Shown: one piece after another, positions 1 to 41,891 of the stretch
Layout of the letters: each line of letters starts with the position of its first letter
Position numbering within the stretch: the stretch's first letter is position 1
NCBI GenBank assembly: GCA_030706145.1
Contig: JAUZPB010000029.1
Span: 1 to 41,891, forward strand
Length of the DNA stretch: 41,891 nucleotides
Source: Bacteroidota bacterium
GTDB lineage: Bacteria; Bacteroidota; Ignavibacteria; Ignavibacteriales; SURF-24
Reading direction: 5' to 3'
Notes under the pieces: generated by a model
Seen by the model: the letters and a program-made list of their open reading frames with translations, nothing else
Database searches by the model: none
What the model was told of the DNA's origin: nothing
Translations under genes and position numbers: made by a program

Positions 1-345
1 GATGATTCAGCCAGTGTTCGCCAAATGGTGAGCTTTACACTCCGCGAGGCCGGCTATGAAGTAATTGAAGCTTCAGATGGCAAAGATGCCTTGGATAAAT
101 TAGCCTTTAATACTGTGAATATGATCATTACAGACCTTAATATGCCTAATCTTGACGGGATCAGTCTTATTAGGGCAGTTAGAAGTAGTACTTCGCATAA
201 ATTTGTACCAATTATTATGCTTACTACTGAATCCCAGGATGGAAAGAAAATGGAAGGCAAAGCAGCTGGAGCTACCGGCTGGATTGTGAAGCCTTTTAAA
301 CCAGAACAATTACTTGCAGTGACAAAAAAGGTGTTAGGATGTTAG
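1..345 (+). CDS. cheY: CheY-type response regulator, 5'-truncated by window edge
   Basis: This is a single receiver domain with no output domain, the form expected of CheY, the phosphorylated protein that carries the CheA signal to the motor. The frame is open from base 1 and begins with the acidic pair Asp-Asp of the receiver's metal site, so only about 8-10 N-terminal codons are missing. The phospho-acceptor is the Asp of ITDLNMP (visible residue 45). The conserved Thr lies in MLTTES and the Lys in IVKPF. An internal Met at base 25 is not the start, because it would remove the acidic pair. The stop codon overlaps the cheA start by 7 bases, so the two genes are translationally linked. It could instead be another single-domain regulator, but adjacency to cheA favours CheY. 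Confidence 0.88.
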   Translation, partial: DDSASVRQMVSFTLREAGYEVIEASDGKDALDKLAFNTVNMIITDLNMPNLDGISLIRAVRSSTSHKFVPIIMLTTESQDGKKMEGKAAGATGWIVKPFKPEQLLAVTKKVLGC

Positions 346-2432
346 ACGACCATAAAAAAGCATTCATTGAAGAAGCATCTGAATTGCTTACTTCTTTAGA
401 GTCTGGTTTACTCGAACTTGAGGAAAATCCAGAAGATTCTGACCTTATTGCTAGGATATTCCGTGCTTTGCATACTATAAAAGGTTCCAGCGGTATGTTT
501 GGCTTTGATGAAATAACAATTTTTACTCATGATATTGAGACTATTTTTGATTATGTCAGAAATGGACAGATCCCTGTTACTAAAGAGATAATAGATCTTA
601 CACTCCAGGCAAGGGATCAAATTAGTGCTATGCTGCAGGAATCAGAAGGGGAAAAATATGTAAATGATAGCATTGTTCAGGATCTTGTAGTTAAATTCAG
701 AAATATAGTCCTGAATTATAAAATGCTGAATGAATCTCCTGCAGAAGATGTAAAGCCCTTAGCATCTGCAGCAGATATGGACAGAAGACAACCATCTGAT
801 AGGTCCTTACCTGAAACAGCCTATTATATTTTATTTCGCCCGGCTCGTAATACGTTCCTTTCTGGGACAAATCCACTTCTGCTTATTGAAGAGTTAAGGC
901 AACTTGGCCAATCCTTTGTATTGTTTCATTCTGAAGAAATTCCTTTACTTGAACAAATTAATCCAGAGGAATGCTATTCATATTGGGAGATTCTACTCCT
1001 TACAGATAAAGGTCAGGATTCAATTAAAGACGTTTTTATTTTTGTTGAAGATAGCTGTGAACTACTGATAAATCCAGTTGACCTTAAAAACAGAAGTGAT
1101 ATTGATGGTATGTGGGATTATTTGAAAAATACTTATTCGGGAGGAAATAGCCTTACACTTCAGCTTGCAATTGAAACATTTAAATCAACTCCAAAGACCG
1201 ATATTCTCCCTTCTAAAATGAAAAAGACTAGAGAAAAGGAAGAAAAGCATGGAGAGCCCGAAACTGTTTCTAGTATTAGGGTTAGCTCTGAAAAGCTGGA
1301 TAACCTGGTTAACCTAGTAGGTGAATTAGTAACTGTTCAAGCCAGACTTACACAAACAGCAAATAAAAGCAATCAGCCGGAACTTTCACTGATTGCCGAG
1401 GAAGTTGAAAGGCTAACATGGGAACTAAGAGATAATGCCTTAAATATCAGAATGCTTCCAATAGGAACAACTTTTAGCAAATTTAAGAGGCTTGTCAGGG
1501 ATCTGTCACAGGAACTTGGAAAAGAAGTTGACCTTATTACTGAAGGTGCTGAAACAGAACTAGATAAAACAGTCATTGAAAAACTCAATGATCCACTAGT
1601 CCATATAATAAGAAACAGTATAGATCATGGCGTTGAAACTCCCGCAGTTAGAAAGTCTTTAGGTAAATCAGAAATTGGTAAGATTACTCTTTCTGCTTCT
1701 CAATCCGGCGGGAATGTACTGATAAAGATAATTGATGACGGTGCTGGATTAAATAAAGATTTGATTCAGGAAAAGGCTATTAGTAAAGGTCTTATTAGTG
1801 CAGGGGTAGATCTTAAGGATTCAGAAATATATTCATTGATCTTTATGCCTGGCTTCTCAACTGCAAAACAAGTTACCAATGTTTCTGGACGCGGTGTTGG
1901 TATGGATGTCGTAAAGCAGGCTATTGACAACCTTAGGGGATCCATTGAAATTGAAAGTAAACAGGGAATTGGTACAACAATAACATTGAAGCTCCCTCTT
2001 ACTCTTGCAATAATTGATGGGCTGCTTGTACAAATCTCAGAAGAATTCTTCATCCTGCCTCTCTCAGCTGTAGAAGAATGTATAGAGCTTACATCAGAGT
2101 CTGTTGCAAACTCACATGGAAGAAATATTGTCAAGATCCGGGGTGAAATCATTCCATATATCCGCCTTAGAGACAATTATAATATAAAGGACAATATCCC
2201 TGCTATTGAACAGGTGGTTATAACAACTATTAACAAAATGAAAGTCGGTTTTGCTGTCGATAGAGTAATTGGAAGCCACCAGACGGTTCTGAAAAACCTT
2301 GGAAGAGTATTTAAACACGTTGAGGGTGTATCCGGCGCTACAATTCTTGGCGACGGTACAGTTGCACTTATACTTGATATACAGAAAATTGTGGCTGAAG
2401 AAGAGATTCGTGAAAAACAATTAGTTGCATAG
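339..2432 (+). CDS. cheA: Chemotaxis histidine kinase CheA
   Basis: CheA receives signals from chemoreceptors through CheW, autophosphorylates on its Hpt domain and passes phosphate to CheY and CheB. In order, the 697 residues show: an Hpt domain (about 1-105) with phosphorylated His45 in ALHTIKGSSG; an intermediate region (about 160-265) at the place of the regulator-docking domain; the dimerisation helices (from about 309, SSEKLDNLVNLVGEL); a HATPase domain with N box HIIRNSIDHG (about 420), DDGAGLN (about 465) and GRGVGMDVV (about 517); and a C-terminal CheW-like domain (about 555-690). All catalytic motifs are intact. The ATG overlaps the end of cheY. It is the second gene of the chemotaxis operon. 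Confidence 0.96.
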   Translation: MLDDHKKAFIEEASELLTSLESGLLELEENPEDSDLIARIFRALHTIKGSSGMFGFDEITIFTHDIETIFDYVRNGQIPVTKEIIDLTLQARDQISAMLQESEGEKYVNDSIVQDLVVKFRNIVLNYKMLNESPAEDVKPLASAADMDRRQPSDRSLPETAYYILFRPARNTFLSGTNPLLLIEELRQLGQSFVLFHSEEIPLLEQINPEECYSYWEILLLTDKGQDSIKDVFIFVEDSCELLINPVDLKNRSDIDGMWDYLKNTYSGGNSLTLQLAIETFKSTPKTDILPSKMKKTREKEEKHGEPETVSSIRVSSEKLDNLVNLVGELVTVQARLTQTANKSNQPELSLIAEEVERLTWELRDNALNIRMLPIGTTFSKFKRLVRDLSQELGKEVDLITEGAETELDKTVIEKLNDPLVHIIRNSIDHGVETPAVRKSLGKSEIGKITLSASQSGGNVLIKIIDDGAGLNKDLIQEKAISKGLISAGVDLKDSEIYSLIFMPGFSTAKQVTNVSGRGVGMDVVKQAIDNLRGSIEIESKQGIGTTITLKLPLTLAIIDGLLVQISEEFFILPLSAVEECIELTSESVANSHGRNIVKIRGEIIPYIRLRDNYNIKDNIPAIEQVVITTINKMKVGFAVDRVIGSHQTVLKNLGRVFKHVEGVSGATILGDGTVALILDIQKIVAEEEIREKQLVA

Positions 2433-2567
2433 GTTTATGGGGAGGTTAATGCATTATTAATCTATAAAACAGCAAGTACATTATTTCCTAAATGTGCAAA
2501 AACCTAAATAGAATTGTTACCAAGGATGAAAATAACAAATTGATTATTAAGTACAGAGGAGAAAAAC

Positions 2568-3071
2568 ATGGCTACAGCAGCTATAACTGAAACAAGACAA
2601 TATTTGACATTTAAGTTGAATGAAGAGGTCTTTGGGGTAGATGTAGTTCAGGTAAGAGAAATACTTGACTATATAAAGATAACAAAAGTACCTCAGACAC
2701 CTGACTTTATGTGCGGGGTTATTAATCTTAGAGGAAGCGTCGTCCCTGTTATTGATATGCGTTTGAAGTTCGGAATGCTGAAGACAGAGATTACTGTTAA
2801 TACTTGCATTGTTGTAATGGAAGTAAATATGGATGGAGAAACATTCATTCTTGGAGCACTCGTTGACTCTGTTCAGGAAGTCTTCGAACTTGAACCTAAT
2901 GATATTGAACCAGCCCCTAAGATTGGGACAAGACTTAATACTGAGTTTATCAAAGGTATGGGTAAAAAGGAAGAGAAGTTTATTATTATTCTGGATATTG
3001 ATAAGGTGTTTTCTTCAATTGAAATAGAAAGTATTACCACCGGATCGAAGGAAGTAGAAGAAAAATCTTAA
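2568..3071 (+). CDS. cheW: Chemotaxis coupling protein CheW
   Basis: This 167-residue protein consists of one CheW domain, the SH3-like scaffold that links CheA to chemoreceptors in the cytoplasmic signalling array. Typical segments are FKLNEEVFGVDVVQVREIL near the N-terminus and GVINLRGSVVPVIDMRLKFG in the middle, followed by ALVDSVQEV and a GxG-rich end (IKGMGKKEEKFIIILDIDKVF). Its length is normal for the family. The ATG is preceded by a good ribosome-binding site (AGAGGAG). A 135-base gap separates it from cheA, without a visible terminator, so it is probably in the same transcription unit. Confidence 0.95.
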   Translation: MATAAITETRQYLTFKLNEEVFGVDVVQVREILDYIKITKVPQTPDFMCGVINLRGSVVPVIDMRLKFGMLKTEITVNTCIVVMEVNMDGETFILGALVDSVQEVFELEPNDIEPAPKIGTRLNTEFIKGMGKKEEKFIIILDIDKVFSSIEIESITTGSKEVEEKS

Positions 3072-3112
3072 TTTTTGATTTCTGGAAAAATTAAAAGATA
3101 GCTAAGTTCAAT

Positions 3113-3976
3113 ATGGATATAAAATTTAACAACGGCTTTAATGCCCCAATGACACAAGTTGAATTTGATAAGATCAGCAGGTTCATATATAATGAATGTG
3201 GAATAAAAATGCCTCCTGTCAAGAAGGTGATGTTGGAAGCCCGATTAAGGAAAAGGCTCAAAGAACTAAACTTAACTTCCTTCGGAGCCTATTGCGACTA
3301 TGTGTTTAGTTCAGATGGGATCGAAAACGAACTTATACATATGATCGATGTCGTCACAACAAACAAAACGGATTTTTTCAGGGAACCACATCAGTTCTCT
3401 TTTCTGGTCGAAAAGGCTCTGCCTGCATTGATTAATTCTCATGAGGCAGGCTTAAGAAGAAACCTTAGGCTATGGAGTGCAGGCTGTTCTACTGGGGAGG
3501 AACCCTATACTTTAGCTGTTGTATTAAGTGAATTTGCTTTGGAATATCCAGGATATGATTTTTCTATTCTAGCCTCTGATATTTCAACACAAGTCCTGGA
3601 AAAAGCACGCCTTGGAATATATGACTTAAACAGGATTGATCCTGTCCCATTGTCATTAAAAAAGAAATACTTTCTAAAAAGCAAAGACAAGGAAAAACAG
3701 CTTGTTAGAGTAATCCCTGAGTTGCGCCAAAAGATAAGTTTAAGACGAATTAATTTTGTAGATGATGACTTTGGTGTAAGAGAGATGCAGGATATTATTT
3801 TCTGCAGAAATGTAATTATATATTTCGATAAACAAATGCAGGAAAACCTTATAAAAAAACTTTGTCAGAATATTGTCCCCGATGGATATTTATTTGTCGG
3901 CCATTCAGAGACGCTTTTTAACCTAGACCTGCCACTTGTTCAGGTCGCTCCTAGCATTTATAAAAAATCTGTTTGA
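3113..3976 (+). CDS. cheR: Chemoreceptor glutamate methyltransferase CheR
   Basis: CheR transfers methyl groups from S-adenosylmethionine to glutamates of chemoreceptors during adaptation. The 287 residues have the N-terminal helical CheR domain (about 15-75) and a Rossmann-type methyltransferase domain. SAM-binding residues lie in LWSAGCSTGEEPYTLA and in the acidic SDIS that follows, and the family motif IIFCRNVIIYFD is present near residue 240. No TPR or PAS extension is attached. It follows cheW by 41 bases and precedes cheB, its enzymatic opponent, which is the usual operon pairing. Confidence 0.95.
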   Translation: MDIKFNNGFNAPMTQVEFDKISRFIYNECGIKMPPVKKVMLEARLRKRLKELNLTSFGAYCDYVFSSDGIENELIHMIDVVTTNKTDFFREPHQFSFLVEKALPALINSHEAGLRRNLRLWSAGCSTGEEPYTLAVVLSEFALEYPGYDFSILASDISTQVLEKARLGIYDLNRIDPVPLSLKKKYFLKSKDKEKQLVRVIPELRQKISLRRINFVDDDFGVREMQDIIFCRNVIIYFDKQMQENLIKKLCQNIVPDGYLFVGHSETLFNLDLPLVQVAPSIYKKSV

Positions 3977-4016
3977 TACCAATAGGCCCTATCAAACTGG
4001 AAAGTCAATCTTTTAG

Positions 4017-5123
<1,107 letters not shown>

Positions 5124-5168
5124 ATCTTTATACTTTTTCAAAATGTATTTAGTTAACCAAGGTGAGTT

Positions 5169-7109
5169 TTGGAAACAATAAATATTCTTGTCGTTGAAGA
5201 TGAAAAAATTGTAGCTATCGATATAAAGAGAAGATTGACTAGTCTTGGTTACAATGTCATTGCTGCTGTTTCATCAGGTGAAAAGGCAATTGAAGTTGCT
5301 GCAGTGCATTTCCCTGATCTTATTCTTATGGATATAATGCTTGAAGGCAAGTTAGATGGAATTGAAACTGCACAGCAAATAAAAGATAAATATGCTATTC
5401 CAGTCATTTTTCTAACTGCCTATACTGATGAAAAAACTATTCAAAGAGCTAAAACCGCAGAACCTTTTGGCTATATATTAAAACCATTCGAAATCAGGGA
5501 TCTTAGAAGTACAATTGAAATTGCTCTGTATAAGGCTGAAACACAAAAAAAATTAAGAGAAAGTGAACAGTGGCTCAATACTGTTCTAAATAGCATTGGC
5601 GAGGCTGTCATTGCTGTTGATGCCAATAATAAAATAAAATTCATGAATCCGCTTGCAGAGGTCTTAACTGCAGTTCCCATTAGTAAAGCAATAGGTAGAC
5701 CTTTATCTGAGGTCTATAGGACAGAGATCGAAATGAGCGATGAATACCTTATCTATTGTCTTGCCGAAGGAAACAAAACAACTATGGATGCTCTAATTGA
5801 TAATAAAATTCTTGTCTCTGTCCAGCCTCCTATTCCCATTGAAGATAATTACGTCGAGATTAAAGATCAAAGAGAAAGAATAGTTGGATCTGTATTGACT
5901 TTCCGCGATATAAGTAGTAGACGAAAAGTTGAATCCTCCATTATTGCCTCTAGAAATTATTATCTGAGCCTCTTCGAAGAATTCCCGGCTTTAATATGGA
6001 GAAGCGGCAAAGATGGTAGATTTAATTATTTTAACCGTACATGGCTTGACTTTACTGGCAGGGCAATAGAGGACGAAATTGAATTTGGCTGGATGGACTA
6101 TCTGCTTGAAAATGAAAAGGGTACTTTCTATAAAAATTATAGGAAAGATTTCGATGCAAAAAGAGCATTTGAGTACGAAATTAGATTATCTAATAGTAAA
6201 AATGAATATAGATGGCTAGTTTGCTTTGGCTCTCCCCTTTATGATATTAATAAAAGGTTCACTGGCTTTATTGGCCTTTGCTATGACATAACCGAAAGAA
6301 AGCGGATGGAGAACGAAATAAAAGAAGCAAAAAATAAAGCCGAACAGTCAAGCAAAGCTAAAAGTACATTCTTGTCAAATATGAGCCATGAGATAAGAAC
6401 TCCTATGAATGGTATCATCGGATTGACCGAGATACTTCTAGATACTAATCTTAGCCCAGAACAGAAAAACTATCTCGACCTCCTTAGAAAATCGGCATTT
6501 AGTCTGCTAAATATGTTGAATAGTGTCCTTGATTATTCTAAATATGAAGCTGGCAAGCTTAAACTTGAAAACACTGTGCTTAATCTATACATGATCATAG
6601 AAGAGGTCTTCAGGATATTTCTGCCCGAGATACAAAACAAAAACATTGAACTTATCTGTGATGTTGAGCCAGATATCCCATCGGAATTACTTGGAGACTC
6701 GCAAAGAATTAAACAGGTTCTTGTTAACCTAATTGGAAATGCTGTGAAATTTACTGAAAAAGGTAAAATTACTTTATCTGTAAAACTTGATAAAGTGAAC
6801 ATTTCTGAAACTGGAAGAAAAAAGAAAAAGATTCCTCTGCATTTCATTGTTAAGGATACTGGAATAGGAATCGCTGAAGAAAAACAAAGAATTGTCTTTG
6901 AGGGATTTACTCAGGCCGACAGTTCAACAACAAAAAAGTATGGAGGAACAGGAATAGGGCTTACTATTTCAAAACAGATCGTAGAGATGATGGGCGGTGA
7001 GATATGGTTTGAAAGCAAATCGGGATTAGGTACAACCTTTCATTTTAAGATTGAACTGGAAAATGATGATAAGCAGCAGAAAATGAATATTCCTCAATCA
7101 CTTTCATAA
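5169..7109 (+). CDS. Sensor histidine kinase with N-terminal receiver (REC-PAS-PAS-HisKA-HATPase)
   Basis: This is a predicted soluble histidine kinase of 646 residues with no membrane segment. Order of domains: receiver (about 1-122, Asp55 in LILMDIMLEG, Lys in ILKPFE); PAS (about 135-255); PAS with PAC-type end (about 265-395); HisKA with phospho-accepting His407 in NMSHEIRTPMNG; and HATPase (about 500-635) with an N-box Asn in NLIGNAVKF, DTGIGIAEE and GGTGIGLTISK. A receiver at the N-terminus suggests its kinase activity is set by another phosphorylated protein. The start is TTG, supported by AAGGTGAG just upstream; no in-frame ATG fits the receiver. The stimulus is unknown. It follows cheB by 45 bases and looks co-transcribed. 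Confidence 0.9.
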   Translation: METINILVVEDEKIVAIDIKRRLTSLGYNVIAAVSSGEKAIEVAAVHFPDLILMDIMLEGKLDGIETAQQIKDKYAIPVIFLTAYTDEKTIQRAKTAEPFGYILKPFEIRDLRSTIEIALYKAETQKKLRESEQWLNTVLNSIGEAVIAVDANNKIKFMNPLAEVLTAVPISKAIGRPLSEVYRTEIEMSDEYLIYCLAEGNKTTMDALIDNKILVSVQPPIPIEDNYVEIKDQRERIVGSVLTFRDISSRRKVESSIIASRNYYLSLFEEFPALIWRSGKDGRFNYFNRTWLDFTGRAIEDEIEFGWMDYLLENEKGTFYKNYRKDFDAKRAFEYEIRLSNSKNEYRWLVCFGSPLYDINKRFTGFIGLCYDITERKRMENEIKEAKNKAEQSSKAKSTFLSNMSHEIRTPMNGIIGLTEILLDTNLSPEQKNYLDLLRKSAFSLLNMLNSVLDYSKYEAGKLKLENTVLNLYMIIEEVFRIFLPEIQNKNIELICDVEPDIPSELLGDSQRIKQVLVNLIGNAVKFTEKGKITLSVKLDKVNISETGRKKKKIPLHFIVKDTGIGIAEEKQRIVFEGFTQADSSTTKKYGGTGIGLTISKQIVEMMGGEIWFESKSGLGTTFHFKIELENDDKQQKMNIPQSLS

Positions 7110-7149
7110 TTTAAATTTATTCTGGCATTTAAATAGAACTGGAAATAAA

Positions 7150-7548
7150 ATGAAAATCTTAATTGTTGAAGACGATTTTATTAGTCGTTTAGTACTTCAG
7201 AAAATTTTAACTCCATATGGCAGTTGTGATATTGCAGTAAATGGTATTGAAGCAATTACTGCCTTTTCTCATTCTCTTGAGCAGGGAGATCCATATGATC
7301 TTATCTGTCTCGATATAATGATGCCTGAAATGGATGGCCGAGATGCTCTGAAGATCATTCGTGAAAAAGAGAAACTTATGAATATTGCTCCTAATAAAGA
7401 GGTTAAAATTATTATGACCACTGCTTTAGGAGCTCCTAAAGATGTGTTCGATGCCTTTTATCAGGGCGGCTGTACTTCTTATTTGGTAAAACCAATTGAG
7501 AAAAAACGGCTTATTGAATTATTGAAGGATTATAAACTTATTGATTAG
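7150..7548 (+). CDS. Single-domain response regulator
   Basis: This 132-residue protein is one receiver domain with no output domain. The acidic site is EDD at residues 7-9, the phospho-acceptor is Asp55 in CLDIMMPEMDG, the conserved Thr lies in IIMTTALG and the Lys in YLVKPIEKK. It sits 40 bases after one histidine kinase and before another, so it is a likely phosphate relay or partner for one of them. It differs from the CheY at the window start in its longer loop after helix 2 (EQGDPYD) and is probably not the motor-binding CheY. The target is unknown. Confidence 0.9.
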   Translation: MKILIVEDDFISRLVLQKILTPYGSCDIAVNGIEAITAFSHSLEQGDPYDLICLDIMMPEMDGRDALKIIREKEKLMNIAPNKEVKIIMTTALGAPKDVFDAFYQGGCTSYLVKPIEKKRLIELLKDYKLID

Positions 7549-7643
7549 CTGAGCATTTTCTTTACTCTTACTAGCCATTTTTTATGTAGAACAGTTTTTT
7601 AACAGAGTTTCAATATTATGCCATTAAAAACATTTGATAAAAT

Positions 7644-10151
7644 ATGAATGTGGACTTTTTCTATGCCGGTGGTGTACCAGATAGGAAGAAAAATTCTCTG
7701 GTCGTTGAGGATTCCGGTATCGTCGGTATGCAGATAAAGCGTAGCCTGTTAAATATGGGCTATACAGTTATTGATGTTGTAAGTTCTGGCGAAAAAGCAA
7801 TTGAACTTGCTGAGTACTCCAAACTGGACTTTGTTCTTCTGGATATAAAACTTTCTGGAATAATGGATGGAATTGACACTGCAAAGATATTGAAACAAAA
7901 GTATGACCTGCCTGTAATATTTATAACTGCTTATTCAGACGAGGAAACATTAAACAGGGCTAAAATTGCAGAACCTTCAGGCTATATACTGAAACCATTT
8001 GAGACTGGAGATCTTCAGACAGTCATCGAAATAGCTTTATATAAACATACAATTGATAAAAAATTAAAGCAATCTGAAGAGCTTTATCGGACATTAGTCC
8101 AGACTACTCATGATGGAATTGTTATACTTGACCATGGCAAGATCGAGTTTGCTAACGAGGCGTTTGCAAAAATGGTAGGCTATGAAACAAAAGAAATTAC
8201 TGGTATGGCTTTAAGCAAAATTATGGATAGGCAGTTCTCATCTGCCCTTGAGAACCACCTGAAAAGACTCGAAATGAATGACCCCGTTCAAAAGGAATAC
8301 GAGATTAGTTTGCTTAATAAAGACGGGATAAATTTGATCTCTGCAAGCCTTCACCTAAATACAACAAAATATCAGAACAGAGATGTAGTTGTTTGTACAG
8401 TTAAGGATATTACTGAAAGCAAGAGGACTAGAGAGATACTTAAAAGAACTGAAGAGGGGCTTAGAGCAAAACTGGACTATATTTTATCACCTGAATATAA
8501 AGATCAATCAGTCAACCTTTTTGAACTAATTGATGGAGGAAAAATTCAGGAGATACAGGATTGCTTTGCTGAAAGCTTTGATGTCTCTTCTCTCATTACT
8601 GATACTTCGGGAAAACCTATTTCTCAACCAAGCAATTTTTCAAACCTCTGCAAAATTTTTCGTTCCAACGAAAATGGAAATTTAAATTGCATCGAATCAG
8701 ATAGATTATTTGGACACAAAGCTAAAGAAAATAAAGAACCATATATTCATCCATGCCATCATTGCGGCCTGACTTTTGCTGCTTTACCCCTTATAGTTGC
8801 AAATCAGCACATTGCAACTTGGTTTGTTGGACAAGTATGCACTTCGGAAATAGATAAAAACAGCGTCATAAATTACGCATCTTCAATAGGCGCAGATACA
8901 GTTATTGTTAATGAAGAACTTGCACATGTAAAGAAAATGAAAGCTGAGAAGTTTGAAAAGATTGTAAAGCTTCTTTCTTTGTTTGTTTTTAAACTATCAT
9001 ATTTGGCTTATAATAATCTGCTCATAAAGAAAGACCTCTTCCAAAGAAGGAAAACTGAATATGAATTGCAGAAGAGTGAAGTCAAAAATGAAGCGATACT
9101 TAGCGCCATTCCTGACTTTATGATACAGGTAAGCGAGGATGGGAAATATAAATGTCTGAAAATTACAAATATCAATGATGACTATTTCTGGAATGCAGGA
9201 AGTCAAAAGACCTATTGCATTGATGATGATTTCCCCGAAGAAATTGCAGCTCTGATTATGAAAAATGTCAAAATGACAATAGCTACTTCAAGACCTCAAA
9301 GATTCGAATTTATATTTAACTTACCCGATCAGCCTCATTACTACGAAACTAATGTCGCCCTGCTTGGGACAGAAGATACTCTGATTATGATCAGGGACAT
9401 AACGGAAAAAAAGAATTCAGAGACTGAGATCATAAAAGCAAAAGAAAAGGCAGAAAGCTCAGACAGACTTAAATCAGAATTCTTGGCTCAAATGTCCCAC
9501 GAAATAAGAACACCAATTAATGCTATATTAAGTTTTAGCTCATTACTAAAAGAAGAATTGGAAGACAAACTTTCTGATGGTCTTGGAGAAAGTTTCAAAA
9601 TAATCGATAGAGCTGGCAGAAGATTGATCAGAACGATCGACGAAATACTTGAAATGTCTCAGCTACAGACTGGAAATTTCGATCTTAATATTGTTTCAGT
9701 AGACCTGAAAAAAGAGGTCCTGGAGAGTCTTTTGGCTGAATATCTTTACGCAGCTAAAGAAAGACAACTGGATATAAGATTTGAAAGCATGATAGATCAT
9801 AAGGTTCTTGTAAATGCTGACAAACATATGCTCATTCAGATATTTTCAAATATTCTTGATAATGCTGTGAAATATACTCCGGAAGGGAAAATTGAAATTG
9901 TTCTGTTCTATAATCAGCAAGATGAAGTCTGCGTCAGAATACAGGATACAGGAATTGGGATTTCTGAAGAATATCTCTCTAGACTCTTTACTCCTTTTTC
10001 TCAGGAGGATTCAGGTTATACCCGCCGTTATGAAGGTAATGGCTTGGGATTGGCCCTTGTTAAGCGATATACCGAATTAAATAATGCCAGAGTCTATGTA
10101 GAAAGTCAAAAAGGAATGGGAACTGCTTTTACTATAGTATTTGGCAAATAA
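7644..10151 (+). CDS. Sensor histidine kinase REC-PAS-PocR-PAS-HisKA-HATPase
   Basis: This is an 835-residue soluble kinase. Domains in order: receiver (about 15-140, Asp67 in FVLLDIKLSG); PAS (about 150-265); a PocR-type sensory domain (about 292-455) with the cysteine pattern NLCKIF, NCIES and HPCHHCG; a divergent PAS-like segment (about 490-590); HisKA with His619 in QMSHEIRTPINA; and HATPase with NILDNAVKY, DTGIGISEE and EGNGLGLALVK. PocR domains are known as small-molecule sensors, the founding example responding to 1,2-propanediol; the ligand here is unknown. The receiver motif begins unusually late (residue 18, SLVVED), leaving about 14 N-terminal residues that may not be translated. 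The receiver resembles that of the kinase at 5169-7109, suggesting duplication. Confidence 0.88.
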   Translation: MNVDFFYAGGVPDRKKNSLVVEDSGIVGMQIKRSLLNMGYTVIDVVSSGEKAIELAEYSKLDFVLLDIKLSGIMDGIDTAKILKQKYDLPVIFITAYSDEETLNRAKIAEPSGYILKPFETGDLQTVIEIALYKHTIDKKLKQSEELYRTLVQTTHDGIVILDHGKIEFANEAFAKMVGYETKEITGMALSKIMDRQFSSALENHLKRLEMNDPVQKEYEISLLNKDGINLISASLHLNTTKYQNRDVVVCTVKDITESKRTREILKRTEEGLRAKLDYILSPEYKDQSVNLFELIDGGKIQEIQDCFAESFDVSSLITDTSGKPISQPSNFSNLCKIFRSNENGNLNCIESDRLFGHKAKENKEPYIHPCHHCGLTFAALPLIVANQHIATWFVGQVCTSEIDKNSVINYASSIGADTVIVNEELAHVKKMKAEKFEKIVKLLSLFVFKLSYLAYNNLLIKKDLFQRRKTEYELQKSEVKNEAILSAIPDFMIQVSEDGKYKCLKITNINDDYFWNAGSQKTYCIDDDFPEEIAALIMKNVKMTIATSRPQRFEFIFNLPDQPHYYETNVALLGTEDTLIMIRDITEKKNSETEIIKAKEKAESSDRLKSEFLAQMSHEIRTPINAILSFSSLLKEELEDKLSDGLGESFKIIDRAGRRLIRTIDEILEMSQLQTGNFDLNIVSVDLKKEVLESLLAEYLYAAKERQLDIRFESMIDHKVLVNADKHMLIQIFSNILDNAVKYTPEGKIEIVLFYNQQDEVCVRIQDTGIGISEEYLSRLFTPFSQEDSGYTRRYEGNGLGLALVKRYTELNNARVYVESQKGMGTAFTIVFGK

Positions 10152-10170
10152 TCTAAGATGCAAATTTAAC

Positions 10171-10206
10171 TTGACATGCCCATAATATTGTATATTCATA
10201 AGTTTG
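10171..10206 (+). promoter_or_regulatory. Candidate promoter for the PRC-barrel gene
   Basis: A TTGACA at 10171-10176 is followed by TAAGTTTG at 10199-10206. The second matches the TAnnTTTG element known for the major sigma factor of Bacteroidota. The spacing from TTG is slightly longer than the published 17-23 bases, so the upstream element is doubtful. It lies in the 205-base gap after the last kinase, about 150 bases before the gene. Confidence 0.35.
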
Positions 10207-10356
10207 TATTGATTTGTTGGTATTGAAATAATATGCTATTGATTTTCAATGAAAGCTCCAATACCTTATTTATATAGAGTTCGGTTTATTTCCCTCTTTT
10301 AACTCTGTTCTGTACAACCGTAGTAATATTTAATACACGAGAAAGGAGAGTATAAA

Positions 10357-11127
10357 ATGTTACGAAGTATTAAGGACCTTCATGGTTGTAAAGTACGGGC
10401 CATTGATGGAGAAATAGGAAAAGTACATGAATTCCTTTTTGATGATGTTTCCTGGAAGATCCGTTATATGGTCGTAGATACTGGAAACTGGCTGCAGTCA
10501 AGATTAGTTCTTCTTTCCCCCCAATCACTTAATAAACCAGATTGGAATGCTAAAGTATTCCCTGTCAATCTTACAAAGGATAAAATCCAAAATAGCCCTA
10601 CTATTGATACGCATAAACCAGTTTCACGTCAGCACGAACAAACCTTAAGTGACTATTATGGCTGGCCTTATTATTGGAGCGGCATCGGTGCTGGCTTCCC
10701 AGGGGCCGTACCACCGGTTAGCTATGACTTATCAGAGTCTGAGAGTTCTTTATATGCTACAGTCGATAGTAGAAAAGAAAACATTGCAGATCCTCACCTT
10801 AGAAGTACAAAAGATACTATTGATTATAAAATACAGGCTGACGATGATAGGATAGGTAATGTTGAGGATTTTATTCTGGATGATGACATTTGGAGTATTC
10901 GCTTTGTCGTCGTAGATACTGGAAACTGGCTGCTTCCTGGAAAAAAAGTCCTTATTGCACTCCCCTGGATAAAGGATATTGACTGGAATGAATCTTGCGT
11001 TTATGTTGATTTAACTGCCGATGAAGTTAAGCAAAGTCCAGAATATCATCCCGATAAAATGATAAATAGGGAATTTGAAACTCAACTGCACAATCATTAT
11101 AATAGACCTATTTACTGGAGAGAGTAA
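10357..11127 (+). CDS. Tandem PRC-barrel domain protein
   Basis: This 256-residue protein contains two copies of a PRC-barrel unit (about 1-105 and 145-256). Each has the pattern G-x-I-G-x-V-x-(D/E)-F-(I/L)-x-D-D, then VVDTGNWL, then a loop ending in a Tyr-rich tail (YYGWPYYW and HYNRPIYW). PRC-barrels occur in the photosynthetic reaction centre H subunit, in RimM and in many small stress-linked proteins; a specific role cannot be assigned. No signal peptide or membrane segment is seen. A strong ribosome-binding site (AAAGGAGAG) precedes the ATG. It stands alone, with its own upstream gap and a convergent neighbour. A 25-base stretch is identical between the two halves (10471-10495 and 10909-10933). 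Confidence 0.88.
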   Translation: MLRSIKDLHGCKVRAIDGEIGKVHEFLFDDVSWKIRYMVVDTGNWLQSRLVLLSPQSLNKPDWNAKVFPVNLTKDKIQNSPTIDTHKPVSRQHEQTLSDYYGWPYYWSGIGAGFPGAVPPVSYDLSESESSLYATVDSRKENIADPHLRSTKDTIDYKIQADDDRIGNVEDFILDDDIWSIRFVVVDTGNWLLPGKKVLIALPWIKDIDWNESCVYVDLTADEVKQSPEYHPDKMINREFETQLHNHYNRPIYWRE

Positions 11128-11161
11128 CCTCTAAAGATCCTCTGCCAATTTGAGTGAGGTA

Positions 11162-11191
11162 AAGAGTTATAAATACAAGAGTTATAAATGC
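11162..11191 (+). repeat. 15-bp tandem duplication, two copies
   Basis: AAGAGTTATAAATAC at 11162-11176 is followed directly by AAGAGTTATAAATGC at 11177-11191, with one mismatch. It lies between the convergent PRC-barrel and tcdA genes. Confidence 0.85.
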
Positions 11192-11194
11192 ACC

Positions 11195-11232
11195 GGGAAA
11201 AATGAGCAGATTTAATTTCTGCCCATTTTCCC
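11195..11232. terminator. Strong intergenic hairpin between convergent genes
   Basis: The left arm (from GGGAAAAATG at 11195) pairs with the right arm (ending TTTTCCC at 11232), with one A/C mismatch, one bulged A and a seven-base loop. It sits between two convergent genes, where a bidirectional terminator is expected. Neither strand shows a run of T after the stem, so it may act as an RNA 3' end stabiliser rather than a classic intrinsic terminator. Confidence 0.45.
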
Positions 11233-11295
11233 CTAAGCTAAAACTTCGCCTTTATTCAAAATAAAGCTTTCAGGTAAGATTTTAACTTTTTTGTT

Positions 11296-12120
11296 CTAAT
11301 TATTTTGAGGATCGAAATCATCTTCAGATTCCATCATTTCAAGTTTCCTTTTTTCTCGATTTGAAATAAATGGATCGGCATTTGGAATATTTGCGTTTCC
11401 AGTTAAATGATTTAATACAACTGAAGCGCAATAACATCCAAACATTGGTGGCATAAAGGATATTGTCCCAACGGTAGATTTCTTATTCCTGGAAAGACTG
11501 ATTATTACAGATTCTCTTATGATCTCTTCAGGTGAAAAAACTACCTTACAGCCGGTTTTAACGCCAAGCTTGTTTAGACTTTTCCTAAGTTTTCTTGCAA
11601 GTGTACAATTGTAGGACTTCGAAATATCAACTACTGTTATTTTTGTCGGATCAACTTTGGCACCTGCTCCCATAGAACTTACTACTGGTATATTATTCTT
11701 TACACAACTGTAAATAAGATTTACTTTGGGAGAAAGCGTGTCTATACAATCTACCACATAGTCAAAACCCTGAGTTACCATCGCTTCCATTGCATTATCT
11801 TCAATGTATGTGCCTATGACTGATAGCTTTAATTCTGGGTTTATATCTAAGAGTCTTTCGGCAACAACATCCGCTTTTGCCCTCCCTATTGTACTATGAA
11901 GTGCAGGCAGTTGCCTGTTAATATTGTTGTAGTCTACTGTATCTCCATCAACTATTGTCATTTTTCCCACACCACCCCGGCAAATCATCTCGGCTGCATA
12001 AGCTCCTACACCACCAAGACCCATTACAAGTACATGAGAATTTTTTAATTTATCAAGCTTTTCATTACCAATTAATTGTTCTGTACGCTCTAGCCAGTTG
12101 TTTCTATCTATTCTTTCCAT
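11296..12120 (-). CDS. tcdA: tRNA threonylcarbamoyladenosine dehydratase TcdA (ThiF/E1-like)
   Basis: TcdA uses ATP to cyclise N6-threonylcarbamoyladenosine at tRNA position 37. The 274 residues form an E1-like domain: nucleotide-binding GLGGVG at 34-39, DGDTVDYNNINRQ (about 58-70), then VDCIDTLSPKV (about 124-134). The C-terminal YCASVVLNHLTG followed by a short acidic tail is typical of TcdA rather than MoeB or ThiF; no CxxC zinc pairs are seen, also as in TcdA. Its ATG lies inside the end of the TatD-family gene (17-base overlap), so the two are translationally coupled. Assignment within the E1-like superfamily is by overall resemblance. Confidence 0.87.
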   Translation of the reverse strand: MERIDRNNWLERTEQLIGNEKLDKLKNSHVLVMGLGGVGAYAAEMICRGGVGKMTIVDGDTVDYNNINRQLPALHSTIGRAKADVVAERLLDINPELKLSVIGTYIEDNAMEAMVTQGFDYVVDCIDTLSPKVNLIYSCVKNNIPVVSSMGAGAKVDPTKITVVDISKSYNCTLARKLRKSLNKLGVKTGCKVVFSPEEIIRESVIISLSRNKKSTVGTISFMPPMFGCYCASVVLNHLTGNANIPNADPFISNREKRKLEMMESEDDFDPQNN

Positions 12121-12796
12121 TAAAAAAACATCTATTAAAATTATTTAAAATTGTTGCCTGTATTTCCCTGATATCACAAGCTTTAAGAAAAGAGGCCTGT
12201 CTGTAAACTTCTTGGATCGTAAGGTTTGAATCATCTATCTCAAGAAATATATGCTCCTTGGGAAGCTCTATAAAAAGATCAGGGACGTTTGATTTGGAGT
12301 TAAGTAAAAATTTCCCGAACGATAAATAACAATTGAGGTCGATAAGTTGCTTTGCAATTATCAGGTTCCCAGTATATCCATGAAATATCCACGGGGTCGT
12401 AAAACGATTCTTTTTCCGGATAGCTATCATATCTGAATATGACCTTACAGCATGAAGCAGTACTGGTTTTCTTAACTTTTCTGCAATTTCAAGCTGTGCA
12501 ATAAAAGCTTCCTCTTGCAGTCTAAGCTCAATTTCAATAGCCCTGTCTAGACCTGTCTCTCCGATTGCAGCTACAAAACTCTCTTTAGCTGCATGTTCAA
12601 TCTCATCCAAAGCAGGTTTAATTAGATCCTTCTTAACATGCCAGGGATGCAAACCTACCGAGTAGGCATATCCGCAATTTATCTTATAAGTCTTATATTC
12701 TTGCGCAAAAATATTCAACAGTGCAAATTCACTTTCCGAGTAAAAAGTCTTATGAGTGTGAATATTTATGAAAGAAGTCTTTTCTGGAAAATTCAT
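12104..12796 (-). CDS. TatD-family metal-dependent hydrolase
   Basis: TatD-family proteins are TIM-barrel metallo-hydrolases, many with DNase activity. In this 230-residue product the metal ligands appear in family order: INIHTHK (His13, His15), a Glu in IGETGLD, a His in LLHAVRSYSDM, a His in WIFHGYTGN and the Asp of FLEIDDS, where most relatives have LETD. It is shorter than E. coli TatD (about 260 residues), mainly from loop shortening. The start is taken as the ATG at 12796, preceded by GGAG at suitable spacing. An upstream in-frame TTG (12823) would add nine residues but is less likely. Its end overlaps tcdA by 17 bases. Confidence 0.85.
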   Translation of the reverse strand: MNFPEKTSFINIHTHKTFYSESEFALLNIFAQEYKTYKINCGYAYSVGLHPWHVKKDLIKPALDEIEHAAKESFVAAIGETGLDRAIEIELRLQEEAFIAQLEIAEKLRKPVLLHAVRSYSDMIAIRKKNRFTTPWIFHGYTGNLIIAKQLIDLNCYLSFGKFLLNSKSNVPDLFIELPKEHIFLEIDDSNLTIQEVYRQASFLKACDIREIQATILNNFNRCFFNGKNR

Positions 12797-12892
12797 ATTG
12801 GAAAAACTCCAAATCCGGGGCAAAAATAAGAAATTCCACCTTTGAATTCAAAACAATTAAAAATACATGAATTAATTGTAAAATAATAAAAA

Positions 12893-12925
12893 ATCCCGGT
12901 TTATAGTTCCGGGATTTTTTTTAAT
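12893..12925 (-). terminator. Rho-independent terminator after OmpA-like lipoprotein gene
   Basis: Arms ATCCCGG (12893-12899) and CCGGGAT (12909-12915) form a 7-bp stem with a nine-base loop. On the minus strand the stem is followed by a run of T (from the A tract at about 12887-12892). It lies about 40 bases after the stop of the lipoprotein gene. The plus strand also has eight T after the stem, so it could work in both directions. Confidence 0.85.
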
Positions 12926-12956
12926 ATAGTCTAAATATTAGTTCTTTATATTTTTT

Positions 12957-13643
12957 TCAGTGAAGCTCACCATTTTCTGCGGCTGCTTTTAATTTGTCAT
13001 TTGCATAAACCGCTATTTCTACACGCCTGTTTTTCTGTTTATCTACTGCATTATCATTTGGTGCTACTGGTTGAGATTCACCATAACCAACTGTCTGCAA
13101 TCTGGAGCCATCCACACCATTCTCACTTGTAAAGTCAGCAACAGCAGCTGCTCTGCGTTCAGAGAGCTTCTGGTTATATTCATCACTGCCATCTGAATCT
13201 GTATGGCCTTCTATTAATACATTTGTATCTTTATACTTGTTAAGGATTTTGGAGAGCCTTTGTATATCATCTTTTGCACTTTGCTGTAGTGTTGAAGAAT
13301 TTGTCGCAAACAAAATCCCTGATGGGAATGTAATTTTTATGCCTTCTCCAATCCGTTCTATTTTGGCTCCCGCTAGGTCCTTTTTCATCTCTTCTGCTTG
13401 CTTGTCCATGTAGTTCCCTATCAAAGCCCCTGCTGTTCCACCTATTGCAGCACCGAGTATTGCCCCGGCAGCAGTATTACCATAATGCTTTCCTATTGCA
13501 CCTCCTATTACTCCTCCTACTCCCGCACCAATTGCTCCACCTTTTACTGTTTTACTGGCATTACATCCGCTTGAGAGTAGAGAAAAAGAGACCAATGAAA
13601 GGGAAAGAAAAATGCTGAGTGTGACATTTATTGCTTTTTTCAT
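12957..13643 (-). CDS. OmpA-family lipoprotein with glycine-zipper segment
   Basis: This 228-residue protein has a lipoprotein signal peptide with lipobox LSSGC (lipidated Cys27). A glycine-zipper segment follows (about 35-85, repeats of GAxxGGxxG), of a type that inserts into or lies on the membrane. The C-terminal OmpA domain (about 105-215) binds peptidoglycan: NVLIEGHTDSDGSDEYN, LSERRAAAVADF and NRRVEIAV carry the conserved Asp and Arg positions. Similar proteins are annotated as YiaD-like. It likely anchors the outer membrane to the cell wall. The start has a strong ribosome-binding site (AGGAGGAATGAA before the ATG). It is monocistronic, with a terminator after it and a 365-base divergent region before it. 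Confidence 0.93.
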   Translation of the reverse strand: MKKAINVTLSIFLSLSLVSFSLLSSGCNASKTVKGGAIGAGVGGVIGGAIGKHYGNTAAGAILGAAIGGTAGALIGNYMDKQAEEMKKDLAGAKIERIGEGIKITFPSGILFATNSSTLQQSAKDDIQRLSKILNKYKDTNVLIEGHTDSDGSDEYNQKLSERRAAAVADFTSENGVDGSRLQTVGYGESQPVAPNDNAVDKQKNRRVEIAVYANDKLKAAAENGELH

Positions 13644-14008
13644 TTCATTCCTCCTTTATATTCTATATGGCTTAATCCATATTGTAAAACTAGATTAAGA
13701 AAAAACAGTGTAAATTTCAAAGTGTTAAAACAGTGTTATTGGTGCTTGCGTTAATAGCATTTTAGGAGTGAAATACTACAACTGACTTTCTCCTTATGAC
13801 AATTATTTTTTCAGTTGGACCTCCTTTTTAATAAATATTATTTAAATAAGCCATAAAAATTTCTCATAATTTTTTATCTTTGTATCTATTTAATTATTCG
13901 GCTATGTTAACTGCCGAAATTTCAATGTTTTACGTGTGTTGAAACTTTAGGACAATATGCGAAATATTGCCTATTTAATTCCAAATTTTTTGAACTGGAG
14001 AGAGCTAG
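13644..14008. promoter_or_regulatory. Divergent promoter region, lipoprotein and symporter
   Basis: This 365-base AT-rich gap separates two divergent genes and must hold both promoters. A candidate element TATCTTTG lies at 13875-13882 on the plus strand, about 127 bases before the symporter, with no clear upstream TTG. A palindrome (CAATAT, five bases, ATATTG) sits at 13953-13969, and a triplet of related GTGT motifs at 13705-13736. No gene or RNA was recognised. Confidence 0.5.
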
Positions 14009-15787
14009 ATGCAACTAAATTTTATTGATTGGATAGTAATTGCTTTATACTTCCTCTTTAATCTGGCTGTTGCCCTTTACCTGAGAAAAAGGGCTACACA
14101 GAGTATGAGTGATTTTTTTGTTTCGGGGAGAAATGTCTCATGGTGGCTGGCTGGTACATCAATGGTAGCAACTACTTTTGCAGCAGACACACCTCTTGTG
14201 GTTACGGGGTTGGTTGCTAGAAATGGTATTGCAGGTAACTGGATTTGGTGGAGTTTTGTTTTCAGTGGAATGCTTACTGTGTTTTTCTATGCAAAATTAT
14301 GGAGACGCGCTGGTGTCTTAACAGATGTCGAATTTGCCGAAATTAGATATTCTGGTAAACCTGCTACATTCTTAAGGACATTCCGTGCTATTTACTTGGG
14401 TATTCCTATGAACCTGATCATTATGGGTTGGGTTAACTTAGCTATTGTTAAGATTATGATGGCTGTTTTAGGAGTTACTAAGATTGAAGCTTTAATTTTC
14501 GTCGTTGTTATTATGTTTATTACTGCTTCTATTTCTTCGCTTTCAGGACTCTGGGGCGTTCTCTGGACAGACTTGTTCCAGTTTGTCCTCAAAATGGGTA
14601 TGGTTATCTTGCTTGCTGTTTATGCCGTTAAAGCTACTGGCGGTATGGGTGCTTTGGTAAGTAAACTTCAGGCAATTGATAATACTCGCAGTTCCTCAAG
14701 CTCAATTCTTTCTTTTGTGCCTGACCTTAACTCTGTTTGGATGCCGCTCATTACATTCTTTGTCTATATTGCTGTTAACTGGTGGGCTTCCTGGTATCCT
14801 GGCGCTGAACCTGGTGGTGGCGGTTATGTTGCTCAGAGAATTTTCTGCGCAAAGAATGAAAAACATTCCTTACTTGCAACTTTGTGGTTTAATATTGCTC
14901 ATTATGCTCTCCGTCCATGGCCTTGGGTCATTGTCGCTTTAGTAGCCGTCGTTCGTTATCAGAATGACCCTGCTTTCCATGCAGACCCAGAATCAGGTTA
15001 TATTAGAATTCTAATTTCTGATTTGCCTGCATATTTTAGAGGACTTATGCTTGCAGCCTTTGCTGCTGCTTATATGTCAACAATTGGAACACAGCTGAAT
15101 TGGGGAGCTAGCTATCTCGTAAATGACGTCTATAGACGGTTTACTCCGGGAAAAGAGGAAAAACATTATGTGAAATTCTCTCAGCTTGTTACTATGCTTC
15201 TTATGATTGCTTCTGCCGTTGTTACTTTCTATATGGATTCTATAGGCGGGGCATGGCGCTTCTTAATGGCCCTCGGAGCAGGAACAGGTTTGGTTTACAT
15301 CCTTCGCTGGTTCTGGTGGAGAATTAACGCATGGAGTGAAATTTCTGCAATGATTGCCGCTTTTATTACTTCTGTTGTTCTGCAGCTTGGTTTTAATTTT
15401 GATGAAGGAAATCCTGAGCAGTTTGCTTATCTGCTCTTAATCACTGTTTCTATTACTACTGTTGTCTGGTTAGCAGTAACTTATCTAACCGAGCCTGAAC
15501 CGGAAGATAAATTACTTGCATTTTATAGAAGGGTTCGTCCTAATCCAGCAATGTGGGGCCCTATTGCTAAATTAGCTACTGATATTAAACCTCAGAAAGA
15601 CGGATTGTTTAATATTATGAACTGGGTTAGTGGCGTTATTATGATTTATGCAACCCTTTTTGGTGTCGGGAAAATTGTTCTTGGAGAAACTTTGATCGGA
15701 ATTGCACTTGTAATAGTTGGTCTTGTATTTGGAGCAATTATTTATGTAGGGCTTAATAAACGTGGTTGGGAAACTCTGAGCGAATAA
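14009..15787 (+). CDS. Sodium:solute symporter (SSS family)
   Basis: This 592-residue inner-membrane transporter belongs to the sodium:solute symporter family, which uses the sodium gradient to import sugars, amino acids or organic acids. It has many hydrophobic helices, starting with DWIVIALYFLFNLAVALYL. The second segment carries the typical VSGRNVSWWLAGTSMVATTFAADTP stretch, where SSS transporters have their sodium- and substrate-site residues. About 13-15 helices are expected. The substrate cannot be told. The start has a GGAGAG ribosome-binding site. Codons ending in T (GCT, GTT, GGT, ACT) are unusually frequent compared with its neighbours, suggesting high expression. It is transcribed alone and ends at a bidirectional terminator. 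Confidence 0.93.
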   Translation: MQLNFIDWIVIALYFLFNLAVALYLRKRATQSMSDFFVSGRNVSWWLAGTSMVATTFAADTPLVVTGLVARNGIAGNWIWWSFVFSGMLTVFFYAKLWRRAGVLTDVEFAEIRYSGKPATFLRTFRAIYLGIPMNLIIMGWVNLAIVKIMMAVLGVTKIEALIFVVVIMFITASISSLSGLWGVLWTDLFQFVLKMGMVILLAVYAVKATGGMGALVSKLQAIDNTRSSSSSILSFVPDLNSVWMPLITFFVYIAVNWWASWYPGAEPGGGGYVAQRIFCAKNEKHSLLATLWFNIAHYALRPWPWVIVALVAVVRYQNDPAFHADPESGYIRILISDLPAYFRGLMLAAFAAAYMSTIGTQLNWGASYLVNDVYRRFTPGKEEKHYVKFSQLVTMLLMIASAVVTFYMDSIGGAWRFLMALGAGTGLVYILRWFWWRINAWSEISAMIAAFITSVVLQLGFNFDEGNPEQFAYLLLITVSITTVVWLAVTYLTEPEPEDKLLAFYRRVRPNPAMWGPIAKLATDIKPQKDGLFNIMNWVSGVIMIYATLFGVGKIVLGETLIGIALVIVGLVFGAIIYVGLNKRGWETLSE

Positions 15788-15830
15788 GCTTTTATGATTT
15801 AAGGTATATTGAAAACTGAAGATATAAAAA

Positions 15831-15865
15831 TGCCCCACATATTAAATTATGCGGGGCATTTTTTT
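15831..15865. terminator. Bidirectional rho-independent terminator
   Basis: TGCCCC (15831-15836) pairs with GGGGCA (15853-15858), with further CAT/ATG pairing inside. A run of seven T follows on the plus strand and an A tract precedes it, giving a T run on the minus strand. It lies between the convergent symporter and chemoreceptor genes. Confidence 0.9.
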
Positions 15866-15897
15866 AGAATTTATTACTTTCTCTTTATCTCTGACTT

Positions 15898-17802
15898 TTA
15901 GTTTGAAGCAACAAGCTTTTGCGAAACTCCCTTTGCGATCCTAAACTGCGATATTAATTCCTGTAGATTTTGTGTAAGCCTGTTTAGGTCATCTGCAGCT
16001 CTTGCTATTTCTCTAATACCAAGCGAAGATTCCTGAATAACTGTATTAATTCCCTCAATATTCTTGCTCATCTGTTCGCTTGTATTTGATTGCTGCTCGC
16101 TAGCTACAGCTAACTGCTTAATAAGATCTGCACCCTTTTCTGTCCCTACGATTATCTCCTGGAGTGCTTCTCCTGCCTTTTGAGCCAGGTCCTTTCCTTT
16201 CTCAACCTCTTCAGTACCTTGCTTTATTGAAGAAACGGCAAGAATAGTATCATTTTGAATTTTCCTGATCATATCTGCAATCTCTTTTGTAGCTTTTGTT
16301 GTTCTTTCGGCAAGTTTTCTTACCTCATCTGCTACAACTGCAAAGCCACGACCCTGCTCGCCAGCCCTTGCTGCCTCGATTGCAGCATTTAGTGCAAGAA
16401 GATTTGTCTGATCTGCAATGTCGTCAATTACCTGAACAATCTCACCTATCTGATTACTACTTGTCCCTAACTGCTCGACTGTCAAAGCAGCATTTGTAAC
16501 AACCTCTGCAATTCTGTTCATTCCATTTATTGTTTGAATTACAATTTCGCCTCCAAGTCTGGCTTTGTCTCCATTTTCAAGAGCCGAATCAGCAGCAAAC
16601 TTTGCATTCTGTGAACTGCCTATAATTGTCTGCGTCATTTGCTCTACAGCTGAAGCTACTTCACTTGCCTGTTGTGTTTGCTCCATTGAACCTGCAGCCA
16701 TCTGTTCTGTGCTTGAAGTGATCTCGTTGCTTGCACTTGCTGTTGCAGAGACTGCTTCATGAATTTTTGAAAGCATTTCGCGGATCTTTTTTATTGCAAC
16801 ATTGAACCCATTAAAGAGACGGCCAACATCATCATTACCTTTTGTCTCTAATACGATGGTCAAATCTCCATTGGCAAATTTGTCAATAGCACTTAACATC
16901 TTATTTGTACTTTCTGTTAAGTATTTGCTCTGCTCTTCTGCTGATTTCTGGGCTTTCTGTGCTGACTCAGCTGCCTGTCTTGCTTCTTCTTCTTTCCTAT
17001 TTATCTCATCGATCGATTTTCTGATGTTTTCAACCATAATATTGAATGCACCACTAAGGTCCCCAATTTCGTTTTTACTATTTATATCGATCGAAATACT
17101 GTAATCGCCTCGGGATACTTTTTCTGCTCCCTTTGCCAAAAGCTTTATTGGCTTTGAAATATTACTAGCAAAAAAGTAAGCAATGATAACACCTGATATC
17201 ATTATTATTAGTAGAGCAATTAAAAACTTTTCTCTTATAACAGAAACCTCTGACTGAATGTCTTTGATCAGCATCCCATTTACTACAATCCACTTCCAGG
17301 GACGGAATAATTCGAAACAGTAGAGCTTTGATACCATTTCATCTTTTATCTTATAATGAAATATTGCTGACCCACTCCCTTGTTCTTCACTGATCTTACT
17401 CCATATTCTATGTGTATAATTCCCAGCATCATCATGGTCATTTCCCACATATTTCCCAACATTTGCATTGTTGCGCGAAACTCTGCAGTAACCATCCAGG
17501 TCATTTACAAATAGATAATCTTTCTCGTGGAATCTTTCATTCTGAATCGTATTAAAAGCTATTGCCTTTGCTGAATCAAGTGGCAGTTGCCCTTTATCAA
17601 CTTTTGATTGCAGATTCTCTAAAATTGAGCATGTTGCATCAAGTACATTTTTTAAGGCATATTTCTTATTTTCGTAAATATTTTCCTCTATCTTTGGAAG
17701 AAAATAAAATTCATATGAAGCAGCAAATCCAAGTGAAAACAATATACTAAAACTGATTATCTTGGAGAAAATGCTCCAGTTTTTTACTCTTTTGACCTTC
17801 AT
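15898..17802 (-). CDS. Methyl-accepting chemotaxis protein with single Cache sensor
   Basis: This 634-residue chemoreceptor sits in the inner membrane. It has TM1 (about 13-33), a periplasmic sensor of about 155 residues resembling the single-Cache class ([15 protein letters not shown] and the later [14 protein letters not shown]), and TM2 (about 193-213). A HAMP domain follows (about 214-267), then a second HAMP-like unit (about 300-350, [24 protein letters not shown]), and then the signalling domain. The signalling hairpin tip ([38 protein letters not shown]) is intact, so it can bind CheA and CheW. Single-Cache sensors often bind small organic acids; the ligand here is unknown. No C-terminal CheR-docking pentapeptide is visible. 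It is the only chemoreceptor in the window, about 11 kb from cheB. Confidence 0.94.
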
Positions 17803-18100
17803 TTTTCAACTCAAAATTAAATGGATTTTTAGGAATTCTCTGGCGCAAATTAAAATAATTAAATCTTCAATGCAACTTTTTCATTTAATAATTATTAGGC
17901 CATATCACTTGTGCATTAAATAGCTTTTGGAGTGCTTTGACCTGTTAATTGAAACTTAGAAATGTTATAACTTTCACCAATTTTCAAATGTTAACTGGAC
18001 TATTATGGAGCTAACTTTTCATAGAAATTTTCCCTGTTTTTAATTATTTTTTTTATGGCTATTATTTCATTGTCTATTAACAATGGGAGTGTAAAAAACT
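17803..18100. other. Intergenic region between divergent genes
   Basis: This 298-base AT-rich stretch should hold the chemoreceptor promoter (minus strand) and that of the DUF2905-type gene (plus strand). No convincing promoter match, RNA or short gene was identified. Confidence 0.5.
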
Positions 18101-18325
18101 TTGGATCCACAGTTTCAGCCTTTAGGCAAACTCATAATCATTCTTGGTGTTATTATAATACTGATTGGAGTGGTAGTAGTGTTCTGGGGAAAAATTCCAT
18201 TCCTTGGAAAGCTTCCAGTGGATATTTATATAAAAAAGGATAATTACTCGCTCTATATTCCACTGGCTTCATCAATACTGCTAAGTATAATCATTTCGAT
18301 TATTATGTACTTTTTTCGAAAATAA
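18101..18325 (+). CDS. Small DUF2905-type membrane protein
   Basis: This 74-residue protein resembles the DUF2905 family of unknown function. It has two transmembrane helices (about 9-29 and 51-71) separated by the family's characteristic segment GKIPFLGKLPVDIYIKKDNYSLYIPLASS. The start is TTG, with GGGAG upstream at a rather long spacing. No in-frame ATG lies upstream, and downstream Met codons would delete the first helix. It stands alone between a divergent chemoreceptor gene, 298 bases away, and the sugar cassette. Confidence 0.82.
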   Translation: MDPQFQPLGKLIIILGVIIILIGVVVVFWGKIPFLGKLPVDIYIKKDNYSLYIPLASSILLSIIISIIMYFFRK

Positions 18326-18351
18326 AATATCTTAGAAAATAAAACATCTGC
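18318..18351 (+). repeat. Imperfect 17-bp tandem duplication
   Basis: GAAAATAAAATATCTTA (18318-18334) is followed directly by GAAAATAAAACATCTGC (18335-18351), with 14 of 17 positions the same. The first copy includes the stop codon of the DUF2905-type gene. Confidence 0.65.
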
Positions 18352-18710
18352 TTTGCATTACCTTCCCCTTAGCAACTTTGATAATTAACCTCCTTTGTGA
18401 TACAACTCATAAAAAATGACTTAATATCTCTTTATAATAAAATAACTGACATCTAAAACCTAAGACCAATTAAGATATAGAGCAATTATTGCACTTGAAA
18501 AAGAACATATATGTTATATCCTTCGAATAATTACTTGCCGTAAATTTAATCAGAGGGAACTATTGGTCTTATTGTTTGTCTTTTTTATAATGAAAGAAAT
18601 TTTTCTCCTTGTGTAGGGGCTATAGGCAAAATAGATTTTTTTGTCAAATTGCATCTTTGTATTGAAAAGATTCGAAATGAATTGTTGGTAATAAATCAGG
18701 AGCGGAAACT
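18326..18710. other. Intergenic region before the sugar cassette
   Basis: This 385-base AT-rich gap probably contains the promoter of the glycosyltransferase operon. CATCTTTGTATTG at 18652-18664 is one base from the TAnnTTTG element and shares its TTTGTAT core with candidates at 10199 and 13875. No properly spaced TTG lies upstream. No gene or RNA is seen. Confidence 0.4.
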
Positions 18711-19661
18711 ATGGTGAGATCTTTGGTGAGTATTGGTATGCCTGTTTATAATGGAGAGAACTATATAAAAGAAGCGATAGATTCTATTCTAGCTCAATCC
18801 TTTCAAGACTTTGAACTTATTATCTCCGACAATGCTTCAACTGATAATACTCAGTCTATTTGCCAGGAATATGCACTAAAAGATAAACGAATATTATACT
18901 TCAGAAATGACGAAAATATTGGTGCGGCGAAAAATTTTAACAGGGTCTTCGAACTCTCTGCTAGCAAATACTTCAAATGGGCTTCGCATGACGATAGAAT
19001 TACACCTGACTTTCTGGAAAAAGCAGTCAATATAATGGAAAATAACTTAGATGTAGTACTTTGCTACGCTAAGACTCTTACTATTAATGAATTTACAAAT
19101 TCAAGAGAAAAGCTTCCTCATGAACTAATACTGATGGATGAAAGACCATCAAAACGATATGCCCATTTTATGAAAGTATTTAGGTTTGATACTTTATTCT
19201 GCGATCCAATTATGGGACTAATGCGTTCTGAAGAATTTCGAAAGACTAAACTCCTTGGCCCATACCAGTCCTCTGACATGGTCCTCTTAAGTGAAATGGC
19301 ACTTCGGGGAAAATTTTATGAGATAAGTGAGTACCTTTATATCAAGAGAGTCCACCCACTAATGTCTCGAAAGAAAAATCCAACTCTACAGACTGTAGCT
19401 GTATGGTTTGACCCTGCAAATAAGGGCAAGATCCAAATGCCTAGATGGAAATGGTTTTTTGAGTATTTGCGGGCAATTAAGGATTCTCCGGTAAAAGGCT
19501 CTGAAAGATTTTTCTGTTACTTTGAGGCCTATAAATGGTTCTTTATTAGAATAAAAAGCATGCTTGTGGATATAGTTTATGTCTTCAAACAAATTTATCA
19601 AAGGTCGGTTGCCCAAAAATCGAAATTAAAAAAGTCGAAATTAAATGGTGCTCTCAGGTAG
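18711..19661 (+). CDS. Family 2 glycosyltransferase
   Basis: This is a GT-A fold glycosyltransferase of 316 residues. The N-terminal part shows SIGMPVYNGENYIKEAIDSIL (about 7-26), ISDNASTDNT for nucleotide binding (about 38-47), and HDD at 93-95 as the metal-binding DxD-like motif. No membrane helix is evident; the C-terminus is strongly basic (KSKLKKSKLNGALR) and may lie against the membrane. The donor and acceptor sugars are unknown. It likely adds a sugar during surface polysaccharide or glycan assembly, as the next genes make an activated sugar. CAGGAG precedes the ATG. The basic tail includes a 15-bp tandem duplication. Confidence 0.9.
   Translation: MVRSLVSIGMPVYNGENYIKEAIDSILAQSFQDFELIISDNASTDNTQSICQEYALKDKRILYFRNDENIGAAKNFNRVFELSASKYFKWASHDDRITPDFLEKAVNIMENNLDVVLCYAKTLTINEFTNSREKLPHELILMDERPSKRYAHFMKVFRFDTLFCDPIMGLMRSEEFRKTKLLGPYQSSDMVLLSEMALRGKFYEISEYLYIKRVHPLMSRKKNPTLQTVAVWFDPANKGKIQMPRWKWFFEYLRAIKDSPVKGSERFFCYFEAYKWFFIRIKSMLVDIVYVFKQIYQRSVAQKSKLKKSKLNGALR
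19620..19645 (+). repeat. 15-bp periodic duplication in a coding tail
   Basis: TCGAAATTAAA occurs at 19620-19630 and again at 19635-19645, giving a 15-base period. It encodes the repeated SKLKK/SKLNG at the glycosyltransferase C-terminus. Confidence 0.7.
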
Positions 19662-19734
19662 AATCTTTAGATCTATGAAATAAAATATGCGTGCTCTTTT
19701 AACAATGATAATTCTTTTTGGCGAAGGAGGATAA

Positions 19735-20511
19735 ATGAAAGTTGCAATATTAGCCGGTGGAGCTGGTTCCCGTTTGGCTGAAGAAACAGAAATAAGACCA
19801 AAACCAATGGTTGAAATTGGTGGTAGACCCATTCTCTGGCATATCATGAAATACTATTCCTGCTTTGGTTTTAATGATTTCCTTATTGCCCTGGGTTATA
19901 AGGGTGAACAGATCAAAAAATACATGGTTGACTATGCCTCTCTAAATGGCGACCTAACTGTAAAGATGAATAAAGGTATTGTAGATGTTCATGGTAAACC
20001 AAGCCCTGATTGGACTGTACAGATGATTGATACTGGGCTCAAGACACAGACCGGTGGAAGAATAAAAAAGCTTGCTGATTACGTAGGAAAAGAAACTTTT
20101 ATGCTTACATGGGGCGATGGTGTATCTAATATTAATTTGCACAAACTTCTGAAGTTCCATTATTCACATGGAAAACTTGCAACATTGACTGCCGTTAGAC
20201 CTCCGGCTCGATTTGGTCATCTTAAAATTGAGGAGGATGGAAAGATAATCGAGTTTTCTGAAAAACCTCAGACGGCTGAAGGATGGATTAACGGTGCATT
20301 CTTTGTCCTTGAACCAAAAGTATTCGACTATATTGAGGGAGATCTGACTCAGTGGGAAAAAGAACCAATGGAACGCCTTGCTGCTGATGGCCAGCTAATG
20401 GCCTACCAGCACGCTTCCTTCTGGCAATGTATGGATACTTTGAGAGATAAATATATTTTAGAATCACTATGGCAGCAGGATAATCCGCCATGGAAAGTTT
20501 GGGAGGATTAG
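19735..20511 (+). CDS. rfbF: Glucose-1-phosphate cytidylyltransferase
   Basis: RfbF joins CTP and glucose-1-phosphate to give CDP-glucose, the entry to CDP-linked deoxysugars. The 258 residues match the family in length and throughout: LAGGAGSRLAEET (6-18) with the nucleotide-binding glycines, RPKPMVEIGGRPILWHIMK (21-39), TGGRIKKLADYV, WGDGVSN as the metal-site Asp region, and the C-terminal FWQCMDTLRDKYILE. A strong AAGGAGG ribosome-binding site precedes the ATG. It is followed after 4 bases by an SDR gene. The usual partner, CDP-glucose 4,6-dehydratase (rfbG), was not found in the window. Confidence 0.94.
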   Translation: MKVAILAGGAGSRLAEETEIRPKPMVEIGGRPILWHIMKYYSCFGFNDFLIALGYKGEQIKKYMVDYASLNGDLTVKMNKGIVDVHGKPSPDWTVQMIDTGLKTQTGGRIKKLADYVGKETFMLTWGDGVSNINLHKLLKFHYSHGKLATLTAVRPPARFGHLKIEEDGKIIEFSEKPQTAEGWINGAFFVLEPKVFDYIEGDLTQWEKEPMERLAADGQLMAYQHASFWQCMDTLRDKYILESLWQQDNPPWKVWED

Positions 20512-20515
20512 AATT

Positions 20516-21559
20516 ATGCGCGTTCTTTTGACTGGTAATTTGGGCTATATTGGAACTGTACTTGCTCCAATACTTCTAAAAGCAGGGCATGAAGTCACAG
20601 GGTTCGATAGTGACTTGTTCGATAGCTGCACATTTGGTCCGGAACTGATTCCTATTAAAACTATTCGCAAAGATATAAGAGATGCTGAAGCCTCAGATCT
20701 CGATGGCTTTGATGCTGTAATGCACCTTGCAGGATTATCAAATGATCCTCTTGGGGATTTGGACCCAAGCCTTACTTTTGAAATAAATCATAAGGCTTCA
20801 GTCAGATTGGCTGAACTGGCTAAGAAAAGTGGCGTAAAGAGATTTATTTTTTCTTCCAGCTGCAGCAATTATGGCGCCTCAGGTGATAATCCGCTTACTG
20901 AGAAATCGCCATTTAATCCTGTTACCCCTTACGGCAAATCAAAGGTTATGGTTGAACAGGATGTCTCAAAGATGGCTGATGATAATTTTAGCCCTACCTT
21001 CTTAAGAAATGCAACAGCCTTTGGCGTTTCTCCTCGCCTTCGCTTTGACCTTGTCTTAAATAATTTGGTCGCCTGGGCTTATACAACAGGTAAGGTTCAT
21101 CTAAAAAGTGATGGAAATTCGTGGAGACCAATTGTTCATATTGAAGATATTTCTAGAGCATTCATCGCCGTTCTGGAAGCTCCAATTGAACTTGTTCATA
21201 ATCAAGCATTCAATGTTGGTAGAAATGAAGATAATTATAAGATTAAAGATATAGCACAAATTGTATTTGAAACTGTTCCGGACTGTGAACTTGAGTTTTC
21301 TGAAAATGCTGTTGCTGATAAAAGAAATTACAGAGTTGATTGTTCTAAGATTAAGAATGTACTCCCTCAGTTTAATCCAATGTGGGATGCGCGCAAAGGG
21401 GCTAAGCAACTATATGAAGCTTATAAGAAAATTGGACTTACTTTAGAGGAATTCGAGGGCCCAAGATATCAACGTATTGGTCATATTAAGAAACTCCTCT
21501 CATCAGGGAAATTGGATTTTCAGTTGCGCTGGAAAGAAATGTCATTAAAAGAACTGTGA
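20516..21559 (+). CDS. SDR-family NAD-dependent nucleotide-sugar epimerase/dehydratase
   Basis: This 347-residue enzyme is an extended short-chain dehydrogenase/reductase. It shows the Rossmann motif TGNLGYIG (Gly7, Gly10, Gly13), MHLAGLSNDP (about 69-78), a Ser-rich FSSSCSNYG (about 112-120) and the catalytic YGKSK (Tyr139, Lys143). WRPIVHIEDISRAF is the typical substrate-side signature. Its substrate is probably the CDP-sugar made by the preceding rfbF, but it lacks the look of RfbG-type CDP-glucose 4,6-dehydratases. It could act as an epimerase, reductase or dehydratase. It begins four bases after rfbF, so the two are co-translated. Confidence 0.88.
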   Translation: MRVLLTGNLGYIGTVLAPILLKAGHEVTGFDSDLFDSCTFGPELIPIKTIRKDIRDAEASDLDGFDAVMHLAGLSNDPLGDLDPSLTFEINHKASVRLAELAKKSGVKRFIFSSSCSNYGASGDNPLTEKSPFNPVTPYGKSKVMVEQDVSKMADDNFSPTFLRNATAFGVSPRLRFDLVLNNLVAWAYTTGKVHLKSDGNSWRPIVHIEDISRAFIAVLEAPIELVHNQAFNVGRNEDNYKIKDIAQIVFETVPDCELEFSENAVADKRNYRVDCSKIKNVLPQFNPMWDARKGAKQLYEAYKKIGLTLEEFEGPRYQRIGHIKKLLSSGKLDFQLRWKEMSLKEL

Positions 21560-21602
21560 TAAAACCTTCTGTGCTTTTTTTTGTCTCTAAGCTTTGATGT
21601 GG

Positions 21603-21628
21603 CTTTCCTTTGGGAAAGTTCATTTTTT
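21603..21628 (+). terminator. Possible intra-cassette terminator or attenuator
   Basis: CTTTCC (21603-21608), loop TTTG and GGAAAG (21613-21618) form a 6-bp stem, followed by TTCATTTTTT. It lies between the SDR gene and the repeat-bearing leader of the first methyltransferase. The stem is short, so its strength is uncertain. Confidence 0.4.
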
Positions 21629-21660
21629 CAAAATTAGTATTTGAAAAATACAATGCCGCT

Positions 21661-21728
21661 AAATGAATATTAAAGGGAAATGAATATTAAAGGGAAATGA
21701 ATATTAAAGGGAAATGAATATTAAAGGA
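21661..21728 (+). repeat. Four-copy 17-bp tandem repeat forming coupled mini-cistrons
   Basis: The unit AAATGAATATTAAAGGG occurs at 21661, 21678 and 21695 exactly, and at 21712 with a final A instead of G. Each unit holds an ATG and a Shine-Dalgarno-like AAAGG. Starting at 21663, 21680 and 21697, three six-codon frames (Met-Asn-Ile-Lys-Gly-Lys) end in TGA overlapping the next ATG. The fourth ATG (21714) is in frame with the methyltransferase. Confidence 0.95.
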
Positions 21729-21734
21729 GGGATA

Positions 21735-22967
21735 ATGTATAAAAAGGTAACTAAATGCAGATCTTGCGGAGCTTCAGGACTTAAAGAAGTAATTCATTTC
21801 GGAACAACTGCTTTGGCAGATGCGCTCCTTACTAAAGAACAGTTAAACGAAAATGAAATAATTGTCCCTCTTACACTTGCTTTTTGCCCGAATTGCTCGC
21901 TTACACAAATTCTAGAGGAAGTCCCTCCTGAAATTCTGTTTTGCCGTGATTATCCTTATTACTCGTCTGTTTCGAAGTACCTTTTGGACCATTTTAGTAA
22001 AAGCGCAGATTATATTATTGAATCAAGAAAACTTACCTCCGGAAGCTTCGTTACTGAAGCTGCAAGTAATGATGGTTATATGCTGAAGAATTTTGCAGAA
22101 AGGAATATTCCAGTCCTTGGTATAGATCCTGCCGAGGGACCTGCAAAAGTAGCTATTGATAAAGGAATCCCAACTCTAAATACATTTTTCACAAAAGACT
22201 TAGCTAGTAATTTCTTCAGGAAAGAAGGAAAACTGGCCGACGTTTTTTTGGCTAATAATGTTTTAGCACACGTTCCAGATCTGAATGGTTTTGTTGAAGG
22301 CATAAGTATTCTTCTTAAGCAAGATGGCTTAGCTGTCATTGAAGCTCCATATCTAATTGACCTTATTGACAACTGCGAATTTGATACAATTTATCATCAG
22401 CATTTATGCTACTTTTCAGTCACTGCTTTGGACGGACTCTTCAGACAACATGGATTATTCTTAAATGATATTAAACATGTACCTATCCATGGCGGCACTC
22501 TACGCATGTTTATTGAGAAAAATGAAAATGTAAAAGATACTGTCAAGCTATTGCTTGATCAAGAGTCCAAACGAGGGATTTGCAAAATGGAATTCTTTAA
22601 TGAATTCAGGAAAAACGTTTTTGGAATTAAAGAGGAATTGCTTGCAATACTAAGAGATCTTAAAGCAAAAGGGAAAACAATTGTGGGCTATGGCGCAGCT
22701 GCTAAGTCAAATACATTGCAGAGCTTTATTGGAATCGATAATAAATTTATCGACTATATCGCTGACCTTTCAAATTTCAAACAAGGGCTTTTCTTTACAG
22801 GAAATCACCTGCCAATTGTTCCACCGGATAAAATTAGAGCAGATAAGCCAGACTATGTGCTGATACTTGCATGGAATTTTGCCGAGGAAATAATGAATCA
22901 GCTCAGCGATTATAAAGAAATGGGTGGACATTTTATTATACCTATTCCCAAACCAAGAATTATTTGA
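21735..22967 (+). CDS. SAM-dependent sugar C-methyltransferase-like protein
   Basis: This 410-residue protein has the three-part build of sugar C-methyltransferases such as TcaB9 and NovU. There is an N-terminal zinc site (Cys8, Cys11, Cys51, Cys54), a SAM-binding domain ([11 protein letters not shown] at about 108-117, then LGIDPAEG), and a C-terminal domain (about 300-405, [10 protein letters not shown]). The active-site segment reads Tyr220-His-Gln-His223, where TcaB9-type enzymes have Tyr-His-Glu-His. It likely methylates a carbon of a nucleotide-linked keto-sugar. The start is taken at 21735, five bases after AAAGGAGGG; an upstream in-frame ATG at 21714 lies within the tandem repeat and would add seven residues. 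Confidence 0.88.
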
Positions 22968-23031
22968 ATATTCTTAATGGCGAAATTATATAATAGACTA
23001 AAACTTAAGTAATAAGAGAAAGTTGTATTAA

Positions 23032-24282
23032 ATGAAATCAGATTTCCATCTCCGTACTACTGAGACCCCTTTAAGGGAGTTTCTTAAAGAACATACTTGC
23101 CCAAATTGCGGTGCTCTTAAAAGTATGAATGTCTTTTATGAAGTGGAAAATATTCCGGTCCACAGTGTAAAATTAGTACATTCTCATATCGAAGCCATAG
23201 GTTTTCCAAAAGGTAATATGCAATTGGGATTTTGCAGTTCTTGCGGTTTTATTTCGAATATTGCTTTTGATTCTATGAAGATAAATTATTCTTCAGATTG
23301 CGAGGAGACTCAGGGCTTTTCTTCTACATTTAATACTTTTCACCGAAATCTTGCTCAAAAGCTCATTGGGAAATATGATCTTTTTAATAAAGACATTATC
23401 GAGATTGGCTGTGGAAAAGGTGAGTTCCTGACTATGTTATGTGAACTTGGAAATAATAGGGGAATTGGTTTTGACCCTGCTTATGTTAGCATGAGGAATA
23501 ACAGTCAGGCAAAAGAAAGAATTAAATTTATTGAGGAATTCTATTCGGAAAAATATTCCAACTTAAAGGCAGATTTTATCTGCTGTAAGATGACACTTGA
23601 ACATATTCCAAATACATTGGAATTTATATCAATGTTGCGCCGCTCAATTGGGGATAATCTGAAAACAACTGTGTTCTTCCAAATTCCAGATATTACAAGG
23701 ATACTAAAAGACTTTGCCTTCTGGGATATATATTATGAGCATTGCTCATATTTTTGTCCTGTTTCTCTTGAAAAACTGTTCTTGCAGGCAGGCTTTGAAG
23801 TACTTGATCTTTATAATGTTTATGATGACCAGTATCTTATAATCGAAGCTAAAGCTTCAAAAGAAACAAGTTCTATTTCTTCTCCTTTACAGCCTGTAGA
23901 TGATCTAAATGAAATCTACAGGCTGGTTTCTGCCTTTTCAGAAAACATAAATAAAAGATTTAACTCTTGGAGAGAAGATATAAGGCGTAATTATAGAGAT
24001 GGTAAGAAGATTGTTATCTGGGGTGGGGGCTCTAAGGCCGTTTCATTTTTGACTACACTGGGAATTACAGAAGAAATTGAGTATGTAGTCGATATTAATC
24101 CTCATAAAAATGGAACATTTATTGTAGGTACTGGTCAAAAGGTCGTTTTACCTGACTTTCTGAAAGACTATAGACCAGATATTGTACTTATTATGAATCC
24201 TGTTTATCTGGATGAAATCAGAACTATTCTCTTTGAACTTGCTTTAGAACCCAAATTGCTTCCTATTGAGACAAATGACTAA
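23032..24282 (+). CDS. Second zinc-finger SAM methyltransferase, C-methyltransferase-like
   Basis: This 416-residue protein has the same plan as its upstream neighbour but is strongly diverged. It has an N-terminal zinc site (Cys23, Cys26, Cys68, Cys71), SAM-binding IEIGCGKGEFL (about 123-133) with GIGFDPAYVS, and a C-terminal domain with VIWGGGSKAVSFL (about 329-341) and DIVLIMNPVYLDEI. At the position of the catalytic Tyr-His-Glu-His segment it reads Tyr234-Tyr-Glu-His237. It may act on a different carbon or a different sugar. It starts 64 bases after the first methyltransferase and closes the cassette, ahead of a hairpin terminator. Confidence 0.86.
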   Translation: MKSDFHLRTTETPLREFLKEHTCPNCGALKSMNVFYEVENIPVHSVKLVHSHIEAIGFPKGNMQLGFCSSCGFISNIAFDSMKINYSSDCEETQGFSSTFNTFHRNLAQKLIGKYDLFNKDIIEIGCGKGEFLTMLCELGNNRGIGFDPAYVSMRNNSQAKERIKFIEEFYSEKYSNLKADFICCKMTLEHIPNTLEFISMLRRSIGDNLKTTVFFQIPDITRILKDFAFWDIYYEHCSYFCPVSLEKLFLQAGFEVLDLYNVYDDQYLIIEAKASKETSSISSPLQPVDDLNEIYRLVSAFSENINKRFNSWREDIRRNYRDGKKIVIWGGGSKAVSFLTTLGITEEIEYVVDINPHKNGTFIVGTGQKVVLPDFLKDYRPDIVLIMNPVYLDEIRTILFELALEPKLLPIETND

Positions 24283-24310
24283 AACTTTTTGATGACTATT
24301 AACAAATCTA

Positions 24311-24368
24311 TTGGGGCTGTACTCTCTAATTTGACCTTTGAAACAGCCCCACTTTGAAACAGCCCCAA
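24311..24368 (+). terminator. Hairpin terminator with duplicated right arm
   Basis: TTGGGGCTGT (24311-24320) pairs perfectly over 10 bases with ACAGCCCCAA (24359-24368) and over 9 bases with an earlier ACAGCCCCA (24343-24351). The two right arms arise from a perfect 16-bp tandem duplication (24336-24351 and 24352-24367). A T-rich but interrupted tract follows the second arm. It closes the sugar cassette. Confidence 0.6.
24336..24367 (+). repeat. Perfect 16-bp tandem duplication
   Basis: CTTTGAAACAGCCCCA occurs twice in succession, at 24336-24351 and 24352-24367. Each copy supplies a right arm for the terminator-like stem that begins at 24311. Confidence 0.95.
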
Positions 24369-24718
24369 GCTTCTTTATTTTCATGCAAGAAATTTTCCTA
24401 CTATCTTTTTCCTAAATATATTCATTCCCGATATTCTCTGTAAAACCACAGTTCTAACAATATACCACCCCATTGTTTTGCATTTTTTGGCCTTATTGAG
24501 AAACAAAAGATCAAAAATTAAGGTTTTGGGACAAAACTATCTTCTTGTTCAAAGCTCTTCAAAAGTTTCTTATGCATATTTACGACAAATGATATTTTTA
24601 AGATGAGATTTTTGTGGTTCAAATATGTGGTAAATTATCTGCCAACTTATTATTTTTATCCAGCAATTTTGAGTTTTGAATATTGAAAGATACCATTGTG
24701 CAATTAAAAGAAGAAAGA
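24369..24718. other. Intergenic region before the M23 lipoprotein gene
   Basis: This 350-base AT-rich stretch separates the cassette terminator from the next plus-strand gene and should hold that gene's promoter. No clear TAnnTTTG element was found. GGTTCAAAT near 24616 resembles a tRNA T-loop, but no acceptor stem surrounds it. Confidence 0.5.
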
Positions 24719-26068
24719 ATGAATGCTATAATGACTTTTATAAGAAAAATTTGTTTCCTTTCCACATGTTACCTCTTTTTCGCTCTGCTTGTATCTGGCT
24801 GTGGGGGAATAAAACAGATCGTTCAGAAAGATAGTCCCCGTGATAAATATGAGAAATCTTTAGAACTATCTGGCCTGACTAATGCAGCCCTTGGAAGGGA
24901 ATGGAAAATAGCCGGGGAAAAAGTACTTCAGGATACTTTCGAAATAAAAATACCATTTAAAGAAGCAGGCTATTTCTTTTCAGACAGGGCAAATGCCCTA
25001 AGCTATTGTTTTGAAGCAAAAAAAGGGGAAAGGTTGCTTATCAAACTCGAAAGAGATGAGATTCACAAAATGCTTGTTTTTATGGAGCTTTTTACTGTTC
25101 AGGGCAAAGGCAATAGCAGATCACTTAAACGTGTAGCTTTTGCTGATAGCACTCAACTTACAATTGAAGAGGAAGCAAGCAAAAATCAAAAGTATCTTTT
25201 ACGCCTTCAACCCGAACTTATGAATGGTGGAAGGTATATACTTACTATTGCCATTAATCCATCACTTGCCTTCCCTGTAAAAGGGAAAGATGCAAGGGCC
25301 ATTGGCAGCCGCTTTGGAGATGGCCGCGACAACGGAAAAAGAAAGCATGAGGGGGTCGATATTTTTGCGCCCAAGAGAAATCCCGTTGTTGCCGTAACAG
25401 ATGGCATAATTACCAGAACCTCAAATGGGGGACTTGGAGGAAAAGTTATTTGGATGTCAGGCTTGCATGATCATGAGAATTTCTATTATGCACATCTCGA
25501 TTCTCAGATAGTCCATCCCGGAGAAACTGTAAAACAGGGGGAAATTCTGGGATTAGTTGGAAATACAGGAAATGCAAGACATTCCTCACCGCACCTTCAT
25601 TTCGGAATTTACCTGCCTGGAGCAGGCGCTATTGATCCTTTTCCATTTATTAATGATATTGGCAAAAGACCTGCTGATATTCAAGCCGATCAGGATAATA
25701 TTGGCTCATGGGCAAGAATTAAATCAAATAAAGCATTTCTCAAAAGTGCTCCCGAGATAAAATCTGCCGTCATAAGGGCTCTTGATGTAAATACTCCTGT
25801 AGAAATATATGCAGCTTCTTCTAACTTTTATAAAGTTAAGCTGCCAGGTAGTTTAGACGGGTTTGTAGAATCTAAATACGTTGAGAAAGCTATTGGTTAT
25901 AAATACATTGCAAAGCTTGATAAAAGTAGACCTATCTTTGACGCTCCGGCAGGTAATGGCGTATTAATTGAATATCTGTCAGAAAATGCTAATCTGAAGA
26001 TCTATGGCGAATATAATGGCTTTTTCTTAGTTAGAAACAATGATTATTGGGGCTGGATAGCAAAGTAG
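24719..26068 (+). CDS. M23 peptidase-like lipoprotein with SH3 domains
   Basis: This is a predicted cell-envelope protein of 449 residues. It has a signal peptide with lipobox LVSGC (lipidated Cys28), an N-terminal beta-rich region (about 60-180), a LytM/M23 domain (about 190-310) and SH3-like repeats (about 325-449, ending DYWGWIAK). The zinc ligands are complete: His210 and Asp214 in KHEGVDIF, and His292 and His294 in PHLHFG. It is therefore likely an active endopeptidase that cuts peptidoglycan cross-links. The ATG at 24719 gives the best signal peptide; an upstream TTG (24683) would add 12 charged residues, and an ATG at 24731 is also possible. It is convergent with the PhyH gene, 26 bases away. 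Confidence 0.9.
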   Translation: MNAIMTFIRKICFLSTCYLFFALLVSGCGGIKQIVQKDSPRDKYEKSLELSGLTNAALGREWKIAGEKVLQDTFEIKIPFKEAGYFFSDRANALSYCFEAKKGERLLIKLERDEIHKMLVFMELFTVQGKGNSRSLKRVAFADSTQLTIEEEASKNQKYLLRLQPELMNGGRYILTIAINPSLAFPVKGKDARAIGSRFGDGRDNGKRKHEGVDIFAPKRNPVVAVTDGIITRTSNGGLGGKVIWMSGLHDHENFYYAHLDSQIVHPGETVKQGEILGLVGNTGNARHSSPHLHFGIYLPGAGAIDPFPFINDIGKRPADIQADQDNIGSWARIKSNKAFLKSAPEIKSAVIRALDVNTPVEIYAASSNFYKVKLPGSLDGFVESKYVEKAIGYKYIAKLDKSRPIFDAPAGNGVLIEYLSENANLKIYGEYNGFFLVRNNDYWGWIAK

Positions 26069-26094
26069 TTATTTCAAACTGTTTTTATACTAAT

Positions 26095-26853
26095 TTACCT
26101 TACTCTCTTTCCATTTTTCAGAAAATCTTCAGCAAGTCCTTTTAATGATCCATCTGCTTCAAGAATTGGTTCCGGGGAGTATTGAATGGCATATGCCCGG
26201 CGCATTTTATTTGTGAGATTTGGCCCTGAACGGTGGAAAACTGTACTTGAGAAAACAACAATAGAACCCGCTTTACATATGGCTGCTATACCAGGTTCAT
26301 TGCCAAAATATCCAACACGGTCATTGGAATTTGGGAGAGGTTTATGTTCTACCTTTTCCCGAGTGCCTGCTACCGAATAGGGAAGTAAATATATTGTTCC
26401 ATTTTCCTCATCGGCATCATCAAGCGGGATCCATGCATTTACATAAGGCTTGTGTTTATAGTCAACATATCCTGAATCTTGATGCCAGCCAAACTCGCTG
26501 CCAGCTTTTTCAGTCCCCTTTATAACAAATTGCTCCCAGAAAAGCATGGCATTTTCTCCAATTGTTGCTTTACAAATTTCAGCCATCAGACCACTAAAAA
26601 TAAATTCACCAAGTTGCCTTCTCTCTTTATATGCAAGAAATACAAAATATCGGCTGTTGCGGCGGCTTAAATTGAGCTCATTAACTCCTAAACGATCCAT
26701 CTCTCTATCCTGTGCGGCTATTAGTTCAGCGCACTCCGAGCGTAGAGTCTCAAGATCCCTCTCTGCTATTACTCTATCCAAAATAAAGAATCCATCTTCC
26801 TGATATTTTCTCTTTTGTTCATCGCTTACTCGAAAGCTGGTTAATACTGACAT
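26095..26853 (-). CDS. Phytanoyl-CoA dioxygenase (PhyH) family protein
   Basis: This 252-residue protein belongs to the PhyH group of iron(II)/2-oxoglutarate-dependent oxygenases. The iron ligands His124 and Asp126 are in WHQDSGY and His207 is in VFHRSGPN; an Arg in MRRAYAIQY is the likely 2-oxoglutarate contact. Bacterial members hydroxylate varied small molecules, and the substrate here is unknown. It is the last gene of the minus-strand island, after the nucleoside hydrolase, but a hairpin at 27087-27115 and a 321-base gap suggest it has its own promoter. Confidence 0.9.
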   Translation of the reverse strand: MSVLTSFRVSDEQKRKYQEDGFFILDRVIAERDLETLRSECAELIAAQDREMDRLGVNELNLSRRNSRYFVFLAYKERRQLGEFIFSGLMAEICKATIGENAMLFWEQFVIKGTEKAGSEFGWHQDSGYVDYKHKPYVNAWIPLDDADEENGTIYLLPYSVAGTREKVEHKPLPNSNDRVGYFGNEPGIAAICKAGSIVVFSSTVFHRSGPNLTNKMRRAYAIQYSPEPILEADGSLKGLAEDFLKNGKRVR

Positions 26854-27174
26854 AGTCTGACCTTTCTTAGATTATTGTTTTGGAAAAAAGAACATCCAAT
26901 GAAGCTAAAGACAATGATCCCACAAACTGCGGCCATTTACTTTTTGGGGGACTCTCTTTTAATGCATTTTATCTCAGGCATTAGTAGTCAACACTTTCTG
27001 CCTAATTATATAAGTTTAGATCTTTTCTCTATCTGTAATTATTTTTTATGAATGGAAAAACTTTTTGATTATCTGGTGAAAAAGTAGGGCATAACTAAAA
27101 GTGTAAGTTATGCCCGTGGAGAGCTAAATGAAAATTCTTTAGAAGTATTCTAGAAGCAAAATTATTTATATAAT
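26854..27174. other. Intergenic region upstream of the PhyH gene
   Basis: This 321-base gap contains a 10-bp perfect hairpin at 27087-27115, listed separately. The remaining 230 bases should hold the promoter of the PhyH gene on the minus strand; no recognisable element was found. No gene or RNA is evident. Confidence 0.5.
27081..27115 (-). terminator. Rho-independent terminator after nucleoside hydrolase gene
   Basis: GGGCATAACT (27087-27096) pairs perfectly with AGTTATGCCC (27106-27115) across a nine-base loop. On the minus strand the stem is followed by TACTTTTTC. It lies 60 bases after the stop of the nucleoside hydrolase gene. Confidence 0.7.
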
Positions 27175-28056
27175 TTATTTAAATACCGAAATATAATGCT
27201 GAAAGAACCTGTCTGAATTTACCTTAAGAGCTACTTCATGACGAGGAGACGAATTCTCAGGATCCCATTTTGTTAAACCGAGTGTCTCTATATCGTTCAT
27301 CTCAATTTCAACATTCCCTTTACTGAAACTGCAAATCTCGCTATCAAATATTGTCGCTGCTGCAAGTGGATCATGAAATGTTGTACCATTATACATTGTA
27401 AACCAATATTGCGAAAGATCATGAACTGGTTCGAAGATCGGAAAATCAAATGCTCTGCGGAATTCTTCGGGTGACATAACAACGCTTGTCGTTACATCCA
27501 GACCAACAGACCTGTGCATGCGAATATCTGCCCTATATACAATATCTGAGGCATGATAATCACCCATTATATTCCATTCAAGTGGACCAATATCGCCAAT
27601 CTTTCTTTCAAAATATCCACCCATCATAACCAAACCTTTTAGGAGTGAGGGAATCTCAGGATCAACTGAGAAGAGCAGACCGATATTTGTTAATGGTGCA
27701 ATTGTTAGCAGTACAATCTCTCCAGGATTGTTCCTTATCGTTCTGCGCATGAATTCGATGGCTTCTCCTTTGGGGAATTTCTTTTGATGAGGCCACCTTG
27801 CTAATGAATGTGCCTGCTGGGCTACAGTCTGCCCTTGCTGTATTAGTATTGGAGAATTTGACCCTGGATAGATGGGGATCTCTTTGCCAGCTGCTTTGCA
27901 TATCATACTTGCAAGCATTGCACGTTTTTCAGCCTCTCCTGTTACTGTTGTTATTCCCATTAATTCGCATTCGGGATTTGCTAATAGATAAGCTAAACAG
28001 ACTGCATCATCTATGTCAGTTCCTATATCTGTATCAAGTAGAATTTTGACGCCCAT
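27175..28056 (-). CDS. Nucleoside hydrolase (inosine/uridine-preferring family)
   Basis: Nucleoside hydrolases split ribonucleosides to base and ribose. The 293-residue product begins with the calcium-binding Asp cluster LLDTDIGTDIDDAV (Asp8, Asp10, Asp14, Asp16, Asp17), one residue longer between the first Asp pair and the DD than in the Crithidia enzyme. It also has the ribose-site GPLEWNIMGDYHASD segment and the late calcium ligand in FHDPLAAA. No signal peptide is present, so it acts in the cytoplasm. GGAGAA precedes the ATG. With ribokinase and ribose pyranase encoded upstream in the same island, the ribose released could be phosphorylated directly. Confidence 0.92.
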   Translation of the reverse strand: MGVKILLDTDIGTDIDDAVCLAYLLANPECELMGITTVTGEAEKRAMLASMICKAAGKEIPIYPGSNSPILIQQGQTVAQQAHSLARWPHQKKFPKGEAIEFMRRTIRNNPGEIVLLTIAPLTNIGLLFSVDPEIPSLLKGLVMMGGYFERKIGDIGPLEWNIMGDYHASDIVYRADIRMHRSVGLDVTTSVVMSPEEFRRAFDFPIFEPVHDLSQYWFTMYNGTTFHDPLAAATIFDSEICSFSKGNVEIEMNDIETLGLTKWDPENSSPRHEVALKVNSDRFFQHYISVFK

Positions 28057-28355
28057 TAATTCTCCATTGCCTGGTTGTAAAAATTCAGCCGCTATTTTGA
28101 TCTTTCTTTTGCTGGCTGTGAAACAATTAACTTTTATGATTTTACTAAAAGAATAAACTGTTCCTTAATGCTTTTAATCAGCATCAAAATAGCGGCAGAA
28201 ATCAGATGCATGGAAATACAATGCGGGTCTCTACTGCTTCCCTCCTTTTATTTAACATATATGCCCTTTATGTCAAATAATATGTGACTCTACAAAAAAC
28301 AAGTTCCATTCCACACTTTAAGTTTTAAGGAATGATTAACTGAATTTTATGAGCC
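28057..28355 (-). other. Long 5' leader of the nucleoside hydrolase gene with inverted repeat
   Basis: This is the interval between the candidate promoter and the nucleoside hydrolase start. It contains a 14-bp perfect inverted repeat: GCCGCTATTTTGAT at 28088-28101 and ATCAAAATAGCGGC at 28183-28196, 81 bases apart. If transcribed, the arms would bring the ribosome-binding region near the base of a large stem. No known riboswitch was recognised. Confidence 0.55.
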
Positions 28356-28386
28356 CAAATATATAACTATGACTATTTCACAACAA
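28356..28386 (-). promoter_or_regulatory. Candidate promoter of the nucleoside hydrolase gene
   Basis: On the minus strand, TTG (28383-28381) is followed after exactly 17 bases by TATATTTG (28363-28356). This fits the TTG-N17-23-TAnnTTTG promoter pattern known in Bacteroidota. It lies just after the isomerase gene stop and about 300 bases before the nucleoside hydrolase start. Confidence 0.6.
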
Positions 28387-28408
28387 GGGCAATTTAATTG
28401 CCTAAATT

Positions 28409-29341
28409 TCAAGAGCCCCCTGTAAACTGAAAAAGGTGTTTGTAACCTATTTTTAATCCTTCCTTTACTTTTTCTTCAGAGCCTTCCCAAATGGGATCTT
28501 CGTGTTCAATTGATATAACCTGGTCATAACCATTATATTGCAAAGTTTGTATAAATGCTTTCCAGTCAATCTGCCCAAGCCCGGGAATCCTATAGCGCCA
28601 CCATCCGCTTTTCCATGGTATATGCTCAAGTTGACGGGAAAATATTCCATACTGATACTTGCCATCTTCTAATATCTCAGTATCCTTTGCATGTGTATGG
28701 AAAATTTTTGAAGAGAAATCCTTTATTACTCTTATGTAGTCAATTCCAAGCCATAACAGGTGTGATGGATCTAGGTTTAAACCGAAATTTTTACTGGGGA
28801 CCTCATTAAAAAGTGCATTCCACAGTTCGGGAGAATATGCATAATTACCAGGTACACCAAATTTCATCCAACCTTCCATAGGACAGTTTTCTATCATTAT
28901 TCTTACACCTTTATCTTCTGCATAACTTAATATGCTTCTGAAGATTTCGCCGATCTCTTTTATATTTTTATCCGGATCTTTGTCAGCTCTGCCCCCTACA
29001 AAAGTACCAACAAGATTAACTTCCAGAAGAGCAGCGGCATCTATTACTTTTTTAAGATGATTCTGGAATCGTGTGCGTTTATTAAGATTAGGATGAAGAT
29101 TGTTGTCATAGTATGCAAGTGATGAGATGCATAAGCCCTTCTTTTCAATTATATCTTTTATTTTCTTTGCCCCATCCTCATTTAGAGTTGCGGCATTGAT
29201 CTGACGCCCTTGATAGTCACGGCTGGATTTAGCCGGCCACGCTGCTAATTCAAGTGCCTGGAATCCCTCCCCAGAAGCCCAATTTGCAAGCTCTTCGAGT
29301 TTTAGCTTAGGCAGACATGCTGTCAAAAATCCAATTTTCAT
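28409..29341 (-). CDS. Sugar phosphate isomerase/epimerase (xylose isomerase-like TIM barrel)
   Basis: This 310-residue protein has the AP-endonuclease-2/xylose isomerase-like TIM barrel fold. The likely metal-site residues occur in order: Glu in IMIENCPM, Asp and His in NLDPSHLLW, His pair in FHTHAKD, and Glu in ISIEHEDP. Members interconvert sugars or sugar derivatives such as inosose, hydroxypyruvate or ketoses; the substrate here cannot be assigned. No signal peptide. It is in the minus-strand island directly after the TIM-barrel glycosidase-like gene, 59 bases apart, suggesting it processes a product of that enzyme. Confidence 0.88.
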   Translation of the reverse strand: MKIGFLTACLPKLKLEELANWASGEGFQALELAAWPAKSSRDYQGRQINAATLNEDGAKKIKDIIEKKGLCISSLAYYDNNLHPNLNKRTRFQNHLKKVIDAAALLEVNLVGTFVGGRADKDPDKNIKEIGEIFRSILSYAEDKGVRIMIENCPMEGWMKFGVPGNYAYSPELWNALFNEVPSKNFGLNLDPSHLLWLGIDYIRVIKDFSSKIFHTHAKDTEILEDGKYQYGIFSRQLEHIPWKSGWWRYRIPGLGQIDWKAFIQTLQYNGYDQVISIEHEDPIWEGSEEKVKEGLKIGYKHLFQFTGGS

Positions 29342-29400
29342 TTTTCTTCTGTCTCCGTATGTTTTTCAATATTCTAAACAATCTGATCTATATATTAGCT

Positions 29401-31065
29401 TTATTTTAATGTCTCTGCACGTTTTATCATTTTGTGTACTTCGGGTATATCAATCTTCTGATTATTATTGTATAAGCATAGTGCAGGTATAATGCCTAAC
29501 TTTTTATAAGACTTTTCCTGCAGTTTATATAATGGATGCGCTGGATACTTTGTTAGCAGGTGTGCCGTGAGTTTTGTGTATTTACCAAATAGGTATGCAG
29601 AAACTGGATGAACTTTTCTCCAACGCTTTTTACCTTCCATTGCATGTACATCAGCAAGGCTGTCAATCCCATGAATTTGTGCAAAACAAAGTGAACTTAA
29701 TACCTGTTCATGAATACCTTCTCCTGCAAATAATATACCTGGAAAAGTATTCTGCAATCTCTTTATATGATCTTTCACACCTGTTAAAAAATTAGGACCA
29801 TTGGATATGTTGAATGCCAGAAGTGTTTGATCAAGAAATATGGCATCAAGTTCATAACCCATAATTAGGTCGCCTAAAACCTTTTCCATATAATCGCCCC
29901 ATTGCATAAAGCCAGGATTTATATAGGCAAAATATTCCTCGGTAAGCCAATCTCCATCAATATCCATAGCCCATCCCTGTGAACGATTAAAAACATCTTT
30001 TACCTGATATTTACTAAAGTCTGGATAAAGCGGATGATGAAACGTCATGGCTAGTGCATTTGTATGAATCATTACATGATAGCCCATCTCATGAGCCGTA
30101 TCTACTAGTCCTTTGAATTTTTCTTTGCCGCCACATTCTGGGCTTGGACTATAAGATGGAGCATTTGAGTCAATGCCGTGTTCTGCAAAGCCCGGTAAGT
30201 AAACAAGTGTTTTCTCTGGCGAATAATAATTATTCCACTCTTTAAGTCTTCCTGTCATCTCTTCAAATGTGTGATGTGGCACAGGACTATCTTTTCTCAT
30301 TCCCCAAATTTCTAAAATGAAATTTATTTTCCCGGCCCATTTGGGATAATGCGGATTATCTTTAAGACTTAGTACGTTAAATTCCTTTTCCATCCATTTC
30401 CTGTGACTATCAACAGCTTTCCTCCAGCTCCCTTTATATGAGCATAAAAACCAACTAGCTTCAATTTGATTAGACTTAAGAGGAGCATCAGCTTCAAAAC
30501 CTATGCTCAAGGAAAAATCCTTTTCTCCTTTGCTTACCCTTAACATTTTTAAGTGCGCTCCCGGATCTTTTGTGTGAAGCATTAAAAGCCCATTTTTATT
30601 GGCCCCTATTGCAAACTGTGCATTCCACCAAAATGGATATTTATAGGACAAAGTCGTGTCGGGAGTCATATCCTTTGTCAGGCTTTGACCTCCAAGTGCA
30701 GGAATGATGACTTCATCAAAATTCAATGAACTTAGCTTCCACTCAGCCAGCCATAGTGGACTATCACTTGAAATAGCTTTCATATTAAAGCAAATCCCAA
30801 ATTCTGATTGACTTAATGTTATATCTGCTTTGTTTTTTAAGCCCTCATCACTTAGTGTAAATTTTATCTTGGAGTTCTCTGCAACTAAACTCTGGAGCTT
30901 AAAGACAATAGCCGGTTCAGATATATGTTCTGGGACCCTAAGAAGAATTGTTTGTTTACCATTTATACAAAACTTGTCACCAGTTTCTTCGTTTATTATT
31001 TCAGTGATCAAAAAAGGCTCTTCATTAAATACAAGCTTTGTCTTACCCGAAGAAATTGAATGCAA
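29401..31065 (-). CDS. TIM-barrel glycoside hydrolase-like protein, DUF6259-like
   Basis: This 554-residue protein has an N-terminal beta-rich half (about 1-235) and a C-terminal barrel (about 245-540), the layout of GH36/GH31-like clans and of DUF6259-type proteins. Possible catalytic residues are the Asp in DAIFLDQTLL (about 411) and the Glu in FAGEGIHEQ (about 440); this is inference from position. It has no signal peptide, so it appears cytoplasmic. A second likely glycosidase lies upstream, with ribose-handling genes between. The family assignment is from general resemblance and the substrate is unknown. Confidence 0.65.
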   Translation of the reverse strand: MHSISSGKTKLVFNEEPFLITEIINEETGDKFCINGKQTILLRVPEHISEPAIVFKLQSLVAENSKIKFTLSDEGLKNKADITLSQSEFGICFNMKAISSDSPLWLAEWKLSSLNFDEVIIPALGGQSLTKDMTPDTTLSYKYPFWWNAQFAIGANKNGLLMLHTKDPGAHLKMLRVSKGEKDFSLSIGFEADAPLKSNQIEASWFLCSYKGSWRKAVDSHRKWMEKEFNVLSLKDNPHYPKWAGKINFILEIWGMRKDSPVPHHTFEEMTGRLKEWNNYYSPEKTLVYLPGFAEHGIDSNAPSYSPSPECGGKEKFKGLVDTAHEMGYHVMIHTNALAMTFHHPLYPDFSKYQVKDVFNRSQGWAMDIDGDWLTEEYFAYINPGFMQWGDYMEKVLGDLIMGYELDAIFLDQTLLAFNISNGPNFLTGVKDHIKRLQNTFPGILFAGEGIHEQVLSSLCFAQIHGIDSLADVHAMEGKKRWRKVHPVSAYLFGKYTKLTAHLLTKYPAHPLYKLQEKSYKKLGIIPALCLYNNNQKIDIPEVHKMIKRAETLK

Positions 31066-31129
31066 CTTTTTCCTCCATTATTTGTATTTAATATTATTTT
31101 GAAATAAAGGGACTAAATATTATGGCACT

Positions 31130-31534
31130 TTAAGAGAAGGTGACGCCGGAAGATAATATAATATTGGCATATGGAGTAGCTTCTCCAGTCCTTACAAATG
31201 CAACTGTGGCAGATTGATGTGCTAATTTTTTGAAGTCTTCGTGAGTTATTTTATTTATCTTTACCCCAGGAAACAGTGAAGTTACCTGCTTATAAAGGCC
31301 GTTGTTTAATTGTTCCATTTCACTTGCAATAGTAATCTCCTCAACTTTTAGTTCATCTAAAACTACTTTTAATGTATCAATAAATTTGGGAATATTAGCC
31401 GTAAGGGCTAGATCAACTGTTTCAAAACCTCTTGGGATAGGTAGACCACTATCACATATGACTAGCTTATCTGTATGTCCCATTGAAGCAATTACTTTTG
31501 CTAGCTGCGAATTAAGTATACCACACTTCTTCAT
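31130..31534 (-). CDS. rbsD: D-ribose pyranase
   Basis: RbsD interconverts the pyranose and furanose forms of ribose so that ribokinase can use it. The 134 residues match the family across their length: MKKCGILNSQLAKVIASMGHTD (His20), ICDSGLPIP (Asp28), EMEQLNN in the middle and the C-terminal YANIILSSGVTF. The length is close to E. coli RbsD (139). It follows rbsK in the same direction, with 135 bases between, and no ribose ABC transporter genes accompany it here. Confidence 0.93.
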   Translation of the reverse strand: MKKCGILNSQLAKVIASMGHTDKLVICDSGLPIPRGFETVDLALTANIPKFIDTLKVVLDELKVEEITIASEMEQLNNGLYKQVTSLFPGVKINKITHEDFKKLAHQSATVAFVRTGEATPYANIILSSGVTFS

Positions 31535-31669
31535 AATTATATGCCTGTTTAATTATATATCTATGAAAATATTTTATTACAAATAAAGCTATTTTATGAA
31601 TATCTCAGTTGGCAAAGGTGTATTATGGTGGATTTAATTTCAATTAAGTTGAAATGCATATTCTTGTTT

Positions 31670-32605
31670 TCATGTACCATGAGGCCTTTGTAGTTCAAGG
31701 ATCTCATTAAATCCGGGCATTGAACTTTGTGCTCCCATTCTTGTAACTGAAATTGCAGCTGCAAGGTTGGCAAATTCAATGGCCTCTTCTATTTTATAGT
31801 TTTCCGATAAAGCTGAAGCCAAAGCCCCATTAAAAGCATCTCCTGCACCGGTAGTATCAATAACATCAACAGGTTTTGCTTTGACCTTGAGTGTTTTGTC
31901 ATCCGAAATATAAAATGCCCCTTTGCTACCCATTGTTACTATGACATTCTTTACTCCATAACTTAGAAGCTTTGCCCCTGCTTTTTTTATATCTTCAATT
32001 GAGTGAATGGTTATGGATGTTAGTCTTTCTAATTCGACTTCATTAGGAGTAATATATGTTGTCAGTTTTAACAGCTCATCTGGTAGTTTATCTGTAAGTG
32101 CTGGAGCTGGGTTTAAGATGAACATAGCCCCATTTTCTTTTGCAAGATGTGCACTTCTAAGTACTGTTCCTATTGGTATTTCAAGCTGCGCTAGTACGAC
32201 CTTGACACGCCTAAAAAGTGGGATTCTTGCTTCTATATCCTCTAAAGAGAGTTTCATATTGCTTCCAGAGATAACTACAATTTGATTTTCACCATGATGA
32301 TCGACCGTGATCATGGCAATCCCCGTAGGATTTGCATAATCAATAAAGATCCCGCTTAAATCAACTCCATCTGCTTGCATACTTTCAAATATTTTGTCTT
32401 TAAAGACATCACTTCCAAAACGGCCTACAAAAAAAGTATCACTTCCAAGTTTAGCACTCGCAACAGCCTGATTTGCTCCTTTCCCACCCGGAAACATTTG
32501 GAAACTTTCTCCAAGTATTGTTTCACCGGGAAGAGGGAAGTGATCGGCTTTGACTACCATATCCATATTCACACTACCGATTACTAAAACTCCCTTCTTC
32601 TCCAT
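31670..32605 (-). CDS. rbsK: Ribokinase
   Basis: Ribokinase makes ribose-5-phosphate from ribose and ATP. The 311 residues show PfkB-family signatures: GSVNMDMV near the start, FPGGKGANQAVASAKLG (about 38-55) for sugar binding, ITPNEVELERL, and the catalytic DTTGAGDAFNGALASAL (about 250-266), where the Asp of GAGD is the base. AGGAGAGG precedes the ATG. It lies between the GH106-like gene and rbsD in the minus-strand island. Confidence 0.95.
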   Translation of the reverse strand: MEKKGVLVIGSVNMDMVVKADHFPLPGETILGESFQMFPGGKGANQAVASAKLGSDTFFVGRFGSDVFKDKIFESMQADGVDLSGIFIDYANPTGIAMITVDHHGENQIVVISGSNMKLSLEDIEARIPLFRRVKVVLAQLEIPIGTVLRSAHLAKENGAMFILNPAPALTDKLPDELLKLTTYITPNEVELERLTSITIHSIEDIKKAGAKLLSYGVKNVIVTMGSKGAFYISDDKTLKVKAKPVDVIDTTGAGDAFNGALASALSENYKIEEAIEFANLAAAISVTRMGAQSSMPGFNEILELQRPHGT

Positions 32606-32717
32606 TATTTTTTCCTCTCCTGAAGAATGATTTCTAAAATTATTAGCTTCTTACTGTGTTTTAGATTATTGACACTATTTTGATTCAATTATTTTTTTTG
32701 ACGATCTGCCTGAAACC

Positions 32718-35700
32718 TTATATTTTTACTTTTTTCCACTTATTTCCTTTTTTATTTGCTTTCCCATCACTAGGTCTTATCGCCTTATAGTTATTAATGT
32801 CAATTTGATATTGAGGGTGAAAAGTAATCAAAGGTTCTTTGAAGATTCCCGATGGTTTCTTTACTCCTTCTAGCATATTTATCAGTGTATTTGTAACCTT
32901 TAGAGTAATCTTGTTATTTCCTTTTCTTAATAAGCTATTTATATCGAGTCTATAAGGGTGCCATGGGATCACTCTTGCTTCTGAATTATTTACTATCACC
33001 TCTAAAACATCTTCACCGCAATCAGTATTTAAGAACATTTTCCCCATTAAATAGCTTTCATCCTTTATCTCAAATTCTGTTTCATAAATACCTGTACCTG
33101 AAAAATATGGATATCCATTTTCTGTCCAGTCACCAATTGAGATCTTTTCAATGGGCTTTACTATTTTATATACATCAAAGTTTTGTCCATTGCTGCGTTC
33201 ATCGTTTGATTTTTCAAGAGCAAAGTTTCCTGCAATTTTTAGTAAGTCTAAGATGCCGTCAGTGCGTCTTTGGACAATGAGCTTTATTGTAACAAGATTT
33301 GCTCCAATAGTTAAAAAATCTTTTATATCTATCTTTTTTATCTCTGCATCAAGACTGCTTCTAACTGCTTTGGTCAAATCCATCTCACTTCCATTTATAT
33401 AAAGCTTATAGCTTTTAGAGCTAAAACCATCAATAAGCAAATCTACTTTATCTTCTGGAATGAAGTCCATAATAAAAATTGTTCTATACCATAATGTGAC
33501 TGGATAAATTTCTTTTGTCCTTTCCACTGGAAGCATCATTTCCCAGGCCCCATTAGTTACATTAAGCCAATTGGAATCATCAAAAGCAATGGACGTATAT
33601 TCTTTATCAATTGCTTCTATGTTTTCATCAACTTTCATTTTCCAATGTGATAACAAAAGTGCATTCTCACCCTCTGTCTTAAAACTAAACTGCTTTCCAA
33701 GTCTGATTGGGCTTAGTATTTTTTGTCCTTTTAATTTTATAGTTTTTTGTCCTGATTCAGATTTTAATTTTATGTAAGGAATATCGGATTTGTTGTCCTC
33801 TGGATAACCTTTTATCAGCCCTTTTTCATAAGATTCAATATGAAGGTTTGAGCCTATAATCAGATCCTTGTAAGATCTGGTGCTGCTAAACTTTTCTTTA
33901 AATATAACAAAGTGAGACTCTGAAGGTGCAAAGCTGAGAGTTAGATAAATTCTGCTATCCTTAACATCAAATACATTGACCTTTTCAGTTTCTCCCGTAT
34001 CTGCATTCCAGAGCTCGGGCAAGAGAGAGGATTGTTCAAAACTTATACTAACATTTCTTATATCTTCTTTAGAAGTGTTTACAATGAAGTAGATGTGATA
34101 GCCATCTTTTAATCTGTGAAGGTAGAAAACATCTTCATGCGAGATTTCACAATCAGGAATTAGCAGCTTATTTAATGCAGCCTTTAGCTCTTCTTTTCTT
34201 CGTTCTTTGCTTTTTCCCTTCGAACTGATAAATGAAATATTTTTATTCCATTTATAGCTCTTAGCTGAATGATTTTTTGTCGATTGTGCTTTTATTGCTT
34301 GAAGGATTTCCATAGGATCAGCTCCAAAGAACTCCTTTAACTGCTTCTGATACTTCAGTATTTCGCCTGGAACGCTTTGCCCGTTTTTTCTGGAATTACC
34401 ATCTTTTTTGCTTAACTTAGAATCTCTTGGAGCAGTATCTTTTTTTATAGGTTCGATAGGCACAGTATCGCTTAATAGCTCAAAAGGTATAAGTGTATTG
34501 CATAATATTTTCCCGCCTTGTGATGAAAACTTCTTTACTATTTCAAAAGTCTTCTCCTTCATATGCGTAATTGGAGGCAGGATTAAAAGTTCATATTCTT
34601 CATCCTTTATGTTTATTTTACCATCTCTTAACTTTGCCTCTAAGAGCACATCCTCATCTACATAATCGTAATCATAGTGAAGCCTAAGAAGCGTATCGGT
34701 TAGAAAGTAAAACTCATCTTCTATTATTTTTGCAATGGGATTCCTTTTCTGAGGAGTATAGTTCGTCCAGATTGAACTTAAAGGAAAGAGTACTAAGACT
34801 TTTGCAATGTGTTTGCCTCCGGATAAACTGTGCCCTAAGCGTGCCATATATGTCGTAAAATGGTTATAAAACTTCCACCATGTATGATGATAGAACTGAC
34901 TTGGAGGCCAATCACGCTTCCTTTCTCCTTCTATCGAATAATGATAGCCATGATTATTAAATAGATTTACTCCTAAGGCATATTCCCAATTTGCTATCCA
35001 TTTCATCCGTTCTAAAGTGCAATCCCAGTATGCTCCTCCCATCGATTCACAAAGAAGTCTTGTTGACCCAAAATGATGTGCTGCAGAACTGGCGAGTTTT
35101 AGTGCAACATGCTGGTCCGGTTCTTTTTCTGTTCCAATCTTAGGATAAAGATGATCTACACCTGTAATGTGCATCTGTCTGAGATGATGAAATATATTGC
35201 CTTCACACCTGGCCTGTAATCTAAGCCATTCCTCAAAAAGTAAATGCCCAGTAAAGATTACTCCGTTTTCATCACACCATTGCCTTATTTTCTTGTAGTA
35301 AGTATCAGTATACTGCTCAGATAAACTTCTCCAGAAATCATATCTTATTTTGGCTGTAATTTCACCCATATTCAAATACAAAGCTGGCAGATATGGCCTT
35401 AGATTATAGCCCCTTCTTTCTCTGAAGATCCTAAACATTTCAGATGACCACGGTATAACATAATTGTCTACTCCTACCTGGTAATAATGCATTGCAGGTT
35501 CATCGGTATAGAATCCGGGAACAATGCCTCCAAAGTCTTTGCCTACTGCCTTTTTGTAACCCTCATGTGTTATCTCAATGAATCTTTCTGTACTCTCAGG
35601 ATTCAGAGCATCAATGTAGTATGGCACTTCTTTTTCAAGGAAATACAGTAGTCTCCATTTACCTTCAGGAGCTTCCCATGGGATTACTTTGTTGAATGAT

Positions 35701-36227
35701 AGATTAGGTGTAAGGTCAATTAGTTTTTTTATGACTGTCTTAAATTCTTCATTCGTGCAGGCAAATGCACAAATTGGCTTTGAATCACCTGTGTTGACAT
35801 ATCTTGAATCAGTTGCTTCTAAAAATGTAAAAAGGGGACCGTCAATATTAAGTGCGACAAGCTCCAGGTACTTCTGCGATAGATGAGGAAACCGGCTTAT
35901 GACCTTGCGCTCTGCTGTTCCACTTGGCCAATTCATCTCGTCATATATCCAGATCTGAAGTCCTATCTCCTTTGCTTTTTCTACTGCAAATCTGACTCTT
36001 TCGAACCAGGTCTCAGATAGATATCCTATCTTCTCACCAAATCTCCCATGGATGAACAATCCTGGTATTCCTTTTGCCTTATATTCCTTCATCTGATAAA
36101 GCATTTCTTCTTCGTCCATCTCTCCATTCCAAAACCAGAATGGCAGTATGCTCATATCTACAGGTGGAACATTAAAAGTCTCTTTTGTTAATTTTTCTCC
36201 ATGGACGAGTTTGTCAGATATTGCCAT
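32718..36227 (-). CDS. Large GH106-like glycoside hydrolase
   Basis: This 1169-residue protein resembles the GH106-related group, in which the characterised members are alpha-L-rhamnosidases. The N-terminal catalytic region (about 15-560) has PFWFWNGEMDEEEMLYQM, IWIYDEMNWPSG, FYTDEPAMHY and CESMGGAYWD, segments rich in acidic residues expected at the active site. A basic, Ser/Lys-rich insertion (about 592-685) separates it from beta domains. The last part (about 830-1110) has sugar-binding jelly-roll features ending SLLRKGNNKITLKVTN. No signal peptide is seen, which is unusual for such a large enzyme. AGGAGG precedes the start at a long spacing. Substrate is unproven; related sequences carry only a general glycosyl hydrolase label. 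Confidence 0.8.
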   Translation of the reverse strand: MAISDKLVHGEKLTKETFNVPPVDMSILPFWFWNGEMDEEEMLYQMKEYKAKGIPGLFIHGRFGEKIGYLSETWFERVRFAVEKAKEIGLQIWIYDEMNWPSGTAERKVISRFPHLSQKYLELVALNIDGPLFTFLEATDSRYVNTGDSKPICAFACTNEEFKTVIKKLIDLTPNLSFNKVIPWEAPEGKWRLLYFLEKEVPYYIDALNPESTERFIEITHEGYKKAVGKDFGGIVPGFYTDEPAMHYYQVGVDNYVIPWSSEMFRIFRERRGYNLRPYLPALYLNMGEITAKIRYDFWRSLSEQYTDTYYKKIRQWCDENGVIFTGHLLFEEWLRLQARCEGNIFHHLRQMHITGVDHLYPKIGTEKEPDQHVALKLASSAAHHFGSTRLLCESMGGAYWDCTLERMKWIANWEYALGVNLFNNHGYHYSIEGERKRDWPPSQFYHHTWWKFYNHFTTYMARLGHSLSGGKHIAKVLVLFPLSSIWTNYTPQKRNPIAKIIEDEFYFLTDTLLRLHYDYDYVDEDVLLEAKLRDGKINIKDEEYELLILPPITHMKEKTFEIVKKFSSQGGKILCNTLIPFELLSDTVPIEPIKKDTAPRDSKLSKKDGNSRKNGQSVPGEILKYQKQLKEFFGADPMEILQAIKAQSTKNHSAKSYKWNKNISFISSKGKSKERRKEELKAALNKLLIPDCEISHEDVFYLHRLKDGYHIYFIVNTSKEDIRNVSISFEQSSLLPELWNADTGETEKVNVFDVKDSRIYLTLSFAPSESHFVIFKEKFSSTRSYKDLIIGSNLHIESYEKGLIKGYPEDNKSDIPYIKLKSESGQKTIKLKGQKILSPIRLGKQFSFKTEGENALLLSHWKMKVDENIEAIDKEYTSIAFDDSNWLNVTNGAWEMMLPVERTKEIYPVTLWYRTIFIMDFIPEDKVDLLIDGFSSKSYKLYINGSEMDLTKAVRSSLDAEIKKIDIKDFLTIGANLVTIKLIVQRRTDGILDLLKIAGNFALEKSNDERSNGQNFDVYKIVKPIEKISIGDWTENGYPYFSGTGIYETEFEIKDESYLMGKMFLNTDCGEDVLEVIVNNSEARVIPWHPYRLDINSLLRKGNNKITLKVTNTLINMLEGVKKPSGIFKEPLITFHPQYQIDINNYKAIRPSDGKANKKGNKWKKVKI

Positions 36228-36332
36228 AGTCTTAATTGCCTCCTTTACTTCAATCTGGATATATTTTGTCTTCCCTTGGATCTGAATATTTTTTGCTGAC
36301 CTTCCTTTTGAATTTGTTTTTATGGCCTTTTC

Positions 36333-37328
36333 TTAAAATGCAAACATGACTGTAAACCTGTGGGGTGATTCAAGGAAATCATATTTTACATAAGAGTAGT
36401 CAAATTGTAGTCTAAAGCCTGAAAGCTCTGTATTTAACCCAATCCCTAGGGCAAGGTTGCCTTCATCATAGTTCACACGGTATCCGGCTCTTAATGCTAT
36501 TGTATTAAGCAGAACATATTCCCCTCCAAAGTTCAGGCGTTCAGCATAATCATTTGAATGAACAGCATCTATGTTTATAGATAGCCTGCTTTTCATAGGA
36601 TCACCTCCAAATAGAAGATCCTCACCTCCCATCAGATCAATAGATGTTCCTATCTTAAAGAGTAAAGGGAGTTCAAAACTCTGCTGCGATTCCTCTTTTG
36701 TTTGGAGCCACCTTGCCTGCTTTGAAAAGTTCTGCGCAGTCATTGCTATTCTTATTCCTTTCCAGCCTGTATTATAATATGTCCCAACATCAAAGCTCCA
36801 TAAAGAATTACTTAGTATGTATAGATCCTCTCGTAAATACTTAGCATTTATTCCTATAGACAGCTTGTCTGTGAATTCCCTTGCTATCGCTAAGCCAATT
36901 GCTAGGTCTTTGCCACTAAAGGTGTTGCCTGTACGTGTATCTGTACTTCCTGATGAACTTGTAACAAGTGCTTCCTGAATCTGACCATAGTCTAAGCCAA
37001 TATAGTTTAAGGCTATTGTTCCTATACCAGGAAGTTTATAACCTACTGCTCCGGCAATTACATTTAGGTCAGCAATCCACTTTGTATAGTTGAAGGCAGC
37101 CTGGATATTCTCTAGCTGTGTAATTGCAGCTGGATTCCAAAATACACTGTTTATATCCTGAGTGTTTGCAATTACAGCTTCACCCATTCCACTAGCCCTG
37201 GCACCAATACCAATTTTTAAGAATTGATATGTAGTTCGTCCCGCTTTATTAAATTGAGCATAGACTTTCATATTTGTTGATAATATAATAAGCGGAATGA
37301 GTAGCAGTATTTTTATTAATATCTTCAC
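36333..37328 (-). CDS. PorV/PorQ-family outer-membrane protein
   Basis: This 331-residue protein has a signal peptide (about 1-24, ending KVYA) and a beta-barrel body of the PorV/PorQ family (FadL-like). The diagnostic N-terminal segment is FLKIGIGARASGMGEAVIANTQDINSVFWNPAAI. The C-terminus ends in Phe (FTVMFAF), as many outer-membrane barrels do. In Bacteroidota PorV helps deliver type IX secretion cargo to the surface; other members have unknown roles. The start is GTG, with GGAGG ten bases upstream. It lies after the FlgD-tailed protein gene, 90 bases apart, a pairing that suggests a shared job. Confidence 0.9.
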   Translation of the reverse strand: MKILIKILLLIPLIILSTNMKVYAQFNKAGRTTYQFLKIGIGARASGMGEAVIANTQDINSVFWNPAAITQLENIQAAFNYTKWIADLNVIAGAVGYKLPGIGTIALNYIGLDYGQIQEALVTSSSGSTDTRTGNTFSGKDLAIGLAIAREFTDKLSIGINAKYLREDLYILSNSLWSFDVGTYYNTGWKGIRIAMTAQNFSKQARWLQTKEESQQSFELPLLFKIGTSIDLMGGEDLLFGGDPMKSRLSINIDAVHSNDYAERLNFGGEYVLLNTIALRAGYRVNYDEGNLALGIGLNTELSGFRLQFDYSYVKYDFLESPHRFTVMFAF

Positions 37329-37418
37329 CTTTTCTCATCCTCCGTCTTTCAATTCTCTCCTGGAATATATATAGCCTGGTGTTTCTGTAAATGTATATAT
37401 ATTTCTAACCACGAAAAT

Positions 37419-39617
37419 TTATCTAATGATCATTAGCTTGCCGGTAAACTTCTTCCCAGTAGATCCCTCAGTTTCGGATTGTATTACATAAATATAGAGC
37501 CCTGGCGCTACAAGAAGACCAGATTCACTGCGCTGTTCCCAACTTGCGCTTCCATATTTATTACCATTTACATCAGGACCATGTTCAATTGTCTTAATAA
37601 GATCACCGGAAAGTGTAAATATCTTTATTGTTGCCTTTTCTGGTAAATTCCTGAATTCGATCTTTAATGGCGTTGGTGAACCGAAACTATGTGTAGGATC
37701 GCCTTCTATGTATGGATTTGGAACAGCAAATACATCCCACCCATTTGCTACCGATACAGGCCCCTGACGTGCACTTGTAAGTGGTGTCCTGTTATAGTCA
37801 TCACTTGAAAGTTCTGGCAGATTGGTGACCTTCGTTCCATTAGCACTAGTCCAGGGCTTTGGTTTTGAATTATATGCCTGAACATAATAATAGGATTCAA
37901 AGCCAAATTTGACCGAGCGGTCAAGATATTCGTAACTGTTTATATCTGCTCTCCAATACTGCTGCATCTGAGCTCTTGGAATATCTGCTACAAGATCCCA
38001 AATCCCTCTTTTATCATTGCTCCTGTATATTCTGTAGCCCGACAGATCAGTTGATCCATCATAGAATATACTTCCAGATCCATCATTTATTTTTGCTAGT
38101 TCAGCGGCTTTATTCCACTGTACAGCAATAATTGCAGAATCGCTTCCCTTTGAAGCATTTGATGCCCTGCATTCAGGAGCCGGAGGTCCTTCTGGTACAT
38201 CGGCTGCTAGATCAATTCCATTTACCTTTGCTCCAAAACCCCATTTAACTGCATTCCTGACAGCCTGAACATGCCTTCGCATTGCTGCAATTGTACTATC
38301 AGGATACCAATGATTCGGATCCCCCATATAAACCTGCTTCATATCCATTACACCTGCAACTTCGGCTAAAATTATTCGGATCGAATCCCCGGGAGCCAGA
38401 GTATATGGCCCAAATGAACTGGTATACCAGCAGTATAGGTTTCCCTGGTTTGATGGCCTTATAGAATGTGTGGCATAATCATAGAGTTGCTTGGCTGTAA
38501 ATGGACTAAGGCCAAATGACTCAAAGTCAACTGTTTTTCCTTCAAACTTTGCTTGCTCATCACTGTAAATATTAAAATATGTCGGATCTGCATCAAAAGG
38601 ATCCTGGTTTGCCGCACCTTTGGGTGGAGTCCTGTATAAAAATACATAACCGAATGCACTTGGATCCTGAAGCTCTGGTGGCAACTTCCCTTTATTATTG
38701 CTAAGAAGACTATCCCAATGGGCCTTTAATCCATAGTTGTCCCAGGGCACAGGAGCGCGACCGCCATTAAAATTCCTGGAATAGTATAGTAGCCCTTTGC
38801 CATCTCCCTTTACTTCATCTTCTACAGCATAATAGTCGAAGTAACCACTACCTGGATGCCACCCGAAACCTCCGGCAGGAGCAGCTGAAGAAAGAAATTG
38901 ACTGTTGTAATGAAAGTTCAGCATCCCTTTTGTTGAGACTTTTAGACCACTGTGAAAGACAAACCATACTTCATTTAATGTCTGATCAACATGAATGACT
39001 TTATTTATTGCTGGAACAACCATATCTCCTGTGTTTTTAAGGACATAATCGTATATAATGAAATCATGAAATCCTGGAAAGCTCCAAGCCATCGACCTTT
39101 GCCGAACTGTTATTCCCGTTGAGGTCTGGTAGGTACATGTGTTCATCTCTTCGGGCAAAAGAGGGTTAAAGTCTGTGCTGCCTACAAAATTGTGAAGTGT
39201 TTGAAATGGTGCAATTGTACTTAAGACACCATTGTCTCCAGTTGCAAGCGATGCCTGATAAATTACATAATCTTTCGGTGTTGGTGTAAATGCAGGAGCA
39301 ACTGGATATTGCAGATCCTTTGCAATTATCCATGGACCACTGCGGAAATTATGAAAATTTGCATCTGTTATAAATCCGTTTGCAGTTTGTTCATCATGCG
39401 GATATGTAAATCCAGGGAAACCGGGATAAAATCCAATCCCAGTTGTCTCAAGATAATCCCATGCGCCGGGATCACCTATAAATCCCCAATTATATAGCGT
39501 CTCCCAAAGCTTACCGCGAGTATGTACGGCTGAATTTTGCTGTGGCCAAATAGAAGTTGTGACTAAGAAGAGTAATGACGCTATGTTAATAAACAATATT
39601 ATCTTTTTGCTTTTCAT
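37419..39617 (-). CDS. Secreted protein with FlgD/T9SS-like C-terminal domain
   Basis: This 732-residue protein has a signal peptide (about 1-26, hydrophobic core IILFINIASLLFLVTTSI). A large N-terminal part of unknown fold follows, rich in Tyr, Trp, Phe and Gly, then a fibronectin III-like segment (about 515-615, LSGYRIYRSNDKRGIWDLVADI). The C-terminal domain (about 640-732) has NPYIEGD, IKIFTLSGDLIKTIEH and GLYIYVIQSE, ending FTGKLMIIR. This tail resembles those that direct or anchor proteins outside the cell in Ignavibacteria-like bacteria. The function of the main body is unknown. It lies between the TonB-dependent receptor and PorV-like genes and may be surface-exposed. Confidence 0.82.
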   Translation of the reverse strand: MKSKKIILFINIASLLFLVTTSIWPQQNSAVHTRGKLWETLYNWGFIGDPGAWDYLETTGIGFYPGFPGFTYPHDEQTANGFITDANFHNFRSGPWIIAKDLQYPVAPAFTPTPKDYVIYQASLATGDNGVLSTIAPFQTLHNFVGSTDFNPLLPEEMNTCTYQTSTGITVRQRSMAWSFPGFHDFIIYDYVLKNTGDMVVPAINKVIHVDQTLNEVWFVFHSGLKVSTKGMLNFHYNSQFLSSAAPAGGFGWHPGSGYFDYYAVEDEVKGDGKGLLYYSRNFNGGRAPVPWDNYGLKAHWDSLLSNNKGKLPPELQDPSAFGYVFLYRTPPKGAANQDPFDADPTYFNIYSDEQAKFEGKTVDFESFGLSPFTAKQLYDYATHSIRPSNQGNLYCWYTSSFGPYTLAPGDSIRIILAEVAGVMDMKQVYMGDPNHWYPDSTIAAMRRHVQAVRNAVKWGFGAKVNGIDLAADVPEGPPAPECRASNASKGSDSAIIAVQWNKAAELAKINDGSGSIFYDGSTDLSGYRIYRSNDKRGIWDLVADIPRAQMQQYWRADINSYEYLDRSVKFGFESYYYVQAYNSKPKPWTSANGTKVTNLPELSSDDYNRTPLTSARQGPVSVANGWDVFAVPNPYIEGDPTHSFGSPTPLKIEFRNLPEKATIKIFTLSGDLIKTIEHGPDVNGNKYGSASWEQRSESGLLVAPGLYIYVIQSETEGSTGKKFTGKLMIIR

Positions 39618-39685
39618 CTTGAAGCTCGCAAATAAAATAGTACTCTTTAATTTTATTTTAATTAGTGCGCCAATAGTTGAAAAAA

Positions 39686-41891
39686 TTAAAAACCAATGGC
39701 TAAGCCAAATGTAACTTGCCTCGGTAAATTAGTATACTCTAGCATATCGGGGAATGGAGCTCCATTTGAACTAGTTTGCGGGAAGACTGTAAAGTTTGAA
39801 TTAATAAAACGTACCCTATCCTCAGGAGATGATGACTTTACTACGTCAAGATTTGTCCACTGATCGTTAAATACGTTTCTTATTTCAACATAAATTGCAG
39901 GCTTAAAACCAAGTATTTCAAATTCTTTTCTTATTCTCATATCTGCATTTCTGTATGTATTTCTTGTATATGACCTTCCGGCTTCAGCAAAAACGTCACT
40001 TGCAATATTTTCATTTGGAAAATAGAGCTGATAATCAAATGATACTTGAATGTTCTTGAATATGCTTCCTAAGAACTGCATATCGTTTGGAGTGGCTATT
40101 GTAAATCCAAATTTAAGCCTTGAAGGATCATACTGAATAATATCACCTATATCGACATTCTGACTAACCTGTATATTTGACCCCGGAGGGGCTATTACGC
40201 TTGGATCTCCTGAACGGCCTGAAATACCTGTGCTCCAGGAATAATTCAGATAACAACCCCACAGGTCCGTTAATGGTTTGTTAAGTGAGATTTCTATACC
40301 TTTCGAATCACCATAATCACCATTACCCGATGTAAGATATCGCCCACCACTTAGTGTATATACTGTAACTGTCCTGATCGTTTTCGTTATGTCTTTATAA
40401 AATGCAGTTAAGTCTGCTACTAGACCTCCAAAGTTGTGTTCGACACCAAGCTCATAGGCAACAGTTTTCCTGGGCTTTAAATCGCGATTTCCAAGGTTAT
40501 AAGGAATAGGCAATGAGCTTGTTGCATCTACTGTATATGTATTAAGAATACCACTTACGGTTGTGCCTTCCCCATAGTCTCCAAAGCTTGCTCTTTGAAA
40601 AAAGTGCCCATAGGAAAAGTGAAGTACTGTCCTTTCACTTATCGGATGAGAAATACCAATCCTTGGTGAAAGCTGCCCATAGGTCTTTGTCGGCTCTGTC
40701 TGCGGATTTGGAGCTCTCCCTTCTAAAGCAGCTGTATAGGTGTCAAATGGATCAAAAATATTGGTATATATCCTGTCATTTGCATTATAAAAATCAAATC
40801 TTAAGCCTAAATTCATTATGAGTCCTGAGAATTCAAGCTTATTCTGAAAGTATAAATTCCCTTCATAAGGATGATATGTCCTGTCTTCAATTGCCTTGAA
40901 AGCTTTTGTCTCCTGATAACGCTTTAACGTATAGTAGGTGAAACCACCACCGCCTTTCATTTGCCAGTACTTGCTTAACTGGCTTGTCATATTACCCGAT
41001 AAAGTCATATCTGTATTACTATCATGACCCCTGTAATAATAACCTGTTGTATGAAGGCCAATTATATTGCTGAAACCTCCTACAATCGGGTTGCCCTGGG
41101 CATCTGTTGCCCTTAGATAGTCGTACTGCGGAACACCGGTTTCCCAACCATTAATGTCCCCAGGAAACGTCCCCTGACTTTTATACCTATGTACCCTTGA
41201 AAGTTGTATCTGGTAGAATGTGCTCTGACTTAAAACGTGAGTCATCTGAAGGGTTTGCCCATCAGTCCGGTTCTCAGGATAACCGGGATAATCGTAATAA
41301 GCATATTTGTTCTCAAGTCCATGCCCAGTTATAAATTCAGCATCAATTGACTCCATACCTTCATTTGAATTATTTAATCCATAGAATCCAGAGAGCATAA
41401 ATTTTACGTCCCCTAAATGATACGAAATCTTTGCATTACCATCGAACCAGCTTCCTAGCCTTCTTATTGAGTTTCCTGTAATAGGTGGAGCTTCTCTATA
41501 TTTCCCTGATATAAAGAAAAACATATCTTTTATTGGCATTGGCCCGCCTATAGAAATCTCTTCCTGAGTTGTGCTTTCATTTGTATAATCGGTAAGAGGC
41601 TGATGAGTAGCCATATAGTACTGATATGCCTGCTCAGGTGTCCAGATGCTTTTAGGATCACTGCCTGGTGTCCCGTTGGGATCCACCCACTGATTTGGAT
41701 GATCAATCCACCACTGAAGATGCCTTGCATGTGTATTTTCCCAATAACGGTCTGTCGAGTAATCATAAAAAGCCGTTCCCCAGTGCCTTAAACCCGGTGG
41801 CGTCCACCTGAACTCAGCGTTCCCTGTTAGGTTAGGAGTTCCATCTTTTGTTACAATGTTGAAAACACCTGATTGGGCTTCTCCATATTCA
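39686..41891 (-). CDS. TonB-dependent outer-membrane receptor, 5' end beyond window
   Basis: The visible 734 residues are the end of the plug and the whole 22-strand-type barrel of a TonB-dependent receptor, which imports ligands across the outer membrane using TonB energy. The frame is open to the last base and begins with EYGEAQSGVFN, the typical end of the plug domain; an in-frame GTG at 41686 is not the start. Barrel strands alternate aromatic residues, for example the HFSYGHFFQRASFGDY region, and the C-terminus ends PRQVTFGLAIGF with the terminal Phe. A CarboxypepD-like N-terminal extension, common in this group, would lie outside the window. It is probably the first of the three envelope genes of the island; the ligand may be a glycan or nucleoside. 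Confidence 0.9.
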   Translation of the reverse strand, partial: EYGEAQSGVFNIVTKDGTPNLTGNAEFRWTPPGLRHWGTAFYDYSTDRYWENTHARHLQWWIDHPNQWVDPNGTPGSDPKSIWTPEQAYQYYMATHQPLTDYTNESTTQEEISIGGPMPIKDMFFFISGKYREAPPITGNSIRRLGSWFDGNAKISYHLGDVKFMLSGFYGLNNSNEGMESIDAEFITGHGLENKYAYYDYPGYPENRTDGQTLQMTHVLSQSTFYQIQLSRVHRYKSQGTFPGDINGWETGVPQYDYLRATDAQGNPIVGGFSNIIGLHTTGYYYRGHDSNTDMTLSGNMTSQLSKYWQMKGGGGFTYYTLKRYQETKAFKAIEDRTYHPYEGNLYFQNKLEFSGLIMNLGLRFDFYNANDRIYTNIFDPFDTYTAALEGRAPNPQTEPTKTYGQLSPRIGISHPISERTVLHFSYGHFFQRASFGDYGEGTTVSGILNTYTVDATSSLPIPYNLGNRDLKPRKTVAYELGVEHNFGGLVADLTAFYKDITKTIRTVTVYTLSGGRYLTSGNGDYGDSKGIEISLNKPLTDLWGCYLNYSWSTGISGRSGDPSVIAPPGSNIQVSQNVDIGDIIQYDPSRLKFGFTIATPNDMQFLGSIFKNIQVSFDYQLYFPNENIASDVFAEAGRSYTRNTYRNADMRIRKEFEILGFKPAIYVEIRNVFNDQWTNLDVVKSSSPEDRVRFINSNFTVFPQTSSNGAPFPDMLEYTNLPRQVTFGLAIGF

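Follow-up and report, generated by a model that had tools for sequence, protein, structure and literature searches.

A probable glycan-utilisation locus with ribose genes, found in two pieces in an Ignavibacteriales genome

In the Sus-like polysaccharide utilisation loci (PULs) of Bacteroidota, a TonB receptor stands ahead of linked glycosidases on one strand, accompanied by an inner-membrane sugar carrier and sugar kinases. Ribose salvage has been described in other settings. The available part of one source reports an operon of nucleoside hydrolase and ribokinase in C. glutamicum, and the up-regulation of both iunH1 and rbsUDK on ribose in L. sakei (PMC3146418). M. roseus, according to the available part of its genome paper, grows on ribose and carries a SusC/D/E starch operon, and the word 'ribokinase' does not occur in the main text of that paper (PMC3534657). 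In the levoglucosan pathway LgdA/LgdB, as far as the available part of the source describes it, the dehydrogenase adjoins a protein annotated as a sugar phosphate isomerase/epimerase (PMC7676230).

Here we analysed a DNA stretch of a Bacteroidota bacterium (Ignavibacteriales SURF-24; assembly GCA_030706145.1, contig JAUZPB010000029.1, positions 1 to 41,891), hereafter the window, 41,891 nucleotides long in full. The window carries half of a conserved locus that probably serves glycan utilisation. This locus resembles Sus-like PULs in its TonB receptor ahead of linked glycosidases on one strand and in its inner-membrane sugar carrier and sugar kinases; the linked glycosidases and the carrier are co-inherited. 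Scans of locus proteins, including those of the window and those around the receptor in the relative G008, revealed no SusD. A full-length ortholog of the receptor in G008 (CarbopepD_reg_2, Plug and barrel) reaches 69.9 bits against the SusC/RagA model TIGR04056, far below the SusC-type cut-off of 368.25, though a receptor of this type may work like SusC. The locus further differs from the Sus-like PULs in that its receptor is accompanied by a T9SS-like protein of 730 aa and by a PorV-like one, and in that several main glycosidases have no hydrophobic N-terminus.

With the described salvage genes (PMC3146418, available part) the window shares the nucleoside hydrolase and ribokinase of a route from riboside to ribose-5-phosphate and, as in L. 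sakei, RbsD; it is distinct from them in that these genes are embedded among genes for glycosidases and for uptake across the outer membrane, and no nucleoside transporter family was recognised. A first-pass annotation had not recognised the gene combination as a described pathway; the pair of nucleoside hydrolase and ribokinase is itself described. As in the levoglucosan locus (PMC7676230, available part), a dehydrogenase is paired with an adjoining isomerase/epimerase-family protein. That likeness is one of gene content, and the Gfo/Idh protein of locus L024 falls below the cut-off of the LgdA-type levoglucosan dehydrogenase model NF052479 (203.2 bits, 650 needed).

Gene content of the window

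The seven-gene set claimed by the first-pass annotation at 26095–36227 is present in full: all seven ORFs lie on the minus strand, and each exceeds the curated Pfam cut-off of its family. Directly upstream are genes for a TonB-dependent receptor (TBDR), a T9SS-like surface protein and a PorV-like protein, which belong with the seven-gene set; the unit thereby extends past the seven genes to the contig end (36333–41890). The features are as follows.

26095..26853, minus strand: PhyH-family oxygenase (PF05721, 86.4 bits, cut-off 22)
27087..27115, minus strand: terminator-like hairpin 3' of the nucleoside hydrolase gene (10-bp stem, loop of 9)
27175..28056, minus strand: nucleoside hydrolase, IUNH (IU_nuc_hydro PF01156, 189 bits, cut-off 34.2)
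28409..29341, minus strand: AP_endonuc_2 sugar isomerase/epimerase (PF01261, 130.7 bits, cut-off 31.1)
29401..31065, minus strand: DUF6259-like putative glycosidase with predicted GH129-like fold (PF19773, 42 bits, cut-off 28.7)
31130..31534, minus strand: RbsD D-ribose pyranase (RbsD_FucU PF05025, 145.9 bits, cut-off 25; PRK11797, 165.1 bits, cut-off 93)
31670..32605, minus strand: RbsK ribokinase (PfkB PF00294, 247.2 bits, cut-off 25.8; TIGR02152, 360.1 bits, cut-off 299.65)
32718..36227, minus strand: GH106-like glycosidase (Glyco_hydro_106 PF17132, 141 bits, cut-off 29)
36333..37328, minus strand: PorV/PorQ-family outer-membrane protein (NF033709, 188.1 bits, cut-off 90)
37419..39617, minus strand: 732-aa secreted T9SS-like protein (weak T9SS C-terminal similarity)
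39686..41890, minus strand: TBDR, truncated at its 5' end by the contig border (PF00593, 72.4 bits)

Both RbsD and RbsK score above ribose-specific NCBIfam cut-offs (PRK11797 and TIGR02152, respectively), and RbsK misses a second ribokinase model, PRK11142 (320.8 bits, cut-off 341). The IUNH protein passes the PF01156 cut-off and retains the Asp cluster and the ExN and HD motifs, which we take to be metal-binding or catalytic; D8, D10, D16, D17, E160, N162, H228 and D229 are invariant in nine sequences, window included. It reaches no NCBIfam equivalog cut-off (best 117.5 bits of 382).

Gaps of 321–352 bp break up the gene run, and a search of four window gaps for remnants of missing genes gave, besides the flanking genes, only chance-level matches (E > 0.1). 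Between IUNH and PhyH, the stable hairpin at 27087–27115 is followed by a U-rich stretch, and the 81-nt stretch downstream of IUNH that contains it has a fold energy of –16.6 kcal/mol (z –3.67); PhyH may therefore be transcribed separately from IUNH. The loop of 9 places this hairpin outside the terminator pattern scan, whose list does not contain it. The pattern scan itself returned promoter-like (33 versus 35.7) and terminator-like (7 versus 7.2) patterns at chance level.

Conservation and the two-piece arrangement

Among 146 genomes of the order, 12 have a strong ortholog of the GH106-like protein, and the same 12 have one of the DUF6259-like protein (P ~8e-18 if genomes were independent, which they are not, so that the value is indicative only). 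RbsD is present in all 12 and in five others without the locus, whereas PhyH (11 of 12) and IUNH orthologs (10 of 12; 58–65% identity) are found nowhere else among the 146. The PhyH orthologs of ten relatives, among the 11 locus genomes having PhyH, are 64–81% identical, and other matches do not exceed 30%. In all nine relatives with a single-contig locus, the GH106, DUF6259, RbsD, PhyH and IUNH genes lie on one contig in one direction, with IUNH ~25–31 kb from DUF6259. The locus core was also observed on KSB1, Neomarinimicrobiota and Caldithrix contigs. Searching other genomes for the same gene set and order, as the first-pass annotation had proposed, thus found the genes co-located in relatives; the dispersal named there as evidence against its reading did not occur, and co-occurrence together with gene order rules out chance adjacency.

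The locus spans at least 53.6 kb, with 39 ORFs as called in G009. Its order is TBDR-T9-PorV-GH106-RbsK-RbsD-AKR-GH39-F3-DUF6259-Gfo-APE2-GH42-MFS-GH10s-GH13-epimerase-GH2-...-PhyH/IUNH/SBP. Intact loci add GH39-, GH42-, GH10-, GH2- and GH13-like enzymes, Gfo/Idh, xylulokinase (TIGR01312, 588 bits, cut-off 380.25), an MFS carrier and ABC importer genes, so that the two glycosidases counted previously are an underestimate of about ten. Sixteen named loci extend as far as the AP_endonuc_2 gene, and in 13 of these it directly follows Gfo/Idh. Consistent with the earlier observation, a Pfam scan of 28 window ORFs revealed no ABC transporter, but the argument built on this absence fails, since the same locus in relatives encodes an ABC ATPase and ABC solute-binding proteins as well as an MFS carrier, to which the G009 locus adds two sugar-type permeases. 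G005, a genome rated 100% complete, has an otherwise readable locus without IUNH, and loci L026 and L036 lack RbsK, which indicates that the ribose branch is not strictly required.

In the window's own genome, the locus occurs as two colinear and complementary pieces, the window and contigs C14-C144-C301, which are neighbours whose ends overlap by an identical 141 bases. The composition of these contigs matches that of the window (GC 0.355–0.373, as compared with 0.475–0.496 in the loci of three relatives), which counts against contamination as the origin of the second half but is not proof. In this genome, the MFS and ABC ATPase genes belong to the second half. The contigs read from it yielded no AKR, GH2, epimerase, xylulokinase, SBP or permease gene of the locus, and the sole GH10 match covers residues 243–566 of 571; the pathway may therefore be reduced or decaying in this genome.

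Surface protein and glycosidases

The 732-aa T9SS-like protein has weak NCBIfam matches only to the C-termini of the PorU and PorZ models and no Pfam domain match. Of 20 named loci, 14 have a relative of it (45–79% identity) at this position, and the remaining six are cut upstream. Its predicted model (pLDDT 64.8) was too poor for a fold search. The label 'amylase_H5' for the protein preceding the TBDR is wrong; it reflects a shared T9SS tail, and only tail-type Pfam domains are present there in G008.

The GH106-like protein passes the family profile cut-off with a conserved candidate catalytic Glu. Its best PDB matches are 5mwk/5mqm, which we take to be BT0986; they share with it the barrel and C-terminal beta domains, whereas overall similarity is low (100.8 bits over 1169 aa). 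E394 of the query aligns with their E593; E593 and E461 of 5mwk are presumably catalytic, and the place of E461 lies beyond the aligned stretches. Both E394 and E243 are invariant in 15 sequences, window included. The protein is far below the cut-off of the alpha-L-rhamnosidase BT4145 equivalog NF049897 (140.4 bits of 1300). Lacking a strongly hydrophobic N-terminus, it is probably cytoplasmic, judging from its sequence.

The DUF6259-like protein likewise lacks a strongly hydrophobic N-terminus. Its predicted model (pLDDT 88.2) finds 5wzp (NagBb) as best fold match among the matches listed (Z 26.9, rmsd 3.3, 507 aligned). The modelled fold appears to be shared over its whole length with the GH129 enzymes NagBb, an alpha-N-acetylgalactosaminidase, and ZgGH129, a 3,6-anhydro-D-galactosidase (Z 23.6–26.9), whereas sequence similarity to them is slight (11–13% identity, 11% for the Z 26.9 match; weak profile match, E 8.4e-4). 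D412 and E449 are invariant and lie at barrel strand ends. In the DUF6259 tree (21 rows), which bears on a possible transfer between phyla, seven of 18 inner branches are well supported. The open-licence literature, a scope that makes absence weak evidence, yielded nothing on DUF6259 and nothing joining KSB1, polysaccharide utilisation and GH106, nucleoside hydrolase with a PUL, or ribofuranosidase with glycoside hydrolase.

Proposed origin of the ribose

The gene cluster, found in little-studied bacterial groups, probably serves the uptake and breakdown of a complex sugar polymer, with ribose as one likely product. We lean towards a glycan-utilisation locus in which TBDR, T9SS-like protein and PorV replace SusC/SusD, and RbsD/RbsK take released ribose to ribose-5-phosphate. 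The first-pass annotation correctly described a catabolic island going beyond a ribose operon; a simple ribose operon is ruled out by the glycosidase content. The nucleoside that it offered as one of two candidate substrates is not supported as the main one: glycosidases and outer-membrane uptake dominate the conserved set, and G005 keeps the locus without IUNH. The analysis itself establishes gene content and order, conservation and co-occurrence, a predicted DUF6259 fold, conserved putative catalytic residues and the two pieces in this genome. In the scheme that we favour, for which we infer substrate, localisation, flux and every enzyme activity, the surface protein, PorV-like protein and TBDR would bind and take in a branched polymer or oligosaccharide that bears ribose and perhaps xylose as well. 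Trimming would fall to exported GH13-, GH39-, GH10- and GH2-like enzymes, MFS or ABC carriers would bring fragments into the cytoplasm, and the GH106-like, GH129-fold DUF6259 and GH42-like enzymes would complete degradation there. A residue may be processed by the Gfo/Idh and AP_endonuc_2 proteins in the manner known for levoglucosan, through oxidation and elimination. Ribose would be released by IUNH or other glycosidases and converted to ribose-5-phosphate via RbsD and RbsK, and PhyH perhaps removes a modification or oxidises a side product.

Catabolism of a modified nucleoside, glycosylated or O-methylated, would have IUNH free the base, RbsD/RbsK take the ribose, and the glycosidases and PhyH strip the decorations. 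The near-perfect co-occurrence of IUNH, RbsD and PhyH with the locus agrees with this, as do a URO-D-family and a corrinoid-binding protein in three relatives (G005, G008 and G135). The available part of PMC6278475 describes a nucleoside hydrolase that accepts 2'-O-methyluridine, and ribokinase genes lying close to hydrolases of this kind. Also in favour is F3, a small protein encoded in the intact locus, whose match to ureidoglycolate lyase of purine breakdown exceeds the Pfam cut-off (PF04115, 41.1 bits, cut-off 23); it is, however, far below the NCBIfam cut-offs (25.8 of 160 and 25.5 of 212), and scans of the locus proteins revealed no other family of base catabolism. A small nucleoside would moreover hardly call for some ten glycosidases, a TonB receptor and surface-sorted proteins, and with G005 retaining the locus without IUNH, we judge this explanation quite unlikely.

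RbsK/RbsD might instead work on a different pentose or hexose from the polymer, with IUNH accessory and ribose uninvolved. Substrates differ among PfkB kinases and among RbsD/FucU mutarotases. The xylulokinase and the xylanase- or xylosidase-like GH10/GH39 relatives do suggest other pentoses; this reading is nonetheless unlikely, given that RbsK and RbsD each pass a ribose-specific cut-off and that IUNH, a possible ribose source, is present in ten of the 12 genomes. Still more remote, and very improbable, is a nucleoside-salvage operon lying by accident beside glycosidase genes: such operons are known elsewhere (PMC3146418, available part), and the hairpin and 321–352 bp gaps interrupt the gene run, but RbsD (with RbsK in 15 of 17) stands between the GH106 and AKR/GH39/DUF6259 genes on contigs titled from several phyla, and matching presence and absence across the 146 genomes, like co-location in relatives, already contradicts it.

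Within the favoured reading of a glycan-utilisation locus, a bolder and doubtful idea is that the IUNH-fold protein is an O-ribofuranosidase acting on ribose-decorated polysaccharide, a 'nucleoside' family recruited to glycan foraging and fed by the TonB receptor, T9SS-sorted protein and PorV module in place of SusC/SusD.

In the poorly cultured Ignavibacteria, KSB1, Neomarinimicrobiota and Calditrichota, the locus represents a concrete catabolic unit, larger than 50 kb and open to testing, and its colinear two-piece arrangement in this genome clearly exemplifies the break-up of such a locus. It includes an enzyme of the function-unknown family DUF6259, with a predicted GH129-like fold, and connects the metabolism of ribose with the degradation of polymers. 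Should the ribose be polymer-derived, the locus would constitute a dedicated degradation route for ribofuranose-bearing polysaccharides, and the nucleoside hydrolase fold may have a second role.

Gene run of the window and neighbouring stretches

The window makes up one contig, C212, of a 5.3-Mb genome assembled in 345 (completeness 98.48%, contamination 2.68%). Its run of ten minus-strand genes encodes, from the contig end inward, a TonB receptor (cut), a 732-aa T9SS-like protein, a PorV-like protein, a GH106-like enzyme, RbsK, RbsD, a DUF6259-like protein, a sugar isomerase/epimerase (AP_endonuc_2), a nucleoside hydrolase (IUNH) and PhyH. The intergenic gaps measure 59–135 bp as far as the AP_endonuc_2 gene, 352 bp ahead of IUNH and 321 bp ahead of PhyH, and IUNH is followed by a stable hairpin whose tail is U-rich (z −3.67; 1 of 200 shuffles equally stable). 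The run ends at PhyH, since the M23 peptidase gene past it lies on the opposite strand. Elsewhere in the genome, a single full-length relative (27%) of the 732-aa protein was found; the remaining matches are partial, mostly to its C-terminal part. Three stretches of the window were also recorded:

339–10151: chemotaxis genes CheA, CheW, CheR and CheB, then hybrid histidine kinases, of which one carries a PocR sensory domain
18711–24282: consecutive genes for a glycosyltransferase, a sugar nucleotidyltransferase, an NAD epimerase and two C-methyltransferase-domain proteins, which look like a set for synthesis of a C-methylated sugar
36333–41890: a conserved trio of TonB receptor, T9SS-like 730-aa protein and PorV-like protein, at the place expected for SusC/SusD

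Co-occurrence in the order and in other lineages

Among 146 genomes of the order, strong GH106 orthologs (63–81% identity over the best stretch) occur in 12, and strong DUF6259 orthologs (51–64%) in exactly the same 12: G000 (the window's genome), G005, G007, G008, G009, G015, G028, G030, G036, G090, G135 and G140. Weaker GH106-like matches are found in 10 more genomes and weak DUF6259 matches in 4 more, and G000 itself carries GH106-like paralogs (26–34%) elsewhere. RbsD is present in all 12 locus genomes and in five others (four at 112–146 bits, one weak). IUNH orthologs (58–65%) are confined to 10 of the 12, and PhyH orthologs (64–81%) occur in 11 of the 12, all remaining matches to either protein being at most 30% identical. 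Neither was found in G140, an 80% complete genome in which the locus is fragmented, nor was IUNH found in G005, whose locus is readable. In all nine remaining relatives, GH106, DUF6259, RbsD, IUNH and PhyH lie on the same contig in the same direction. In a phylum sample of 395 genomes, 7 carry a strong DUF6259 ortholog; all 7 belong to this order, the window's genome among them, and 10 more gave weak matches.

With the DUF6259 protein as query, 20 loci were retrieved from named genome contigs, titled Ignavibacteria/Ignavibacteriales, Melioribacter(aceae), Bacteroidetes, KSB1, Neomarinimicrobiota, Caldithrix, Rhodothermia or plain 'bacterium'; nine of their contigs, judged by length, are shared with the order genomes (L018=G008, L021=G135, L023=G036, L024=G090, L028=G028, L029=G009, L030=G140, L035=G015, L037=G007), so that the two counts overlap. 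GH106 and RbsD adjoin DUF6259 in 17 of the 20, the three exceptions (L019, L030, L033) being cut by contig ends, and RbsK accompanies them in 15 of these 17 (absent from L026 and L036). The AP_endonuc_2 gene is present in 16 of the 20; in L019, L033, L034 and L036 less than 1.7 kb separates the DUF6259 gene from the contig end. The T9SS-like gene is present in 14, the other six being cut upstream. IUNH falls inside the fetched flank in only two loci, both from KSB1, because it lies farther off in most relatives. The neighbourhood was seen for KSB1 (L020, L022), Neomarinimicrobiota (L031, L034) and Caldithrix (L036), and the DUF6259 gene alone for Rhodothermia (4.4-kb contig).

The intact locus and its divided counterpart

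The intact locus of G009 (stretches L069, L029 and L056) spans at least 53.6 kb, a lower bound because the fetched stretch cuts the first gene, and comprises 39 ORFs on a single strand, as called by a simple ORF caller. For each family a single representative was scanned, in most cases taken from L018/L045/L053, L024, L056 or L069, and names were transferred by similarity. The order is:

SBP (solute-binding protein), two ABC permeases, GWxTD-type protein, unassigned protein, OMPP1/FadL-like, T9SS-tailed protein, zinc dehydrogenase
TonB receptor, T9SS-like protein, PorV, GH106, RbsK, RbsD, aldo-keto reductase (AKR), GH39-like, F3 (PF04115, ureidoglycolate-lyase-like), DUF6259, Gfo/Idh, AP_endonuc_2, GH42, MFS
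five tandem GH10-like, GH13-like with T9SS tail, NAD epimerase, GH2, 400-aa protein without Pfam match
cupin, second AKR, flavodoxin-like (by eye), xylulokinase, IUNH, SBP, ABC ATPase, PhyH

The GH10-like tandem has five genes in G009 and three in G008, and in locus variants a PIG-L deacetylase and a 780-aa protein with weak similarity to oligosaccharide amylases are also encoded. In G030, the gene directly following the locus (L055, reverse, ~18125–19219) encodes, judging its sequence by eye, a GntR/LacI-like regulator.

In the window's genome, locus pieces absent from the window are found, colinear and complementary, on three other contigs (L044, L066, L067):

C14: GH39-like, F3, Gfo/Idh, GH42, MFS, PIG-L, start of F9 (another locus protein)
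C144: remainder of F9, partial GH10 (the only GH10 match on the three), GH13, start of the 400-aa protein
C301: remainder of the 400-aa protein, ABC ATPase

An identical overlap of exactly 141 bases joins the ends of C14 and C144 and again those of C144 and C301, as in neighbouring contigs of one assembly graph, and the composition of these contigs agrees with the window. Both halves keep the relatives' gene order, and no locus gene was matched in both at E 1e-8 except for a T9SS-tail match on C14. The simplest history would be that the locus was duplicated and the two copies then lost complementary parts; rearrangement in several moves is a possible alternative.

Enzymes and proposed working of the locus

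The predicted DUF6259 model (pLDDT 88.2) superposes along its full length on GH129 enzymes (Z 26.9, rmsd 3.3, 507 aligned). Its D412 and E449, unchanged in all 21 sequences compared, sit at barrel-strand ends and, by analogy, are likely the nucleophile and acid/base. In the GH106-like enzyme, E394 aligns with E593 of 5mwk, and E243, invariant in 15 sequences, may be the second catalytic Glu. IUNH retains its putative metal and catalytic residues. The nearest profile of the GH39-like protein is PslG (73 bits), which hydrolyses an exopolysaccharide. Judged by hydropathy alone, with no signal-peptide predictor, strongly hydrophobic N-termini are present in the 732-aa T9SS-like protein, PorV, GH39-like, GH2 and PIG-L (the values for GH10 and GH13 are weaker) and absent from GH106-like, DUF6259, RbsK, RbsD, AP_endonuc_2, IUNH, PhyH and GH42.

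URO-D-family and corrinoid-binding proteins inside the locus of G005, G008 and G135 (L053:5737–6885 and 14720–15397) possibly remove a methyl group from a sugar. In both Neomarinimicrobiota versions, a sulfatase-family protein (L031:6564–8054, L034:6637–8040; family scan of L031 only) occupies the AKR place of other loci, perhaps pointing to a sulfated substrate. F3, a 156-aa protein encoded directly ahead of DUF6259 (L024:9516–9986 and relatives), matches PF04115 above the Pfam cut-off and does not reach the NCBIfam models; it is the sole hint of purine breakdown. Ribosides of the polymer and nucleosides are both candidate substrates of IUNH, the data favouring neither.

No description of this locus was found in the open-licence papers searched. 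We propose that its outer-membrane module probably imports polymer fragments, whose breakdown would be completed by putatively cytoplasmic glycosidases, with ribose probably captured by RbsD and RbsK.
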